Positions 1-64,000 of a stretch of 64,000 nucleotides of DNA are shown here, piece after piece. How positions within the stretch are numbered: the stretch's first letter is position 1; every line of letters starts with the position of its first letter. Under the pieces are notes generated by a model. That model was not told the DNA's origin and did no database searches. It worked only from the letters and a program-made list of their open reading frames with translations. Position numbers and translations under genes: made by a program. Source of the stretch: Mycolicibacterium cosmeticum (GTDB taxonomy: Bacteria; Actinomycetota; Actinomycetes; Mycobacteriales; Mycobacteriaceae); NCBI RefSeq assembly GCF_000613185.1, contig NZ_CCBB010000003.1:992001-1056000 (forward strand), in the 5' to 3' direction.

Positions 1-2
1 CA

Positions 3-230
3 AGGGTTTTGGTGTATCGCTGGGCGCACGCCGCCGACGTCGAACCGGTGCCGGGCAATTCCACCGTGGTCCGGTTCGAGCTCACCGAGATCGACGGCGG
101 CACCCGGCTGGACCTGCTGGAGACCGGTTTCGAGGAACTGCAGGATCCGCAGGCCGCACACGCCGACAACACGGGTGGCTGGACCGCCGAACTCGGCGAG
201 CTCGTCGAATTCGTGCAGCGCCGGCCGTGA
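3..230 (+). CDS. SRPBCC (AHSA1-like) domain protein, 3' part only
   Basis: This is the C-terminal part of a gene cut by the window edge; about 75 residues remain, read in frame from base 3. The sequence runs YRWAHAADVEPVPGNSTVVRFEL, then ETGFEEL and a final helix WTAELGELVEFV, the usual end of the Activator-of-Hsp90-ATPase-like SRPBCC fold, where a strand pair is followed by a long C-terminal helix. Such proteins bind small hydrophobic ligands. It is translationally coupled to the next gene, an ArsR-type repressor, through a GTGA overlap; ArsR and SRPBCC genes are commonly paired in actinobacteria. Its ligand cannot be deduced. Confidence 0.75.
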   Translation, partial: RVLVYRWAHAADVEPVPGNSTVVRFELTEIDGGTRLDLLETGFEELQDPQAAHADNTGGWTAELGELVEFVQRRP

Positions 231-547
231 CGGCGGTCCCGGGGGTGCTGGCCGTGCTGGCCGACGAAACCCGCTGGCAGATCCTCACCGAACTGGGCGC
301 CCAGGACCTGTCGGCCAGTGCGCTGGCGGCCCGCATGCCCGTCAGCAGGCAGGCGATAGCCAAGCACCTTGCGGTGCTTGCCGACGCCGGGCTGGTGGAA
401 CCGGTGCGGGCCGGCCGCGAGATCCGCTACCGGGCACTGGGCGCCCGGCTCAGCGCGCTGGGCGCGGAGCTGGACCGCATCGGCCGGCGGTGGGACGAGC
501 GGTTGGCGGCCATCAAGCGGATCGCCGAGGGCGCCGGCCCGGCGTAG
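227..547 (+). CDS. ArsR-family winged-helix transcriptional regulator
   Basis: A 106-residue protein of normal ArsR size. The N-terminal DETRWQILTEL followed by a recognition-helix region SRQAIAKHLAVLADAGLV (about residues 42-59) and a wing RAGREIRYRAL is the classic ArsR/SmtB helix-turn-helix. I see no cysteine cluster typical of metal sensors, so it is probably one of the non-metal members paired with SRPBCC proteins. The GTG start overlaps the stop of the upstream SRPBCC gene (GTGA), so the two form one operon and the regulator probably autoregulates it. Confidence 0.85.
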   Translation: MTAVPGVLAVLADETRWQILTELGAQDLSASALAARMPVSRQAIAKHLAVLADAGLVEPVRAGREIRYRALGARLSALGAELDRIGRRWDERLAAIKRIAEGAGPA

Positions 548-559
548 CGTGGACGGTGC

Positions 560-584
560 GTTTACCGGTCGGGTTCCCGGGAAC
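560..584 (+). promoter_or_regulatory. SigF-type promoter (GTTT-N15-GGGAAC)
   Basis: GTTT at 560-563 and GGGAAC at 579-584, 15 bases apart, match the general-stress sigma form GTTT-N15/17-GGGWA. The predicted transcript would begin near 591, at the GTG/ATG of the next gene. The -10 lies within a perfect 16-base palindrome (571-586). GGGAAC is a variant of the usual GGGTA, so this is less certain than the sites at 2417 and 10265. Confidence 0.45.
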
Positions 585-593
585 CCGGCGGTG

Positions 594-947
594 ATGAGGG
601 CAACCATGCACGACAACAGCGGTATCGGTTCGGCGGTGCGGTTCGGCCTGTTCACCGCGGTCGCCGGCGTGACCTTCCTGGTGGTGGCGGCGCTGCTGGT
701 GAGCTCCTGCCACGGCGCGGTCGCGGACTCGGCCGCGTGCGGGCCGCCACAGCGCCTGGCGCTGGCCCTGGGCGCGCCGGTCATCCTGCTCGTCGGTGGG
801 TTGCACGCCTTCGTGCGCACCTACCGCGCGTGGAAGCAGCGGCAGACCTGGTGGGCGTGGCAGGGGGCCGGCTGGTTCCTGATGATGCTGATGTTGCTCA
901 CCCTGACCATGGGTCTGCCTGCCATGGCCGGCCCGGTGCTCGGATGA
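594..947 (+). CDS. small membrane protein
   Basis: Unrecognised protein of 117 residues from ATG 594 (ATG 606 is an in-frame alternative). Hydrophobic stretches around AVAGVTFLVVAALLV, LALGAPVILLVGGLHAF and GWFLMMLMLLTLTMGL indicate three membrane helices, with a Trp/Lys-rich loop (YRAWKQRQTWWAWQG) before the last. Two cysteines flank the loop after helix 1 (SCHG and AACG), which could form a disulfide if that loop faces outward. A SigF-like promoter sits just upstream, and the stop overlaps the next gene (ATGA), a flavodoxin-fold protein, suggesting co-expression under stress. No function can be assigned. Confidence 0.7.
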   Translation: MRATMHDNSGIGSAVRFGLFTAVAGVTFLVVAALLVSSCHGAVADSAACGPPQRLALALGAPVILLVGGLHAFVRTYRAWKQRQTWWAWQGAGWFLMMLMLLTLTMGLPAMAGPVLG

Positions 948-1567
948 TGACCGCCGTGTCGCCACCGTGCGCGCTGGCCCTGGTGTGCAGCCTCAAGCCC
1001 AGCCCGGCGCGCTCCAGCAGTGAACTGATGGCCGACCACGTCTGCTCGGCGCTGCGCACGATGGGCGTCAACACCGAGACGCTGCGGTGTGCCGACCATG
1101 CCATCGCTCCCGGCGTGCAGGCCGATATGGGCGACGGCGACGAGTGGCCACGGATCCGGGAGAAGGTGCTGGCCGCGGACATCCTGGTGCTCTCGACGCC
1201 GGTGTGGCTGGGCCACCCGTCGAGCGTCGCCCAGCGGGTGCTGGAGCGGCTGGACGCCGACCTGTCCACCACCGACGAACTGGGCAGGCCCGTCATGGTG
1301 GACAAGGTGGCCGTCGTCGCCGTGGTCGGCAACGAGGACGGCGCGCACAAGACCGTCGCCGATCTGTTCCAGGCGCTCAACGACATCGGCTTCTCCATCC
1401 CGGCGCAGGGGTGCACCTATTGGAACGGTGAGGCGATGGGCAGCACCGACTACCAGGACCTCGACCGGGTACCGGACGCGGTGTCCTCGGCGACGGTGGC
1501 CGCGGCCCGCAATGCGGCGCACCTGGCCGAGACGCTGCGCACCGGCGGCTACCCGCGGTACGCCTGA
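944..1567 (+). CDS. NAD(P)H-dependent flavin reductase / flavodoxin-fold protein
   Basis: A protein of 207 residues. The N-terminal LALVCSLKPSPARSSSELMADHV is the phosphate-binding loop of the NADPH-dependent FMN reductase/WrbA-like flavodoxin fold. It is followed by ADILVLSTPVWLGHPSS, the second flavin-contact loop (STPVW), and VVAVVGNEDGAHKT, the third. Such enzymes reduce flavins or quinones using NAD(P)H. ATG 944 overlaps the previous stop by four bases, so it is translated in the operon headed by the small membrane protein. The substrate is unknown. Confidence 0.8.
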   Translation: MMTAVSPPCALALVCSLKPSPARSSSELMADHVCSALRTMGVNTETLRCADHAIAPGVQADMGDGDEWPRIREKVLAADILVLSTPVWLGHPSSVAQRVLERLDADLSTTDELGRPVMVDKVAVVAVVGNEDGAHKTVADLFQALNDIGFSIPAQGCTYWNGEAMGSTDYQDLDRVPDAVSSATVAAARNAAHLAETLRTGGYPRYA

Positions 1568-1668
1568 AAGCCGATTGCCTTCCGTCGCGCACGTCGGCGA
1601 TCTACCCTTGATGACAGCCTTTCCATCGGCTCGTAGCGGCCGGGAGGTGAGGGAGAAGGAGGGTTGCC

Positions 1669-1977
1669 ATGAAGGGCCCGAAAGACCCGGTCGATCACAC
1701 CCGCACGACGCGCCCACATGCCGGTGAGTCCATGAAGGACAACCTGATCATGCCGGCGCTCATCCTCATCGGAGTCGCCTTGGTGCTGTTCGTCGCGAGC
1801 CTCGCGGCGTTCGCGACAAAGCATTTCGATGTCGGCTTGACGGTGGCCACCCTGTCCGGTGCCGGGCTGCTGGTGGGTGCGCTCTGGCTGGCGCTGGAGC
1901 ACGTGCGGGTACGCAGGATCGAAGATCGTTGGTACGCAGCACATCCCGAGGCGCCGCGGCAGCACCCCAACAGCTGA
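1669..1977 (+). CDS. usfY: UsfY-like membrane protein (SigF locus protein)
   Basis: A 102-residue protein. The N-terminus DPVDHTRTTRPHAGESMKDN is followed by two membrane helices (MPALILIGVALVLFVASLAAF and VATLSGAGLLVGALWLALEHV) and the segment RVRRIEDRWYAAHPEA. I recognise this as mycobacterial UsfY, whose gene in M. tuberculosis stands directly upstream of rsbW-sigF. Here rsbW is about 22 kb away. The start is ATG 1669 after a strong purine-rich ribosome binding site (GGAGAAGGAGGG). No clear SigF promoter was found directly upstream. The molecular role of UsfY is not established. Confidence 0.75.
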   Translation: MKGPKDPVDHTRTTRPHAGESMKDNLIMPALILIGVALVLFVASLAAFATKHFDVGLTVATLSGAGLLVGALWLALEHVRVRRIEDRWYAAHPEAPRQHPNS

Positions 1978-1980
1978 GCG

Positions 1981-2026
1981 CACCCAGCCCGGCAGCCCCC
2001 CGAAGGGGGATCTGCCGGGCTGGGTG
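1981..2026. terminator. bidirectional hairpin terminator between usfY and csbD
   Basis: A perfect 15-base inverted repeat (1981-1995 with 2012-2026) encloses a second C5/G5 stem (1997-2001 with 2005-2009). It lies between the convergent usfY and CsbD genes with only a weak T run, which is typical of GC-rich actinobacterial terminators and would serve both strands. Confidence 0.8.
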
Positions 2027-2045
2027 GTTCCCCTCGAGTCGGGGG

Positions 2046-2288
2046 TCAGCGGTGCTGCTCGGCCCGCTGGCGCTCTTCGGCGGCCTGCGCCCCACCGCGG
2101 GCGGCGTCGGCCTCCGCTTCCTTCTTGGCGGCGTCGCGCTGCGCATCGGCCTTGTCCTGCTGCGCCTTGCCTTCGTCGGTGAGGTCCTGGCGGCCGGTCA
2201 CCGTGCCGACGGCTTCCTTGATCTTGCCCTTGGCGTCCTCGACGACGCCGCTGACGGCCTCTTCGGGTCCGGTCTTCTTGTCGGTCAT
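2046..2288 (-). CDS. CsbD-family stress protein
   Basis: A small 80-residue hydrophilic protein beginning MTDKKTGPEEAVSGVVEDAKGKIKEAVG, the CsbD core with its D/E-A-KGK-KEAVG pattern. It then becomes a long, highly charged Ala/Lys/Glu/Arg helix. CsbD proteins are general-stress proteins (sigma-B dependent in Bacillus) without a known activity. ATG 2288 follows GGAAAGG. A GTTT-N16-GGGAAA element (2381 to 2356, minus strand) lies about 70 bases upstream and could be a SigF promoter, which would fit the family. Confidence 0.85.
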   Translation of the reverse strand: MTDKKTGPEEAVSGVVEDAKGKIKEAVGTVTGRQDLTDEGKAQQDKADAQRDAAKKEAEADAARGGAQAAEERQRAEQHR

Positions 2289-2355
2289 GATTACCTTTCC
2301 GCTACCGGAGTGGATTGGTGTCTGACGCGGCGGCACTGCCGCGCACCCTCGGTGG

Positions 2356-2381
2356 TTTCCCGTCCCGGCGCGGCCGCAAAC
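2356..2381 (-). promoter_or_regulatory. possible SigF-type promoter for csbD
   Basis: Read on the minus strand, GTTT (2381-2378), 16 bases, then GGGAAA (2361-2356). The -10 departs from GGGTA but fits GGGWAW. It points at the CsbD gene and leaves a 5' leader of roughly 60 bases. Confidence 0.3.
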
Positions 2382-2416
2382 ACCCGGCCCGTTGCGGTAT
2401 CCCGCGCTCGGGCGTG

Positions 2417-2442
2417 GTTTCGCCGACGACCCGATCGGGTAT
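2417..2442 (+). promoter_or_regulatory. SigF-type promoter (GTTT-N16-GGGTAT)
   Basis: GTTT at 2417-2420 and GGGTAT at 2437-2442 with a 16-base spacer match the published mycobacterial SigF consensus exactly. It lies 35 bases before the ATG of the small membrane protein gene at 2478 and probably also drives the DUF6131 and DUF6328 genes behind it. Confidence 0.65.
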
Positions 2443-2477
2443 CCGGCTGCCACTGGATACGACCGATGGAGGCTTCC

Positions 2478-2705
2478 ATGTTCCGGGGATTAGCCGGCAC
2501 GATCGTGTTGGTCTGGCTGTTGATCGGGGTGTTGGCGGCCTGGCAACGCGACTATTTCCACACCGGCCAAACGAACTGCGCCACAGCGGGTCAGATCGCG
2601 CTCACCGTCCTGGCCGGCCCATTGAACTACGCCGGTGTCAATCCCAAGGTGGTCGACTGCCGGCTGCCCGAGCCCAGCGCCATGCCGTCCTTCGTTCCGG
2701 CCTGA
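2478..2705 (+). CDS. small single-pass membrane protein
   Basis: A 75-residue protein: an N-terminal membrane helix (GTIVLVWLLIGVLAAWQRDYF) followed by a short outer part with two cysteines (TNCATAGQ and VVDCRLPEP), which may be disulfide-bonded outside the membrane. ATG 2478 is preferred over ATG 2466 because GGAGG (2468-2472) is correctly spaced for it. It follows an exact-match SigF promoter and precedes DUF6131 and DUF6328 genes in the same direction. I know similar unnamed proteins in mycobacteria but no function. Confidence 0.7.
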   Translation: MFRGLAGTIVLVWLLIGVLAAWQRDYFHTGQTNCATAGQIALTVLAGPLNYAGVNPKVVDCRLPEPSAMPSFVPA

Positions 2706-2724
2706 TCGGTGAAATGAGGTAATC

Positions 2725-2880
2725 ATGGTGGTTCTCGGAGCGATCCTGCTGATCCTCGGACTCATCCTCAACGTCTACGTGTTGTGGGTGGTCGGGGTCA
2801 TCCTGCTGGTGGTCGGCGCCGTCTTCTGGCTGCTCGGATCGGTCGGACGGCCGGTCGGCGGTCGCCGCTACTGGTACTAG
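2725..2880 (+). CDS. DUF6131-family small membrane protein
   Basis: A 51-residue protein consisting of two hydrophobic helices (VVLGAILLILGLILNVYVLWVVGVILLVVGAVFWLLG, interrupted around NVYVLW) and the basic C-terminal tail GSVGRPVGGRRYWY. This arrangement and the GRRYWY-type end are those of the DUF6131 family of actinobacterial membrane peptides. It begins 19 bases after the previous stop behind a GAGGT-type ribosome site and belongs to the SigF-promoted run. Its function is unknown. Confidence 0.75.
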   Translation: MVVLGAILLILGLILNVYVLWVVGVILLVVGAVFWLLGSVGRPVGGRRYWY

Positions 2881-2906
2881 CCCGCGACCGGTCATCGGCA
2901 TGGACC

Positions 2907-3416
2907 ATGGGCATCGACGTCGACCATCCCGAGCGTGACCAACAGTGGAACAACGCGGCCCGCGGGGAGACGGCAGCCCAACGGCTCGACCGGAATTGGT
3001 CCAGCCTGCTCCAGGAGCTACGGGTGGTCGAGACGGGTGTGCAACTGCTCACCGGCCTGCTGCTGACGCTGCCGTTCCAGAACCGGTTCGACCGGCTGGA
3101 TGCCGGGATGCGGGTGGTCTACCTGATCACCGTCGGCTGTTCGCTGGGGGCCACCATGCTGCTGGTGGCGCCGATCGGCATGCACCGGATGATGTTCCGC
3201 CAGCATCGCCTGGACGTGATCGTCGCCGGCGCGCACCGGCTGGCCTATTACGGGCTGATCCTGCTGGCGCTGGCGTTGGCGGGCGTGTCGGTGCTCATCT
3301 TCGACGTGGTGGTCGGTTCCCGTGCCGGCATCCTGGCAGGCGGCGTGACCGCGCTGGCACTGATCGGGCTGTGGCTGGTGCTGCCGCTGGTGCTGCGCAA
3401 TCGGCCACCCCCCTGA
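2907..3416 (+). CDS. DUF6328-family membrane protein
   Basis: A protein of 169 residues. A hydrophilic N-terminal segment leads into RLDRNWSSLLQELRVVETGVQLLTGLLLTLPFQNRF, the signature start of DUF6328 proteins. Four hydrophobic helices follow, around residues 45-65, 75-98, 115-135 and 143-163. The family is widespread in actinobacteria and has no assigned activity. It follows the DUF6131 gene by 26 bases on the same strand, so it is probably in the same SigF-driven transcript. Confidence 0.75.
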   Translation: MGIDVDHPERDQQWNNAARGETAAQRLDRNWSSLLQELRVVETGVQLLTGLLLTLPFQNRFDRLDAGMRVVYLITVGCSLGATMLLVAPIGMHRMMFRQHRLDVIVAGAHRLAYYGLILLALALAGVSVLIFDVVVGSRAGILAGGVTALALIGLWLVLPLVLRNRPPP

Positions 3417-3419
3417 CAG

Positions 3420-3444
3420 GTTTCGCCGCGCGTCCGCCGGGAAC
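3420..3444 (+). promoter_or_regulatory. SigF-like promoter (GTTT-N15-GGGAAC)
   Basis: GTTT 3420-3423, spacer of 15, GGGAAC 3439-3444, placed 46 bases before the start of the 79-residue protein gene. It has the same variant -10 as the site at 560. Confidence 0.4.
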
Positions 3445-3489
3445 CCGACGGGCGCACGAGCAGACGATCTGAACAGAGGTGCATATCCG

Positions 3490-3729
3490 ATGTCCCATCT
3501 AGAGTCCGGCCATGTCACCGGAACCAAGGACAAGAACTACGACCTGATCTGGTTCGTCGAGGCGTCGCTGAACAACGCGTTGCGGATGGCCTCCTTCATC
3601 GAGGACGCCGAGCGCGAGGGCGACACCGAGTTGGCCGAATTCTTCCGCAAGGCACACAGCGAGAGCCGCAAGGGCGGCGAGCTGGGCAAAGCGCTTCTGG
3701 CGCAGCGGCTGTCACCGACCACCGCGTGA
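3490..3729 (+). CDS. conserved small helical protein, unknown
   Basis: A 79-residue soluble, mostly helical protein. It contains NYDLIWFVEASLNNALRMASFIEDAEREGDTELAEFFRKAHSESRKGGELGKALL. The spacing of Glu/His residues in the helices (FVEA, FIEDAE, ELAEFF, AHSES) is reminiscent of ferritin-like helical bundles, but it is too short for a full bundle and I do not claim metal binding. A SigF-like promoter precedes it and an F420-type oxidoreductase gene follows with its own promoter. Confidence 0.65.
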   Translation: MSHLESGHVTGTKDKNYDLIWFVEASLNNALRMASFIEDAEREGDTELAEFFRKAHSESRKGGELGKALLAQRLSPTTA

Positions 3730-3741
3730 GGTAGCCGGCAC

Positions 3742-3767
3742 GTTTGTCGCCGGACACCGTGGGGTAC
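3742..3767 (+). promoter_or_regulatory. SigF-type promoter (GTTT-N16-GGGTAC)
   Basis: GTTT 3742-3745 and GGGTAC 3762-3767 with 16 bases between. Transcription would start within a few bases of ATG 3777, giving an almost leaderless message for the oxidoreductase gene. Confidence 0.6.
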
Positions 3768-3776
3768 CTGGGGAGC

Positions 3777-4760
3777 ATGACCAGCTTCGGCTACACCTTG
3801 ATGACCGAACAGAGCGGCCCCAAGGATTTGGTCCGCAACGCCGCGGCCGCCGAGGCGGCCGGTTTCGACTTCGAGGTCTGCAGCGACCACTTCTCGCCAT
3901 GGCTGGCCGCCCAGGGCCACGCCCCGCACGCGTGGACGGTGCTGGGCGCGGTGGCCCACGTGACCGAACGGGTGGAGCTGTACTCCTATGTCACCTGTCC
4001 TACCATCCGGTACCACCCCGCCGTCGTCGCGCAACAAGCCGCGACACTGCAGATACTGGCCGACGGCCGGTTCACCCTGGGCCTTGGCACCGGCGAGAAC
4101 CTGAACGAGCATGTCGTGGGGAAGGACTGGCCCACCGTCGGCCGGCGCATCGACATGCTTGCCGAGGCCATCAAGATCATCCGGGAACTGTTCAGCGGCG
4201 AGCTGGTCGACTTTCGCGGCGAGTTCTTCGAAGTCGACTCGGCCCGGCTGTGGGACATCCCGGATGTGCCGGTGGCCCTGGCGGTGTCGATGACCGGGGC
4301 GAAATCGGTCGAGAAGCTGGCCGATTTCGCCGACCATCTCGTCGACACCGCACCCGACGGCGACGTCGTCGAGACGTGGCGACGTCGCCGCCGGGCGGTC
4401 GGCCTGCCCGACGGCCGCGTGATCGGCCAACTGCCGGTGTGCTGGGATCCCGACCGGGACAAGGCAATACAGCGCGCACACGAGCAGTTCCGCTGGTTCG
4501 GCGGTGGCTGGTCGGTGAACGCCGACCTGCCGACGACGGCGGGTTTCGCCGCCGCCAGCAAGTTCGTCCGGCCCGAGGACGTCGCCGAGAGCATCCCGTG
4601 CGGACCCGACCTGGACGCCATCGTGGAGGCCGTGCGGCCCTACCGGGACGCCGGATTCACCGATATCGCGCTGGTCCAGGTCGGCGGCCAGGCCCAGGAC
4701 CAGTTCCTGGCCGAGGCCGCCGAGCCGCTGCTGGCCGCCCTGCGGGCGGAACTGGGATGA
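3777..4760 (+). CDS. F420-dependent LLM-class oxidoreductase (TIGR03557-like)
   Basis: A protein of 327 residues with the luciferase-like monooxygenase TIM barrel. It opens SFGYTLMTEQSGPKDLVRNAAAAEAAGFDFEVCSDHFSPW and includes ERVELYSYVTCPTIRYHPAVVAQQAATLQ and the GLGTGENLNEHV loop. This pattern is that of the F420-dependent glucose-6-phosphate dehydrogenase-like subfamily (G..ENLNEH), which uses reduced or oxidised F420 rather than FMN. The substrate is not predictable. It has its own SigF-type promoter and is coupled by ATGA overlap to a CDGSH iron-sulfur protein, which may be its redox partner. Confidence 0.85.
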   Translation: MTSFGYTLMTEQSGPKDLVRNAAAAEAAGFDFEVCSDHFSPWLAAQGHAPHAWTVLGAVAHVTERVELYSYVTCPTIRYHPAVVAQQAATLQILADGRFTLGLGTGENLNEHVVGKDWPTVGRRIDMLAEAIKIIRELFSGELVDFRGEFFEVDSARLWDIPDVPVALAVSMTGAKSVEKLADFADHLVDTAPDGDVVETWRRRRRAVGLPDGRVIGQLPVCWDPDRDKAIQRAHEQFRWFGGGWSVNADLPTTAGFAAASKFVRPEDVAESIPCGPDLDAIVEAVRPYRDAGFTDIALVQVGGQAQDQFLAEAAEPLLAALRAELG

Positions 4761-4987
4761 CCGACCGCCGGGTGGTGCAGGTGGTCGCCGGTGGTCCGGT
4801 GATCGTGGAGGGGCCGGTGTCCATCGAGATGCCCGACGGCCGGGTGGTGGAATCGGACCGGTTCAAGGTCGCCATCTGCGCGTGCCGCCGGTCCCGGGCC
4901 TATCCGCTGTGCGATACCAGCCACCGGAAGAAGCTCAGGAAGAGCCCGAAATCAGACCCGAAATCAGCCCAGCGGCAGCAGGAGTGA
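4757..4987 (+). CDS. CDGSH-type iron-sulfur protein
   Basis: A 76-residue protein carrying CACRRSRAYPLCDTSH (about residues 45-60), the three-Cys/one-His ligand set of a CDGSH 2Fe-2S cluster (C-x-C-x2-S-x3-P-x-C-D-x-S-H). The usual CDG is CDT here, as is common in actinobacterial members. The N-terminal half (VVQVVAGGPVIVEGPVSIEMPDG) is the strand region of the same family. It overlaps the oxidoreductase stop and its 3' end overlaps the convergent diiron-type gene by 24 bases. The lysine-rich tail is not conserved in the family as I know it. Confidence 0.9.
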   Translation: MTDRRVVQVVAGGPVIVEGPVSIEMPDGRVVESDRFKVAICACRRSRAYPLCDTSHRKKLRKSPKSDPKSAQRQQE

Positions 4988-5962
4988 GCTGCGCTGGTCG
5001 CGCCAGCATTTCATCAGATGATCGGCCAACCGGTCCTCGACCAATTCGAAGGCCCGGATGCCGAACACCACGTCGGCCTCCAACTCGGGCTCGCGGGCCA
5101 GCAGGTCACCCACCACGTCGGTGCGCACCACCTGCTCGTGGACGGCGTCGGCCTCCACGTGCTCGGCGTAGAACCGCGTGCACGGCTCCGGCGCGCCCAT
5201 CCGGTCCAGCGCATCGACCAGCCGCTGCGACCCCGGTGAGGAGGTGATCTCGGTGGCCGCGAAATGCCCCACCGTCGCGCCGCGCCACCGCCGGTGCAGG
5301 CCGAAGAACGACATCAGGTTCACCACCGCCAGCGACTCGGCCGGGACGGTCTCCAGGTACGCCAGATAGCCGTCATCCAGCCCGGCCGCCGCCATCAGGT
5401 CGGCGAACAGCCGCTGATGCACCTGGGCGCCCCGACCGCCGCCGAATTCGTCGAATTCGACCGCCACGAAGGACGCCTTGGCCTGGCCGACCAAGCGGGG
5501 GATGACCCAGGCGTGTGGATCGGCCTCCTTGAGGTGGTAGATCGACCGGTGCACGAAGTATTCGCGCATCTGCTCCCAGTTGCCCTCGGCCAGCAGAAAA
5601 TGGGACGGGCCGCTTCCGTCGACGGGTTCGGTGGACAGCCGGTCCATCTCACCGGCCGCGTCCAGCCCGCCCAGCTCTCCGACGCCACGCCGGATGTCGG
5701 CCAGGAACGCCTCCTCGAGCCGGCCGCGGAACTCGATCAGCGCCGGATCCCACTCCAGCCGGGGATCCACCCCGGCGAAACCGCGATAGAACAACTCGTA
5801 GCACAGCTGCAGGGCCAGCTGGAGGTCAAGTCCATAGGGATCCGTTCCGGCCAGCTCGGTGTCCAACGAACCGTCGAGGTCCGCACCGGTGGTCAGCCGG
5901 TCGATCACCGCGCCGGAGAGGGGGCCTGCCGGTGCGGGGAGGCCACGTGTGATCTGGCCCAT
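4964..5962 (-). CDS. iron-containing redox enzyme family protein (heme-oxygenase-like diiron fold)
   Basis: A protein of 332 residues. Helices with candidate iron ligands are visible: YELFYRGF, EYFVHRSIYHLKEADPHAW, FVAVEFDEFGGGRG with HQRLF, and C-terminally FYAEHVEADAVHEQVVRTDV. The combination EFDEFGxG plus EHVxxDxxHE is characteristic of the iron-containing redox enzyme family (heme-oxygenase-like domain-containing oxidases). The substrate is unknown. It is the last gene of the long minus-strand operon, two bases after the DoxX gene, and overlaps the CDGSH gene tail-to-tail. Confidence 0.8.
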   Translation of the reverse strand: MGQITRGLPAPAGPLSGAVIDRLTTGADLDGSLDTELAGTDPYGLDLQLALQLCYELFYRGFAGVDPRLEWDPALIEFRGRLEEAFLADIRRGVGELGGLDAAGEMDRLSTEPVDGSGPSHFLLAEGNWEQMREYFVHRSIYHLKEADPHAWVIPRLVGQAKASFVAVEFDEFGGGRGAQVHQRLFADLMAAAGLDDGYLAYLETVPAESLAVVNLMSFFGLHRRWRGATVGHFAATEITSSPGSQRLVDALDRMGAPEPCTRFYAEHVEADAVHEQVVRTDVVGDLLAREPELEADVVFGIRAFELVEDRLADHLMKCWRDQRSSLLLPLG

Positions 5963-5964
5963 GG

Positions 5965-6759
5965 TCAGACCTGCTGGCGCAGCCGGTGCCAGCCGGTCGT
6001 GAGCTGATCGCTGCCCTGTTCGATGGCGGTCTCGGCGAGTTCGGCGCCCTTGCGGCGGGCCTTCTCGGCGATCGGCGCGCCGCGCTCGATGGCGGTTTCG
6101 GCCAGTTCGGTGCCGCGGCGGCGGGCCTTCTCGGCGATCGGGGCGCCCCGCTCGATCGCGGTGGCGGCCAGTTCGCGTCCGCGTTCGGCACCGACCTGCA
6201 GGCCGTGGCCGATCTTCTCGGCGATCTCGGCGATCTCGGTGTCGGGACCGCCGTCACCGATCGGGAGGGCGGCCGAGACGGCGCCCGCGGCCAGCCGCGC
6301 GGCACGGCGGCCGCGCCAGCCCAGGGAGGGCTTGCCCGCGGTGTCGGCCGACGCCAGCACGAGCCCGCCGATCAGGCTCAGATCGGTGAGGAAACCCCGC
6401 CGTTTGGCGGCCTTGCGCTCCGGATCGGATTCGTTCCAGAACATGTGATCGCCCAGATTGCCGGGGATCACCGTCGCGGCCAGCAGCGCCGAGGCGACCC
6501 GCGGAATGCGGCCGGTGGCCAGCAGCAGACCGGCGCCGATCTGAACGCCGGCATTGACCCGCGCGACGGTCACCGCATCCGACGGCACCTTCGTGCCGAC
6601 GGGGTCGGGCAGCGTCTGCAGGCCTTCCAGCGTCGGTCGCACGACATCGGAAGCGGACTTGGTGTCAAGGAGGGTCTCGACGCCCTGCCCGATGAACGCG
6701 ACGGACAGCAACGGACGGGCGACTCTGCGCAGCAACATGTGGTGCGGGATTCCCGGCAT
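5965..6759 (-). CDS. DoxX-family membrane protein with repeated amphipathic C-terminal tail
   Basis: About 264 residues from ATG 6759 (ATG 6738 is an equally possible start). The first ~150 residues are a DoxX unit: RVARPLLSVAFIGQGVETLLD, VARVNAGVQIGAGLLLATGR, ASALLAATVIPGNLGDHMFW and GFLTDLSLIGGLVLASAD form four helices. The rest is unusual: a charged, alanine-rich helix with a 22-residue period (TAIERGAPIAEKARRRGTEL, repeated) extending to the C-terminus. The 22-residue period resembles lipid-binding amphipathic helices. DoxX proteins sit in the membrane and have been linked to redox defence. Confidence 0.8.
   Translation of the reverse strand: MPGIPHHMLLRRVARPLLSVAFIGQGVETLLDTKSASDVVRPTLEGLQTLPDPVGTKVPSDAVTVARVNAGVQIGAGLLLATGRIPRVASALLAATVIPGNLGDHMFWNESDPERKAAKRRGFLTDLSLIGGLVLASADTAGKPSLGWRGRRAARLAAGAVSAALPIGDGGPDTEIAEIAEKIGHGLQVGAERGRELAATAIERGAPIAEKARRRGTELAETAIERGAPIAEKARRKGAELAETAIEQGSDQLTTGWHRLRQQV
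6013..6162 (-). repeat. 66-bp tandem repeat within the DoxX gene
   Basis: Two full 66-base units (6097-6162 and 6031-6096) and a short third start (6013-6030) encode the 22-residue repeats beginning TAIERG. The units differ at only a few positions, so the duplication appears fairly recent or is kept under selection. A related but diverged unit (AERGREL) precedes them. Confidence 0.8.
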
Positions 6760-6778
6760 CAGCCGCGCCGAAACATCC

Positions 6779-7102
6779 TCAGGGCAGCGCCGCGGGCGCC
6801 CGGGTGTAACCGGGCCGCAAGGTGATCCGCTCCGAGCCGATCCGCGCGATATCGGACCAAGCGGCCACGAAGGTGCCGCGGTGGCGCCACCGGGCCAGCG
6901 CGGCGATGAGGACCGGGGCGTTCGTGCCGGTGCGGTCATAGCCGAGAAAGGACGAGCCGGTGCGCGGGCTCACCACCAGGCCGAGCACCTCGGGCCTGCC
7001 GTGGCGGTCACCGGGCACCGAGAGCCGGATGTCGACCACCGTGCCCACCGGATGGTGGCCGGCGTCGACGACGGCGATGCCGAGAAGCCTACTCAGCTGC
7101 AT
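6779..7102 (-). CDS. PRC-barrel-like small protein
   Basis: A 107-residue protein beginning MQLSRLLGIAVVDAGHHPVGTVVDIRLSV, which has the PRC-barrel start pattern (LLG..V.D..G..VG.V.D). It is followed by EVLGLVVSPRTGSSFLGYDR. PRC-barrel modules bind RNA, proteins or ions; in this setting no partner is evident. ATG 7102 overlaps the stop of the next upstream gene by 14 bases. It lies between another PRC-like gene and DoxX in the minus-strand operon. Confidence 0.6.
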   Translation of the reverse strand: MQLSRLLGIAVVDAGHHPVGTVVDIRLSVPGDRHGRPEVLGLVVSPRTGSSFLGYDRTGTNAPVLIAALARWRHRGTFVAAWSDIARIGSERITLRPGYTRAPAALP

Positions 7103-7466
7103 GCCGGCCTCCGGGAAGATGGCAGATGATGTGGTCGCGCAACCACTGTTCCACCCAGTGCACGTCGGTGACGATGTCCGTGGGTGCCACCTGCACGGTG
7201 ACACCGACCCGGATCACCTTGTCCCACGGGATCTCCCGCAGCCGGGACCGGGGCGGGGCGCCGCCGAAGATCCTGGTGCCGAGCACCTGACCGGACAGGA
7301 TGCCGGTGACCGTCGGGGCCGGTGCGCCGGCGGGGATCTCGCGGTCCAGGTCCACGCCGTCCAGTTCCAGATCGTCGACGATGCCCACCGGATCGCCGTC
7401 GTCGTCGACGAGTTGGCGGTCCAGCAGATGGAGCCGGGCATCCAGGATCCGCTGCGAGGCCTTCAC
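7089..7466 (-). CDS. PRC-barrel-like protein coupled to the NRAMP-type transporter
   Basis: A 125-residue protein from GTG 7466, which overlaps the transporter stop (GTGA). The central DRQLVDDDGDPVGIVDDLELDG is a PRC-barrel-like beta motif with a run of acidic residues. The C-terminal part (DKVIRVGVTVQVAPTDIVTDVHWVEQWLRDHIICHLPGG) may form a strand-helix ending. Tight coupling suggests it assists or regulates the transporter, perhaps as a cytosolic metal-sensing subunit; this is an inference from position and acidic character only. Confidence 0.6.
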   Translation of the reverse strand: MKASQRILDARLHLLDRQLVDDDGDPVGIVDDLELDGVDLDREIPAGAPAPTVTGILSGQVLGTRIFGGAPPRSRLREIPWDKVIRVGVTVQVAPTDIVTDVHWVEQWLRDHIICHLPGGRHAAE

Positions 7467-8692
7467 TGCCCGGCTCCCGTCACGATCATCAGCGGGATCG
7501 CGGCCAGCGATGCGACCACGATGATCACCAGGTACACCGAGCCCAGCACGTTGGTCGCCTTTCCGTTGACGTGGTCGCCCATGTACTCGCGGTCGTTGGC
7601 CACGATGAGGATGGGCAGATAGGTCAGGGGGAGTGCGATCGCGGAGAACACCACCGAGTACTCCGTCACCAGCACCGGATCCACACCGGTGTAGAGGACC
7701 GCGACGCCGAGCACGATGGAGACCAGCATCACCGTGTGGAAGCGCGCCGCGTCGGCGGGCTTGCGGAATTTGCCCCAGCGCCAGCCCAGGAACTGCGCCA
7801 GGATGTAGCCGCTGGACAACGTGGTTTCCAGCGCCGCACCGAACGTCGCCGCCACGATGCCGATGATGGCGAAGGCCAGTGCGAGTTTCCCGCCCGCCGC
7901 GGCCACCGGCATGACGACCTGGGACAGCGAGGTCACCTCGATCCCGCCGGGCAGCAACACGATGGTGGCGCACGCCGCGATCGCCACCGACAGCACGCCG
8001 CCGAGCGGGAACCCGACCATCACGTTGAGCCGGGAGACACCGAGATCCTTCGTCTTCCAATGCTCCTCGACCGCGCCGGAGGAGAAGAAGAACACCTCGT
8101 ACGGTGTCATCGCCGCGCCGAAGAGGGCGATGGCGTAATACCAGTAGGTGGCCGCCGATTCGGATTCGGGAATGACCGGATGGGTGACGGCATGCCCCAG
8201 CGCCGACCAGTCGGGCATCAGGGCGAACACGGCGACGGCGAAGACGATGAGGCACAGCCCGGTGACCCCGGTGACGTTCTCCATGATGCTGAACTTCACC
8301 CGCCACACCACGATCCATATCGCAAAGGCGGCCAACGGAATCCACACCATGCGGCCGACGTCGCTGGCCAACTGCAAGGCCAGCGCGACACCGCCGATCT
8401 CTGCCGTCAGGGTCATCAGGTTGATCAGGAAGGACGCGCTCAGGTTGGCCGCCGCGGTGCGCGGGCCGAGGCGCTCCCGGATGAGCTCGAAGGTTGCTCG
8501 ACCGCTGACCGCGGCCACCCGCCCGGCCATCTGGGCAAACAGGCAGATGCCCACCACGCCGACCACCACCACCCAGGCCAGCGCCAGCCCGAACCGTGAC
8601 CCGACAACGGCGTTGGTCACCAGATCGCCGATGTCGAGGAAACCCCCGATGGCGGTCAGGATGCCCAGTGCTACCGCGAAGAACTTCTTCAT
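7463..8692 (-). CDS. NRAMP-related divalent metal transporter
   Basis: A polytopic protein of 409 residues with about eleven hydrophobic helices and the overall NRAMP layout: helix 1 GGFLDIGDLVTNAVVGSRFG, helix 6 ALFGAAMTPYEVFFFSSGAVEE, then GVSRLNVMVGFPLGG. The two metal-site motifs are altered. Canonical DPGN in helix 1 is DIGD here, and canonical MPH in helix 6 is MTPYE with the ligand Met not aligned. Related NRAMP-like magnesium transporters also lack the methionine, so the substrate may be a hard divalent ion such as Mg2+ or Mn2+; this is an inference. It starts at ATG 8692, overlapping the upstream gene's stop. Confidence 0.8.
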   Translation of the reverse strand: MKKFFAVALGILTAIGGFLDIGDLVTNAVVGSRFGLALAWVVVVGVVGICLFAQMAGRVAAVSGRATFELIRERLGPRTAAANLSASFLINLMTLTAEIGGVALALQLASDVGRMVWIPLAAFAIWIVVWRVKFSIMENVTGVTGLCLIVFAVAVFALMPDWSALGHAVTHPVIPESESAATYWYYAIALFGAAMTPYEVFFFSSGAVEEHWKTKDLGVSRLNVMVGFPLGGVLSVAIAACATIVLLPGGIEVTSLSQVVMPVAAAGGKLALAFAIIGIVAATFGAALETTLSSGYILAQFLGWRWGKFRKPADAARFHTVMLVSIVLGVAVLYTGVDPVLVTEYSVVFSAIALPLTYLPILIVANDREYMGDHVNGKATNVLGSVYLVIIVVASLAAIPLMIVTGAGQ

Positions 8693-9156
8693 CAGCGGTA
8701 ACCACCCTCCAGGGTCGCCGCCGCCGTGAGCAGTCGGTCCTGCAGTGTCGGCAGCGGCGGTTGCCCGGCCACACCACGCACCGCGACGGATGCGGTGTTG
8801 AGTTCGGTGATGATGCCGGTGACGGCTTCGGCCAGCATGCTCTGGCGGCGCACGTCGACCGGATCCTGCACCCGCAGTTCGGCAATGCCCTGATAAGCCT
8901 TGACCGCCTCGTCGCGGGCATCGGAGATCTGCACGGCGGCCAGCTGCGCGGTGGACCGGCCGCGGTGGAACAGATCGAGCGCCAGCGCGCCGCTGCGCGC
9001 GGCCGCGGTGCTCTCCTGCATGGCCTGCGCCAATTGGCCCGGCGCGCCGTCGCGGTTGGCCGGGCACTGCGTCAGCAGCAGCCCGAGCGCCACCGCGCAC
9101 GCCACCGCGAGGAGTGATTTCCGGATGGCCCGCGGTCGTTTTCCCTTGCGCTGCAT
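8692..9156 (-). CDS. exported helical protein of unknown function
   Basis: A 154-residue protein: a basic start (QRKGKRPRAIRKS), one hydrophobic segment (LLAVACAVALGLLLTQCPAN) that is a signal or anchor, then a largely helical domain outside the membrane. Cys follows LLTQ; this is a poor lipobox, so lipidation is uncertain. The helical part (QLAQAMQESTAAARSGALALDLF) resembles four-helix-bundle extracytoplasmic domains but I recognise no family. It sits between the SDR gene (9-base gap) and the transporter (overlap) in the minus-strand operon. Confidence 0.65.
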   Translation of the reverse strand: MQRKGKRPRAIRKSLLAVACAVALGLLLTQCPANRDGAPGQLAQAMQESTAAARSGALALDLFHRGRSTAQLAAVQISDARDEAVKAYQGIAELRVQDPVDVRRQSMLAEAVTGIITELNTASVAVRGVAGQPPLPTLQDRLLTAAATLEGGYR

Positions 9157-9165
9157 GACCGGTCC

Positions 9166-10011
9166 TCAGCCCGGCAGGGTCTCGCCGCCCAGCGGCGAGA
9201 GGACTTCGCCGCTGTAGTACGACGACAACAGATCGGCCGCGAAGAAGACGTACGACGGCGCGATCTCGTCGGGTTGCGCCGGGCGGCCCAGCGGGGTGTG
9301 ACCGCCGAACGATTCCACTTTGTCCTGCGGCATGGTGGCGGGGATCAGCGGTGTCCACACCGGTCCGGGCGCCACGCAGTTGACCCGGATCCGGCGGTCG
9401 GCCAGGGACTGCGCCAGCGCGTAGGTGAAGGCCAGGATGGCGCCCTTGGTGGCCGAATAGTCGATCAGCGTCTTGTTGCCGCGCAACCCGTTCACCGATG
9501 CGGTGTTGATGATGGCCGCGCCGTCCGGGAGGTGCTCCAGCGCCGCCTTGGTGACCCGGAAGAAGCTGTCTATGTTGACGGCGAAGGTGCGTCGCCACTG
9601 TTCGTCGGAGATCTCCGACAACGATTGCCGCGGCGCCTGGTAGGCGGCGTTGTTCACCAGGAGGTCCAGCCCACCCAGTTCTCCGACGGTGCGGCTGACC
9701 ACCGTCGCGCAGTGCCCCGCGTCGGCGAGGTCACCGGGCAGCAGCACGCACCGGCGCCCGGCGGCGCTCACCAGCGACGCGGTGTGCGCGGCGTCTTCGT
9801 CCTCCTGGAGGTAGGCGATGGCGACATCGGCGCCCTCCTTGGCGAATGCCACGGCCACCGCCCTGCCGATACCGGAATCCCCACCGGTGATCAGGGCGCG
9901 CCGCCCCGCCAGCAGGTCGCGGCCCACGTAGTGGCGCATCTCGTCGCGGGGCGGGTCCGCCATGTCCGCGGTGTGCCCGGGGTAGGGGATCACGTTGTCG
10001 GACGGCTCCAT
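9166..10011 (-). CDS. SDR-family oxidoreductase (YghA/glucose-dehydrogenase-like)
   Basis: A protein of 281 residues. An approximately 35-residue extension (NVIPYPGHTADMADPPRDEMRHYVGRDLL) precedes the NAD(P) site GGDSGIGRAVA. It then has NNAAYQ, the active-site Ser in NTASVNG and YSATKGA (Tyr and Lys of YxxxK), and a substrate loop APGPVWTPLIPA. The extension plus this pattern is typical of the SDR subgroup found in stress operons of bacteria. The substrate is unknown. It is the second gene of the operon that starts from the SigF-type promoter at 10230-10255. Confidence 0.85.
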   Translation of the reverse strand: MEPSDNVIPYPGHTADMADPPRDEMRHYVGRDLLAGRRALITGGDSGIGRAVAVAFAKEGADVAIAYLQEDEDAAHTASLVSAAGRRCVLLPGDLADAGHCATVVSRTVGELGGLDLLVNNAAYQAPRQSLSEISDEQWRRTFAVNIDSFFRVTKAALEHLPDGAAIINTASVNGLRGNKTLIDYSATKGAILAFTYALAQSLADRRIRVNCVAPGPVWTPLIPATMPQDKVESFGGHTPLGRPAQPDEIAPSYVFFAADLLSSYYSGEVLSPLGGETLPG

Positions 10012-10019
10012 CGCGGGCC

Positions 10020-10220
10020 TCAGCCTTCCCGGCCGAAATCGTCGTCATCGGTGTCGACGATCTCGTTCTGCTCCTGCCAATCTGCTCCGGAGGCCTCCAG
10101 CGGCGGCGCGGCCGGGTCGGTCACCGGGTTCTCGTCATCGGGCACCGGTTCGGTGACATCGCGGAGCTGCTCGACCGCATCCGCCTCCGGCACCGCATCA
10201 GGGAACTGTTCGCGGTCCAT
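10020..10220 (-). CDS. small acidic protein, first gene of the minus-strand SigF operon
   Basis: A 66-residue, very acidic protein (MDREQFPDAVPEADAVEQLRD ending in a DTDDDDFGREG tail). It is probably disordered. Similar short acidic proteins are common in mycobacteria, but I know of no function. ATG 10220 lies ten bases below a SigF-type -10 element on the minus strand, giving a very short leader. The next gene follows after eight bases, and the run continues to 4964 with short gaps or overlaps. Confidence 0.65.
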   Translation of the reverse strand: MDREQFPDAVPEADAVEQLRDVTEPVPDDENPVTDPAAPPLEASGADWQEQNEIVDTDDDDFGREG

Positions 10221-10229
10221 TCGAGCGGG

Positions 10230-10255
10230 GTACCCGGGCGGTCAAGATCGAAAAC
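10230..10255 (-). promoter_or_regulatory. SigF-type promoter, minus strand (GTTT-N16-GGGTAC)
   Basis: On the minus strand GTTT is at 10255-10252 and GGGTAC at 10235-10230 with 16 bases between, an exact consensus match. It would drive the acidic protein and the seven genes behind it. It is back-to-back with the plus-strand site at 10265. Confidence 0.65.
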
Positions 10256-10264
10256 ACTTCGCAC

Positions 10265-10289
10265 GTTTAAGAGAGAAGTGCCAGGGTAC
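10265..10289 (+). promoter_or_regulatory. SigF-type promoter, plus strand (GTTT-N15-GGGTAC)
   Basis: GTTT 10265-10268 and GGGTAC 10284-10289 with a 15-base spacer. Transcription would start just before ATG 10300, the first glycosyltransferase of the heptose cluster. Together with the minus-strand site it forms a divergent SigF promoter pair within 60 bases. Confidence 0.65.
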
Positions 10290-10299
10290 TTCGGCGTCC

Positions 10300-11283
10300 A
10301 TGCAGACGGACCACCAGCGCACAGTGCTCGTATGGCACGTGCACGGTTCCTGGACCGAATCGTTCGTCGCGGGCCCGCACCGCTACCTCGTTCCGGTCGC
10401 GACTGCCGGTGAGGAAGACGACGCACGTGGCCTCATGGGCCGCAATTGGCCACGCGCGCAGGAGGTCCCGCTCCATTCGTTGCGTGAGCACGATATCGAC
10501 CTGGTGGTGTTGCAGCGGCCGGAGGACCTGGCCGCCACGTACCTGTGGCTGGGCCTGCGGCCCGGGGTGGACATCCCGGCCGTCTATGTCGAGCACAATG
10601 CCCCACGGCCCCATCCGGTGGACAGCGTGCATCCCGTCGCGGGCCGCCGTGACATCCCCATCGTGCACGTCACCGATTACAACCGGCTGATGTGGGACAA
10701 CGGGATCGCGCCCACCTTCGTGATCGACCACGGTGTGGCCGACCCCGGCCACCTGTACACCGGCGACGTGGCCGCCGCGGCCACGATGATCAACGAGCCG
10801 TTGCGCCGGTGGCGCACCGTGGGCGCCGATCTGCTGGCCGAGCTGTCCAGGTCGGTTCCCGTCGATGCGTGGGGCATGGGCACCGAGGAGCTCAACCACG
10901 ACAGGGCCGGCCTGACCGGAAAGGTGCGCGGCAAAGGTGACGTGGCCGCCCCGCAGTTGTGGCGGCACGTCGCGCGGCGGCGGGTGTATCTGCACACCGC
11001 CCGCTGGACATCGTTGGGGCTGTCGCTGATCGAGGCGATGTATCTCGGTATGCCGGTGGTGGCGGTCGCCTCGACGATGGCGCCGCTGGTGGTACCGGCG
11101 CAGGCCGGCGTGGTGAGCGCCGACGTCCGGGCACTGGCCCGCGCGGTGGAGGGCTACGTGCGGGATCCGGCCGCGGCCGCGGCGGCAGGCAAAGCCGCCA
11201 GGGACTACGCCGTCGAGCATTTCGCGCTCGGCCGGTTCCTCGCGGAGTGGAACGACGTCATCGACGACCACTGCCGGAAATGA
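10300..11283 (+). CDS. GT-B glycosyltransferase (family 4-like)
   Basis: A protein of 327 residues. The C-terminal half has the GT4 nucleotide-sugar site: ARWTSLGLSLIEAMYLGMPVVAVAST (Glu in SLIEAM) followed by a late helix region with AARDYAVEHFALGRFL. The N-terminal half is a short Rossmann-like domain with VYVEHNAPRPHPVDSVHP and VHVTDYN. The donor and acceptor are unknown; from context it works on the heptose/xylose glycoconjugate. It starts right behind a SigF-type promoter, so it probably heads the plus-strand cluster. ATG 10300 is the only sensible start. Confidence 0.8.
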   Translation: MQTDHQRTVLVWHVHGSWTESFVAGPHRYLVPVATAGEEDDARGLMGRNWPRAQEVPLHSLREHDIDLVVLQRPEDLAATYLWLGLRPGVDIPAVYVEHNAPRPHPVDSVHPVAGRRDIPIVHVTDYNRLMWDNGIAPTFVIDHGVADPGHLYTGDVAAAATMINEPLRRWRTVGADLLAELSRSVPVDAWGMGTEELNHDRAGLTGKVRGKGDVAAPQLWRHVARRRVYLHTARWTSLGLSLIEAMYLGMPVVAVASTMAPLVVPAQAGVVSADVRALARAVEGYVRDPAAAAAAGKAARDYAVEHFALGRFLAEWNDVIDDHCRK

Positions 11284-11341
11284 GCCCGGGGACGGGCGCT
11301 GCCGTCGGCGTCGAGGCAGTTTGTTGGAGAAGGAAGGCGCA

Positions 11342-12568
11342 ATGAGGATAGCGATGGTGTCCGAGCACGCCAGTCCGCTTGCGGCGCTGGGCGGAGTGGA
11401 CGCCGGCGGACAGAACGTCCACGTGGCGGCGCTGTCGGCGGCGATGGCCCGGCGCGGGCACGAGGTGGCCGTGTACACCCGCCGCGACGACGCCGGCATC
11501 GACGAATGCGTGCGAACCCCGGACGGTTACACGGTGGTGCACGTACCGGCCGGACCAGCCGAACCCATTCCCAAGGACGAGATGTTGCCCTACATGGGGC
11601 AGTTCGCGCGGTTCCTGTACCAGCGCTGGTCGTCCAACCGGCCCGATATCGCGCACGCCCATTTCTGGATGTCCGGTGTCGCCACGCAGCTGGCCGCGCA
11701 ACCGCTGAATATCCCTGCGGTGCAGACCTTTCACGCGCTCGGGGTGGTCAAACGCCGGCACCAGGGCGGCCAGGACACCAGCCCCCTCGAGCGGCTCAAG
11801 CTGGAGGCGCTGGTCGCACGCAACGCCACGTGGGTGGCGGCCACCTGCACCGACGAGGTGTTCGAGCTGATCCGGTTGGGCCGGTCCAGGGCCCGCACCT
11901 CGGTGGTGCCGTGTGGGGTGGACATCGACCGGTTCACGCCCGACGGGCCGGTGGCGCAGCGCGGGGACATGCGGCGCATCATCAGTGTCGGCCGATTCGT
12001 GCCGCGCAAGGGATTCGACGTGGTGCTGCGGGCGCTGCCGGCGATCCCGGACACCGAATTCGTCATCGTCGGTGGGCCGGACGCCGCCCACCTGAACGAC
12101 GATGCCGAGGCACGGCGGCTGATGACCCTCGCCGAGGATCTCGGCGTGGCCGACCGCGTGCGGCTGTGCGGCGCGGTGGCCCGCGCCGACATGCCCGCGA
12201 TGCTGCGTTCGGCCGATGTGGTGGCGTGCACGCCGTGGTACGAACCGTTCGGCATCGTCCCGCTGGAGGCCATGGCGTGTGGGGTGCCGGTGGTCGCCGC
12301 CGCGGTGGGCGGGATGCTGGACACCGTCGTCGACGATGTGACCGGGCGGCTGGTGCCGCCGAAACGGCCGGACGTGTTCGCCGAAGTGGTCAATGGACTG
12401 CTGCGCAACGACTTTGCCCGCCGTGGTCTCGGCGCCGCGGGCCGGGACCGGGCCCGGGCCCGGTACTCCTGGGACCGGGTCGCCGCCGATACCCTGCGGC
12501 TCTACGACCGGCTCTGCCCGGTCGGGTTCGGCCACCCCCCGTCACGGACGAAGGTGTCGTCGGGATGA
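11342..12568 (+). CDS. GT4 glycosyltransferase (sucrose-phosphate-synthase/MshA-like)
   Basis: A protein of 408 residues. The N-terminus MVSEHASPLAALGGVDAGGQ has the GGxxxGGQNVHV donor loop of the MshA/sucrose-phosphate synthase branch. VGRFVPRKGFDVVLRALP opens the second domain, and YEPFGIVPLEAMACGVPVVAAAVGG is the EX7E catalytic and donor motif. It transfers a sugar from a nucleotide donor, in the cytosol. ATG 11342 has a good GGAAGG site. It is 58 bases after the previous gene and its end overlaps the convergent GT2 gene by 67 bases. Confidence 0.85.
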   Translation: MRIAMVSEHASPLAALGGVDAGGQNVHVAALSAAMARRGHEVAVYTRRDDAGIDECVRTPDGYTVVHVPAGPAEPIPKDEMLPYMGQFARFLYQRWSSNRPDIAHAHFWMSGVATQLAAQPLNIPAVQTFHALGVVKRRHQGGQDTSPLERLKLEALVARNATWVAATCTDEVFELIRLGRSRARTSVVPCGVDIDRFTPDGPVAQRGDMRRIISVGRFVPRKGFDVVLRALPAIPDTEFVIVGGPDAAHLNDDAEARRLMTLAEDLGVADRVRLCGAVARADMPAMLRSADVVACTPWYEPFGIVPLEAMACGVPVVAAAVGGMLDTVVDDVTGRLVPPKRPDVFAEVVNGLLRNDFARRGLGAAGRDRARARYSWDRVAADTLRLYDRLCPVGFGHPPSRTKVSSG

Positions 12569-13452
12569 GCACCTTCCAGCATCGCGAGGTGGCGTTCGAC
12601 GGCGGCGGGCAGGCGCCGGCGCGCGCGCAGCACCGACGGCAGCGACCGCACCGCCTGCCCGGTCGCCCGCAGGTGCGCGGTATCGCGCGCCGCGGACCCG
12701 AACAGGCTTGCCGCACTGCGCAGTCCGTGCCGCAGGGGCCTGCGCAGCCAGGAGGTGAGCGCGGTGTTGCGCAACACCCTGGCCTGCTGGGCGGCCGTCG
12801 GTTCGCGCAGCGGCGAGGGCTGGTGGAAGGCGGTCAGCTCCGGGCAGTAGCACAGCTGCCAGCCGGCCGCCGCCAGATCCATTGCCAACAACTGCTCCTC
12901 ACCGCGGAAATGCAGGATCGGGCTGAATCCGCCCACCGCCTCGAAGGCGCTCTTGCGCACCATGGCGGCGCACGCCATGAAGCCCAGGACGGCCGGGCCC
13001 GGCAGATCCGCCCGGCTCGGCAGCGGGCTGCCGGCCAGATGCGCCACCATCGGGTCCTCGCCGCCGCCCGGCCACACCACGGTGCGGGCGGCCAGCAGGG
13101 CCAGGTCGGCATGGCTGTCGAAGAGCTCGACCCCACGACCGGGGGAGTCGGGCGCCCACCACGAGTCGTCGTCGCAGAACGCGATGTACGGGGTGCGGCT
13201 GTTCGCGACGCCGATGTTGCGGGCCACGGCCCCCAGGTTATCGCCCAGCGCCAGCACCTGTACCCGCGGTTCGCCGGTGGCGACCCGGCGGATCCGCGCC
13301 ACCGAGTCGTCGTGGGAGTGGTTGTCCACCACCACGATCGGGCACCCGGTGGTGTCCAGCAACCGCTGAACCACGGCCGCGAGTTCGTCACCGCGGTCCC
13401 TGGTGGCGATCACGAAGGTCATCCGTTCATCGAGCGCTGCTGGACGAGTCAT
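12502..13452 (-). CDS. GT2 glycosyltransferase
   Basis: A protein of 316 residues, the only minus-strand gene in the glycoconjugate cluster. GT-A features are clear: MTFVIATRDRGDELAAVVQRLL, the VVVDNHSHDDS strand, NLGAVARNIGV, the metal-binding IAFCDDDSWW (DxD) and FRGEEQLLAMDLAAAGW. The C-terminal third (about residues 220-316) is a basic helical tail (RRPLRHGLRSAAS). ATG 13452 lies just downstream of a minus-strand SigF-type promoter; ATG 13422 is an alternative start. Its acceptor is unknown. It overlaps the GT4 gene tail-to-tail. Confidence 0.8.
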   Translation of the reverse strand: MTRPAALDERMTFVIATRDRGDELAAVVQRLLDTTGCPIVVVDNHSHDDSVARIRRVATGEPRVQVLALGDNLGAVARNIGVANSRTPYIAFCDDDSWWAPDSPGRGVELFDSHADLALLAARTVVWPGGGEDPMVAHLAGSPLPSRADLPGPAVLGFMACAAMVRKSAFEAVGGFSPILHFRGEEQLLAMDLAAAGWQLCYCPELTAFHQPSPLREPTAAQQARVLRNTALTSWLRRPLRHGLRSAASLFGSAARDTAHLRATGQAVRSLPSVLRARRRLPAAVERHLAMLEGAHPDDTFVRDGGWPNPTGQSRS

Positions 13453-13463
13453 AACCGGCACGG

Positions 13464-13488
13464 CTACCCACGGCAACGATTGGCAAAC
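13464..13488 (-). promoter_or_regulatory. SigF-type promoter, minus strand (GTTT-N15-GGGTAG)
   Basis: Minus-strand GTTT (13488-13485), 15 bases, GGGTAG (13469-13464). It points at the GT2 gene (start 13452) and lies in the 37-base gap between the divergent GT2 and epimerase genes. Confidence 0.55.
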
Positions 13489-13489
13489 C

Positions 13490-14458
13490 ATGACTGAACG
13501 CAGACGGGCCCTCGTCACCGGCGGCGGTGGCTTCCTGGGCAGCCACCTGTGCCGCCGGCTGCTGGACGACGGCATGCAGGTGCTGAGCCTGGACAATCTG
13601 TCCACCAGTGCACCGCGGGCCGATACCGCGCTGGCCGGTCGCCCCGGCTACCGGTTCATCCGGCGCGATATCGCCGACCCGCTCGACCCGGGCGAGGTGC
13701 CCGAGGTCGACGTCATCTTCCACCTGGCGTCGCCGGCCTCACCGGTGGACTACCTGCGGCTGCCGGTGCAGACGCTGCGCACCGGGGCGCTGGGCACGGC
13801 CAATGTCATCGCGCTCGCCGAACGGTTCGGGGCGCGGCTGGTGCTGGCCTCCACCAGTGAGGTGTACGGTGACCCGCTGCAGCATCCGCAGCGCGAAACC
13901 TATTGGGGCAATGTCAATCCCATCGGCCCGCGCAGCGTCTACGACGAGGCCAAGCGCTTCGCCGAGGCCTTGACCTTCGCGCACCGGCGGGCCAATGCGG
14001 TCGACACCGGCGTGGCACGCATCTTCAACACCTACGGCCCCGGTATGCGTGCCGACGACGGGCGGGTGGTGCCGACGTTCTGCGCCCAGGCGCTGTCCGG
14101 GCGGCCGTTGACGGTGCACGGATCCGGTGAGCAGACCCGCTCGCTGTGTTACGTCGACGACACCGTGGACGCGCTCGTCGCGCTGGCGGCCTCGGATTGT
14201 CCGGGCCCGGTCAACATCGGCAACCCGGACGAGCTCACCGTGCTGCAGATCGCCGAGATCATCAGGGACCTGGCGGGCAGCACCTCGCCGATCGAGTTCG
14301 TGCCGGCCCAGGGGGACGACCCGAAACGGCGTTGCCCCGACATCAGCGCGGCGGCCGAACTGTTGGGCTGGTATCCGCAGGTGACCTACAAGCAGGGACT
14401 GGCCGAGACGGTCGAATGGTTCGCGGGTACGGCAGCCGCGGCACGAGACAGCGAGTAA
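13490..14458 (+). CDS. UDP-glucuronate decarboxylase-like (UDP-xylose synthase) extended SDR
   Basis: A protein of 322 residues. TGGGGFLGSHLCRRLL is the NAD site. The string HLASPASPVDYLRLPVQTLR, then LASTSEVYGDPLQHPQRETYWG, NPIGPRSVYDEAKRFAE (Tyr151/Lys155) and ARIFNTYGPGMRADDGRVVP is the signature of UDP-glucuronate decarboxylases (UXS), including the RETYWGxVNPIGPR loop that contacts UDP-glucuronate. It would convert UDP-glucuronate to UDP-xylose. The UDP-glucose dehydrogenase-like gene at 22248 would supply the substrate. ATG 13490 was chosen because the Rossmann strand begins six residues later. Confidence 0.85.
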   Translation: MTERRRALVTGGGGFLGSHLCRRLLDDGMQVLSLDNLSTSAPRADTALAGRPGYRFIRRDIADPLDPGEVPEVDVIFHLASPASPVDYLRLPVQTLRTGALGTANVIALAERFGARLVLASTSEVYGDPLQHPQRETYWGNVNPIGPRSVYDEAKRFAEALTFAHRRANAVDTGVARIFNTYGPGMRADDGRVVPTFCAQALSGRPLTVHGSGEQTRSLCYVDDTVDALVALAASDCPGPVNIGNPDELTVLQIAEIIRDLAGSTSPIEFVPAQGDDPKRRCPDISAAAELLGWYPQVTYKQGLAETVEWFAGTAAAARDSE

Positions 14459-14473
14459 GAGGATTGGGGAAAC

Positions 14474-16099
14474 GTGCGGATCTTGGGAATCAACGGGGTG
14501 TTTCACGATCCCGCCGCCGCCCTGGTGGTGGACGGCCGGATCGTCGCGGCGGCCGAGGAGGAACGGTTCAGCCGGCGCAAACACGGCAAGCAGGCGGTGC
14601 CCTTCTCCACCTGGGAGCTGCCGGTGCAGTCGGCACGCTGGTGCCTGCAACAGGCCGGCCTGGAGCCGGCCGACCTGGACGCGATCGGCTACTCCTACGA
14701 TCCGCGGCTGATGGAATCCTCCAGCCAGGTCCCGGCGGATGTGGCGGGCCTGGACCGCGACTGGGAATACCTGCGCACGATGTACGCCCAGCGCGCACCG
14801 CAGTTCCTGAAAACGGCACTGCCCGGCCTGGATCCGGGCAAGGTGCGCTTCGTCCGCCATCACGTGGCGCATGCCGCGTCCAGCGCACTGGCCGCCCCCG
14901 ACCGGGACTGCGCGGTGCTCGTGGTGGACGGCCGCGGTGAACGGACGTCGATGCTGGCCGGTGTGTACACCGATGACAAGCTCGACGTGCTGGCCACCCA
15001 GGAGTTGCCGCATTCGCTGGGCCTGTTGTACGAGGATCTCACCGAACACCTCGGATTCCAGCGGTCCAGCGACGAATACAAGGTCATGGCGATGGCCTCC
15101 TACGGCCAACCGCGTTTCGCCGACCGGTTCCGGGAGTTGGTTCATCTGACCGACGACGGCGGGTTCCGCACCCATCGGCCGGATTGGTCGTCGTTCGGGT
15201 CGGAGTGGGACGACCGGGTGGACCTGGCGTGCAGTGTGCAGCGGGTGGTCGAGGAGGTGCTGCTGGGGCTGGTGCAGTGGCTACGCGCCCGCACCGAGCA
15301 CGAAACCCTCTGCCTGGCAGGGGGAGTGGCGCTCAACTGTGTGGCCAACTCGGTGCTGCACCGCGAAGGCGGATTCGACCGGGTGTGGGTACAGCCCGCG
15401 GCCGGTGACTCGGGCACCGCCCTGGGCGCGGCGTTGGCCCTGGCCGCCGAGGCGGGGGAGGCGATCACGCCCATGGGGTCGGCCGCGCTCGGCCGCGGAT
15501 GGTCGGACGACGAGATCGTGCGGGCACTGGAGGAGGCCGCGGTGCCCTACGAACGCCCCGGGGATCTGGCCGCCGCGGTCGGTGCGGCGTTGGCCGCCAA
15601 TCAGCTGATCGGTTGGTTCCAGGGCCGTTCCGAATTCGGCCCGCGGGCGCTGGGCCAGCGTTCGCTGTTGGCCGACCCCCGGCACGTCGACAATCTGGAG
15701 CGACTCAACAACGTCAAGGGGCGCGAACAGTTCCGGCCGGTCGCCCCGATGGTGTTGGCCGAGCGGGCTGGTGAGATCTTCTCCGGCGGCCCGATCCCCA
15801 GCCCGTACATGCTGTTCGTGCACGACGTGGCCCCGCAGTGGCGCGACCGCATCCCGGCGGTCACCCACGTCGACGGGACGGCCCGCATCCAGACCGTGGC
15901 AGCCGACGATCACCCGTTGCTGCACCGGACGATTCGGGTGTTCGCCGAGGCCACCGGGGTGCCGGTCGTCGTCAACACCAGCTTCAACACCGCGGGCCGG
16001 CCGATGGTGGACAGCCCGCGCGACGCGCTGGAGTGCTTCGGCAGCGCCCCCATCGACGTGCTGGCGATCGGACCCTGCCTGGTGCGGAGGCCGCGATGA
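14474..16099 (+). CDS. carbamoyltransferase (NodU/TobZ/CmcH family)
   Basis: A protein of 541 residues, normal for the family. It starts RILGINGVFHDPAAALVVDGRIVAAAEEERFSRRKH, the first Kae1-like strand pair. FVRHHVAHAASSAL holds the two metal-binding histidines of the carbamoyl-adenylate transfer site, and CLAGGVALNCVANS and GRSEFGPRALGQRSLLADPR are the ATP and carbamoyl-adenylate motifs. The C-terminal YrdC-like part ends VVVNTSFNTAGRPMVDSPRDA. It transfers carbamoyl from carbamoyl phosphate to a sugar hydroxyl, in the cytosol. GTG start 15 bases after the UXS-like gene; the stop overlaps the next gene (ATGA). Confidence 0.92.
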   Translation: MRILGINGVFHDPAAALVVDGRIVAAAEEERFSRRKHGKQAVPFSTWELPVQSARWCLQQAGLEPADLDAIGYSYDPRLMESSSQVPADVAGLDRDWEYLRTMYAQRAPQFLKTALPGLDPGKVRFVRHHVAHAASSALAAPDRDCAVLVVDGRGERTSMLAGVYTDDKLDVLATQELPHSLGLLYEDLTEHLGFQRSSDEYKVMAMASYGQPRFADRFRELVHLTDDGGFRTHRPDWSSFGSEWDDRVDLACSVQRVVEEVLLGLVQWLRARTEHETLCLAGGVALNCVANSVLHREGGFDRVWVQPAAGDSGTALGAALALAAEAGEAITPMGSAALGRGWSDDEIVRALEEAAVPYERPGDLAAAVGAALAANQLIGWFQGRSEFGPRALGQRSLLADPRHVDNLERLNNVKGREQFRPVAPMVLAERAGEIFSGGPIPSPYMLFVHDVAPQWRDRIPAVTHVDGTARIQTVAADDHPLLHRTIRVFAEATGVPVVVNTSFNTAGRPMVDSPRDALECFGSAPIDVLAIGPCLVRRPR

Positions 16100-17604
16100 C
16101 GGCCGCCCCCGACTTCGCCATCGTGGTCCCCACCATCGGGCGCGAGTCGCTGTACCGGCTGCTCGCGGTGCTGGACCGCGCACCCGGCCCGGCCCCGGCC
16201 GCGGTGCTCGTGGTCGACGACCGGCGCGCGGCGGCGCCACCGCTGCTGGCCGTGACCGACCGGTTGCCGATCACCGTGCTGCGCAGCGGCGGACGTGGGC
16301 CCGCCGCCGCGCGTAACACCGGGTGGCGCAGTGCCGGCCCGTCGGTGCGCTGGATCTGCTTCCTGGACGACGACGTGATCCCCGACGACGACTGGCTGAT
16401 GCGGCTGGGCTGCGACCTCGAGGCGGCCGAGCGGGCCGGCTGGGCCGCGACGCAAGGCCGGCTCACCGTCCCGGCCGAGCCGGGCCGGCGCGCCACCGAC
16501 GACGAGCGGCGCACCCAGCGACTGGCCCAGGCACAGTGGATCACCGCCGATATGGCCTACCGGCGTTCGGCGTTGGTCGCCGTCGGCGGCTTCGACGAGC
16601 GGTTCCCGCGCGCGTACCGGGAGGACTCGGACCTGGCGCTGCGCGTCACCCAGGCGGGCGGGCAGATCGGCCGCGGGCAGCGGCACTGCACACACCCGGT
16701 CGCCCCGGCCGGCTGGCGCAGCGCCGTGCGCGCGCAGATCGGCAACCACGACGACGCCCTGATGCGGCGCAAGCACGGCAGGCGCTGGCGCCGCGCCATC
16801 GGGGAGGGACGCGGCCGGCTACCCGGCCATATCGCCACCTCGGTCGCGGGCCTGGCCGCAGTGGTGGCGCTGGCCCTCGGGCGTCGGCGCGCGGCCGGCG
16901 TGGCCGCGGCGGGCTGGCTGGCCCTGACCACCGAATTCGGTGTGCGCCGGTTCGCCGCCGGTCCGCGCACGGCGGCCCAGGCGCTCCGGCTGGCCGTCAG
17001 CACCGTGGCCATCCCACCGGTGGCTGTCGCGCACCGGTTGCGAGGATGGTGGGATTACCGTGGCGCGCTGCGCAATCCACCGTTGGCGGTGCTGTTCGAC
17101 CGGGACGACACCATCATCGAGGACGGTCCGTACCTCAACGACCCCGCCGGTGTGCGTCCGGTGCCGGGCGCCGCCGCGGCGCTGGATCTGTTGCGCCGCC
17201 GCGGCTTGCGGCTGGGGGTGGTGACCAACCAGTCAGGCGTGGCCAAGGGACTGATCACACCGCACCAGCTGGCGTCGGTGAACGCCCGGGTCGACGAGGT
17301 GCTCGGACCGTTCGATGCATGGCAGGTGTGTGTGCACGACGCCGGGGACAATTGTGCCTGCCGCAAGCCGTCCCCCGGGATGGTGCAGGCCGCCGCGGAC
17401 GAGCTGGGGGTGCAGCCGTCGCGGTGTGTGATGATCGGCGACACCGGCGGCGACGTGGACGCCGCGCTGGCCGCCCATGCCGATGCGGTGCTGGTCCCGA
17501 CGGAACGCACACTGGCGCATGAGATCTCGGCGGCCCGCAGCCGCGCCCGGGTGGCGCCCACGTTGCGGGCGGCCGTCGACATGGTGCTCAGGGACTGCCG
17601 ATGA
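16096..17604 (+). CDS. fused GT2 glycosyltransferase and GmhB-type heptose bisphosphate phosphatase
   Basis: A 502-residue fusion. Residues 1-240 are a GT2 domain (IVVPTIGRESLYRLLAVLD, ARNTGWRSAG, CFLDDDVIPDDDW, FPRAYREDSDLALRV). A hydrophobic region follows (about 244-285), then from ~330 a HAD-IIIA domain. This has LFDRDDTIIEDGPYLNDP (the two catalytic Asp of DxD), VVTNQSGVAKG, the zinc loop CVH then CACRKPSPGM, and MIGDTGGDVDAA. The second half is the GmhB pattern, which removes a phosphate from heptose 1,7-bisphosphate; DRDDT replaces the usual DRDGT. With GmhA and HldE nearby, all ADP-heptose steps are present. Confidence 0.88.
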   Translation: MTAAPDFAIVVPTIGRESLYRLLAVLDRAPGPAPAAVLVVDDRRAAAPPLLAVTDRLPITVLRSGGRGPAAARNTGWRSAGPSVRWICFLDDDVIPDDDWLMRLGCDLEAAERAGWAATQGRLTVPAEPGRRATDDERRTQRLAQAQWITADMAYRRSALVAVGGFDERFPRAYREDSDLALRVTQAGGQIGRGQRHCTHPVAPAGWRSAVRAQIGNHDDALMRRKHGRRWRRAIGEGRGRLPGHIATSVAGLAAVVALALGRRRAAGVAAAGWLALTTEFGVRRFAAGPRTAAQALRLAVSTVAIPPVAVAHRLRGWWDYRGALRNPPLAVLFDRDDTIIEDGPYLNDPAGVRPVPGAAAALDLLRRRGLRLGVVTNQSGVAKGLITPHQLASVNARVDEVLGPFDAWQVCVHDAGDNCACRKPSPGMVQAAADELGVQPSRCVMIGDTGGDVDAALAAHADAVLVPTERTLAHEISAARSRARVAPTLRAAVDMVLRDCR

Positions 17605-18668
17605 GCGGGGCACTGGTGGCCAGGCTGGACAGCGCGGGCGATGTGTTGATCGCCGGGCCCGCCGTGCGGGCGGTGGCCGCCACCCACGGCCCGGTCACGC
17701 TGCTGGTGGGACCGCGCGGCCGCGCGGCCGCGCAGCTGTTGCCCGGTGTGCGCGCGGTCGTCGAATGGCAGGCGCCCTGGGTGGATTTCGACTCGCCCCC
17801 GGTGACCGCCGCCCACGTCGACCGGCTGCTGGCCGCGCTCGGCGAGGCCGCCCCCGACCGGGTCTACATCGCCACCTCGTTCCACCAGTCGCCGCTGCCG
17901 CTGGCCCTGCTGTGCCGGATGGCGGGGGTGCCGTGGATCGGCGCGATCAGCGAAGACTATCCCGGCACGCTGCTCGATCTGCGCCATCAGGTGCCGGCCG
18001 GTATCCCCGAACCGGAACGGGCGCTGTCACTGGTGCGCGCGGGGGGCTGCGAGTTACCGCCCGATGACGCCGGGGAGCTGCGGGTGACACCGCAGGAGTT
18101 GAGCGCAGACCTGCGCCGCGTCATCGGCCCCGGCGATTTCGTCGTGTTCCATCCCGGCGCGGCCGTCCCGGCGCGCCAGCCGTCGGTCCGGCGCAGCGAA
18201 CGCATGGTGGCGGCGCTGGTGGCGGCCGGTCATCGGGTGGTGGTCACCGGTGATGCCGCCGAGCGTGGCCAAACCGCCTTCGTCGCAGGCGATGTCGCCG
18301 TCGACCTCGGTGGCCGGACCAGCTTCGCCGAGCTGGCCGCCGTGTTCGCCGCCGCGCGGGTGGTGGTCGCACCCAACACCGGGCCGGCGCATCTGGCGGC
18401 GGCCGTCGGGACGCCGGTGGTTTCGCTGTTCGCACCCGTGGTACCCGCATCGCAATGGATGCCCTACGCACGCAGAGTCATCCGGCTCGGCGATCAGCAC
18501 GCGCCGTGCCGTGACAGCAGGGCCCGCACCTGCCCCGTACCCGGCCACCCGTGCCTGGACGGTATCACCGACGCCGAAGTGCTCAGCGCCGTCGAACAAC
18601 TAGGAGACAGACATGACCGAGACGACGATGATCGCCACGCATCTGTCCGCGCTGCGGCAGGCCGCTGA
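17601..18668 (+). CDS. GT9 heptosyltransferase-like glycosyltransferase
   Basis: A protein of 355 residues in family GT9 (ADP-heptose:LPS heptosyltransferase fold). VARLDSAGDVLIAGPAVRAVAA is the N-terminal glycine loop, VVFHPGAAVPARQPSVRR the mid-domain loop that binds ADP phosphates, and VVVAPNTGPAHLAAAVGTPVVSLF the conserved D/N-T-G-P-x-H donor site. ATG overlaps the previous gene by four bases. Its last ~18 codons overlap gmhA by 56 bases, an unusually long overlap, and those residues are a charged tail (DRHDRDDDDRH). Proposed donor: the ADP-heptose made by the neighbours. Confidence 0.88.
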   Translation: MSGALVARLDSAGDVLIAGPAVRAVAATHGPVTLLVGPRGRAAAQLLPGVRAVVEWQAPWVDFDSPPVTAAHVDRLLAALGEAAPDRVYIATSFHQSPLPLALLCRMAGVPWIGAISEDYPGTLLDLRHQVPAGIPEPERALSLVRAGGCELPPDDAGELRVTPQELSADLRRVIGPGDFVVFHPGAAVPARQPSVRRSERMVAALVAAGHRVVVTGDAAERGQTAFVAGDVAVDLGGRTSFAELAAVFAAARVVVAPNTGPAHLAAAVGTPVVSLFAPVVPASQWMPYARRVIRLGDQHAPCRDSRARTCPVPGHPCLDGITDAEVLSAVEQLGDRHDRDDDDRHASVRAAAGR

Positions 18669-19197
18669 CCACATCGCCGGTCAGGAACACCGCATCGGCC
18701 GGTGGGGCCGGCAGCTGGCCGCGGTCCTGGGCACCGGTGGCCGGTTGCTGGCGTGCGGTAACGGTGGCAGCGCGGCCGAGGCCCAGCACCTGACCGCGGA
18801 ACTGGTCGGCCGGTTCCGCGACGAGCGACAACCGTTGTCGGCCATCTCCTTACATGCCGACACCTCGGCGCTCACCGCGATCGCCAACGACTACGGCGTC
18901 GACGAGATGTTCGCCAGGGGAGTGCGCGCCCACGGGCGTCCCGGTGACGTGCTGGTCGCCTTGTCGACGAGCGGCACCAGCCCCAACGTGCTCGCCGCGG
19001 TCAAGGCCGCGCACGAGGTGGGTATGACCACCTGGGCGCTGACCGGCCCGGCGCCCAATCCGCTGGCCGCCATGTGCGATGACGCCCTGTGTGTGGAGGC
19101 CACCAGCACGGCCACCGTGCAGGAGATGCACCTGTTCCTGGTACACGCGCTGTGCATCGAACTCGACGAGCAGCTGCTGGGCGGTCACCGTGGCTAG
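18613..19197 (+). CDS. gmhA: sedoheptulose 7-phosphate isomerase
   Basis: A protein of 194 residues, the usual GmhA length. It contains the SIS fold with GGRLLACGNGGSAAEAQHLTAELVGRF (phosphate-binding loop and the His/Glu pair), ERQPLSAISLHADTSALTAIANDYG, LVALSTSGTSPNVLAAV and the C-terminal TVQEMHLFLVHALC. All are hallmarks of GmhA, which isomerises sedoheptulose 7-phosphate to D-glycero-D-manno-heptose 7-phosphate. An AGGAGACAGAC ribosome site precedes ATG 18613. This is the entry step into the heptose pathway of the cluster. Confidence 0.93.
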   Translation: MTETTMIATHLSALRQAADHIAGQEHRIGRWGRQLAAVLGTGGRLLACGNGGSAAEAQHLTAELVGRFRDERQPLSAISLHADTSALTAIANDYGVDEMFARGVRAHGRPGDVLVALSTSGTSPNVLAAVKAAHEVGMTTWALTGPAPNPLAAMCDDALCVEATSTATVQEMHLFLVHALCIELDEQLLGGHRG

Positions 19198-20596
19198 CCC
19201 CCGCGCAGCGCGCATCGTGGTTGTCGGCGACTCGATGCTCGACATCGACGTGGACGGCACCGCCGACCGCCTCAGCCCGGAAGCGCCTGTGCCGGTGGTG
19301 GATACCCGGCGCGTCTGGCACCGCCCGGGTGGGGCGGGACTGGCCGCGTTGCTCGCCGCGCGCAGCGCCGACGAGGTCGTCCTGGTCACCGCAGTCGGGG
19401 CCGACGCCGACGCGCAGACCCTCACCGGGTTGTTGGCGGCGGCCGGGGTGCGGGTGGTGGCGCTGCCCATGGCGGGCGCCACCGTGTGCAAGACTCGGAT
19501 CCGCGCCCATGGGCAGCCGATGCTGCGGATCGACAAGGGCGACGGTACCGCGGCCGGTGCCGACCTGCCCGGCGAGGTGGCCGACGTGCTGGACCGCGCC
19601 ACCGCGGTGTGTGTCGCCGACTACGGGCGCGGTGTCACCGCGCACCCGCAGTTGCGCGGTCTGCTTTCCGCAGCGGCGCAACGTATTCCGGTGGTGTGGG
19701 ATCCGCACCCGCGCGGTGCCGACCCGGTCGGTGGCAGCGCCCTGGTGACCCCGAACCACAAGGAGGCCGGAGCCGCGACGGCGGCGGCACTGCGCAGGCG
19801 CTGGAACGCCCGGGCGGTCTGCGTGACCCGGGGTGCCCGCGGGGCCGTCCTCGACGCCGGTGACAGCGGCCCCGTGCACATCCCGGTACCCGACGGTCAC
19901 GCCGCGGCCCCGCACCAGGATTCGTGCGGGGCGGGCGACCGGTTCGCGGTGGCCGCGACCGTCGAACTGGCCCGCACCGGCGACGTGCGGTTCGCGGTCA
20001 CCGAAGCGGTGGCGGCCGCCAGCCGGTTTGTCACCGCCGGCGGGGCTGGCAGTGTTTCCAGCGCCGGCGGGGCCGGCAGTGTTTCCAGCGCCGCCTCGGA
20101 TCACACCCCCGCCGTTTCGCTCGCCCCGGACTTCGGCGCCATCACCGGCGATGTCGACTCGGTCCGCGACCGCCTGCGCGCCGGTGGGGTGCGCACCCTG
20201 GTCGCCACCGGCGGCTGTTTCGATCTGCTGCACACCGGCCACGTCCGGCTGCTGCGGCAGGCCCGCCAACTCGGTGATGCGTTGGTGGTGCTGGTCAACT
20301 CCGATGCCTCGGTCCGTGCGCTGAAGGGGCCGGGCCGACCGGTGGTGGCCGACGTGGACCGGGTCCGGGTGCTCTCCGCGCTGGCATGCGTGGACGCCGT
20401 CGTGGTGTTCGAGGAAACCTCACCGGAGGCCGTGCTGGAGCGGCTGCGGCCCCAGATCTGGGTCAAGGGCGGCGATTACGCCGACACCCGCCTGCCGGAG
20501 GCCGAGGTGGTCGCCCGGCACGGCGGTGAGGTGGTGTTGCTGCCCACCGTCGCCGGTTACTCGTCGACGAAACTGATCGCCGCCGCGCGGTCATGA
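19190..20596 (+). CDS. hldE: bifunctional heptose 7-phosphate kinase / heptose 1-phosphate adenylyltransferase
   Basis: A 468-residue two-domain protein. Residues 1-~300 are a PfkB-type kinase: VVVGDSMLDIDVDGTADRLSPEAPVPVVD, the GGAGLAALLAA loop, and DSCGAGDRFA (~244-253) with the catalytic Asp. Residues ~330-468 are an adenylyltransferase: ATGGCFDLLHTGHVRLLRQA (HxGH) and IWVKGGDYADTRLPE, then GYSSTKLI. This is HldE, making heptose 1,7-bisphosphate and, after the phosphatase step, ADP-heptose. The linker holds a GGAGSVSSA duplication. The GTG start overlaps the gmhA stop by eight bases. No epimerase (HldD) gene is seen. Confidence 0.93.
   Translation: MASPRAARIVVVGDSMLDIDVDGTADRLSPEAPVPVVDTRRVWHRPGGAGLAALLAARSADEVVLVTAVGADADAQTLTGLLAAAGVRVVALPMAGATVCKTRIRAHGQPMLRIDKGDGTAAGADLPGEVADVLDRATAVCVADYGRGVTAHPQLRGLLSAAAQRIPVVWDPHPRGADPVGGSALVTPNHKEAGAATAAALRRRWNARAVCVTRGARGAVLDAGDSGPVHIPVPDGHAAAPHQDSCGAGDRFAVAATVELARTGDVRFAVTEAVAAASRFVTAGGAGSVSSAGGAGSVSSAASDHTPAVSLAPDFGAITGDVDSVRDRLRAGGVRTLVATGGCFDLLHTGHVRLLRQARQLGDALVVLVNSDASVRALKGPGRPVVADVDRVRVLSALACVDAVVVFEETSPEAVLERLRPQIWVKGGDYADTRLPEAEVVARHGGEVVLLPTVAGYSSTKLIAAARS
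20039..20092 (+). repeat. 27-bp tandem duplication in the hldE interdomain linker
   Basis: Units 20039-20065 and 20066-20092 differ at one base (T/C). They encode GGAGSVSSA twice, in frame. The result is a flexible Gly/Ser linker between kinase and adenylyltransferase domains. Confidence 0.9.
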
Positions 20597-20614
20597 CAAC
20601 GCAAGGAGCAGAAC

Positions 20615-21310
20615 ATGCCGGCTGGTCATGTCGGGAACGTCATCATCACGGGTGGATCGTCGGGGCTCGGCGCCGCGACCGCCGAAGCGGTTGCCGCACA
20701 GGGCGGTACACCGCTGATCCTGGACCGTAGCAGCCCCACGGGGAAGTACCCGTACCTGTGCGTGGACGTCGCCGACAGTGACGCGGTCGACGTCGCGGTG
20801 CGGGCCATGGCCGACGAGGTGGACGGCCGGATCGACGGGCTGTTCACCGCCGCCGGCGTGGATGCCTGCGGCAAACTGGCCGATATCGCGACCAAGGACT
20901 GGGAGCGGGTCATCCACGTCAACCTGTTGGGCACCGCGGCCGCCGTGCGCGCGGCGCTGCCGTTCCTGCGATCCACCCACGGCCGGATCGTCACCTGCGC
21001 ATCGACGTTGGGCATCAAGGCGGTCAGCGATGCCACCGCCTACTGCGCGTCGAAGTTCGGTGTCGTCGGGTTCAGCCGAGCCCTGGCCGCGGAACTGGCC
21101 GGCGAGGTCGGGGTCACCATGCTGATCCCGGGCGGCATGCAGACGGCGTTCTTCGACGGCCGCGACGAGCAGTACAAGCCGCCGCCGGACGCCAAGCTCA
21201 ACGATCCTGCGCATGTCGCCCAGGCCATCCTGTTCGCCCTGTCCCAGCCCGCCGGCTGTGAGGTCCGGGAGCTGGTGGTGTGTGCGTCGACGGAGCCGTC
21301 GTGGCCGTGA
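20615..21310 (+). CDS. classical SDR-family oxidoreductase in the heptose cluster
   Basis: A protein of 231 residues with the classical SDR layout: NVIITGGSSGLGAATAEAVA (NAD site), LCVDVADSD, FTAAGVDACGKL, CASTLG (Ser) and YCASKFGVVG (Tyr and Lys), then MLIPGGMQTAFFDG. It is too short and of the wrong class to be the heptose 6-epimerase HldD, which is an extended SDR. It could oxidise or reduce a sugar carbon of the heptose or xylose unit, but no substrate can be read from the sequence. It lies 18 bases after hldE with a good AAGGAG site and is coupled to the GT9 gene behind it. Confidence 0.82.
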   Translation: MPAGHVGNVIITGGSSGLGAATAEAVAAQGGTPLILDRSSPTGKYPYLCVDVADSDAVDVAVRAMADEVDGRIDGLFTAAGVDACGKLADIATKDWERVIHVNLLGTAAAVRAALPFLRSTHGRIVTCASTLGIKAVSDATAYCASKFGVVGFSRALAAELAGEVGVTMLIPGGMQTAFFDGRDEQYKPPPDAKLNDPAHVAQAILFALSQPAGCEVRELVVCASTEPSWP

Positions 21311-22251
21311 CCGCCGCCGACCCCGTCGAGATCCTGGTGTTGCGCGCCCTCGGGTTGGGTGACCTGCTGACCGGGTTCCCGGCGCTACGCGCGCTGCGCA
21401 AGGCGCACCCGGGGGCCCGGATCGTGTTGGCCACCCCGGAACACCTGGGCCCGTTGGCGAGGTTGTCCCGCGCGATCGACGACATCGAACCGACCCCCGG
21501 CCTGGGTCGGTTGCGTCCGCGGCGCCGGCGGCCGGATCTGGCGGTGAACCTGCACGGTTGCGGCCCGCAGAGCATCGCCGACCTGCTCGGGGTGCAGCCC
21601 CGGTCCATCCTCACCCATCGGCACCCGGATTTTCCCGACCTGCCCGGACCGCCCTGGCGCACCGATGTGCACGAGGTGCAGCGCTGGTGCGCCCTGTTGG
21701 AATGGGCCGGGATGCCCGGCGACCCCGATGATCTCGGTATCGAGCGTCCCGAAGGATTCCCGGACCGGTCCGGGGTGGTGGTGGTCCACCCCGGTGCCGG
21801 CGCGGCGGCCCGGCGGTGGCCCGAACCGCGGTTCGCCGAAGTCGCCGCCGCATTGCACGACGAGGGCCACACCGTGGTGATCACCGGCTCCGCCGACGAA
21901 CGCGAACTGGCCGACGGCATCGCCAGGCACGCCGGGCTGCCGCCAGAGTCGGTGCTGGCCGGCGGCCTGGAGCTGCTCGACCTGGTGGCGCTGATCAGTG
22001 ACAGCCGGCTGGTCATCTGCGGTGACACCGGTGTCGGGCATATCGCCTCGGCCACCGGCACACCGTCGGTGCTGTTGTTCGGCCCCACCCCGCCGCAGCA
22101 CTGGGGACCACCGGGAACGGGCAGGCACATCGTGCTCTGGGCGGGCGACCGCGGGGATCCGCACGCCGAGGTGCCGCATTCCGGTTTGCTGCTGATCACC
22201 GTGCAGCGGGTGCTCGACGCCGGCCGAACCCTGTTGCGGGAGTGCGCATGA
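21307..22251 (+). CDS. second GT9 heptosyltransferase-like glycosyltransferase
   Basis: A protein of about 314 residues. EILVLRALGLGDLLTGFPALRALRKAHP is the classic GT9 opening with the GLGDLL loop. VVVVHPGAGAAARRWPEPRFAEVA and LVICGDTGVGHIASATGTPSVLLFGPTPP (D-T-G-V-G-H donor site) follow. It is more typical of heptosyltransferases than the first GT9 protein. GTG 21307 overlaps the previous stop (GTGA), though GTG 21301 is possible. It probably adds an ADP-heptose-derived unit, giving two heptosyl transfers in the pathway. Confidence 0.88.
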   Translation: MTAADPVEILVLRALGLGDLLTGFPALRALRKAHPGARIVLATPEHLGPLARLSRAIDDIEPTPGLGRLRPRRRRPDLAVNLHGCGPQSIADLLGVQPRSILTHRHPDFPDLPGPPWRTDVHEVQRWCALLEWAGMPGDPDDLGIERPEGFPDRSGVVVVHPGAGAAARRWPEPRFAEVAAALHDEGHTVVITGSADERELADGIARHAGLPPESVLAGGLELLDLVALISDSRLVICGDTGVGHIASATGTPSVLLFGPTPPQHWGPPGTGRHIVLWAGDRGDPHAEVPHSGLLLITVQRVLDAGRTLLRECA

Positions 22252-23540
22252 CGGCCGGTGTGGTGGGCGCCGGTTATGTCGGCCTGGCAACCGCCGTGTG
22301 CCTGGCCCGGCGAGGTCACCACACGGTGTGCGTCGACACCGACACCGCCAAGGTGGACGGTCTGCGCACCGGCGCCTGCACACTGGACGAGCCGGGCCTG
22401 CCCGAGCTGCTGACCGCGGGACTGGTGGCCGGGACACTGGAATTCAGCACCGACTACCGCACCCTGACCGGCTGCGACGTGGTGTTCGTGTGCGTGCCGA
22501 CGCCCAGCGGTGCCGAGGGCGCCGCGGATCTCGGCGCGGTGCACACCTGCCTGGCCGAGCTGAAGCGCGTGCTGACCGCCGGGGCCATCGTGGTGATCAA
22601 GTCGACCGTACCGGTCGGAACAACCCGCGCCGCCGCGGAATTCTTGTCCGACCGCGCAATTCACGCGGTGTCCAATCCCGAGTTCCTGCGCGAGGGGCAC
22701 GCGGTCACTGACGCGATGCATCCGGACCGCATCGTCATCGGGACACCCGACCGTGAGGTGGCCACCCGGCTGAGCGCCCTGTACGGCACGGAGTCGGGAG
22801 AGGTGCTGTGGATGAGCCGGGAGAGCGCCGAGCTGGCCAAGTACGCGAGCAACGCGTTCCTGGCGGTGAAGCTGTCCTACACCAACGCCTTGGCTCAGTT
22901 GTGCACCGAGGTCGGCGCCGACGTCCGCGACGTGACGGGCTGTATGGGCGCCGATGACCGGATCGGCCCGCATTTCCTGCAGCCGGGCCCGGGGTGGGGC
23001 GGCTCCTGCCTGCCCAAGGACACTGCGGCGCTGTTGCACACCGGCCGGCGGCACGGCGTGGAGCTGCCCGAAGTCGCCGCCGCGCGGGCCACCAACGCCG
23101 CGCAGACCGATCGCATCCTGACCACGCTGACCCGGCATACCGGCCAACCGCTGGCCTCGATGCGGGTCACCGCCCTGGGACTGACGTTCAAGGCCGGCAC
23201 CGGCGACGTGCGGGCCTCGCCCGCGCTGACGATCTGTGCGGCGCTGACCGCGGCGGGCACCGAGGTGGCCGGGCACGACCCGCGGCTCGACGTCATCGAC
23301 ACCGCGACGCTGCGCCGCAGCGCGATCACGGCGGTCACCGACCCCTACCTCGCGACGAAGGGCTCCGATGCCATCGTGGTACTCACCGAATGGCCGGAGT
23401 TCCGCGACCTGGATTGGGCGCGGATCGCCGAGAACGCGCCCGGTGCGGTGGTGGTCGACACCCGCAACCTGCTGGACGGCGCCGCGCTGGCGGGTACCGG
23501 CTTGACCTATCTGGGCAATGGCACCCCGTCAGGTTTCTGA
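22248..23540 (+). CDS. UDP-glucose/GDP-mannose dehydrogenase family (likely UDP-glucose 6-dehydrogenase)
   Basis: A protein of 430 residues. VVGAGYVGLATAVCLARRGH is the N-terminal NAD site, VFVCVPTPSG and IVVIKSTVPVGTT continue the domain, and NPEFLREGHAVTDAMHPDRIVIG is the substrate loop. PGWGGSCLPKDTAALL contains the catalytic Cys (about residue 254), and ALGLTFKAGTGDVRASPA marks the C-terminal domain. The EFLREGxAxxDxxxPxRIVIG pattern favours UDP-glucose 6-dehydrogenase, producing UDP-glucuronate for the UXS-like decarboxylase at 13490. ATG 22248 overlaps the previous stop. It is the last gene of the cluster. Confidence 0.9.
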   Translation: MTAGVVGAGYVGLATAVCLARRGHHTVCVDTDTAKVDGLRTGACTLDEPGLPELLTAGLVAGTLEFSTDYRTLTGCDVVFVCVPTPSGAEGAADLGAVHTCLAELKRVLTAGAIVVIKSTVPVGTTRAAAEFLSDRAIHAVSNPEFLREGHAVTDAMHPDRIVIGTPDREVATRLSALYGTESGEVLWMSRESAELAKYASNAFLAVKLSYTNALAQLCTEVGADVRDVTGCMGADDRIGPHFLQPGPGWGGSCLPKDTAALLHTGRRHGVELPEVAAARATNAAQTDRILTTLTRHTGQPLASMRVTALGLTFKAGTGDVRASPALTICAALTAAGTEVAGHDPRLDVIDTATLRRSAITAVTDPYLATKGSDAIVVLTEWPEFRDLDWARIAENAPGAVVVDTRNLLDGAALAGTGLTYLGNGTPSGF

Positions 23541-23915
23541 GCGCCCGTCCCCGCCGGTGTGGTGCAGCCGCTCGTGCACCTTCTCCTGGTCCTCGACCTC
23601 GTTCTCTTCGATGTCCATGACGTCCTCGGTGGCCGCGGAGGTCGCGCTGATCAACTCGTCCAGCTTGATCAGGATCGCCCGGGTCTCCCTGTTGGTGGTG
23701 TGCTGCAGGATGAACAACATCGGCAGCGTCACCAGCGCCGCCGCGGTGTGGACGGCGATTTGCCAGTCGTGGCCGAAGCCGGTCACCGCGCCGACGACCA
23801 GATGGACCACGACGGCCGCGGCGACGATCAGCGCCGTCCACCGCGATCCCGCGATCCGGGACATCTGGGTGAGCAGCCTGGTCATCGGGTGGGGCTGCGG
23901 GGTACTCACTTGCAT
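23529..23915 (-). CDS. low-affinity iron permease family-like small membrane protein
   Basis: A 128-residue protein. Two hydrophobic helices (TALIVAAAVVVHLVVGAVTGF and AVHTAAALVTLPMLFILQHTTNRETRAILIKLDELI) carry the LQxTxNRxTxAIxxKLDELI signature of the bacterial low-affinity iron permease (Fet4-like) family. A long acidic C-terminal tail follows (EDVMDIEENEVEDQEKVHERL). Bacterial members are short and iron transport by them has not been shown to my knowledge. It overlaps the sugar dehydrogenase gene by 12 bases tail-to-tail, closing the cluster. Confidence 0.78.
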   Translation of the reverse strand: MQVSTPQPHPMTRLLTQMSRIAGSRWTALIVAAAVVVHLVVGAVTGFGHDWQIAVHTAAALVTLPMLFILQHTTNRETRAILIKLDELISATSAATEDVMDIEENEVEDQEKVHERLHHTGGDGRSET

Positions 23916-23992
23916 ATCAGCCGTCCCAGGTCAAATCCCGCAACTGCGTTTGAACCCTGGCAACAGCAGGGTATGACACCGCCATGGCATGG

Positions 23993-24124
23993 TCAGGCCA
24001 TCATCGGGCCGAGGATGATGAATACGGCGGCGTACACGCCGGCAACGATCAACAGCAGAGCGCCCACCGCGATGGCCACCGCCACGAGGATGCGGCGACG
24101 CGTCCCGGGCTCGATCTTGAACAT
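23993..24124 (-). CDS. 43-residue single-pass membrane peptide
   Basis: A very short open reading frame: MFKIEPGTRRRILVAVAIA, a hydrophobic helix of about 25 residues and a short GPMMA end. The basic RRR before the helix predicts an inward N-terminus. It has an ATG start at 24124 with a weak GGATG ribosome site and lies divergent from rsbW. Codon use is GC-rich at third positions, supporting coding. No family is recognised, and it could be missed in routine annotation. Confidence 0.5.
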   Translation of the reverse strand: MFKIEPGTRRRILVAVAIAVGALLLIVAGVYAAVFIILGPMMA

Positions 24125-24239
24125 GTCATCCGAGTACCCGCAGGGCTTTCGGAACACACGCGTGTCGGGTGGCCCAGTGCAATCAATTGATACGGCAACG
24201 ACGTGGGGTAGCCTCCGTGCAGATACCCCGGGAGGTCAG

Positions 24240-24677
24240 ATGACTGGGATTAACGGCGACGACGGCGTGCCGGCCTCCGGCGACCGGTCTGTCGAGATTC
24301 GGGTGGCCGCGCGGCTGGAGAACCTGGCGGTGCTGCGCACGTTGGTCGCGGCGGCCGCGACGTTCGAGGATCTCGACATCGATTCCGTCGCCGACCTGCG
24401 CCTGGCCGTCGACGAGGCGTGTACCCGGTTGATCCGGTCGGCCGCGCCGGACTCCGTCCTGGTGGTCCAGATCGACCCCGGCGACGACGCCGTGAAGGTC
24501 CACGCGTCGACGACCTGCCAGGGCGACGACGCCATCGTCGCGCCGGACAGCTTCAGCTGGCACGTGCTGCGTTCGCTGGTCTCCGACGTCCGGACCTTCG
24601 GGGATGGTCAGCATGCCGGCGCCGGGCGCCTGGTCGGGATCTCGTTGACCGCGAAGCGAGTGGGCCTGCTGCAGTGA
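24240..24677 (+). CDS. rsbW: anti-sigma-F factor (serine kinase-like)
   Basis: A protein of 145 residues, the same length as M. tuberculosis RsbW/UsfX as I recall it. It carries the degenerate GHKL ATPase fold: EIRVAARLENLAVLRTLVAAAA, VADLRLAVDEACTRLIRSA (N-box region, in which the usual Asn is replaced) and DSFSWHVLRSLVSDV. It would bind and hold SigF until released by anti-anti-sigma partners. GGAGG (24231-24235) is ideally spaced for ATG 24240, and the stop overlaps the sigF start (GTGA), so the pair is co-translated. A GGGTAG lies at 24206 but no matching -35 was found. Confidence 0.9.
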   Translation: MTGINGDDGVPASGDRSVEIRVAARLENLAVLRTLVAAAATFEDLDIDSVADLRLAVDEACTRLIRSAAPDSVLVVQIDPGDDAVKVHASTTCQGDDAIVAPDSFSWHVLRSLVSDVRTFGDGQHAGAGRLVGISLTAKRVGLLQ

Positions 24678-25426
24678 CCTCGGAATACACGGACGTCATC
24701 GACATGTTCCGTGAACTCCGCGCGCTACCTGAGGACTCCACTCAGTTCGCACGGCAACGTGAACGCATCGTCGAGCGCTGTCTCCCCCTGGCCGACCACA
24801 TCGCGCGCCGCTTCGGTGGCCGCGGTGAATCCCACGAGGACCTGGTCCAGGTCGCGCGGATGGGTCTGGTGAATGCCGTCAACCGCTTCGACGACACGGC
24901 GGGATCGGATTTCGCGTCCTTCGCGGTTCCCACCGTGATGGGCGAGGTCCGCCGGCACTTCCGTGACAACGGCTGGTCGGTCAAGGTGCCGCGGCGGCTC
25001 AAAGAACTGCACGTCCGGATCGGCAGTGTCACCGCCGACATGTCCCAACGGCTGGGCCGCGCCCCGAACGCCACCGAACTGGCCGCCGAGCTGGAGATCG
25101 ACCGTGAGGAAGTGGTCGAGGCGCTGGTCGCCGGCAGTTCGTACAACACCTTGTCGATCGACAGCGGGACCGGCGGCGACGACGAGGCGCCGTCCATCGG
25201 CGACACGCTGGGCAGTGACGACCTCGCGCTCGAGCAGGTCGAGAACAGGGAGTCGCTCCGTCCGCTGTTGGACGCCCTGCCCGAGCGGGAACGCACCGTG
25301 CTGGTGCTGCGGTTCTTCGAGAACATGACGCAGACCCAGATCGCCGAGCGCATCGGGGTGTCGCAGATGCACGTGTCGCGGCTGTTGGCGAAGTCCCTAG
25401 CGCGCCTTCGCGACGATCTGAAGTAG
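24674..25426 (+). CDS. sigF: general stress sigma factor SigF
   Basis: A protein of 250 residues of the sigma-B/F group. Region 2 contains ERCLPLADHIARRFGGRGESHEDLVQVARMGLVNAVNRFD and SDFASFAVPTVMGEVRRHFRDNGWSVKVPRRLKEL. Region 3 follows, then region 4: LPERERTVLVLRFFENMTQTQIAERIGVSQMHVSRLLAKSLARLR, the -35-binding helix-turn-helix. It recognises GTTT-N15/17-GGGTA promoters, several of which occur at 0.5-13.5 kb of this window. GTG 24674 is coupled to rsbW. The 3' end overlaps the convergent STAS gene by 30 bases. Confidence 0.95.
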   Translation: MTSEYTDVIDMFRELRALPEDSTQFARQRERIVERCLPLADHIARRFGGRGESHEDLVQVARMGLVNAVNRFDDTAGSDFASFAVPTVMGEVRRHFRDNGWSVKVPRRLKELHVRIGSVTADMSQRLGRAPNATELAAELEIDREEVVEALVAGSSYNTLSIDSGTGGDDEAPSIGDTLGSDDLALEQVENRESLRPLLDALPERERTVLVLRFFENMTQTQIAERIGVSQMHVSRLLAKSLARLRDDLK

Positions 25427-25837
25427 GTCCGACGGATCGCGTTGCAGCCGCAGCAGCGCCGATGCCACGGACTCTTCGATCGGCAGCACCGCATCGGGGT
25501 CGCAGATCCGGAGCAGGCGGCTGACCGCGCGGCTGGGCACCACCGTCCAGTCGATTCCCTCGTCGGCGGCCCGCGTGCTCACGTCGTGCACCGCGGAAAA
25601 CGCCGCGGTGCCGAAGAACTCCACGCCCGTGAGGTCGAGCACCAGTTCCCGCACGTGCGGCAGGTGCAGGTAGACGTAGTCGGAGAATTCGCGCCAGTTG
25701 GCGGCGTCGATCTCGCCGAACACCGACAGCACGGCGCTGGACGGGGCGAGCCACTTGGTGCAGTAGGCCGCCATCTCGCATTCGGTGATATTCGAGGCGG
25801 AATTTCGCCTCGATTGGGGAAGAGTGAGGTTGTGCAT
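25397..25837 (-). CDS. STAS-domain anti-anti-sigma factor-like protein
   Basis: A 146-residue protein. About 25 N-terminal residues precede a STAS domain: AVLSVFGEIDAANWREFSDYV, VRELVLDLTGVEFFGTAAFSAVHDVS, then VPSRAVSRLLRICD. In SpoIIAA/RsbV the loop after the DLSGV strand is DSSG with a phosphorylatable Ser; here it is GTAAFS, so a Thr sits near the expected position. Its place directly opposite sigF suggests it antagonises RsbW. ATG 25837 follows GGAG. No SigF promoter was identified upstream. Confidence 0.82.
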   Translation of the reverse strand: MHNLTLPQSRRNSASNITECEMAAYCTKWLAPSSAVLSVFGEIDAANWREFSDYVYLHLPHVRELVLDLTGVEFFGTAAFSAVHDVSTRAADEGIDWTVVPSRAVSRLLRICDPDAVLPIEESVASALLRLQRDPSDLLQIVAKAR

Positions 25838-26231
25838 TTTGTGACTCCATCAGTCGTAATACGGGATTCGTACTGTGGTCACGCCAAATAGTTCAAGACC
25901 GGTCGAAGGGTCCCAATGGTGCAGGACCGTGCTAATTGTCCCCCACGTCAATGACGCTCGCATCAGGCTGTGAACTCAACCTTCGTCTGACACTACGCCA
26001 CCTGTCGCGGCCGGACAATCGATTCGGCCGGCCGCCTTCACCGAAGACGATGGCGCCTGCGGAATCCGTAGCATGTTGGTCAACATTGTCGCTTCGGGAC
26101 CCCGCACCGGCCGCCGCACCGTCGTCTCCGCGACGCGCGCGTGCCTGCCAATGATGTTGCTCGCTACCGCCTTTGGTGTGTGGCACCGGGGTTCGTCTGG
26201 CCGCCGGCCGTAGCCGTGCGGATCCAGTGGC
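25838..26231. other. intergenic region, no convincing gene
   Basis: About 390 bases between the STAS gene and chaB. Two short overlapping reading frames here have no recognisable domain or coding bias and were not accepted. The STAS gene's ribosome site and presumably its promoter lie at the left end. A perfect inverted repeat, ATGTTG-GT-CAACAT, at 26073-26086 looks operator-like. I see nothing else. Confidence 0.5.
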
Positions 26232-26654
26232 TCAGGACCGGGCGCTGCGGGTCTCGCGCCGGTTGGCCTTCTTGATGGCCTCGACCAATTCGTCCTTGGA
26301 CATCGTCGACCGGCCGGCGACGTCGAGCCGGCGCGCGATCTCCATCAGGTGCTTCTTGGTCGCATTCGCGTCCACGCCCTCGGCGGTCTCGCCGCGCGCA
26401 TTCGGGCCGCCGCTGCGGGCCCGGTCGTCGGACGGGCCGGGCGCGTCCTTGGCCTCCCAGTGGTCGCCCACCTTCTCGTAGCTGTGTTTGAGCGCCGCAT
26501 ACGCCACCCGGTGGGCGCGTTCGCCCTCGCCGTACTCCTCGGCGGCCGCGTCGTGCGCCTTGGCGAAGGTGCGCTGCGCCTTGGCGTCGGACTTCTGCAG
26601 CGTGCTCGGCAGTTCGTCGCGGCGGGCCTTGCCGCTCTTCGTGGTCTTGGGCAT
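26232..26654 (-). CDS. ChaB-family protein with C-terminal Rho_N/SAP-like motif
   Basis: A 140-residue protein. KARRDELPSTLQKSDAKAQRTFAKAHDAAAEEYGEGERAHRVAYAALKHSYEKVGDHWEAK is the ChaB domain (DELP...LP/LQ, AFxxAxdsA, AHrvAwaaVK), and the C-terminal KKHLMEIARRLDVAGRSTMSKDELVEAI is a Rho_N/SAP helix pair that often binds nucleic acid. In M. smegmatis chaB adjoins rsbW-sigF (recalled); here it is near sigF but on the opposite strand. Its role is unknown, presumably in general stress. Confidence 0.88.
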   Translation of the reverse strand: MPKTTKSGKARRDELPSTLQKSDAKAQRTFAKAHDAAAEEYGEGERAHRVAYAALKHSYEKVGDHWEAKDAPGPSDDRARSGGPNARGETAEGVDANATKKHLMEIARRLDVAGRSTMSKDELVEAIKKANRRETRSARS

Positions 26655-26691
26655 GGCTTTCGCCTCTCTCTCGGGTGCCGTTCTCTCGCGC

Positions 26692-27003
26692 CTACCGCAC
26701 CACCGGGAAGAACGACGACCCGTCCTCGGGGGTGTCGTCCTCGGGCAGCTTCACGTCCGGCTTCTCCTGCGCGTCGGGGTCGCGCGCCGGTTGCTCCGGG
26801 CTGGTGTCCGCAACCTCGGCGGCCAGCTTGTCGTCCAGGGATTCGCCCTGGGCGGCCTCCTCGCTGGACATGCCGAACTTGTCCGAGCCCTGCCAGTCCT
26901 CGGGCGGGTCGACGACCTCGTCGCCGTCGGCGTTGCGGACGTCGTCGGAGTCGGTTGCCTCGTCGGGTGGCAGCGTGCCGTATTCCTCTTCCTGTGCGGC
27001 CAT
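26692..27003 (-). CDS. DUF5709-family acidic protein
   Basis: A 103-residue acidic protein. The sequence YGTLPPDEATDSDDVRNADGDEVVDPPEDW, then GMSSEEAAQGESLDDKLAAEVAD (the GESLDxxLAxE signature) and the Asp/Pro-rich end match DUF5709, an actinobacterial family without known function and probably largely disordered. ATG 27003 lies 43 bases past the uricase stop. It precedes chaB by 37 bases on the same strand, so the two are likely co-transcribed. Confidence 0.75.
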   Translation of the reverse strand: MAAQEEEYGTLPPDEATDSDDVRNADGDEVVDPPEDWQGSDKFGMSSEEAAQGESLDDKLAAEVADTSPEQPARDPDAQEKPDVKLPEDDTPEDGSSFFPVVR

Positions 27004-27046
27004 GCGGTCAGGGTGCCCGGCGCGCCGGGCGGTCAAACACCGCAGC

Positions 27047-27946
27047 TCAGGCCAGCCAGCCCTGCTGCAGATCCCAGGCCGGGCCGGCGGGCGGGGCGTC
27101 GTCACGGGTCACCGTCGCCTGGATCAGTCCGTACGGCCGGTCGTCGGCGTGGAACACCTCGTTGTTGTTCTCCAGGCCGAAGGGGGACAGGTCGTAGACG
27201 AAGTGGTGCTTGTTGGGGGCGGACAGCCGGACCTCGGCGATGTCCGGGTGGTCCTCCAGCACCGCACGGCCCATCTGGAAGAGGGTCTGCTGCAGCGCCA
27301 GCGACTGCACCACCGCGAACTGTTCGACCAGGGCCGCTCTCACCCGGCCGTACACCGTCTCCCAGTCGACATCGGTGCTGGTGAACCGCCACTGGGCCAC
27401 CAGCGAGGTGGCCATCACCCGGTCGTGGGTGGGTTCCAGCACGGTGTAGGGATCGGTGAGAAAGCCCGCGAACTCCGATCCCGTGGACTTCAGGATGACC
27501 AGATCCTTGAGCCCGCCCACGACGTACTCGCCGTCGCCCTCGACGGTGACGGCGGCCGTCCGGACCTCCTGTCCCTTGCGGATCCAGGTGTGGTCGTGCT
27601 CGGCCCCGTCGACCACCGCACGTTCCCAGGCGTACTCCTCGATCTCGATGCGGGCGGCCTGTACCGGGGCGACGTCGTGCACGAAATGCCGGGCCAGGGC
27701 CAGGCCGTAGTCCTCGATGGAGCCGACGCCCTTCTCCTTGGCGTAGGCGTAGGCGGTCTGCTTCTGTGTGTCGGTGGGCAGCACGTCGGACTGATCGCCG
27801 GCCAGGTGCGCCGCGGCGAAATCGCCACGCAGGCAGGTGGATACGTTCATATCGCGGATCTCGTGGCGCGGCGTGTCCCGGTAGATCCGCACCACCCGGT
27901 TCTCGGCCTTGCCGTACTGGTTCTTGCCCAGGATGATCTGCGACAT
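27047..27946 (-). CDS. pucL: urate oxidase (uricase)
   Basis: A protein of 299 residues made of two T-fold domains. Key segments are LGKNQYGKAENRVVRIYRD (catalytic Lys), DVLPTDTQKQTAYAYAKEKG (the Thr of the catalytic dyad), the second-domain SEFAGFLTDPYTVLEPTHDRVMATSLVAQWRF and NKHHFVYDLSPFGLENNNEVF (the active-site His and substrate Gln/Asn region). It oxidises urate to 5-hydroxyisourate, the substrate of the next-door UraH. ATG 27946 is preferred over an upstream TTG. It belongs to the permease-uraD-uraH-uricase operon. Confidence 0.92.
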   Translation of the reverse strand: MSQIILGKNQYGKAENRVVRIYRDTPRHEIRDMNVSTCLRGDFAAAHLAGDQSDVLPTDTQKQTAYAYAKEKGVGSIEDYGLALARHFVHDVAPVQAARIEIEEYAWERAVVDGAEHDHTWIRKGQEVRTAAVTVEGDGEYVVGGLKDLVILKSTGSEFAGFLTDPYTVLEPTHDRVMATSLVAQWRFTSTDVDWETVYGRVRAALVEQFAVVQSLALQQTLFQMGRAVLEDHPDIAEVRLSAPNKHHFVYDLSPFGLENNNEVFHADDRPYGLIQATVTRDDAPPAGPAWDLQQGWLA

Positions 27947-27948
27947 GG

Positions 27949-28266
27949 TCAACTTCCTCGGTAGGTGGAGTACGCGAACGGTGAAAGTAGCAGCGGGACA
28001 TGGTATTTCCCGGATCCGCCGGTCACTTCGAAGGTGATGGTGACCTCCGGGTAGAACGTCGGTGTGGTCGTGAAGTAGGAGCCGGTGTCGAAGGTCAACC
28101 GGTACACCCCGGGCGCCAGGCCGTCGGCCAGGGCTGCGACGCGGCCGTCGTCGTCCGTGGCCGCCGACGCGAGCACGGCACCCCCGCGGTCGGTCAGCGT
28201 GACGGTGATCCCGGCCGCGGGCCTACCGCTCACGGCGTCCAGGACATGGGTGCTCAGGTGTGTCAT
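27949..28266 (-). CDS. uraH: 5-hydroxyisourate hydrolase
   Basis: A 105-residue transthyretin-like protein. THLSTHVLDAVSGRPAAGITVTL contains the N-terminal active-site His, GRVAALADGLAPGVYRLTFDTGSYF the Arg, and the C-terminus HVPLLLSPFAYSTYRGS ends with the diagnostic YRGS tetrapeptide. It hydrolyses 5-hydroxyisourate to OHCU. ATG 28266 or the upstream GTG 28272 may be used. It is two bases before the uricase start and 19 after uraD. Confidence 0.93.
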   Translation of the reverse strand: MTHLSTHVLDAVSGRPAAGITVTLTDRGGAVLASAATDDDGRVAALADGLAPGVYRLTFDTGSYFTTTPTFYPEVTITFEVTGGSGKYHVPLLLSPFAYSTYRGS

Positions 28267-28285
28267 GCCCACGATCCTGGCGCGG

Positions 28286-28783
28286 TCATGCCGGATCGCT
28301 CAAGAGGCGCTCCAGTCGCAGCCGGTTGATCTTGGCCAGCTCGCTGCGCATCACCCGGCGTTCGGTGTCGGGATCGTTGTCCAGCCGCTCGGTCAGGATG
28401 TCGAGCAACTCCTGTGCCTGCCGTCCGCTGGCGCACACCAGGTAGACATAACCGAACTTGTCCTCGTAGGCCCGGTTGCCTTCGGCCAGGGCCACTTTCA
28501 CCTCGTCGTCGGCCGAGGTCACGCCGGCCTGCTCGCGGGCCGAGGCCGCGTTGTCCACCTTGCCGCCGATGCGCGGGTGCCCGTCCAGGGCCGCGTCGAT
28601 CTCGGTGTCGGGCAGTTCGGCGAGCACCCGGTCGGCCCGGTCGAGCAGCGCCTGCGTGTCGGGGAACGGCGCGCCGGCGAGCACCCGGCGGGCCCAGATG
28701 GTCGAGCTGCACACCTCGAACAGGGCGTGCATGCGTTGCCGGTCGGTGAGCGCGTTGAAGCCGTGCAGGCCGATCGCTTTCAC
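28286..28783 (-). CDS. uraD: OHCU decarboxylase, catalytic copy
   Basis: A 165-residue protein. LDGHPRIGGK holds the essential His, ASAREQAGV the Ser and Glu, and the C-terminal RVMRSELAKINRLRLERLL the conserved Arg region of OHCU decarboxylase. It completes the three-step conversion of urate to allantoin with uricase and UraH. GTG 28783 overlaps the stop of the permease gene (GTGA). The same fold is fused to the permease upstream, but only this copy retains the catalytic residues. Confidence 0.92.
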   Translation of the reverse strand: MKAIGLHGFNALTDRQRMHALFEVCSSTIWARRVLAGAPFPDTQALLDRADRVLAELPDTEIDAALDGHPRIGGKVDNAASAREQAGVTSADDEVKVALAEGNRAYEDKFGYVYLVCASGRQAQELLDILTERLDNDPDTERRVMRSELAKINRLRLERLLSDPA

Positions 28784-30693
28784 GACAGTTCGTTGAAACG
28801 GCTGAACCGGGCGGCGGCGATCGGATTGGCATCGGCCACCAGGTCGGTGAACCGGTAATTGGCGATCTTGGCCACCTCGATCAACGCGAACGCCTTCTCC
28901 GCGGAGTCGGAGTTGTCCATCCGGGACCAGCCGTTGCGCAGTACCCGGTCGAAATGCTCGGTCTCCCTGGCGCAGATGATCAACGGGAAACCGAAGTGCT
29001 CGCGGTACGCGGTGGCCAATTCCACCACGTCATTGTGGTCGGACTCGTCCAGGTTGGACAGCGCCACGTGGTCGACGGCCAGGGCGTGCCCGGTCTCGTC
29101 CTCGGCGCCCAGATCGTTGAAGGCGTTGAGCAGCACCAGTTGTTGCTCGGACGAGCCGGTCAGCACCGCGTCCTGGAACGCCTCGCGCAGCGCCCTGGTG
29201 TCGGCGAACGGTCGTTGGGCGTAGGCGCGCTCGACGGCCCACGGCACGTCCTGCACCACATGGCCGAACACCTCGGTGAAGCGTTCGGCGGTCATCGCGT
29301 TCACCTCGGCCAGGGTGATCGACCCGCCGCCGGCGACCCGCGGGCCCCGCGAACCGGTATGGAAGAACACGATATTGAGCACGATGGCGGCCACCGCACC
29401 GATGCTGATACCGCTGCCGAAGATGAGGTTGAGCCCGGTGGGCATGGCCTTGGCGATATCGGGATAGGAGGTCACCCACAGCGCCAGCGCCAGGCTGGTG
29501 GTGACGATGATCAGATTGCGGTGATCGGTGAAGTCGACCTTGCCCAACGTCTGGATGCCGACCACGGCCACCGTCGCGAACAGGGTCAGCGCTGCGCCGC
29601 CCAGCACCGGGTTGGGAATCGAGGCCACCACCGCGGCGACCTTGGGCAGGAAGCCGAGCAGGATCATGATCGCCCCGGCGGCGGCCACCACCCAGCGGCT
29701 CTTGACGCCGGTCAGCCGGACCAGCCCGACGTTCTCCGAGAACGCCGTGTACGGGAACGAGTTGAAGATGCCGCCGATGGCGGTGGCCAACCCGTCGGCG
29801 CGCAGCACGTTGCCGATATCGGCGGCCTTGATCCGCTTGCCGACGATCTCACCGGTCGCGATGGTCGAGCCCGTCGACTCCACCGCCGTGATGAGCAGCA
29901 CGATGATCATGGTCAGGCAGGCGACGAAGTCGAATTTGGGCAGGCCGAACAGGAACGGGGGAGTGAAGCCCACGGCGGCGGCCTGACCGACCTTGTCGAA
30001 GTTCATGTCGCCCAACGCGAACGCCACCGCGCATCCGATGACCAGGCCGAGCAGCACGGCGATGGTGGCCATGAAACCGCGGAACAGCCGCTGGATCGCG
30101 ACGATGATGGCGATGGTGCCCAGCGCGTACAGGAACCACCGGATGTTGGTGGGTTCGGTTTCGTGGGTGTGCGGGTTGGTCACGGCGTCCAGTGCGCCCA
30201 CCGGCACCAGACACAGCCCGATGATGGTGATCAGCGTGCCGGTGACCACCGGCGGGAAGAACTTCAGCAGTTTGATGAAGACCGGCGCGATGAGGAAGGT
30301 GAACACCCCGGCGACGATCACCGCGCCGTAGACGTAGAGCAGGCTGGGTGCGCCGCCGCCGTGGGCCAGTCCGATGGCGATGATGGGGGACACGCCGGCG
30401 AAGGTGACCCCTTGCAGCAGCGGCAGCCGGACCCCGATCTTCCAGAACCCGACGGCCTGGATGATCGAGGCGATGCCGCAGGTGAACAGGTCGGCGGTGA
30501 TCAGCTTGACCAGGTCTTCGGGGGGCAGGTTGATCGCACCGGCGATGATGATGGGTACCAATACCGCGCCGGCGTAGAACGCCACCACGTGCTGGAAGCC
30601 GTAGGTGGCCAGCTTGCCGATCGGCAGCACCTCGTCGACCGGGTGCGTGCGTTTGGTCTGCGCCGGTTTGAGCGACTCAGGCGGGGCCGTCAT
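28780..30693 (-). CDS. NCS2 purine/xanthine permease fused to a degenerate OHCU-decarboxylase-like domain
   Basis: A 637-residue fusion. Residues 1-~460 are a nucleobase:cation symporter-2 permease: YGFQHVVAFYAGAVLVPIIIAGAI, IGVRLPLLQGVTFAGVSPIIAIG, ITAVESTGSTIATGEIVGKRI (helix 8 substrate site) and NSFPYTAFSENVGLVRLTGVKSR, about 12-14 helices. Residues ~475-637 align with OHCU decarboxylase (ERFTEVFGHVVQDVPWAVERAYAQRPF...HFGFPLIICARE), but the catalytic GHPRIGGK is replaced by AFNDLGAE and the S..EQ motif is missing. It is likely a urate/xanthine importer with a regulatory or scaffold tail for the urate-degrading enzymes. Confidence 0.9.
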   Translation of the reverse strand: MTAPPESLKPAQTKRTHPVDEVLPIGKLATYGFQHVVAFYAGAVLVPIIIAGAINLPPEDLVKLITADLFTCGIASIIQAVGFWKIGVRLPLLQGVTFAGVSPIIAIGLAHGGGAPSLLYVYGAVIVAGVFTFLIAPVFIKLLKFFPPVVTGTLITIIGLCLVPVGALDAVTNPHTHETEPTNIRWFLYALGTIAIIVAIQRLFRGFMATIAVLLGLVIGCAVAFALGDMNFDKVGQAAAVGFTPPFLFGLPKFDFVACLTMIIVLLITAVESTGSTIATGEIVGKRIKAADIGNVLRADGLATAIGGIFNSFPYTAFSENVGLVRLTGVKSRWVVAAAGAIMILLGFLPKVAAVVASIPNPVLGGAALTLFATVAVVGIQTLGKVDFTDHRNLIIVTTSLALALWVTSYPDIAKAMPTGLNLIFGSGISIGAVAAIVLNIVFFHTGSRGPRVAGGGSITLAEVNAMTAERFTEVFGHVVQDVPWAVERAYAQRPFADTRALREAFQDAVLTGSSEQQLVLLNAFNDLGAEDETGHALAVDHVALSNLDESDHNDVVELATAYREHFGFPLIICARETEHFDRVLRNGWSRMDNSDSAEKAFALIEVAKIANYRFTDLVADANPIAAARFSRFNELS

Positions 30694-30726
30694 CGTTCAA
30701 GAATCGTTCACGTTCACACTGTTCGC

Positions 30727-31292
30727 ATGTCGAGTGGGCATAAAGCCGCCGGGGTGGTGCTGGCCGCGGGCGCGGGAACGCGCTACGGGATGCCCAAAGT
30801 GTTGGCCGACCAAGGGAGTTGGCTGCGCGCCGCGGTCGCGGCGCTGCACGGCGGCGGCTGTGACGACATCGTGGTGGTGCTCGGCGCGGCGCAGGTGGAC
30901 GTGCCCGCACCGGCCCGCGCGGTGCCGGCCGAGGACTGGGCGCAGGGATTGTCGGCGTCGCTGCGGGCGGGGATCGCGGCGATCGACGCCGAGCTGGCCG
31001 TCATCAGCCTGGTGGACACCCCGGACGTCGGCGCCGACGCGGTGCGGCGAGTGCTGACGACGGCGGCGTCGGCGACCGGGCTGGCCCGCGCGGTGTACGA
31101 CGGCAGGCCCGGGCATCCGGTGGCGATCGCCCGGCGGTTCTGGCCGGCGCTGCTGGCCGCGCTGCACGGCGACACCGGCGCGGCACCCTTCCTGCGGGGG
31201 CGCACCGACGTGGTCGAGGTCGAGTGTGGGGACCTGGCCACCGGGCTTGATGTCGATGAGCGCTTGCGCGAAGAGCGTGATACGGATGAGCG

Positions 31293-31296
<4 letters not shown>
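30727..31296 (+). CDS. MobA/MocA-like nucleotidyltransferase
   Basis: A 189-residue protein. [34 protein letters not shown] is the NTP-binding loop of the MobA-like NTP transferase fold, and [13 protein letters not shown] carries the metal-binding Asp; [18 protein letters not shown] follows as in MocA cytidylyltransferases. Such enzymes mature molybdopterin cofactors, for example for xanthine dehydrogenase, which would fit the neighbouring urate operon, but no dehydrogenase gene is visible here. It is divergent from the permease and convergent with mdh (four-base overlap). Confidence 0.83.
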
Positions 31297-32269
<973 letters not shown>

Positions 32270-32273
<4 letters not shown>

Positions 32274-32602
32274 GTGTGCACCTCCAGGCCGAGCACCGCC
32301 TGCGCGTACCGCCGCACGGTGTCCTCGGAGATCGCGGCGGCGTCCTCGAAGCCGGGGCGGCCGCGGCTGCTCAGGAATCCGGTGACGGGGTCGAGGACGA
32401 CCTCGGCCAGCAGTTCACCGGTGGTGGGCTCGCAGACCGCCCAGGTGTAGCGGGTGTCGTCGGCCCAGCCGTCCTCGGCGTCGTGCACGTAGTCCAGATC
32501 GGTCTCACCCAGGTCGGCCAGCGCGGGCCGGTCGTCGATGCGGTCGTCGCACCGCAACCCGCGCAGGTACCACTGGCCGTTGTTGATCTCTACGGGTTCC
32601 AT
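32270..32602 (-). CDS. conserved small protein upstream of mdh (possible GNAT-like remnant)
   Basis: A 110-residue protein. [27 protein letters not shown] resembles the N-terminal strand-loop of GNAT acetyltransferases, and [21 protein letters not shown] resembles their beta-2/beta-3 region. The acetyl-CoA-binding R/Q-x-x-G-x-G/A loop is absent, so it is not a complete GNAT enzyme. It is translationally coupled to mdh, an arrangement I cannot explain. ATG 32602 is the only good start. The preceding hairpin at 32625-32673 probably separates it from accA3. Confidence 0.6.
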
Positions 32603-32624
32603 CAGCCCTCCCAGAATGCCGAAT

Positions 32625-32673
32625 GGCCACCTATTGCACAGGATTCGCGAGAATCCGTGCCATAAGTGGCCAC
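32625..32673 (-). terminator. long imperfect hairpin after accA3
   Basis: Arms 32625-32647 and 32652-32673 pair over about 19 of 22-23 positions around a GCGA loop; the outer TGGCCA and inner GGATTC stems are perfect. It lies 14 bases past the accA3 stop and 22 before the next gene start, so it most likely terminates accA3 transcription. A protein-binding palindrome is the alternative. Confidence 0.6.
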
Positions 32674-32686
32674 TCGACGTGAAAAG

Positions 32687-34510
<1,824 letters not shown>

Positions 34511-34676
34511 CTAAGAAACGTCTTAAACAATCTATCGGGCGAAGTGTATGTGTCCAATTCCGGGGGTGGCGAGTCGGCACCCCAAAATTGTCAAGTCACC
34601 GTTGCGATTTCGGTAAACACATGTAACTACTGACGAGTACGGCAGCGGCGGCGCGGCGGCCCGGCACCCCGAAACG

Positions 34677-34714
34677 CCGGACCGGCGGCGCCCGGGTGGG
34701 CGCCGCCGGTCCGG
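34677..34714 (-). terminator. strong hairpin terminator for the phosphodiesterase-family gene
   Basis: A perfect 17-base stem (34677-34693 with 34698-34714) with a four-base GGGT loop, located 19 bases beyond the stop of the minus-strand gene that ends at 34734. On the minus strand it is followed by CGTTTCGGGG, a short T run. Confidence 0.85.
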
Positions 34715-34733
34715 ATTTCGGCGTGAGCGGTGA

Positions 34734-36161
34734 TCAGGCAAACAACGTCGGGATGCCCTGCATCGACGGTGCCGGTTCGACACCGAGGACATTGGCCAGC
34801 AGCGACGGCGTCACGTCCAGCACGTCGACCTCCTTGCGGGACGGATCCGACGGCACACCCGCACCCGCGGCCAGCAGGATGCCCTCCTCGATGTGGTAAC
34901 CGGTGTTCACCCCACCGATGCGGTACTGCACCTCCAGCCCGATATCGGCCGGGCTGCCGGTGACCGGATCGGAACCGATCGGCTGGAACTCCAGCGTGGT
35001 GGCGTCACTGCCCTGCGAATAGTCGATGCCGAAGGTGACCGTCTTGCCCTCCACCCGGACGCGGGCGAACAGCGGCCCCTTGCCGGGCACCGTCACCGAC
35101 GTCAGCGGTGCGGTGGCGGCCTGCGCCTGCTCTTCGGTGTCGAACACCAGCGAGACCATCGGGTACATCGCCAGGCCCAGTTCGGCCGGGGCCAGATTCA
35201 GCGTCGAGACCAGCTTGGTGTGGTCCTCGAGCACGAAACGGTTGTCGTCGACCTTGACCACCTCGACCGGGCCCTGGCCCATGCTGGCCGCGACGACGAG
35301 CATCGCCTGCGGATTCTTGGCCAGGTACTTGCGGATCCGGCCCAACTGGCGGTCGGTGATGTCCATCGCCGCCACGATGAAGCTGCCGTACACCTCGTCG
35401 GCGGTGTACTCGTACTTCTCGGTGTAGCCGGGCATCCCGTCGCCCCAGAACCGGTGCATCATGCCTGCGACGTGGTTGGTGAAGAACGCGCTGAGCCGCG
35501 GCTTGTGTTTGCGCTGCAGCTTCCAGTACAGGTCGAAGCTCAGCGGTGCCTGCATGGCCGACCGGAACGCCTTGTAGCGCGGGTCGGTGCGTTCCTTGAC
35601 CAGGTGCGTGCCCAGGGTGGCCACCGAGCGCGGGGTCAGGCCCAGCCGGACCAGGTCCACCGCGGTGGCCGCCAGGGTCTTCGGGTTCAGCAGGGCGTCC
35701 GGGGAGAAGCCGTTCGCGCCGGTCATCGCGAGGTTGAAGGCCTGGAAGCGCTCCAGCGCGGCCGGATACGTCTTGGCGTCCTGGCTGAAGGTGTCCGGCA
35801 CATAGAAGCCGCCGTGCCGGAATTGGCGGGCCGGCCAGCTCTGCATGGGCCCGAACAGGCCGACCGAGAGGCCGGCGTTCTCCGCCACATCCCAGATCGG
35901 GTCGCCACGGAACGTGGTCGGGTCCTGACCGAGATCGAACGAATTGTGGTCGTAGGTCGACGTGTGCAGCGTGGGCCAGGTGCGCCAGGGCTGCAGACCC
36001 TGCAGGTCTTCCCGGTCCTCGTGCACCGTCGTCAGGGATTGGCCTTCGCGCAGCAACGCGGCGACATTGGACTGCGGACGATGCTTGACGTAGATGTCGA
36101 TGACATCCCACGGCACCTCGTTCAGCTCGTAGAGGATCACATCCCTGCGCTGACGGTTCAT
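34734..36161 (-). CDS. alkaline phosphatase / type I phosphodiesterase superfamily protein
   Basis: A protein of 475 residues. It begins RRDVILYELNEVPWDVIDIYV, a metal-binding strand with ELNE in the position of the usual D-G. WRTWPTLHTSTYDHNSFDLGQDP holds the probable Thr nucleophile (TWPTLHTST), with later SAFFTNHVAGMMHRFWG and LVVAASMGQGP. This is the alkaline phosphatase superfamily (nucleotide pyrophosphatase/phosphodiesterase-like). No signal peptide is seen. Such genes are often found beside polysaccharide loci; the substrate is unknown. ATG 36161 follows AAAGGG. It stands alone with its own terminator. Confidence 0.75.
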   Translation of the reverse strand: MNRQRRDVILYELNEVPWDVIDIYVKHRPQSNVAALLREGQSLTTVHEDREDLQGLQPWRTWPTLHTSTYDHNSFDLGQDPTTFRGDPIWDVAENAGLSVGLFGPMQSWPARQFRHGGFYVPDTFSQDAKTYPAALERFQAFNLAMTGANGFSPDALLNPKTLAATAVDLVRLGLTPRSVATLGTHLVKERTDPRYKAFRSAMQAPLSFDLYWKLQRKHKPRLSAFFTNHVAGMMHRFWGDGMPGYTEKYEYTADEVYGSFIVAAMDITDRQLGRIRKYLAKNPQAMLVVAASMGQGPVEVVKVDDNRFVLEDHTKLVSTLNLAPAELGLAMYPMVSLVFDTEEQAQAATAPLTSVTVPGKGPLFARVRVEGKTVTFGIDYSQGSDATTLEFQPIGSDPVTGSPADIGLEVQYRIGGVNTGYHIEEGILLAAGAGVPSDPSRKEVDVLDVTPSLLANVLGVEPAPSMQGIPTLFA

Positions 36162-36385
36162 CGAGGCGGAACCCTTTCGTATCGCTTGCACTTTGTTTGC
36201 CGGGCTAATCGCCGCGACTGGTGAGCGCGAACGCCGCACCGGGTTTCCCCCGTCCCGCCATTGTTGCATGCGCATAGACAAAGCGCCGGTGCTGACCGCT
36301 TTCCGGGACTCGTCTAGCAGTGATTTTGCCCATAACGGGCCGCACATCGGGCGCAGTTGCGCCGATGTGTTGACGGATGTGTTAC

Positions 36386-36814
36386 TTAGCTCGAGACCAG
36401 CCGGCGCTTGATCCGGGTGAGCATCGCCGACATGCCGCGCAACCGCAGCGGGCTGATCAGCTTGGCCAGACCCAGGTCGGTATAGAAATCGTCGGGCACG
36501 GCCAGGATGTCCGCCGCGGACTGGCCGTCCAGGCCGGCCGCCAGGATCGCCGCGAAACCGCGGGTGGTCGGGGCCTCGGCCGGTGCGCTGAAGTACAGGT
36601 GCACATGGTCGCGATCGGTCGCGTCGACGTCGAGGAACAGCGGCGACTGGCACTCCGGGACGGGCTCCATGGCCGCCTCTTCCAGGTGCGCGGGCAGCGG
36701 CGGCAACTCGTTGGCGAACTCCAGCAGCAGCGCCAGCTTGTCCTGGCCTGTGACTTCACCGAACTCGGCGACCACCTCCGCGAGCGCGGCCGGCATCCCC
36801 GAGGGGGCGGTCAT
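36386..36814 (-). CDS. SufE-family sulfur acceptor protein
   Basis: A 142-residue SufE-like protein. [18 protein letters not shown] contains the sulfur-accepting Cys. Conserved features are [30 protein letters not shown] and [16 protein letters not shown]. SufE proteins accept persulfide sulfur from cysteine desulfurases and pass it on for Fe-S assembly. The ATG overlaps the sseA stop by four bases, coupling it to a sulfurtransferase; this pair matches Rv3283-Rv3284 of M. tuberculosis from memory. Confidence 0.9.
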
Positions 36815-37695
36815 ACGGTGCCCGGCTCTTCTCCGGTGACCACCGGGACGCGCACCGCGTTACCCCATTCCGTCCAGGAGCCGTCGTAGTTGCGCACGCC
36901 GGGCAGGCCGAGCAGATGGGTCAGCACGAACCAGGTGTGGCTGGAGCGTTCCCCGATCCGGCAGTACACGATCGTCTTCTGATCGGCACCCAGGTGTCCG
37001 TAGAGCTTCTCCAGTTCGGCCCGGCTGCGGAACCGGCCGCTCTCGTCGGCGGCCTTGGCCCACGGGATCGACACCGCCGTGGGGATGTGGCCGCCGCGCA
37101 GCGCGCCCTCCTCGGGGTAGTCGGGCATGTGGGTGCGCTCGCCGGTGTACTCCTGTGGTGACCGGACGTCGATCAGCGGCTGGCTGCCCAACGCGGCCAG
37201 CACGTCCTCGCGGTAGGCCCGGATCGGGGCGTCGTCGCGGTCGACGACGGGGTAGCCGGTGCTCTGCCGGGTGGGCACGTCCAGAGTGGTCTCCCGGCCG
37301 TGCGACACCCACAGGTCGCGGCCACCGTCGAGCAGCCGCACGTCGGGGTGGCCGAACAAGGTGAACACCCACAGCGCGTAGGCCGCCCACCAGTTGCTCT
37401 TGTCGCCGTAGATCACCACCGTGTCGTCGCGCGAGATGCCCTTGCGGTTCATCAACTCGGCGAACTGGGCGCCGTCGATGTAGTCGCGGACGGTCGCGTC
37501 GTTGAGGTCGGTGTGCCAGTCGATCTTCACCGCGCCGGGGATGTGGCCGGTGTCGTAGAGCAGCACGTCCTCGTCGGATTCGACGATGGCCAGCCCGGGG
37601 CGGCCGAGGTTGGCCGACAGCCAGTCGGCGGTGACCAGGCGCTCGGGGTGGGCGTACGCGGCGAGGGCGGGATCGGGATCGGCGGCAAGAGGCAC
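36811..37695 (-). CDS. sseA: thiosulfate sulfurtransferase (two rhodanese domains)
   Basis: A protein of 294 residues with two rhodanese modules. The inactive N-terminal one ([26 protein letters not shown]) lacks the catalytic Cys. The C-terminal one ([33 protein letters not shown]) has Cys245 in [13 protein letters not shown]. It transfers sulfur from thiosulfate to a thiophilic acceptor. The RIGERSS loop is that of mycobacterial SseA. GTG start; the stop overlaps the SufE-like gene, probably its partner in sulfur delivery. Confidence 0.92.
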
Positions 37696-37735
37696 GAGAT
37701 GAGCCTACCTAGCCCCGCGGCGGCGTCGTACCCGG

Positions 37736-38374
37736 TCAGCCGATCGGATTCGCCCGCCAGACCGCGCTCAGGGTCACCCCGACAGCGGGCAGCAGCCTGC
37801 GCAGCAGCGGCAGACTCAGCCCGATCACATTGGACGGGTCGCCCTCGATGCCGTCCACGAACCAACCGCCGAGGCCGTCGAGGGTGAATCCGCCTGCGAC
37901 CCAGAGCGGTTCGCCACTGGCCAGGTACGCCTCCAGGTCGGCAGGTTCCGGCGTGCCGAAATGCACCGTGGTGTGCGCCGTTTCGCCGACACGGGCGACG
38001 ACGGCGCCGTCGCGCAGCCGCAGCACGGTGTGCCCGGTGTGCAGGACGCCGGGGCGCCCGGCCATGGCGTGCCACTGCGCGCGGGCGGCGTCGACACTGC
38101 CCGGTTTGCCGCACAGCCGGCCGTCCACCTCGAGCATCGAATCACAGCCGATGACAACGCAATCGGCGCCGATACCGGCCGGCAGCGATCCGGCGACCCG
38201 GTCGGCCTTGGCCGCCGAGAGCGCCAGCACCACCTCGGCCGGGACAGCCCCGGCCAGCGAGGCGACGACGGCATCCTCGTCGACGTCGGAGACCACCACC
38301 AGCGGCTCGACCCCGGCCTGGCGCAGCACCGACAGCCGGCCCGCCGAGGCGGACCCCAGGACCAGCCGGGTCAA
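37736..38374 (-). CDS. maf: Maf-type nucleoside triphosphate pyrophosphatase
   Basis: A protein of 212 residues. [21 protein letters not shown] is the Maf N-terminal motif (S-x-S-x-x-R). [19 protein letters not shown] contains the central catalytic Asp, and [32 protein letters not shown] the conserved C-terminal loop. Maf enzymes hydrolyse non-canonical or methylated NTPs to NMP. The start is TTG 38374, four bases after accE5, so it is expressed with the carboxylase genes. The order accD5-accE5-maf-sseA is kept from M. tuberculosis as I recall it. Confidence 0.92.
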
Positions 38375-38378
38375 GCGC

Positions 38379-42011
<3,633 letters not shown>

Positions 42012-42021
<10 letters not shown>

Positions 42022-42782
42022 CCGGGTCGGGCGGGCTTGCGCAGCACGATCACCGAGAAACTGGCCAGTCTCGGGATCGGGTGCCTGCGCAGGAAATTGC
42101 TCTTGGCGTTCTCCAGGGCGTGCAGCGGCGGGATGACCGAGTAGTAGGTATGCCCGAAGCTTGACTTCCACTGCTCGACTTCGAACCCGAACTCCTCGAA
42201 CTTCCGGAAGGCCGTCTTGGTCGGGCCGGTGGTGCCGCGGTAGTAGGCCGGGAACTTCTCCAGATTGGGCATGTCCAGACGCCCGGGCTGCACCTTGTCC
42301 AGGATCCTGCGCGCGGTGTGCTCCGGGATCATCTTGTTGACCAGGAACGGGAATGTCCCCAACGCGGGGAAGAAGTGCACCGACAGTCCGCCCGGCCGCA
42401 ACAGGTTGTAGCAATTCTGATGGAACACAACGGGATCGGGCAGGTGCTCGCAGAGCATCTTGGAGAACACCAGGTCGTAGGTGCCCAACTCGTCCTCGAT
42501 CGGCTGGCACAGGTCGGCAACCCGGGTCCGGACGTCGACGGCGGCCTTGCCGAGTTCGACCTCGGAGATGTCCACCACCACCCGGTGTTCGGCGAATCCC
42601 CACTTCTGCGCGTCGCCCACGACGGGGTTGGCGCCACCGCCCAGTTCGGCGACCGCGCGTACCCCCTCCCGTCGCGCCAGTGCCAGGACCGACTCGTCAT
42701 AGCCCTGCCACAGTTCGGTGAAGTCGCAGTATTCGACGGCGCCCGGTGTCCCGGGCGTCTCGGTGAGGTAATCCAGCGTCAT
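42012..42782 (-). CDS. class I SAM-dependent methyltransferase
   Basis: A protein of 256 residues. GVRAVAELGGGANPVVGDAQ is the SAM-binding motif I, VVVDISEVELGKA the acidic motif II, and YDLVFSKMLCEHLPDPVVFHQNCYNLLRPGGLSVHFFPALG the motif IV-V region. The C-terminal half (PNLEKFPAYYRGTTGPTKTAF...) is typical of methyltransferases in cell-surface polysaccharide loci. It could O-methylate a sugar. It overlaps the fadD-like gene by ten bases tail-to-tail. Confidence 0.85.
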
Positions 42783-43350
42783 CGGCTTGCCCCCGCAAAG
42801 TCGTCAGATGAAATTCGGACGCTACCGCCGGCCGTCATGCGGTGGGTGAGATTGGACGAAAATCCTCTCGATCGGTGCCCAGGGGCCGCTGCGCGTCAAC
42901 AGATTTCGTGTCCGCGTCAATTTCCGCCGGGATGATCTCCGCCCTCCGGATGCGGCATTTCCCGAGCATCCGCGCGCCCGGTATGTGACGGGTGAGCAAA
43001 ACTGCGGCATTCGCGGACCGCGATGTATTTGCTCGTTCAAGTACATGCGTGGGTCCCGGGGCCGCGGGTGGCGGGCCGCGCCGGCGTCGCGAGCGCGGAA
43101 CGCGTTTGCGTGGTCAACTATCAGCAACCCCGGGAGTGACCGATCCGATGCCGATGACGGAGGACAGTGCCGGTGAAGCCGCTGAGCAGCGATCGAACCT
43201 ACGGCCCGTCGGCTTTGCTGTCGGATATTAACGGGGTTGGTAACATACCGCTCGACAGGCTCGTGTGGGCCGGCCCGGCCGGTCCGTCGTGGGGATCGCC
43301 GATCCAGTGTCGAGGACATATGCACCAGCCAATGGGAGGCAGGATCGCTC
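42783..43350. other. intergenic promoter region of the polysaccharide locus
   Basis: About 570 bases between divergent genes (methyltransferase and the first GT4). It is less GC-rich than its surroundings. I found no convincing gene. It holds CGCGTTTGCG at 43101-43110, a 10-base string that recurs upstream of the sugar-phosphate transferase (57770), and an AT-richer stretch around 43215-43245 (TATTAACGGGGTTGGTAACAT) that may be the promoter of the plus-strand operon. Confidence 0.5.
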
Positions 43351-44535
43351 GTGGAACCGATGGCTGAGGTGCGGCGCAGATTCGACGGTGTCGACGGTCC
43401 CAAGGTGGCGATCGCGCACGACTACCTGACGCAGCGTGGCGGCGCCGAGAAGGTCGTGCTCTCCATGAGCCGGGCGTTCCCGGACGCGCCGATCTACACC
43501 TTGCTGTACGACCCGGAGCACACCTATCCCGAATTCGCCGACCGCGATGTGCGGGTGTCCGGCGTCAACCGGATACCGCTGTTCCGCCGCAATCACCGGC
43601 TGTCGCTGCCGGTGCTGCCGGTCGCGGCGTCGTCGATGTTCGTCGACGCCGACGTCGTCGTCACCAGCAGCAGCGGCTGGGCGCACGGCTTCCGCACCAA
43701 CGGGCGCAAGCTGGTGCACTGCCACACCCCGGCGCACTGGCTGTACGCGGCGGACTACTACTTCAAGCCCGACGGGGACCGGCTCAAGCGCGCGGTGCTC
43801 AAGACCGGCGCACCCTACCTGCGGTCCTGGGACCGCCGCGCCGCCCGGACCGTGGACCGCTACCTGGCCGTCTCGACCACCATCCGGGACCGGATCAGGG
43901 ATGCCTACGGCATCAGTGCCGACGTGCTGCCCTCCCCGGTGGCCATCAAGGAGACCTCCACGCTGGAGGCGGTGCCCGAGGTGGAGCACTGGGCCGGTGC
44001 CGACGGCGACTCCTTCTATCTGTGCGTGTCCCGGCTGCTGCCGTACAAGAACGTCGAGGCCGTGATCCGGGCGTTCGCCGGGTCGCAACGTCGCCTCGTG
44101 GTGGTGGGTCACGGCCCCGAGGCCGCGCACCTCGAACGGATCAAGACTCCCAATGTGGCCATGCTGTCCGCGCTGACCGACGCCCAGATGGCCTGGCTGT
44201 ACCGCTCGTGCAACGCGCTGATCGCGGCCAGCTACGAGGACTTCGGCCTGACCCCCATCGAGGCGGCGGTGTGTGGCCGACCCAGCGTGGTGCTGCGCTG
44301 GGGCGGCTTCCTGGACACCGTCGTCGAGGGCCGCACCGGGGTCTATTTCGACCGGCCGGAACCCGACGCGATCGCCGGCGCGCTGGACCGATTCGAGGCG
44401 GCCGACTTCGATCCGGACACGCTGCGCGCCCACGCCGACCGGTTCACCGAGGCGCGCTACGCCGAATCGCTCTACGCCGCGGTCGACGAGCTGGCCGCCG
44501 AACGCGACGGCGCCGGCCGGGATGCCGATCGGTGA
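43351..44535 (+). CDS. GT4 glycosyltransferase (WbaZ-like mannosyl-/glycosyltransferase)
   Basis: A protein of about 394 residues. VAIAHDYLTQRGGAEKVVLSMSRAF is the N-terminal GT4 loop of the WbaZ/mannosyltransferase branch, LVHCHTPAHWLYAADYYF follows, then FYLCVSRLLPYKNVEAVIRAF, and the donor-site YEDFGLTPIEAAVCGRPSVVLRWGG (E-x7-E-like). GTG 43351 fits a GGGAGG site 11 bases away; ATG 43360 is an alternative. It is the first plus-strand gene of the exopolysaccharide operon and assembles the repeat unit on the inner membrane face. Confidence 0.87.
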   Translation: MEPMAEVRRRFDGVDGPKVAIAHDYLTQRGGAEKVVLSMSRAFPDAPIYTLLYDPEHTYPEFADRDVRVSGVNRIPLFRRNHRLSLPVLPVAASSMFVDADVVVTSSSGWAHGFRTNGRKLVHCHTPAHWLYAADYYFKPDGDRLKRAVLKTGAPYLRSWDRRAARTVDRYLAVSTTIRDRIRDAYGISADVLPSPVAIKETSTLEAVPEVEHWAGADGDSFYLCVSRLLPYKNVEAVIRAFAGSQRRLVVVGHGPEAAHLERIKTPNVAMLSALTDAQMAWLYRSCNALIAASYEDFGLTPIEAAVCGRPSVVLRWGGFLDTVVEGRTGVYFDRPEPDAIAGALDRFEAADFDPDTLRAHADRFTEARYAESLYAAVDELAAERDGAGRDADR

Positions 44536-44618
44536 GCGGACTGTAACGACTCGACGGGCGGCGCCGCTGCCTGGATGGCTATGGTTGTGACGCAAATCCT
44601 CGAAGGAGTTAACCGCCC

Positions 44619-45296
44619 ATGACCCGTGAACCCGCGTCGGCCGATCCCGCGGATGTCGCCCGCAAGCAGGCGGCGGCCCCCGGCTTACGGACCCCGCCCG
44701 CTCCCGTCTGGGTGCTCAACGACGAGGGCCGGGTCATCGACTACAAGATGCAGGGCATGACCCGCGGCCGCAAGATCCGGAACCGGCTGGGCGAGTTGAT
44801 CTTCAACAGCTTCATCACCTTCATCCCGTCGCACACCATCCGGCAGGGCTTCCTGCGCCTGATGGGTGCCAAGATCGGCAAGAACTCGTCCATCCTGCGC
44901 GGCACCACCGTGCTGGACATCGAGTTCCTCACCATCGGCGACGGCGTGGCCATCGGTTTCCGCTGCCTGCTGGATTCGCGCGCCGGCCTGTACATCGGCA
45001 ACAACGTCACCGTCGCCAGCGATGTGCACTTCATCGGCGGCGGGCACGACATCAATCACCCCGACTTCCTGCCGGTGCCGATCCCCACCGTCGTCTGCGA
45101 CTACGTGTGGATCGCGTCGCGGGCGATGGTGCTGCCCTCGCTCATCGGGCGCGGCGCCGTGGTGGCCGCCCACGCCCTGGTGAACAAGGACGTGGGTGAG
45201 CTGGAGATCGTCGGCGGCGTCCCGGCCAAGGTCATCGGGAAGCGCGACGCGGACGCGCTGAAGTACGAAAACAAGCATCGGCCGCTGTTCTACTGA
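44619..45296 (+). CDS. left-handed beta-helix acyltransferase (hexapeptide repeat)
   Basis: A protein of 225 residues. IGKNSSILRGTTVLDIEFLTIGDGVAIGFRCLLDSRAGLYIGNNVTVASDVHFIGGGHDI is a run of imperfect hexapeptide repeats forming a left-handed beta-helix, with the catalytic His in GGGHDIN. VWIASRAMVLPSLIGRGAVVAAHALVNKDV and GVPAKVIGKRD close the fold. This is the maltose/galactoside O-acetyltransferase-like class. It probably O-acetylates a sugar of the polysaccharide. A 55-residue N-terminal extension is present. AAGGAG precedes ATG 44619. Confidence 0.88.
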   Translation: MTREPASADPADVARKQAAAPGLRTPPAPVWVLNDEGRVIDYKMQGMTRGRKIRNRLGELIFNSFITFIPSHTIRQGFLRLMGAKIGKNSSILRGTTVLDIEFLTIGDGVAIGFRCLLDSRAGLYIGNNVTVASDVHFIGGGHDINHPDFLPVPIPTVVCDYVWIASRAMVLPSLIGRGAVVAAHALVNKDVGELEIVGGVPAKVIGKRDADALKYENKHRPLFY

Positions 45297-46411
45297 TGAC
45301 CGCGTTCGCCGATCACCGGCTCGTCTTCGTCGCGCCGGCCGAGGGCCAGACGGCGGTGGGCGACTATGCCGAGGACCTCGTCACCGCGCTGCGCCCGCAT
45401 TTCGGGGAGATCGCCGAGCACCGGACCCTGGGACCGGGCGGCGACAGCCTGGCCGACCTGCGCCGGCACCGCGCGCAGGTGCGCAGGCTGATCGCCGAGG
45501 GCCCGCCGGGCCGGACCCTGGTGCACGCCGAACTGTCCACCGGGGTGCTGCCGACGTTCTGGTCGGTGGCGGGGATCGACGGCGTTCCGGTGACCGCGAC
45601 CGTGCACGACCCGCCGCAGGGGCTGTGGTTCCTGGCCCGCACCCGTTTCATCGCGAAATCCCGGCTGCTCACCCACGGCATCCACTACCCGCTGCGGCCG
45701 GTGTCGCGCGCCATCGAGGGCGTGGTGCACGGCGAGCGGACCCTGGTCGCGCTCACCGAGACCGGCCGGCAGTCCATCGAGCGCACCTATCCGCGCACCC
45801 GCACCGCGTTCATCCCGCACCTGGTGCGCGACCGGCCGGCCATCACGCCGGCGCAGGATCGTCCCAAGGCGGTCGGATTCTTCGGATTCGTCTACCGCGG
45901 AAAGGGATTCGAGGAAATCGCCCGTATCCGCGCGGAGCTGCCCGACGACATCTTGATCCGGGTGGCCGGCCGCGGCACCGAGTCGCTGCCGCGGGCCGAC
46001 GGTATCGAGATCCTGGGCGGGGTGGACGGCCCCGCCGAGGACGCCTTCTTCGCGTCGGTGCGGGCCATCGCGCTGCCGTACGGCAAGCGGCACTTCTACG
46101 CCGAGACCTACCCGGCCTCCGGCGTGGTCGCCCACTCCATGGCCTACAGCACCCCCGTGGTGTGCACCGGGTACGGTTCGCTGGCCGAACTCGGCACCGC
46201 CGACGGGGTGGTCACCGTGCCGCCCGTCGAGGGTGAGGTGGCCGCCGGCCTGGCCCGCGAGATCACCGCGCTGCTGAACGACCGCGACCGGCTCACCGAA
46301 CTGGGCCGCAACGCCGATGCTGCCCGGCACGCCCGCTCGGCCGCGCGCACCGCCGAGGCGTTCGTGCAGTTGTGGTCGCGCACCCTGGCCGGACAGCCGG
46401 AAGATGCCTGA
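45296..46411 (+). CDS. GT4-like glycosyltransferase
   Basis: A protein of 371 residues with a GT-B layout. LVFVAPAEGQTAVGDYAEDLVTAL is a variant N-terminal loop. AVGFFGFVYRGKGFEEIARIRAELPDDILIRVAGRGTES opens the C-terminal domain, and KRHFYAETYPASGVVAHSMAYSTPVVCTGYG sits at the donor site. The EX7E pattern is weak, so the donor cannot be inferred. The ATG overlaps the acyltransferase stop by one base (TGATG). Confidence 0.78.
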   Translation: MTAFADHRLVFVAPAEGQTAVGDYAEDLVTALRPHFGEIAEHRTLGPGGDSLADLRRHRAQVRRLIAEGPPGRTLVHAELSTGVLPTFWSVAGIDGVPVTATVHDPPQGLWFLARTRFIAKSRLLTHGIHYPLRPVSRAIEGVVHGERTLVALTETGRQSIERTYPRTRTAFIPHLVRDRPAITPAQDRPKAVGFFGFVYRGKGFEEIARIRAELPDDILIRVAGRGTESLPRADGIEILGGVDGPAEDAFFASVRAIALPYGKRHFYAETYPASGVVAHSMAYSTPVVCTGYGSLAELGTADGVVTVPPVEGEVAAGLAREITALLNDRDRLTELGRNADAARHARSAARTAEAFVQLWSRTLAGQPEDA

Positions 46412-47588
46412 ACCGGCGCCCGAGCAGGTCTCCCGAGGGACGGACGAGCACGCCGGCACCTCCCGGCACCTGATCCAGACCCTGTGGGCGGTGTTCTGGT
46501 TGTACGGCGGCCGCGGTGTCGGGCTGCTGTGGACGGTCCTGCTGATCGGGCACCTCGGCGTCGCCGACTACGGCCGCTACGGCATGGCCTATGCGTGCTT
46601 CTCGCTGATCGGGCCGCCGCTGGACAACCCGTTCGCGGTCCGGTCGGTGCGCGAGTCGCAGGAACGTTTCCTCGCCGAACGCACCACCCGCTATCTGCTC
46701 GGGGTGTCGCTGATGCTGGTCGGCGCCGCTCTGGTCGAGGTCAACTACATCGCCTGGTTCGGGTTGTTCGTGGCCGGCGGCGAGATCGCGCTGAAATCCT
46801 GGCAGAGCCAGGCCGCCAGGGACGGCCAGCCGCAACGTGTCGCACAGATCGACACCTTCCGTCAGGTGGCCAGCGTGGTGATGGCCGCCGGCTACCTCTT
46901 CATCGCCGACGAACCGACGCTGCAGGCGGCCAGCTTGTGGTTGGTGTCGCCGTACGCCGTGGCTGCGGTGGGCATCGCCTTCGTCGTGCCGCGGCACCGG
47001 CCGGGACTGCCGGGTTCGCCCAAACTGATCGCCATCCTGGTCGGTGAAACCCTCGGGCTGGCCGCCTATCTGCAGGGCGACGTGCTGCTGCTGGGCTGGC
47101 TCACCAACGACACCATCGTCGGCTATTACGCCATCACCACCACTGCCACCATCGCCGTGGTCGCCGTCGGGCAGTCCTTCGGGATGTCCTACAACCACAC
47201 GCTGCGGGCGGGGGAGGGCGACCTGTCGGCCGGCCCGCCGCTGAAGAGCACGCTGATCCTCGGCGCGGCGGCGGGATTGTTGATCCTGCTCGCGGGCATC
47301 GGTCTGCTCATCTCGCCGGCCCCCGAGCAACTCGCGGTGGCGATGATGGTCATGTCACTGTTCTGCGCCATGCGCACCATCAGCTCGGTGTTCCAGGCGG
47401 TGCTCTACAACCAGCGCCGGGACGGGATCCGGCTGGCCGCCAACCTCGGTCTGGTCCCGGTGAAGTTGGGCCTGGTCGCGCTGCTGGTCGGTGCGGGCGC
47501 GGTGGGCGCGGCCATCGCCACCGTGATCACCGACGCGATCCTGCTGGCCATCTACGCCCGCGTGCTCTACCGGAAAGTGGATCGGTGA
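46404..47588 (+). CDS. polysaccharide flippase (Wzx-like, MOP superfamily)
   Basis: A protein of 394 residues with about ten to twelve hydrophobic helices. LIQTLWAVFWLYGGRGVGLLWTVLLIGHLGVADYGRYGMAYACF is the Wzx opening (LGxxxYGxY), and GETLGLAAYLQGDVLLLGWLTNDTIVGYYAI the mid segment. It would move undecaprenyl-linked repeat units across the membrane, upstream of the polymerase encoded at 48758. It overlaps the previous gene by eight bases and the next by four, so translation is coupled. Confidence 0.87.
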   Translation: MPEPAPEQVSRGTDEHAGTSRHLIQTLWAVFWLYGGRGVGLLWTVLLIGHLGVADYGRYGMAYACFSLIGPPLDNPFAVRSVRESQERFLAERTTRYLLGVSLMLVGAALVEVNYIAWFGLFVAGGEIALKSWQSQAARDGQPQRVAQIDTFRQVASVVMAAGYLFIADEPTLQAASLWLVSPYAVAAVGIAFVVPRHRPGLPGSPKLIAILVGETLGLAAYLQGDVLLLGWLTNDTIVGYYAITTTATIAVVAVGQSFGMSYNHTLRAGEGDLSAGPPLKSTLILGAAAGLLILLAGIGLLISPAPEQLAVAMMVMSLFCAMRTISSVFQAVLYNQRRDGIRLAANLGLVPVKLGLVALLVGAGAVGAAIATVITDAILLAIYARVLYRKVDR

Positions 47589-48751
47589 CGAGAACCAACC
47601 CCAGAACCGAGGTGGCGTTCCTGCTGTCCAAGGATCCCGTCGCCGAGCACGGCGGCGACCTGGAGCTGTCCCGGCTGGTGATGGGCCTGGCCTCGGATTC
47701 GTATGCGGTGTCGGCGATCTGCCTGTCGCACCAGCCGCCCGGCCGGTTGGACGCCGATATCGTCCCCGGGGGCCTGCCGCTGACCCGGGTGCCCAAGTCG
47801 GGCGTGCGGCCGGCGCGACTGCTGATCGATGCCGCCCGCACCCGGCGCAGCCTGGTGCACGTCCGGTTCGACAACGACGCGCTGGTCCGTGCCATCGACG
47901 CCTCGGCGGCCGACATCTTCGTCGCGGAGCACAGCTACATGGCCGAATCCTTCTTGCGCAGCCGGCATTCCGGCTCCGCCCGGTTCGTGGTCAACACCCA
48001 CGTCAGCGAGTCACTGGTGTGGCGGGCGAGCCGCGGCCTGCTGGGCCGGCTGCAGGTCGGTCAGCTGCTGCGCGACGAGGTCCGGGTGGCCCGCGCCGCC
48101 GACGCGGTCGGCACGTTCGACGCCGAGGAGGCCGAGTTCTACCGCGGGCGCGGGGTGCGCGACGCCCGCTGGCTGGACCTGACGCTGCAACCGCTGGATC
48201 AGGTCGACGTGGCCGCCACGCCGCCCCGGCTGGTGCTGATGGGCACCCGGGACTGGCCGCCGAACCAGGAGGCCTTCCTGGAAGCCCTGCGGCTGTGGCC
48301 GCGGATCTGTGCCGGTATCCCCGGCGCGGAGCTGTGCGTGATCGGCGCGAAACACTCCAGTGCGCCGGATCCACACTACCCCAGCGGAGTTCGCGATCTG
48401 GGGTTCGTCGACGACCTGCCGGCGTTCCTGGCCACCTGCCGGTCGATGATCGCGCCGATCCGCACGGGTGGCGGTGTGCGGGTCAAGATCCTGGACGCCG
48501 CCAGGATGGGGCTGCCGGTCGTCGGCAGCAGCCCGGCCGTCGGGTCACTCGGGCAGCTGCTCGAGCTCGGGGTCCACGACGACGACGAGGCGTTCATCGC
48601 CGAATGCCGGCGCTACCTGCTCGACGCCGGTGCCGCCGCGGACGCCGGCGACCGGCTGTACCGGCTGAACCGTCAATATTGGGAGCAGCGGCGCCCGCAC
48701 CGCACCGTCGAGGGACTGTTGTCGGGGACGGCACCGGCACAGGCCGGCTGA
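47585..48751 (+). CDS. GT4-type glycosyltransferase
   Basis: A protein of 388 residues. EVAFLLSKDPVAEHGGDLELSRLVMGLA is the N-terminal loop, VAEHSYMAESFLRSRHSGSARFVVNTHVSESLVW the mid segment, and RLVLMGTRDWPPNQEAFLEALRLWPRI the start of the second domain. It then has GFVDDLPAFLATCRSMIAPIRTGGGVRVKILDAARMGLPVVGS, the usual GT4 donor region of exopolysaccharide enzymes. GTG 47585 overlaps the flippase stop (GTGA). It ends six bases before the convergent polymerase gene. Confidence 0.85.
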   Translation: MTRTNPRTEVAFLLSKDPVAEHGGDLELSRLVMGLASDSYAVSAICLSHQPPGRLDADIVPGGLPLTRVPKSGVRPARLLIDAARTRRSLVHVRFDNDALVRAIDASAADIFVAEHSYMAESFLRSRHSGSARFVVNTHVSESLVWRASRGLLGRLQVGQLLRDEVRVARAADAVGTFDAEEAEFYRGRGVRDARWLDLTLQPLDQVDVAATPPRLVLMGTRDWPPNQEAFLEALRLWPRICAGIPGAELCVIGAKHSSAPDPHYPSGVRDLGFVDDLPAFLATCRSMIAPIRTGGGVRVKILDAARMGLPVVGSSPAVGSLGQLLELGVHDDDEAFIAECRRYLLDAGAAADAGDRLYRLNRQYWEQRRPHRTVEGLLSGTAPAQAG

Positions 48752-48757
48752 CCGCGA

Positions 48758-50227
48758 CTAACCCGGAGCGCGGGCCGGGGCCGCGGTGGCCGGTATCCGC
48801 GCCGCGCCCGGCGCGGTCTCGACCACCTGGGCCGTTTGCCGGAGTTCGTCGGCGTACGCCAGGAAGGTCAGGAAGATCGTGTACAGGAACACGATCTGCG
48901 GGATGACCACCACGGGGTGATCCAGATTCAACGCGACGACCGAGAAACCGATAAAGACACCGCCATACAGAGCGCGGGGTAACGAGTTTGCTCGCAGCAG
49001 CCGGAATCCGATCACGCACCCGATGATCACCATCGCGATGAACGCGATGCCGACAAAGATGCCGGCGCGGTGGATGGCGATCAGCGGAGCATTGGAGACG
49101 AAATTCTGGATAAATGCGTAGGCGCCGTCTTTGAATTCGCGCTGCGACCAACCCCAGCCGAACAACCAATGCCCGCTCATGCGGCCGGGGAATTCGCGGA
49201 TCGAGTCCATGCGGTCGGTGGCGCCGGCGTCATTCGAGCCCAGAGTGCCCAATAGTCGGGTGCGCACCGAGGGCACCAGCATGGCCGTCGTGAACGCCAC
49301 GATGAGCGCACCCACCAGCAACTGGCGATCCCGCGAGCGCATCTTGTGGAACAGGAACACCAGGGCCACGCCCACCAGGGTGGTGACGATCGCCGACCGG
49401 CTCAGGGTCAGGGCGATGGCCAGGCCGAGGATGGTCACCGCGACGGCCCGCTGCCAGCCCACCAGCAGGATCATCGCGATGACGAAGGCGATCACCAGGC
49501 CGATTCCGGCGGCGTTGGGATCCAGCCACAGGCCGCCGAGGCGGGTGAAGCTCTGGCTGCCCATACCCACGGCGAACCGGTCCGTGCGCGGCAGATTCGA
49601 GACACCGCCGGTGAAATAGAACCGCTCGGTGTTGGCCACCGCATAGCCGAACAGCCGAAATGGCTGCAGCAGCATCTGATTGGAGCCAATTGCCACCGAC
49701 GCGATACCGAATGCGGCATTGAATGTCGCCGCGTAGACGAAGATGCGGCCGAATTTGGCGAGATGTTCGGCGGGCAGCGCGAGCAGGGCGAAGAACGCGG
49801 ATGTCGCGATGGCCCATTTCGTGTAGTCCATGACATTCACGATCGAGGTGTAGGTGCACACCATCGCGATGCCGGAGACGATGACCAGAATCAGCACCGC
49901 CTTGGCCAGCGTCGGCCACCGCTTGGTCGCGGTCGGGTGCACCCACGCGGCGAGCAAAGCCCCGGCGGCGAACGGAAGGTACAGCGGCACGTGCACACCG
50001 GGGAAGTAGCCGAACGGCAGCGCGCCGATGGCAATCGCCATGCCCCAGTACAGCCACAGCGGATGACGCAGCCCGATGTACACACCGACGGCGAGCGCCA
50101 GCAGCGCGGCGACGCCCAAGATCGCGATTTTCCCGCCGACCGCGGCGGCGGCGCCGACGCCGGCGGCCAACACAATGATTACGGCGCCGATGAGCACATC
50201 GCGCCGGGATATCGCGCCCAGATTCAT
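48758..50227 (-). CDS. O-antigen polymerase/ligase-like membrane protein (Wzy_C family)
   Basis: A protein of about 489 residues from ATG 50227 (ATG 50266 possible) with at least eleven hydrophobic helices and one large outer loop (FTGGVSNLPRTDRFAVGMGSQSFTRLGGLWLDPNAAG). LSRSAIVTTLVGVALVFLF and the GHWLFGWGWSQREF motif are those of the Wzy_C (O-antigen polymerase/ligase) family. With Wzx and Wzz-like proteins in the locus, it most likely polymerises the repeat units. It is transcribed opposite to its neighbours, divergent from the Wzz/ATPase gene. Confidence 0.85.
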   Translation of the reverse strand: MNLGAISRRDVLIGAVIIVLAAGVGAAAAVGGKIAILGVAALLALAVGVYIGLRHPLWLYWGMAIAIGALPFGYFPGVHVPLYLPFAAGALLAAWVHPTATKRWPTLAKAVLILVIVSGIAMVCTYTSIVNVMDYTKWAIATSAFFALLALPAEHLAKFGRIFVYAATFNAAFGIASVAIGSNQMLLQPFRLFGYAVANTERFYFTGGVSNLPRTDRFAVGMGSQSFTRLGGLWLDPNAAGIGLVIAFVIAMILLVGWQRAVAVTILGLAIALTLSRSAIVTTLVGVALVFLFHKMRSRDRQLLVGALIVAFTTAMLVPSVRTRLLGTLGSNDAGATDRMDSIREFPGRMSGHWLFGWGWSQREFKDGAYAFIQNFVSNAPLIAIHRAGIFVGIAFIAMVIIGCVIGFRLLRANSLPRALYGGVFIGFSVVALNLDHPVVVIPQIVFLYTIFLTFLAYADELRQTAQVVETAPGAARIPATAAPARAPG

Positions 50228-50410
50228 TTCGGACCCGCCCTCATCCGGCAATGATGTCCACTGCATTGTTGCACCCGCCACGCATTTAACTATCCTTGCA
50301 TTGGTTTCGCTGGACGTGCCACCAGGGTGCGGCCGGCATCCGGTGTGCAACCTTGTCGCGGACGCTATCGTTGCACTGTTGTCTCGACTGAGAGCGAATG
50401 GGAGTGCTTC

Positions 50411-51856
50411 TTGGCCATCGGTGATTACCTGCGCATTTTCCGCAGGCTGTGGTGGGTGGTTGTGGGGGCACTGGCGATCGGAGCCGTGGTGGGGTACCTG
50501 ACCACCTTGTTTGCCACACCGCAGTACGCATCGACCGTCCGACTGTTCGTCACGACCCAGAGCGGTACCTCGGTCGGTGACGCCTACCAGAACAACTTGT
50601 TCTCGCAAGAACGTGTCTTCTCCTACGCCGGCCTGGCCACCAGTGAGCAGGTGGCCGTGCGCGCCGTCGACCAGCTGAAGGCGCCCATCACCACCGACGA
50701 GCTGCGCGCGAAGATCACCGCGGTGCCCATGCCGCAGACCGTGCTGCTCGACGTGACCGTCAAGGACGCCGACCCGGCCGCGGCGCAGCGGTACGCCAAC
50801 GCCGTCGCCGATCAGCTGGTCAAGGTGACCGCCGAGCTGGAGACGTCGCGGCGCGGGGGCGAGGCCGCGGCGGGTGCGGTGATCGTCGACGAGGCCAGCT
50901 ACGGCACCTTGGTGCCGTCCATGGGCCTGGCCACCCGGATCGCGGCCGGTGCCGTGGGCGGTTTGCTGGTCGGCGTGCTCATCGCCCTGGCCATCGGGGC
51001 GTCGGACACCAAGCTGCGCCGCCGCGAGCGCGTCGAGGAAGTGTCCGGCGTGGCGCTGCTCGGCACCCTGATCGAGGACGACAGCCGCGACGGTGTCATC
51101 GACATCGCCGCGGGCGGGCCCGCCGTCGAACGGTTGCGGGAACTGCGCACCAACGTGCAGTTCGCCCGCACCCCGGGCGGGCAGCAGCCCCGGGTCATCG
51201 CGGTCACCAGCCCGTCCCCGCAGGACGGGCGGTCCTCCACCGCGGTCGACCTGGCCGTGGCGTTCGCCGAGGCCGGCCACTCCGTGCTGCTGGTCGACGG
51301 GGACCTGGTGAACCCGTCGCTGCCGGCGCTGCTGAAACTGGCCCCCGAGGACACCGCCCGGGCAGCAGCCAACGGCTTCACCACCCTGGTCGCCGGCCAG
51401 CACGACATCTCCGAGACCGTCATCGACGTCGCCGACCGCGGCTTCTCGCTGCTCGCGGCCGGACCGGTGCCGACGGTGCGCGGTGAGCTGTGGGGCGACG
51501 AGGCGGTGCCGCGCGTGCTCGAGGTGCTGCGCAGGCATTTCGACTACGTGATCATCGACACCCCGCCGCTGACCAAGTACTCCGACGGCGCGGTGGCCGC
51601 GGCGCTCGGCGACGGGGCCCTGGTGCTCGGCCGGATCGGCCACACCAAGTCCTCGGCGCTGCGCAAGGCCCTCAAGGTGCTCGACACCGCCCACGCGGGA
51701 GTGCTCGGTGTGGTGGCCACCTGCGAACCGGGCCATCGCCGGGAACTGACCGGACACCGCAAGCAGCAGAACGCCGCCGGTGACCAGGGTGCGTCACAGG
51801 ACGGTCCGGATGAGGACGGCGCACGCCACCTCGCCAGGTCGCAGACCACGGGTTAA
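50411..51856 (+). CDS. Wzz/Wzc-like chain-length protein with degenerate tyrosine-kinase ATPase domain
   Basis: A protein of about 481 residues. It has an N-terminal Wzz domain (helix WWVVVGALAIGAVVGYLTTLFA, periplasmic part QYASTVRLFVTTQSG, second helix GAVGGLLVGVLIALAIG) fused to a CapB/BY-kinase-type ATPase. The ATPase keeps AGHSVLLVDGDLVNPSLP (Walker A') and DYVIIDTPPLTKYSD (Walker B). The P-loop reads SPSPQDGRSSTAVDLA: the invariant Lys is Arg, and the C-terminal tail has no tyrosine cluster. It is thus probably a polymer-length regulator without kinase activity. TTG 50411 follows GGGAG. Confidence 0.85.
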   Translation: MAIGDYLRIFRRLWWVVVGALAIGAVVGYLTTLFATPQYASTVRLFVTTQSGTSVGDAYQNNLFSQERVFSYAGLATSEQVAVRAVDQLKAPITTDELRAKITAVPMPQTVLLDVTVKDADPAAAQRYANAVADQLVKVTAELETSRRGGEAAAGAVIVDEASYGTLVPSMGLATRIAAGAVGGLLVGVLIALAIGASDTKLRRRERVEEVSGVALLGTLIEDDSRDGVIDIAAGGPAVERLRELRTNVQFARTPGGQQPRVIAVTSPSPQDGRSSTAVDLAVAFAEAGHSVLLVDGDLVNPSLPALLKLAPEDTARAAANGFTTLVAGQHDISETVIDVADRGFSLLAAGPVPTVRGELWGDEAVPRVLEVLRRHFDYVIIDTPPLTKYSDGAVAAALGDGALVLGRIGHTKSSALRKALKVLDTAHAGVLGVVATCEPGHRRELTGHRKQQNAAGDQGASQDGPDEDGARHLARSQTTG

Positions 51857-51860
51857 GTCG

Positions 51861-53117
51861 GTGTCCACGCTGGTATCGCGGACGGCCGCCCTGCTGGTGG
51901 CCGCCGCATCGGTGGTGTTCCTGGTGTCGGCATGTGCGCCGGCAGCCGCACCGCCACCGCCGGACGAGACGCCGGCGATCAAGACCCTCACGCCGCCGTT
52001 CAACGGCAAGCCGCGACTGTCCCCGCCCGATATGACCGACGACGGTCCGGGCTCGCTGATCTCGGTGGAGCCGCTCAAGGGTGCGGACCTGCTCGACCAG
52101 GACGACGCCACCTACATGCGGGTGGTCTACCGGTCCACGTCCGGGGTCGACGGTTCGCCGACCCAGGTGTCCGGTGCGATCGCCATCCCGCCGGGCAACC
52201 CGCCCAAGGGCGGCTGGCCCATCCTGGCGTTCGGTCAGGGCACCAAGGGCGTGCTGAACAAATGCGCCAGCAGTCTGTACGGCAGCCTGCCGCTGAACCA
52301 GTGGACCATGTCGGTGTTCGTGCAGGCGGGTTTCGCCGTCGCCGTCACCGATTTCCAGGGCGCCGGGGTCGAGGGCTTCCAGCATCCGTTCCTGGACGCA
52401 AAAACCTACGGCTTCAACGTGATCGACTCGGTGCGCGCGGCACGCCGGGTCGGCGCGGACCTCAGCGACAAGTGGCTGGCCTACGGGCACTCGGCCGGTG
52501 GCCTGGCGGTCTGGGCGGCCGCCGAGCAGGCGCCCAGCTACGGCAAGGGCCTGAACCTGCTGGGTACGGTGTCGATGGCGCCGGCCGCGGACATGTCCGG
52601 GCTGGCCGACGCCGCCTGGAACGAGACGCTCACCCCGGACCAGCGGATCACCATGGTGTTCGCGCTGCAGTCGCTCAAGTGGTTCCACCCGGAGATGGAC
52701 CTGGACGCCTACCGGCGCGGTGCCACCGCGCAGAACTGGGACGAGCTGCTGGACTGCATCCCGCCGAACTTCGACGACATCGCCCGGGTGCGCTCGCTGA
52801 TGACCAACGCCGACCTCAAACCGGCCACCTACGAGGACGTGGTGTGGCTGCGGGATCGGCTGCAGGAATTGGCCGTGCCGCAGGCGCGCATCGAGACGCC
52901 GATCATCGTCGGCTACGGCACGCAGGACACCTTGGTCAACGAGAAATGGTTCGAGCGGGCCCTGGACCGGGCCTGTGCGATGGGCAGCCCGATGGAGATC
53001 AGGAAGGGGCCGGGGAAGGGGCACGCCGATCTGGACAGCGGGTACACCCTGCCCTGGCTGATGGACCGGCTGGCCGGTATCGCCCCACCGCCGGATGACT
53101 GCGCGGGCCGAAGTTGA
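51861..53117 (+). CDS. secretory lipase family (LIP) lipoprotein, paralogue 1
   Basis: A protein of 418 residues. A lipoprotein signal ends VFLVSAC with Cys25, so it is anchored outside the membrane. It has an alpha/beta hydrolase of the secretory lipase (LIP) family: GPGSLISVEPL, GGWPILAFGQGTKG, DFQGAGVEGFQHPFLDAKT, YGHSAGGLAVWAA with Ser211, GYGTQDTLVN (Asp) and GKGHADLD (His). All three catalytic residues are present. It probably cleaves acyl esters of lipids or of the polysaccharide. GTG 51861 was chosen because the signal peptide begins there; ATG 51810 is possible. Confidence 0.85.
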   Translation: MSTLVSRTAALLVAAASVVFLVSACAPAAAPPPPDETPAIKTLTPPFNGKPRLSPPDMTDDGPGSLISVEPLKGADLLDQDDATYMRVVYRSTSGVDGSPTQVSGAIAIPPGNPPKGGWPILAFGQGTKGVLNKCASSLYGSLPLNQWTMSVFVQAGFAVAVTDFQGAGVEGFQHPFLDAKTYGFNVIDSVRAARRVGADLSDKWLAYGHSAGGLAVWAAAEQAPSYGKGLNLLGTVSMAPAADMSGLADAAWNETLTPDQRITMVFALQSLKWFHPEMDLDAYRRGATAQNWDELLDCIPPNFDDIARVRSLMTNADLKPATYEDVVWLRDRLQELAVPQARIETPIIVGYGTQDTLVNEKWFERALDRACAMGSPMEIRKGPGKGHADLDSGYTLPWLMDRLAGIAPPPDDCAGRS

Positions 53118-53848
53118 GAGCCCCGGTCGACGTCCCGCGGTTCCGCGACTACCTGAAGATCATGGCCGGCGGGTGGCTGGTCATCCTGCTCGCCACGCTG
53201 GCCTCGGCGGGTGCGGCGTACGGGGCGCAGCAGCTGCTGCGCGACCGCGACTACGAGGCGTCGGTGTTGCTGATGGCGCAGGTGGCCGGTGACCCGGCCA
53301 CCTTCTCGGCCTACGCGGGCGGGATGGGCGCCAACGCCCGCATCGCCACCTATGTGGGGCTGGCGCAGTCGGATCTGGTGGCCCGGCGCACCATCGATCA
53401 GATCCCGGGTCTGGGGATGACGCCGGAACAGTTGATCGCCGAGACCTCGGCCACCTGGGAGCCCGGCGGGGTGAACCGGTTCGGCCGGCCCAACTCGGCC
53501 CTGCTGCGGGTGAAGGTCACCGATCCGGATCCGCGCCGCGCGGTCGGATTGGTCAACGCGGTGGCGGCCAACCTGATGGCCATCTCGCGGGAGCTGGAAT
53601 GGACGCAGTCCCAGCCCACCGACCCGATCCAGTACACCGGCCCGATCGCCGAACTGGTGCCGGTGGACGCCGCGACGACGGCCACCAGGGTGCCCGCGCC
53701 GATGCTCAAGGGTGTCGCGGTGGGCGCCGGCGTGGGTTTCGCGCTCAGCCTGATCCTGGTGCTCGCGGTGGGCATCACCCGGGACAAGGTGCTGACCCCG
53801 GCACAGCTGAATCACATCGCCAAGCAGGCGATGTCCGGTAATGCGTAG
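53114..53848 (+). CDS. Wzz-like polysaccharide chain-length determinant (no ATPase domain)
   Basis: A protein of 244 residues. Two membrane helices (GGWLVILLATLASAGAAYGAQQLL near the N-terminus and MLKGVAVGAGVGFALSLILVLAVGITRDKVLTP near the C-terminus) flank a periplasmic region of about 140 residues: the Wzz/YveK arrangement. It lacks the cytosolic ATPase seen in the gene at 50411, so the locus has two Wzz-type proteins. The start is TTG 53114, overlapping the lipase stop (TTGA). Confidence 0.8.
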   Translation: MRAPVDVPRFRDYLKIMAGGWLVILLATLASAGAAYGAQQLLRDRDYEASVLLMAQVAGDPATFSAYAGGMGANARIATYVGLAQSDLVARRTIDQIPGLGMTPEQLIAETSATWEPGGVNRFGRPNSALLRVKVTDPDPRRAVGLVNAVAANLMAISRELEWTQSQPTDPIQYTGPIAELVPVDAATTATRVPAPMLKGVAVGAGVGFALSLILVLAVGITRDKVLTPAQLNHIAKQAMSGNA

Positions 53849-53861
53849 GAGAGAGTTGCGG

Positions 53862-55115
53862 ATGCGACGTTGGAAGTCCGCGGCGGCGGTCCTGGCTTCG
53901 GTGGCGCTGGCCTCCGGCCTGATCGCGGGCTGCTCGCAGGCCAAGCCCGCGCAACCGCCGGCGGGCTCGGGGGAGCCGTCGATCCAGCTGCCCGCCGACT
54001 ACTCGGGTTCCGGGCCGGGCACGCTGATCAGCGCCACCAAGTTCGACACCATCGACCGCCGCATGCTGCGGGTCTCCTCGGTCGCGGCCCGGTTCACCTA
54101 CACGTCCACCTCGGGGATCGACGGCAGCCCCCAGGTGGTCTCCGGCAGCGTGTTCGCGCCCAACGGTGCACCGCCGGACGGCGGCTGGCCCGTCATCGTC
54201 TTCGGGCACGGCACCACCGGCGTCGAGCCCGACTGCGCACCCTCGCTGTCGCCGACCCTGTTCGGGTTCTCCGATGCGGTCCGCGCCCTCATCCAGCTCG
54301 GCTATGTCATGGTGGTGCCGGATTACCAGGGCCTGGGCACCCATGACACCTATCACCCGTACCTGGACGCCGCGACCGTCGGGCACAACATGATCGACGC
54401 GGCCCGTGCGGTCCGCAAGCTGGTCCCCGACACGTCGGACAAGTGGGTGGCCTTCGGCGTCTCCCAGGGTGGCCAAGCCTCTTGGGCCGCAAACGAATTG
54501 GTCAACACCTACGGTGCCGGGGATACTCGGCTGGTCGGCTCGGTGAGCGTGTCGCCGGCCGCCGACGTGACGGGCCTGGCCGACGTCGCCGCCGAGGGCA
54601 GGTTGACACCGCAGCAGGCCGTCGCGCTGGCGCTGTTCCTGCGCGCCCTGAAGAACCAGGTTCCCGACCTGAATCTCGACGATTTCCGCCGGGGACTGGT
54701 CAAGGAGAACTGGGATCTGCTGACCGGTTGTTCGGATGTGGACGCGCAGAAGCGCCTGGAGATCGCCAACCAGGTGCAGCCCGACGACCTGCGCCCGGCC
54801 ACCCCGCAGGCCACCGACGAACTGCGCGGCTACCTGAACCGGATGAGCGGGCTGCCGCGGTTCCAGGCCAGCGCGCCGATGCTGATCGTGCACGGTGACG
54901 CCGACGAGACGGTTCCGGTGCAGTGGACCGAGGAGGCCGTCAAGCGGGCCTGCGATCTCGGGGACACCCTGGCGTCGTTCATCGCGGCCGGCCGCCATCA
55001 CGGCGATTTCGACCCCATCGTGGCGCTGGACTGGGTGCAGAAGCGGTTCGCCGACGCCCCGGCCGACAACACGTGCACCGTCGAAGGTGGACCCTCGATC
55101 CTGAAGACCACCTGA
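53862..55115 (+). CDS. secretory lipase family (LIP) lipoprotein, paralogue 2
   Basis: A protein of 417 residues. Lipobox LIAGC with Cys24 after a clear signal. The hydrolase motifs are GPGTLISATKF, GGWPVIVFGHGTTGVEPDCAPSLSPTLF, DYQGLGTHDTYHPYLDAATVGHNMIDAARAV, FGVSQGGQASWAA with Ser201, HGDADETVP (Asp) and GRHHGDFD (His). It shares the whole motif series with paralogues 1, 3 and 4. ATG 53862 has an AGGAGAG site; ATG 53841 is an alternative. It lies between the second Wzz-like gene and an acyltransferase gene, which suggests a role in ester turnover of the polymer. Confidence 0.86.
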   Translation: MRRWKSAAAVLASVALASGLIAGCSQAKPAQPPAGSGEPSIQLPADYSGSGPGTLISATKFDTIDRRMLRVSSVAARFTYTSTSGIDGSPQVVSGSVFAPNGAPPDGGWPVIVFGHGTTGVEPDCAPSLSPTLFGFSDAVRALIQLGYVMVVPDYQGLGTHDTYHPYLDAATVGHNMIDAARAVRKLVPDTSDKWVAFGVSQGGQASWAANELVNTYGAGDTRLVGSVSVSPAADVTGLADVAAEGRLTPQQAVALALFLRALKNQVPDLNLDDFRRGLVKENWDLLTGCSDVDAQKRLEIANQVQPDDLRPATPQATDELRGYLNRMSGLPRFQASAPMLIVHGDADETVPVQWTEEAVKRACDLGDTLASFIAAGRHHGDFDPIVALDWVQKRFADAPADNTCTVEGGPSILKTT

Positions 55116-55142
55116 CCCGGACGCGACGACCCGGAGAACGCC

Positions 55143-56417
55143 ATGACAGATACCAACGCCGCCCGCGAGGACGCCCAGCCCGTCATCGAATCGCAGGTGC
55201 TGGCGACGTCGCCGACGCACCGGCGCATCATCGGCCTGGACGGGGTGCGCGGGCTGGGCTGCCTGGCCGTGGTCGCCGGTCACGTCGGGATCGCGTATTC
55301 GCCGATCGTGCATCACAAGGCGAAGTTGGACATCCTGGGCCTGGCGCTCATCCTGTTCTTCGTTCTCAGCGGATTCCTGCTGTTCCTGCCCTATATCCGC
55401 AAGCTGACCAAGCCGGCGGACAAGGCCACCATGCCCGACACCCGGCAGTACGCGCTGCACCGCGTGTTCCGGGTGTTCCCCGGCTATCTGGTCATCTTCT
55501 TGATCTGCAACTTCGTGCTGCAGGTGGCCTACATCCAGAACTCGGCGACCCAGCAGCTGGGCACCGATCAGGGCACCGGCATGATCACCGATCCGTGGGA
55601 GCTGCTGGCCAACCTGACGCTCACCCAGACCTACGTCCCGGAGTACGTGCAGACCGGCATCAGCCCGTCCTGGTCGTTGACGCTGGAGATCGCGTTCTAC
55701 GCGTCGCTGCCGCTGCTCGGCATGCTGTTGTTCGGACTGCGTAAGCGCACCGGTGTCGCGCCGCTGACGCTGGCCTGCCTGGCCCCGGCCATCCTGCTGG
55801 TGCTCGGCGTCATCGGCCGGTTGTTCGCGCCGCTGGTGTTCCAGGCCACCGGGGAGACCAGCGTGGCCATGCAGAACTGGGGTCCGAACTGGGCCGCGGT
55901 GTTCATGCGCAGCTTCTTGACCAATGCCGATCTGTTCGCGTATGGCATGTTCGCCGCCATCCTGTTCGTCGCCATCGAGCAGGGCGTCGTCGGCCCCCGC
56001 GCCGCCAAGCGGATCTGGCTGCTGTCCATCCCCGGACTGTTCGTCGCGATGGTGGCCGCGCTGGCGATCACCATGACCGGAAGCGCCTTCGCGACGGCCG
56101 GAATCGGTTTCGTCTCAGCCGTTTTCATCATCCTGATCGTGCTGCCGCTGGCGTGGGGCGGGAATTCGAAACTGGCCAGCTTCCTGGATTACAAGCCGTT
56201 CCACTTCGTCGGCGTCATCTCGCTGTCGGTGTACCTGTGGCACTACCCGATCCTGCTGCTGCTGGGCCGCTACGGGCTGGCCGCCGGGGACACCTGGGGT
56301 GGCATGTTCCGCAATATCGCCGTCGTGGCGGCGGTGACCATCCTGCTCTCCACCGCCACCTACTACCTGGTCGAGAAACCCGGCCTGGGCCTGGTCAAGC
56401 GATTCCGGAAGAGTTGA
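55143..56417 (+). CDS. acyltransferase-3 family membrane O-acyltransferase
   Basis: A protein of 424 residues with about ten hydrophobic helices. RIIGLDGVRGLGCLAVVAGHVGIAY is the family opening (R-x-x-x-L-D-G-x-R-G and the catalytic His of GHV). LILFFVLSGFLLFLPYIRKL and HRVFRVFPGYLVIF are the R-R and FFVLSGF motifs, and ISLSVYLWHYPILLLL the C-terminal helix. These enzymes move acetyl, succinyl or longer acyl groups onto extracytoplasmic sugars. The stop overlaps the ATG of lipase paralogue 3 (TGATG), a direct coupling of an acylating and a putative deacylating enzyme. Confidence 0.9.
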   Translation: MTDTNAAREDAQPVIESQVLATSPTHRRIIGLDGVRGLGCLAVVAGHVGIAYSPIVHHKAKLDILGLALILFFVLSGFLLFLPYIRKLTKPADKATMPDTRQYALHRVFRVFPGYLVIFLICNFVLQVAYIQNSATQQLGTDQGTGMITDPWELLANLTLTQTYVPEYVQTGISPSWSLTLEIAFYASLPLLGMLLFGLRKRTGVAPLTLACLAPAILLVLGVIGRLFAPLVFQATGETSVAMQNWGPNWAAVFMRSFLTNADLFAYGMFAAILFVAIEQGVVGPRAAKRIWLLSIPGLFVAMVAALAITMTGSAFATAGIGFVSAVFIILIVLPLAWGGNSKLASFLDYKPFHFVGVISLSVYLWHYPILLLLGRYGLAAGDTWGGMFRNIAVVAAVTILLSTATYYLVEKPGLGLVKRFRKS

Positions 56418-57637
56418 TGCGCCACAAGCTGTGGTGGGGCGGTTCGGCCCTGGCCGTCGTCGTGGTGGTCGTGATCGGCATCGTGCTGGTGATCCGGCGC
56501 GACGACGCCAAGCCGGTGGGTCAGGGCGCCGAGACGGGGGCGCAGCCCGTGGCGGGCGCCCAGCTGGGCGGACAGGATCCGGGTGCGCTGGTGAGCGCCA
56601 GCACCATGCCCGAGTTCAACAAGCGGGCGCAGGGCGCGGCGATCAACGCGGCCCGGGTGGTCTACCACTCCACCGAGGGCGACACCGGCGCGCCCACCGA
56701 GGTGTCGGCGTCGGTGTTCGTGCCGCCGGGCGACGCGCCGGCCGGTGGGTGGCCGGTCATCGCGCTCGGCCACGGCACCGTCGGCATCGACGAGCCCTGC
56801 GCGCCGTCGCTGTCGGCCTCGCTGTTGAGCATGGCCGAGGTGGTCGACAAATTCATCGCCTCCGGCTATGCGGTCACGCTGGCGGACTTCCAGGGCCTGG
56901 GCGCGCCCGGGGTGCACCCGTACCTGGATTCGCGGACGGCGGGCCGCAACATCATCGATTCGGTGCGCGCCCTGCGCAAGACCTTTCCGAACGTGTCCGA
57001 CCGATGGGCGGCCTGGGGCGGTTCGCAGGGCGGTGGGGCGGTGTGGGCCGCCAGTGAGCTGGCCGGCGGCTACGCCCCGGACCTGAACCTGATCGCGACG
57101 GTGGCGCTGGCGCCGGCCGCCGACGTGGCCGGCCTGGTCGACAAGGCCGTCGACGGCACCCTGAGCAAGGAACAGTCGGCGGCCCTGGTCCTGGTCATCG
57201 AGTCGATTGCGCGGCTGGACCCGGCGATCAACCGCGACGACTACCGGCGCGGCATCGTCGCGGACAAATGGGACGTGCTCATCGCATGCGCCGGTGATGC
57301 GGTGCGCGACCGCGAGGCCGTCATCGACAAGATCCGGCCCGGCGACGTCGCCCCGCACGACGCGGCGGCGGCCGACCGGCTGCGTGACCACCTGCGTGCG
57401 TGGGCGCTGCCCCAGCAGCGCGCCACCGGCCCGCTGTCGGTGACCTACGGCGGCGAGGACGAGTACATCGACCCGGCGTGGACCGCCCACGCGATCGAGG
57501 CCGCCTGCGCCATGGGCACGCAGCTGATCTCCGAATTCCAGCCCGAGCACGGCCACGGCGACCTGGACGTCGGCGAGCAGTTCGGCTGGCTGCTCGACCG
57601 GATGCACGGCACCCCCGCCTCCGGCGGCTGTGCCTGA
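56417..57637 (+). CDS. secretory lipase family (LIP) protein, membrane-anchored, paralogue 3
   Basis: A protein of 406 residues. An N-terminal helix (WWGGSALAVVVVVVIGIVLVI) without a lipobox anchors it. The motifs are DPGALVSASTM, GGWPVIALGHGTVGIDEPCAPSLSASLL, DFQGLGAPGVHPYLDSRTAGRNIIDSVRALR, WGGSQGGGAVWAA with Ser203, YGGEDEYIDP (Asp) and EHGHGDLD (His). It ends ASGGCA, and the coding end plus stop is repeated in tandem behind the gene. ATG 56417 is coupled to the acyltransferase gene. Confidence 0.86.
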   Translation: MRHKLWWGGSALAVVVVVVIGIVLVIRRDDAKPVGQGAETGAQPVAGAQLGGQDPGALVSASTMPEFNKRAQGAAINAARVVYHSTEGDTGAPTEVSASVFVPPGDAPAGGWPVIALGHGTVGIDEPCAPSLSASLLSMAEVVDKFIASGYAVTLADFQGLGAPGVHPYLDSRTAGRNIIDSVRALRKTFPNVSDRWAAWGGSQGGGAVWAASELAGGYAPDLNLIATVALAPAADVAGLVDKAVDGTLSKEQSAALVLVIESIARLDPAINRDDYRRGIVADKWDVLIACAGDAVRDREAVIDKIRPGDVAPHDAAAADRLRDHLRAWALPQQRATGPLSVTYGGEDEYIDPAWTAHAIEAACAMGTQLISEFQPEHGHGDLDVGEQFGWLLDRMHGTPASGGCA

Positions 57638-57700
57638 GTCTCCGGCGGCTGTGCCTGAGTCTCCGGCGGCTGTGCCTGAGTCTCCGGCGGCTGCCTGAGC
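57619..57700 (+). repeat. 21-bp tandem repeat carrying the lipase 3' end and stop codon
   Basis: Units at 57619-57639, 57640-57660 and 57661-57681 are identical, and a fourth (57682-57700) lacks two bases. Each unit contains CTCCGGCGGCTGTGCCTGAG, that is the codons for SGGCA and the stop TGA in the lipase frame. The true stop (57635-57637) is therefore followed by in-frame copies. Confidence 0.9.
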
Positions 57701-57771
57701 CGCAGGTCAGTGCCCACGAGGTGCCCCGTTGGCTGCCTGTTAGCTGCATCGTGGCGGTACGCCCGGGATCG

Positions 57772-57809
57772 CGTTTGCGATATCAACAAGAGTTGGTACA
57801 ACGCAAACG
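57772..57809. promoter_or_regulatory. inverted repeat CGTTTGCG...CGCAAACG, possible operator
   Basis: Perfect 8-base arms at 57772-57779 and 57802-57809, centres 30 bases (about three helical turns) apart, positioned 12 bases before the -35 of the TTGACA promoter. The left arm lies in CGCGTTTGCG, a string also found upstream of the first glycosyltransferase operon (43101). Confidence 0.35.
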
Positions 57810-57821
57810 TCGTCACCACAG

Positions 57822-57849
57822 TTGACAGGATTCGACGGCAACGTAAATA
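57822..57849 (+). promoter_or_regulatory. possible housekeeping-type promoter (TTGACA-N16-TAAATA)
   Basis: TTGACA at 57822-57827 and TAAATA at 57844-57849. It is a good -35 and a fair -10 for SigA. It would give a leader of about 260 bases for the sugar-phosphate transferase message. Confidence 0.4.
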
Positions 57850-58023
57850 TTGTCCTCGGTTTATCCGGCCGCCGGGCGTGGTTCGTGGTTAGATCGCACT
57901 GTTCGCACGGCGCGGAACCAACCCCTTGGTTGGCTGGCGCGCAAAGTCGTTCTCGGCGGCGGGCAACGGTCGGAAAAGGGTGGGTGCGACATCGCTCACA
58001 CAGCGAAAAATACGCGCTGGATG

Positions 58024-58052
58024 TTGCAACTTACGCGAAAGAAAGCGATAGT
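58024..58052 (+). promoter_or_regulatory. possible promoter (TTGCAA-N17-GATAGT)
   Basis: TTGCAA 58024-58029, spacer 17, GATAGT 58047-58052, about 60 bases before the probable GTG start of the sugar-phosphate transferase. Confidence 0.4.
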
Positions 58053-58120
58053 TTAGGCGAGCCGCGATAGTCTGCGAGCAACAACGCTCGACTGGCGCAG
58101 CAAAGAAGGTGGACCTCCAG

Positions 58121-59617
58121 GTGACTCTTGTGAGAGAGACGGCAGCGCCAGTCGCCGTAGAACGTGCCGAACCTGCCGTTGCTCGTATCGGTGGGTTGCA
58201 CTGGCAGCGTCGTTACGTTCTGGCCCTGACCATCACCGACGTCTTCGTGGTCGGTGCCGCGATGGCCTGCGCCCAAATGGTCCGCCTCGGCCGGCCAGTT
58301 ACCGATTTCGATCCGCTGACCAAGTACTTCGGCCTGCTCTCGGTCATCTTCGGTTTCATGTGGCTTGGTTTGCTGACGGCGTACCGGTCCCGGTCGCCAC
58401 GAGTCGTGGGCGCCGGCATGGAGGAATACCGCCGCGTCCTGTCGGCCACCCTGTCCACGATCGGCGTCGTCGCGGTCACCCTGATGATCTTCCGGCCCGA
58501 GTACGCGCGCGGCTATCTCGCGCTGGCCTTCCCGCTGGGCCTGGTGTTCCTGATGCTCGGGCGCAGCGGCTGCCGCCGCGTGCTGAACTTCTACCGGCGC
58601 CGCGGACGGTGCGTCACCTCGGTGCTGGCCGTCGGTAACCCGGTGGCCGTCAAGAGCCTGGTCCAGTCGCTGGACCGGACCTGGTGGTACGGCTACTCGG
58701 TGGTCGGCGTGTGCCTGACCGGCCGGCCCGGCGGCGGCACCCTGGAGGTGCCCGGCGTGGGCGCGCTGCCGGTGCTCGGTGACGAGGGCCAGGTCGAGGA
58801 GGCCATCGCCCAGGTCGGTGCCGACACTGTCGCGCTGACCGCCACCGAACACCTCGGACCCGAAGGCGTGCGCGAGCTGTCCTGGGAACTGGACCGACTC
58901 GGCGTGGACCTCGTCGTCTCGCCCGGCATGGTGGACGTCGCGGGCCCCCGCCTGACCATGCGCCCGGTGGCCGGCCTGCCGTTGATCCACGTGGAGAAGC
59001 CGCAGTACAGCGGCACCAAGAAGCTGCAGAAGCGGGCCTTCGACGTGTGTGTGGCGGTGACCGTGCTGCTGATGGCCTTCCCGCTGCTGCTCGCCAGCGC
59101 GCTGGCCATCAAGCTCACCAGCCGCGGCCCGGTGTTCTACCTGTCGGAGCGGATCGGCCTGGACGGCAAGCCCTTCCGGATGATCAAGCTGCGCACCATG
59201 GTTGCCGACGCCGACAAGATGGTCGCCAGCCTGGCCGACAAGAACGAGATGGACGGCGGCGTGCTGTTCAAGATCCGGCAGGACCCCCGGGTCACCCCGA
59301 TCGGCCGGATCCTGCGCCGCTACAGCGTCGACGAGCTGCCCCAGTTCATCAACGTGCTGAAGAAGGAGATGAGCGTGGTGGGCCCGCGCCCGCCGCTGCC
59401 GAGCGAGGCCGACTCCTACACCGATCAGGTGCGCCGCCGGCTGCTGGTGCTGCCCGGTATCACCGGCCTCTGGCAGGTCAGCGGCCGGTCGGACCTGTCC
59501 TGGGACGACTCGGTCCGCCTGGACCTGTCCTACGTGGAGAACTGGTCCATCAGCGGTGACCTCGTCATCGCCTTCAAGACCGTGCGGACCGTGCTGGGCG
59601 GGGTGGGCGCGTACTGA
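58121..59617 (+). CDS. polyprenyl-phosphate sugar-1-phosphate transferase (WbaP/EpsE-type initiating enzyme)
   Basis: A protein of 498 residues. Four to five N-terminal helices (ALTITDVFVVGAAMACAQM, YFGLLSVIFGFMWLGLL and others) are followed by a Rossmann-like middle domain (VTSVLAVGNPVAVKSLVQSL) and the catalytic C-terminal domain. The latter has KRAFDVCVAVTVLLMAFPLLLASALAIKLTSRGPVFY, ERIGLDGKPFRMIKLRTMV, RRYSVDELPQFINVLKKEMSVVGPRPPLP and LPGITGLWQVSGRS. It transfers a sugar phosphate to undecaprenyl phosphate, the first step of repeat-unit assembly. GTG 58121 is chosen (AAGGTGG spacing); GTG 58109 is possible. Confidence 0.92.
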   Translation: MTLVRETAAPVAVERAEPAVARIGGLHWQRRYVLALTITDVFVVGAAMACAQMVRLGRPVTDFDPLTKYFGLLSVIFGFMWLGLLTAYRSRSPRVVGAGMEEYRRVLSATLSTIGVVAVTLMIFRPEYARGYLALAFPLGLVFLMLGRSGCRRVLNFYRRRGRCVTSVLAVGNPVAVKSLVQSLDRTWWYGYSVVGVCLTGRPGGGTLEVPGVGALPVLGDEGQVEEAIAQVGADTVALTATEHLGPEGVRELSWELDRLGVDLVVSPGMVDVAGPRLTMRPVAGLPLIHVEKPQYSGTKKLQKRAFDVCVAVTVLLMAFPLLLASALAIKLTSRGPVFYLSERIGLDGKPFRMIKLRTMVADADKMVASLADKNEMDGGVLFKIRQDPRVTPIGRILRRYSVDELPQFINVLKKEMSVVGPRPPLPSEADSYTDQVRRRLLVLPGITGLWQVSGRSDLSWDDSVRLDLSYVENWSISGDLVIAFKTVRTVLGGVGAY

Positions 59618-59641
59618 CCAGGGCCGCCGCCGCGGCTTCGG

Positions 59642-59647
59642 TAGCGT
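59642..59647 (+). promoter_or_regulatory. -10 element for leaderless lipase paralogue 4
   Basis: TAGCGT lies six bases before GTG 59654, with no ribosome binding site between, as in leaderless mycobacterial genes. Confidence 0.4.
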
Positions 59648-59653
59648 GGATTC

Positions 59654-60943
59654 GTGCCGCGGTCCGTGTCTGAAACCCCTGGAATCCCCTCCGACACGCG
59701 GCGGCCGCGCCGCATCAGGCGCGCAATCGTCGCCGTCGCACTGATCGCCGTCGTCGTCGCCGAAATCGCGGCGGCCGTGGCACTTCTGCCGTTCGCCGTG
59801 CCGGTCGGGCTGGCCTATCTCAACCTCTTCCCGTCCTCCGGCGGCGCGCCGGCCCCCATCCAGAGCGCCGACCGCAGCGGTTCCGGCCCCGGGACGCTGG
59901 TGTCGGCCACCACGATGCCCGGGGTGACCCGCAGGATCGAGGCGCGGGGGCTGCGGGCCGCGCGGGTGTTGTACCGGTCCACCAACGGGGACACCGGCGA
60001 GCAGACCGTCGTGTCGGGGTCGGTGTTCGTCCCGACGGGAACCCCGCCGCCCGGTGGTTGGCGGGTGGTCGCGGTCGGGCACGGCACGCTCGGCATCGAC
60101 GGGCCCTGCGCACCGTCGTTGTCCGACAACATGATGGGCCTGCTGCCGTTCGTCACCGCGTTCACCGGCCGCGGTTTCGCCGTCGCGGTCGCCGACTATG
60201 AAGGCTTGGGCACCAAGGGAAACCACCCGTATCTCGATGCCCGCACCGCAGGCCTGAACATCATCGACAGCGTACGGGCGTTGCGGCACACCTTCGGTGA
60301 CGTGTCTTCGGCCTGGATGGCGTTCGGCCACTCGCAGGGCGGCGCGGCGACCTGGGCCGCCGACGAGCAGGCCGGCCGGTACGCGGCCGAACTGACCCTG
60401 ATGGGGGCGGTGGCCGCCGCACCGGCCGCCGACGTGTCCGGGTTCGTGGACAAGGCGCTGGCGCACACCCTGACCCCCGACCAGCTGCTGGCCATGCCGG
60501 TCATCGTGGAGTCCCTGGCCCGCAGGCATCCCGACCTCAACCGCGACGACTACCGGTCCGGTGCGGCCACCAAGTACTGGCAGGTGCTCACCGCCTGCCA
60601 GGCGCCGGAGATCTATCAGCGCGGCGACGCCGGCGCGCAGCTGCGCCCCGAATTCGTCGCGCCCCGCGACGCCGCCGCGGCCGACCGGCTGCGCCGGCTG
60701 CTGCGTGACTGGGCGCTGCCGCAGCGTCCGCTGTCGGCGCCGCTGTCGGTCTGGTACGGCGGGGCCGATACGCTGGTCGACTCGGCCTGGACGGCCGCAG
60801 CGATCGCGAAGGCATGCGCCATGGGAGGAACGGTGACGGTGCAGTTCGAACCGGGGAAGGGGCATGGAGACGTGGACCTGGCTTCCCAATTGGATTGGAT
60901 GGCAAAACGTTTCGCCGACCAGCCGGTGCGCGATGACTGCTGA
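59654..60943 (+). CDS. secretory lipase family (LIP) protein, membrane-anchored, paralogue 4
   Basis: A protein of 429 residues. A basic N-terminus (TRRPRRIRR) and hydrophobic helix (AIVAVALIAVVVAEIAAAVALLPFAV) anchor it outside the cytosol. It has GPGTLVSATTM, GGWRVVAVGHGTLGIDGPCAPSLSDNMM, DYEGLGTKGNHPYLDARTAGLNIIDSVRALR, FGHSQGGAATWAA with Ser227, YGGADTLVDSAW (Asp) and GKGHGDVD (His). It is closest in motifs to paralogue 3. It is separated from the other three by the sugar-phosphate transferase gene and overlaps birA by 11 bases. GTG start, probably leaderless. Confidence 0.85.
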   Translation: MPRSVSETPGIPSDTRRPRRIRRAIVAVALIAVVVAEIAAAVALLPFAVPVGLAYLNLFPSSGGAPAPIQSADRSGSGPGTLVSATTMPGVTRRIEARGLRAARVLYRSTNGDTGEQTVVSGSVFVPTGTPPPGGWRVVAVGHGTLGIDGPCAPSLSDNMMGLLPFVTAFTGRGFAVAVADYEGLGTKGNHPYLDARTAGLNIIDSVRALRHTFGDVSSAWMAFGHSQGGAATWAADEQAGRYAAELTLMGAVAAAPAADVSGFVDKALAHTLTPDQLLAMPVIVESLARRHPDLNRDDYRSGAATKYWQVLTACQAPEIYQRGDAGAQLRPEFVAPRDAAAADRLRRLLRDWALPQRPLSAPLSVWYGGADTLVDSAWTAAAIAKACAMGGTVTVQFEPGKGHGDVDLASQLDWMAKRFADQPVRDDC

Positions 60944-61754
60944 ACCGCGGGCCCTGGACGCCGCGGCGCTGCGCGCCGCACTCGACACGGAGGACACCGC
61001 GGCGCGACCGTGGCGCCGCCTGGACATCGTCGAGGTCACCGGATCCACCAACGCCGACCTCATCGCACGCTCCCGCGACGGTGACGACATAGCCGGGGCG
61101 GTGCTGCTGGCCGAGCATCAGACCGCCGGTCGTGGGCGCGGCGGGCGGTCCTGGGCGGGTGTCCGGCATGGGCAGATCATCATGTCGGTGGGTATCGCCA
61201 CCGACGGCGTCGACGAGCAGCGCTGGGGTCTGGTGCCGCTGCTGGCCGGCGTCGCGGTCGTCGACACGCTGTCCGCGTCGGGCATCGACGCCGGGCTCAA
61301 GTGGCCCAACGACGTGCTCATCGGCACCGCCAAGATCGCCGGGATCCTGGCCGAGGTGGCCTCCCCGAAACCCGTCATCGTGCTGGGGATCGGGCTCAAC
61401 GTCGCCGTCCGGCCCGAGGAGATCGGCCAGCCGCAGGCCACCTCGGTGTATCAGCTCGGGGTCGAGGCGGATCGCACCGATATCGTGCGGACGTTGTTGG
61501 CGCGGCTGGGGGAGCGGATCGGGCAATGGCGGACCGGTGACACCGACGCGCTGCTCGACGATTACCGCGCCCGCAGCGCGACGTTGGGGGCCCGGGTGCG
61601 TGCCCAGTTGCCGGGAGGCCGGGACATCGTCGGCACGGCCGAGGCCATCGACGGGCAGGGCCGGCTGCGCATCGGTACCGAGAGCGGCAGTGAAGTGGTT
61701 TCGGCGGCCGATATTGTGCATTTGCGGCCCGCGGGCGACGGGGCGGTTGAGTAA
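60933..61754 (+). CDS. birA: biotin-[acetyl-CoA-carboxylase] ligase
   Basis: A protein of 273 residues. VTGSTNADLIARSRDG, LLAEHQTAGRGRGGRSWAG (the biotin-AMP-binding GRGRxGRxW) and GLKWPNDVLIGTAKIAGILAEV are the BirA/LplA catalytic motifs. A C-terminal SH3-like domain follows (VRAQLPGGRDIVGTAEAIDGQGRLRIG). No DNA-binding domain is present, so it is a ligase only. It biotinylates AccA3 (EAMKM Lys). In M. tuberculosis birA is directly divergent from accD5; here a 20-kb polysaccharide locus lies between. Confidence 0.93.
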   Translation: MTAEPRALDAAALRAALDTEDTAARPWRRLDIVEVTGSTNADLIARSRDGDDIAGAVLLAEHQTAGRGRGGRSWAGVRHGQIIMSVGIATDGVDEQRWGLVPLLAGVAVVDTLSASGIDAGLKWPNDVLIGTAKIAGILAEVASPKPVIVLGIGLNVAVRPEEIGQPQATSVYQLGVEADRTDIVRTLLARLGERIGQWRTGDTDALLDDYRARSATLGARVRAQLPGGRDIVGTAEAIDGQGRLRIGTESGSEVVSAADIVHLRPAGDGAVE

Positions 61755-61757
61755 AGT
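61752..61757 (+). promoter_or_regulatory. -10 element for the leaderless PH-domain gene
   Basis: TAAAGT ends six bases before GTG 61764, with no ribosome site, indicating a leaderless transcript starting at the GTG. Confidence 0.45.
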
Positions 61758-61763
61758 CACACC

Positions 61764-62282
61764 GTGGGCTACCCGGAGAACGTGCTGGCCAAGGATGAGC
61801 GGGTGGTGCTGCACCGGCATCCGCACTGGAAGCGGTTGATCGGCGCGGTACTGGTGCTGCTGGTCGCCACCGCGCTGGCGGCCTTCGGCGCGGGCTGGGT
61901 GAACCAGACCGATTGGGACGGCAACGCCAAACGGATCCTGTTCGCGGTCATCGGCGTGATCTGGCTGATCCTGGTGGGGTGGCTGACGGTGTGGCCGTTC
62001 CTGAATTGGTGGACAACGCATTTCGTCATCACCGACCGCCGGGTGATGTTCCGCCACGGGCTGCTCACCCGCAGTGGGATCGATATCCCGCTGGCCCGGA
62101 TCAACAGTGTGGAATTCCGGCACGGCCTGCTGGACCGCATGCTGCGCACCGGAACGCTGGTCATCGAATCAGCGGCGCAGGATCCCCTGGAATTCCACGA
62201 CATCCCGCGGGTGGAGCAGGTGCACTCCCTGCTGTATCACGAAGTCTTCGACACCCTGGGTTCCGAGGAATCACCCAGCTGA
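61764..62282 (+). CDS. PH-domain (bPH2/YdbS-like) membrane protein
   Basis: A 172-residue protein. Two hydrophobic helices (LIGAVLVLLVATALAAFGAGWV and ILFAVIGVIWLILVGWLTVWPFL) precede a bacterial PH domain: THFVITDRRVMFRHGLLTRSGIDIPLARINSVEFRHGLLDRMLRTGTLVIESAAQDPLEFHDIPRVEQV. It corresponds by pattern and position to Rv3278c. Its function is unknown; these domains often sit in membrane-stress proteins. Leaderless GTG start. The last 46 bases overlap the convergent gtrA-like gene. Confidence 0.88.
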   Translation: MGYPENVLAKDERVVLHRHPHWKRLIGAVLVLLVATALAAFGAGWVNQTDWDGNAKRILFAVIGVIWLILVGWLTVWPFLNWWTTHFVITDRRVMFRHGLLTRSGIDIPLARINSVEFRHGLLDRMLRTGTLVIESAAQDPLEFHDIPRVEQVHSLLYHEVFDTLGSEESPS

Positions 62283-62890
62283 GCCGCGCGGCGGGACCGC
62301 CGCAACGGGGTGACGGTGCCGCTGGCCTGCTCGTGATGGTCCTCGAACGCCTCGGCGATACCGCCGGCGGTGAGCGTGGATTCCAGCGCCTTGTCGGGGT
62401 TGCGCGCGAACTCGTCGGGGAAGACGAAGCGGCGGAACGCCCAGAATCGGAAGGCCATCTGCAGCAGGTTGCCGATGACGTACGCCGAGACGAAGTCGGC
62501 GATGTTCTCGACCGTGAGTGACACCTCGGGCACGCGCAGCCCCAGCATGTAGCTGGACACCCACAGCGGGGCCATGCTCAGCAGCACCCCGACGCCGCTG
62601 ACCACGAAGAACAGCAGCGCCTCGTGGTGGCGTTCGCGGCCGCCGCGGTCCTTGAAGCTCCACTCCCGGTTCAGGATGTAGGAGGCGATCACCGCGACGA
62701 TGCCGGCGATGATCTTGGCGGTCACCGGCTTGGGTTCCAGCACGGTGAGCTTGAGGGTGTAGAAGATCGCCGAGTCGATGACGAAGGTGGTGGCACCGAC
62801 CAGTGCGAATTTGATCAGTTCATGGTGCCGCTCGGCGAACGGCCGGATCGGGCGAGGCAGCCGCGCGATCGTGGCATCAGCAAAGGACAC
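62237..62890 (-). CDS. GtrA-family membrane protein
   Basis: A protein of 217 residues. KFALVGATTFVIDSAIFYTLKL is the GtrA opening (FxxVGxxxxxxD), then KIIAGIVAVIASYILNREWSFKDR (N-R-x-W-x-F). Two more helices (FFVVSGVGVLLSMAPLWVSSYML and FVSAYVIGNLLQMAFRFWAFRRFVF) give four in total. GtrA proteins help flip or position polyprenyl-linked sugars for cell-wall glycosylation; the M. tuberculosis equivalent by position is Rv3277. A basic 50-residue C-terminal tail follows. GTG 62890 has a TAGACT -10 eight bases away (62899-62904), so it may be leaderless. Confidence 0.88.
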   Translation of the reverse strand: MSFADATIARLPRPIRPFAERHHELIKFALVGATTFVIDSAIFYTLKLTVLEPKPVTAKIIAGIVAVIASYILNREWSFKDRGGRERHHEALLFFVVSGVGVLLSMAPLWVSSYMLGLRVPEVSLTVENIADFVSAYVIGNLLQMAFRFWAFRRFVFPDEFARNPDKALESTLTAGGIAEAFEDHHEQASGTVTPLRRSRRAAQLGDSSEPRVSKTS

Positions 62891-62898
62891 GAAGAGAC

Positions 62899-62904
62899 AG
62901 TCTA
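62899..62904 (-). promoter_or_regulatory. -10 element for the leaderless gtrA-like gene
   Basis: Minus-strand TAGACT (62904-62899), eight bases before GTG 62890, with no ribosome site between. Confidence 0.4.
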
Positions 62905-62997
62905 CGGAAACTCACTGGCCAACGTGAACCTGCGCAGGTCGCGGTGGGTGTGGGCGGCCCCGGTACGCCATGGGAACCGCCATGAAAACATGGTGCC

Positions 62998-64000
62998 GTG
63001 CCACGTACTCCCAAGAGCTCCGCCGCGCCCGTCGTCGCCATGATCGGTGGCGGACAGCTGGCCAGGATGACCCACCAAGCGGCCATCGCCCTCGGTCAGA
63101 CGCTGCGGGTGCTGGCGGCGGCCGCCGACGAGCCCGCCGCTCAGGTCAGTCCCGACGTGGTGCTCGGCGCGCACACCGATCTGGAGGCGCTGCGCCGGGC
63201 GGCCGCCGGAGCCGACGCCCTGACCTTCGACCACGAGCATGTGCCGACCGCCCATCTGGAGCGGTTGGTCGCCGAGGGGGTCAACGTGGCGCCGCCGCCG
63301 CAGGCGCTGATCCATGCCCAGGACAAACTGGTGATGCGGCGCAGGCTGGAGGCGCTCGGTGCGCCGATCCCGCGGTTCTCGGCGGTGGCGAGCGTCGACG
63401 ACGTCGACGTGTTCGCCGCCCGGATCGGCGGTCCGGTGGTGATCAAGACCATCCGCGGCGGTTACGACGGCCGCGGTGTGGTGCTTGCCCGCGACCTGGC
63501 GCATGCCAGGGAGGCGGTCGCCGGCTATCTGGCCGACGGTGTCGAGGTGCTGTTGGAGGAGCGCGTCGCCATGCGCCGGGAGCTGTCCGCCCTGGTGGCG
63601 CGCTCGCCGTTCGGGCAGGGCGCGGCGTGGCCGGTGGTGCAGACCGTGCAGCGCGACGGGATCTGCGTGGAGGTCATCGCGCCCGCGCCGGGCCTGCCCG
63701 GGGAGGTTGCCGCCGAGGCGGAGGCGCTGGGCCTGCGACTGGCCGACGAGCTCGGTGTGGTCGGGGTGCTGGCCGTGGAGCTGTTCGACACCACCGACGG
63801 CGCGATCCTGGTCAACGAATTGGCCATGCGCCCCCACAATTCCGGGCACTGGACCATGGACGGCGCCCGCACCAGTCAGTTCGAGCAGCATCTGCGCGCG
63901 GTGCTGGACTACCCGCTCGGTGACACCGCGGCGCTGGCCCCGGTGACGGTGATGGGCAATGTGCTGGGCGCGGCGCAGACCCCGCAGATGTCGATGGACG
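62998..64000 (+). CDS. purK: N5-carboxyaminoimidazole ribonucleotide synthase, 3' end cut by the window
   Basis: The first 334 residues of PurK. VVAMIGGGQLARMTHQAAIALGQTL is the N-terminal nucleotide fold. LTFDHEHVPTAHLERL and IHAQDKLVMRRRLEALGAPIPRF are diagnostic of PurK (E-H-V-P; QDR/K-K), and GGPVVIKTIRGGYDGRGVV and VELFDTTDGAILVNELAMRPHNSGHWTMDGA are the ATP-grasp motifs. It carboxylates AIR with ATP and bicarbonate in purine synthesis. GTG 62998 is the only in-frame start that leaves the glycine loop intact. It is expected to be followed by purE. Confidence 0.95.
   Translation, partial: MPRTPKSSAAPVVAMIGGGQLARMTHQAAIALGQTLRVLAAAADEPAAQVSPDVVLGAHTDLEALRRAAAGADALTFDHEHVPTAHLERLVAEGVNVAPPPQALIHAQDKLVMRRRLEALGAPIPRFSAVASVDDVDVFAARIGGPVVIKTIRGGYDGRGVVLARDLAHAREAVAGYLADGVEVLLEERVAMRRELSALVARSPFGQGAAWPVVQTVQRDGICVEVIAPAPGLPGEVAAEAEALGLRLADELGVVGVLAVELFDTTDGAILVNELAMRPHNSGHWTMDGARTSQFEQHLRAVLDYPLGDTAALAPVTVMGNVLGAAQTPQMSMD

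Follow-up and report, generated by a model that had tools for sequence, protein, structure and literature searches.

Twelve genes of Mycolicibacterium cosmeticum resemble the cwg set of actinobacteria, named for a putative cell wall glycan, and would be its mycobacterial version. With a probability of about two in three, this SigF-responsive set would make ADP-D,D-heptose and UDP-xylose and assemble an oligosaccharide that contains heptose and is carbamoylated, its probable destination being the envelope.

Gene Content and Predicted Enzymes

The genes were located in a 64,000-nt stretch of DNA, here called the window, in which no tRNA or Rfam match was found. All twelve members of the run described in an earlier, sequence-only reading were recovered with Pfam and NCBIfam models. 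The head gene encodes a GT4 glycosyltransferase (GT4a, 10300..11283, + strand) and is followed by a second (GT4b, 11342..12568, +), whose nearest curated model, MshA, is matched below its cut-off. GT4b is convergent with, and overlaps by 67 bases, the gene for a GT2 glycosyltransferase (12502..13452, -), which is divergent from that for UXS, a UDP-glucuronate decarboxylase of the NAD-epimerase family (13490..14458, +). Downstream, all on the + strand, are genes for a NodU/TobZ-type O-carbamoyltransferase (14474..16099), a GT2 domain fused to a GmhB-type HAD phosphatase, i.e., a heptose-bisphosphate phosphatase (16096..17604), the GT9 (heptosyltransferase family) protein GT9a (17601..18668), the sedoheptulose 7-phosphate isomerase GmhA (18613..19197), HldE, which combines heptose-7-phosphate kinase and heptose-1-phosphate nucleotidyltransferase (19190..20596), a short-chain dehydrogenase (short SDR) with no role assigned (20615..21310), a second GT9 protein, GT9b (21280..22251), and UGD, a nucleotide-sugar dehydrogenase that is probably a UDP-glucose 6-dehydrogenase (22242..23540). 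Hydropathy hints only weakly that GT2-GmhB is placed in the membrane, because six other proteins of the set are flagged as well.

The families and motifs were computed, and each activity named here is predicted from them. The isomerase, kinase, phosphatase, and nucleotidyltransferase of the ADP-D,D-heptose pathway are all present with intact motifs in GmhA, the GmhB domain, and HldE, which supports the ADP-D,D-heptose route proposed earlier; no HldD-type epimerase scored over the cut-off in the genome (best score 107.3 vs. 274.6 bits required). The GmhA, GmhB, and HldE models ranked first or near the top among the matches, yet fell below the curated equivalog cut-offs. A GDP-heptose (HddC) route is not favored, because the nucleotidyltransferase belongs to the HldE type. 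On the question of ATP as the nucleotide donor, the promiscuity motif (F/L)xxGRSTT (PMC11573728) has a counterpart in HldE that lacks the arginine, which is replaced by tyrosine in 38/38 copies and in the protein of the window.

The epimerase-family protein was ranked first by NCBIfam as a dTDP-glucose dehydratase, an assignment that was rejected because UXS1 was far ahead in a PDB search (1.5e-100 for UXS1 chains, with the runner-up kind at 2.1e-37). The assignment of the sugar O-carbamoyltransferase is supported, since it has both Pfam domains of the NodU/TobZ type together with the HHxxH and NTSFN motifs, which are retained in 37/37 copies.

Conservation of the Set and Its SigF-Type Motifs

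As judged by HldE, 46 of the 198 genomes searched within the genus carry the gene set, which is therefore dispensable. HldE matches were found in 48 genomes, two of which (G034 and G068) gave only distant ones. Besides the window's own genome, eight of the 48 were left out of the locus sample, which comprised 38 mycobacterial loci from 40 stretches of 39 genomes after exclusion of L067 and L068, where HldE is distant and its context different; one locus, L056, is truncated by the end of its contig. All twelve genes, in identical order and on identical strands, were computed to be present in 30 of these 38 loci, bearing out the co-occurrence that the sequence-only reading had suggested examining. 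A wider sample covered 80 of 417 relatives, many of them the same genomes as in the mycobacterial sample.

Two exact copies of the SigF motif GTTT-N15-GGGTA had been proposed and were found at both sites, 11 bases upstream of the GT4a start codon (10265..10288, +) and 12 bases upstream of the GT2 start codon (13465..13488, -). The first of these, earlier placed at the cluster head, serves the two GT4 genes. A GTTT-N16-GGGTA motif (10231..10255, -) faces the SDR gene upstream of the cluster (9166-10011). Excerpts of a study of Mycobacterium smegmatis give the SigF consensus as GTTT-N(14-19)-GGGTA, with several targets carrying it 8 to 11 bases ahead of their start codons (PMC4694148); the two systems have in common the consensus, a short motif-to-start distance, and an rsbW-sigF pair with ChaB nearby. 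Its main text contains neither “heptose” nor “carbamoyl”, so that no target is named there in those words that would correspond to the set. No report of a mycobacterial heptose cluster or of its control by SigF was found in searches of an open-licence library.

The heptose genes belong to a block of nine, running from UXS to UGD, that is not directly fronted by a consensus SigF promoter in M. cosmeticum: a search of the 120 bases upstream of UXS that tolerated one mismatch did not find the motif, and it is likewise absent upstream of UXS in 24/35 mycobacterial loci. Many loci have a loose GTTG-N15-GGGCA sequence upstream of UXS, but it lies within GT2 and was set aside because the coding sequence is itself conserved. 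Moreover, the convergent overlap of GT4b and GT2 means that read-through into UXS would be antisense to GT2. It is a real possibility, though one that we do not prefer, that control by SigF is confined to the two GT4 genes and the divergent GT2 gene while the heptose block is constitutive or otherwise regulated, in which case SigF would tune decoration and not heptose supply. Other loci argue against so narrow a role. The strict motif used for cross-species counts (GTTT-N15-16-GGGTA) lies directly upstream of UXS or the carbamoyltransferase gene in 13 of the 38 mycobacterial loci, and upstream of the carbamoyltransferase gene in 14/14 counted loci of Nocardia, Amycolatopsis, and Saccharomonospora, which are not independent, several being strains of one species. 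Five of the 19 non-mycobacterial loci hold only the GT2-GmhB and GT9a part.

Relationship to the cwg Operon and Nature of the Product

The sequence-only reading had not recognized the cwg-type nature of the run; the ADP-heptose and carbamoyl parts of its interpretation are supported. Genes for a UXS-like epimerase, a carbamoyltransferase, GT2, GmhB, GT9, two GT4 enzymes, GmhA, HldE, and a further GT9 occur together, as expected of a cwg-type set. In excerpts of PMC5839063, the cwg operon of Streptomyces coelicolor (SCO6179-6190) is described as twelve genes, including cwgH for a phosphoheptose isomerase, cwgI for a bifunctional synthase/transferase, and several transferases. The M. cosmeticum set also has twelve genes, and its likeness to cwg is traced through putative Streptomyces genomes, which carry homologs of the mycobacterial set, and through the annotation of a named Streptomyces plasmid. 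The plasmid order is annotated as epimerase, carbamoyltransferase, GT, HAD, GT9, GT, GT, SIS, rfaE2, GT9, GT, and GT. In contrast, the mycobacterial set has GmhB fused to GT2, another gene order, and an additional short SDR and nucleotide-sugar dehydrogenase. On Streptomyces plasmid pFRL3, HldE is encoded in a different gene set that includes radical SAM and P450 genes.

The two systems would also differ in their control. The parts of PMC6767563 that treat cwg present the operon as a vancomycin-induced target of sigma-E and a predicted maker of a cell wall glycan, whereas SigF-type motifs mark the set in M. cosmeticum. No exact sigma-E motif was found in four putative Streptomyces loci, and loose matches in three named loci say little.

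The run contains neither a polymerase nor a flippase, as had been observed earlier, and no exporter was seen in it. The closest matches of GT4b are MshA and a sucrose-phosphate-synthase-like chain, enzymes whose acceptors are soluble, and the carbamoyltransferase is close to TobZ and GdmN, members of the same family that tailor antibiotics. These features would fit a small glycoside, as favored earlier, that is soluble or secreted and built, e.g., on a phosphorylated soluble acceptor, in place of an envelope glycan. We consider such a product less likely than not, given the vancomycin induction and predicted cell wall product of cwg (PMC6767563, in the parts cited above) and the absence, also pointed out before, of any peptide or polyketide scaffold gene among the twelve families. 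An envelope oligosaccharide is the reading that we prefer, the cwg product on which it leans being itself putative.

The lipopolysaccharide (LPS) pathway for ADP-heptose in Gram-negative bacteria shares with M. cosmeticum the GmhA, GmhB, and HldE-type enzymes and GT9 proteins, but M. cosmeticum has no HldD over the cut-off and its GmhB is fused to GT2. Mycobacteria are not known to have a lipid A context. Pseudomonas offers a second parallel in WapO (PA5005), which, in excerpts of two papers, is thought to carbamoylate LPS core heptose (PMC8005017, PMC10569645). A NodU-family-like carbamoyltransferase stands alongside heptose enzymes in both organisms, a likeness drawn from the published description of WapO, although Pseudomonas belongs to a different phylum and has a different envelope.

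Linkage to sigF and Selection on the Motifs

Directly downstream of the cluster, genes for an RsbW-like anti-sigma factor with a Pfam HATPase_c_2 domain (24240..24677, +) and SigF (24674..25426, +; NF005514, 454 bits, cut-off 372) are preceded by a GTTT-N17-GGGTA motif (23948..23973, +) and are followed by a gene for a STAS-domain protein convergent with sigF (25397..25837, -). The sequence-only reading was silent on this rsbW-sigF pair (24240-25426). Among the 46 congeneric genomes that carry a close HldE, the main sigF lies, by computed distance, within 20 kb of the set in 24 and a sigF paralog does so in seven. One or the other is thus linked in 31/46 and neither in 15/46, where the cluster itself was seen in 39 of the 46 (the 38 loci and the window) and was judged by HldE in the other seven, all unlinked. 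The seven linked paralogs form one clade in a tree that took in 13 of the unlinked paralogs, among SigF matches listed to E 1e-80.

Across the mycobacterial loci, the strict motif is found upstream of GT4a in 29/35 and upstream of GT2 in 33/33, a count that leaves out four loci without GT2 and L054, in which 14% of GT2 aligned and no motif was found. It occurs in 0/296 windows upstream of eight other genes of the set, and the reversed motif was counted once against 125 for the true orientation (4 vs. 49 in the non-mycobacterial loci). The M. cosmeticum genome contains 22 matches to GTTT-N15-GGGTA in 6.46 Mb, a rate that predicts ~0.045 motifs in the 13.3-kb run and is modest evidence alone, strong when combined with the cross-species counts. 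It is therefore very improbable that the motifs reflect chance, as the mere twofold excess over the reversed form (12 matches) might suggest, or old DNA shared by neighbors around sigF, which adjoins the set here and in many genomes, with the set outside SigF control, since the motifs are kept in mycobacterial loci whose 20-kb stretch lacks the main sigF (GT4a 14/15, GT2 14/14, a subset that includes loci with sigF or a paralog just beyond), since the spacers average only 0.34 to 0.40 identity while all nine motif bases are unchanged, and since the motif is present in Nocardia, Amycolatopsis, and Saccharomonospora as well. Because of this conservation across species, the chance reading is rejected: by sequence comparison, the GT4a and GT2 motifs are conserved consensus SigF-type promoters under selection.

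Proposed Mechanism and Significance

The following course of events is our inference from these data, as are the product and its acceptor, envelope location, and role. SigF freed from RsbW during stress or stationary phase would act directly on the GT4 and GT2 genes, whose transcript levels would rise. Expression of the heptose block would respond to SigF directly in some species and, in M. cosmeticum, would come from read-through or another promoter. The dehydrogenase and UXS would convert UDP-glucose to UDP-glucuronate and then to UDP-xylose, while six glycosyltransferases, two each of GT9, GT4, and GT2, would build a heptose-containing oligosaccharide. By analogy with WapO in the Pseudomonas LPS core, the NodU-type enzyme would carbamoylate this oligosaccharide, most plausibly on heptose.

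More tentatively, and with less than even probability, many mycobacteria and other actinobacteria may have retained an envelope oligosaccharide for the stress state, composed of carbamoylated D,D-heptose and xylose, as a Gram-positive counterpart of the carbamoylated heptose core of Pseudomonas LPS. Its gene set would be linked to genes of the SigF family, which in one lineage means a dedicated SigF paralog, so that stress would also make ADP-heptose.

The genes and promoters named here define a conserved, chemically uncharacterized actinobacterial glycan set tied to the sigma factor that governs the mycobacterial general stress response. ADP-heptose is an innate-immune agonist of the vertebrate receptor ALPK1; if it is truly made by this set, a known agonist would extend to mycobacteria, which are not usually counted as heptose makers. 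The use of sigma-E in Streptomyces and of SigF promoters here for the same kind of set would represent a clear rewiring of envelope-stress output.

Gene content and distribution

All twelve genes named in the sequence-only reading were found at 10300-23540, nearly contiguous and with several overlaps, in a genome of 6.46 Mb on five contigs. Family scans identified two GT4 glycosyltransferases (GT4a, GT4b), one divergent GT2, a GT2-GmhB fusion, two GT9 proteins (GT9a, GT9b), GmhA, HldE, a carbamoyltransferase, a short SDR and a nucleotide-sugar dehydrogenase. The remaining member, an epimerase (UXS), is by its sequence a UDP-glucuronate decarboxylase, so UDP-xylose would be expected, provided that the dehydrogenase uses UDP-glucose. 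Active-site motifs, with catalytic residues assigned by family, are intact in the window proteins and in nearly all of 38 related mycobacterial loci (e.g., GAGD in 37 of 38 HldE proteins), with the GmhB cysteine-histidine motif kept in 36 of 37 related copies. Solved heptosyltransferases are the nearest matches of GT9b, clearly (4.6e-18), and of GT9a, weakly (7.5e-6). The nearest match of GT4b is MshA, so a soluble acceptor is possible. A hydrophobic segment in the GT2-GmhB fusion is only a hint of membrane placement, since six other proteins are flagged by this measure as well.

No HldD-type epimerase exceeded the cut-off anywhere in the genome (best 107.3 against 274.6 bits), and the D,D form of heptose is therefore expected. 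GmhA, GmhB and HldE scored below the curated equivalog cut-offs. HldE lacks (F/L)xxGRSTT, a published hallmark of nucleotide promiscuity (PMC11573728), having tyrosine at the arginine position in the window protein and all 38 relatives. ADP-heptose is the favoured, putative donor.

The suggested co-occurrence of the twelve genes was borne out, with order and strands unchanged in 30 of the 38 mycobacterial loci. Among 80 named loci, listed out of 417 relatives, partly from the same genomes and some ending at contig edges, 49 contain all twelve genes and 44 keep order and strands; the closest named relative in this list by GT2-GmhB protein is Mycolicibacterium canariasense (best segment 90% identity). 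An HldE match was found in 48 of the 198 genomes of the genus, only a distant one in two of these. In a phylum sample of 396 genomes from 236 genera, the GT2-GmhB model matched 35 genomes in 23 genera, some through one domain only. A Burkholderia multivorans plasmid (L218, 6411-12796) carries a similar module in another phylum (SDR, HAD-IIIA phosphatase, GT9, carbamoyltransferase [48% identical], GT, GT9, GT4), adjoining sigma-54 regulators and an ABC transporter gene, a possible exporter.

Conservation of SigF-type promoters

The exact GTTT-N15-GGGTA motifs previously proposed for the cluster head and the divergent GT2 are present at 10265-10288 (plus strand) and 13465-13488 (minus strand), separated by 11 and 12 bases from the downstream starts of GT4a and GT2, respectively. 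In a Mycobacterium smegmatis SigF target table, several motifs have 8 to 11 bases between them and the start codon, and others lie farther away (PMC4694148). Further SigF-type motifs precede rsbW (23948-23973, plus) and face the gene upstream of the cluster (10231-10255, minus).

Within this single genome the motif evidence is modest (22 matches versus 12 for the reversed pattern); across the 38 mycobacterial loci it is strong. The strict motif (N15-16 spacer) precedes GT2 in all 33 loci counted, which exclude four without GT2 and one (L054) with only 14% of GT2 aligned and no motif, GT4a in 29 of 35, UXS in 10 of 35 and the carbamoyltransferase in 4 of 37, compared with none of 296 windows before the other eight genes; the reversed motif gave 1 match versus 125. 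Four of the six GT4a genes without it have a near form ending in GGGAT or GGGAA. At least one of the four genes bears the motif in 37 of the 38 loci, the exception (L056) ending at a contig edge. Because the spacers have a mean identity of 0.34 to 0.40, the constancy of the nine motif bases is not accounted for by general DNA similarity. The motif also occurs in Nocardia, Amycolatopsis and Saccharomonospora, where all 14 loci counted, several of them strains of one species, have it before the carbamoyltransferase and 6 of 14 have it before UXS.

The earlier claim that SigF promoters front the complete cluster holds for GT4a and GT2 but not for the nine-gene block from UXS to the dehydrogenase (13490-23540). 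A search at up to one mismatch gave no motif in the 120 bases before UXS, either here or in 24 of the 35 loci counted, so the block, heptose genes included, lacks a direct SigF front in this genome; the strict motif stands before UXS or the carbamoyltransferase in just 13 of the 38 loci. This search counts against a simple SigF reading of the whole set. Transcripts of the GT4 pair might run on through the antisense GT2 into the heptose block; alternatively, the block might have another promoter of its own.

Linkage to sigF

An RsbW-like gene (24240-24677, plus) and sigF (24674-25426, plus; 454 bits, cut-off 372) adjoin the cluster downstream, a feature absent from the earlier reading, together with a convergent STAS protein gene and ChaB. 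A close HldE is present in 46 genomes of the genus. In 24 of them the main sigF lies within 20 kb, in seven a sigF paralogue (55-59% identical) lies 5 to 10 kb downstream, and in 15 neither lies within 20 kb; the cluster itself was checked in 39, and the other seven, assessed by HldE alone, all fall in the unlinked class. In nine of the 15 unlinked genomes, no sigF match among those listed (E to 1e-80) is on the same contig. The seven linked paralogues (L196-L202; genomes G019, G054, G112, G137, G152, G196 and G197; 5-10 kb downstream of HldE) form one clade (100/99), two of them flagged as long branches, separate from nine main SigF proteins and an included subset of 13 unlinked paralogues. 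The linked paralogue may be a sigma factor that serves this cluster specifically.

In M. senegalense (L077) and M. wolinskyi (L072), the genes after the cluster are RsbW- and STAS-like, with no sigF between; sigF lies ~4-5 kb past the end of the stretch compared, in L072 only if the contig is the same. Near sigF in the window, minus-strand genes at 27047-30693 form a purine-breakdown run: one encodes uricase, one OHCU decarboxylase, and one a xanthine/uracil permease in fusion with another OHCU decarboxylase domain. Upstream of the cluster (4964-9598, minus) are genes of the haem-oxygenase-like, DoxX and Nramp types, and an Nramp-type or SDR gene is conserved there in many related loci. In other species the flanks (L104, 402-4110; L131, 17990-21264; L066, 16569-19573) include genes for CheB, CheR-PAS, STAS, catalase and ANTAR proteins and for sigma factors.

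Relationship to cwg and proposed function

The operon type is already known. Homologues of the same set occur in putative Streptomyces genomes, and Nonomuraea gerenzanensis has a variant. Plasmid p65_CHABEC of Streptomyces sp. CA-256286 (L216, 1-16867), which is linear, carries twelve cwg-type genes in the order epimerase, carbamoyltransferase, GT, HAD phosphatase, GT9, GT, GT, SIS, rfaE2, GT9, GT, GT, flanked by genes of a stress-signalling kind (PP2C, CBS, GAF-ANTAR and STAS). GmhA is the eighth and HldE the ninth gene of this Streptomyces set, in agreement with the gene names published for the cwg operon (SCO6179-6190), where cwgH is described as an isomerase and cwgI as bifunctional (PMC5839063); this likeness is one of gene names and order. 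The cwg operon is described as partly sigma-E dependent and vancomycin-induced, with a cell wall glycan as its predicted product (PMC6767563). Searches of the open-licence literature gave no description of such a set in mycobacteria that combines SigF-type promoters with linkage to sigF.

The encoded enzymes would convert sedoheptulose 7-phosphate to ADP-D,D-heptose, and UDP-glucose to UDP-glucuronate and UDP-xylose. Six glycosyltransferases would then build a heptose-containing oligosaccharide, to be carbamoylated by the NodU-type enzyme. By analogy with Pseudomonas LPS, in which a carbamoyl group on an inner-core heptose is attributed to WapO in the published accounts (PMC8005017, PMC10569645), the leading guess is that heptose would be the carbamoylated sugar of the product.
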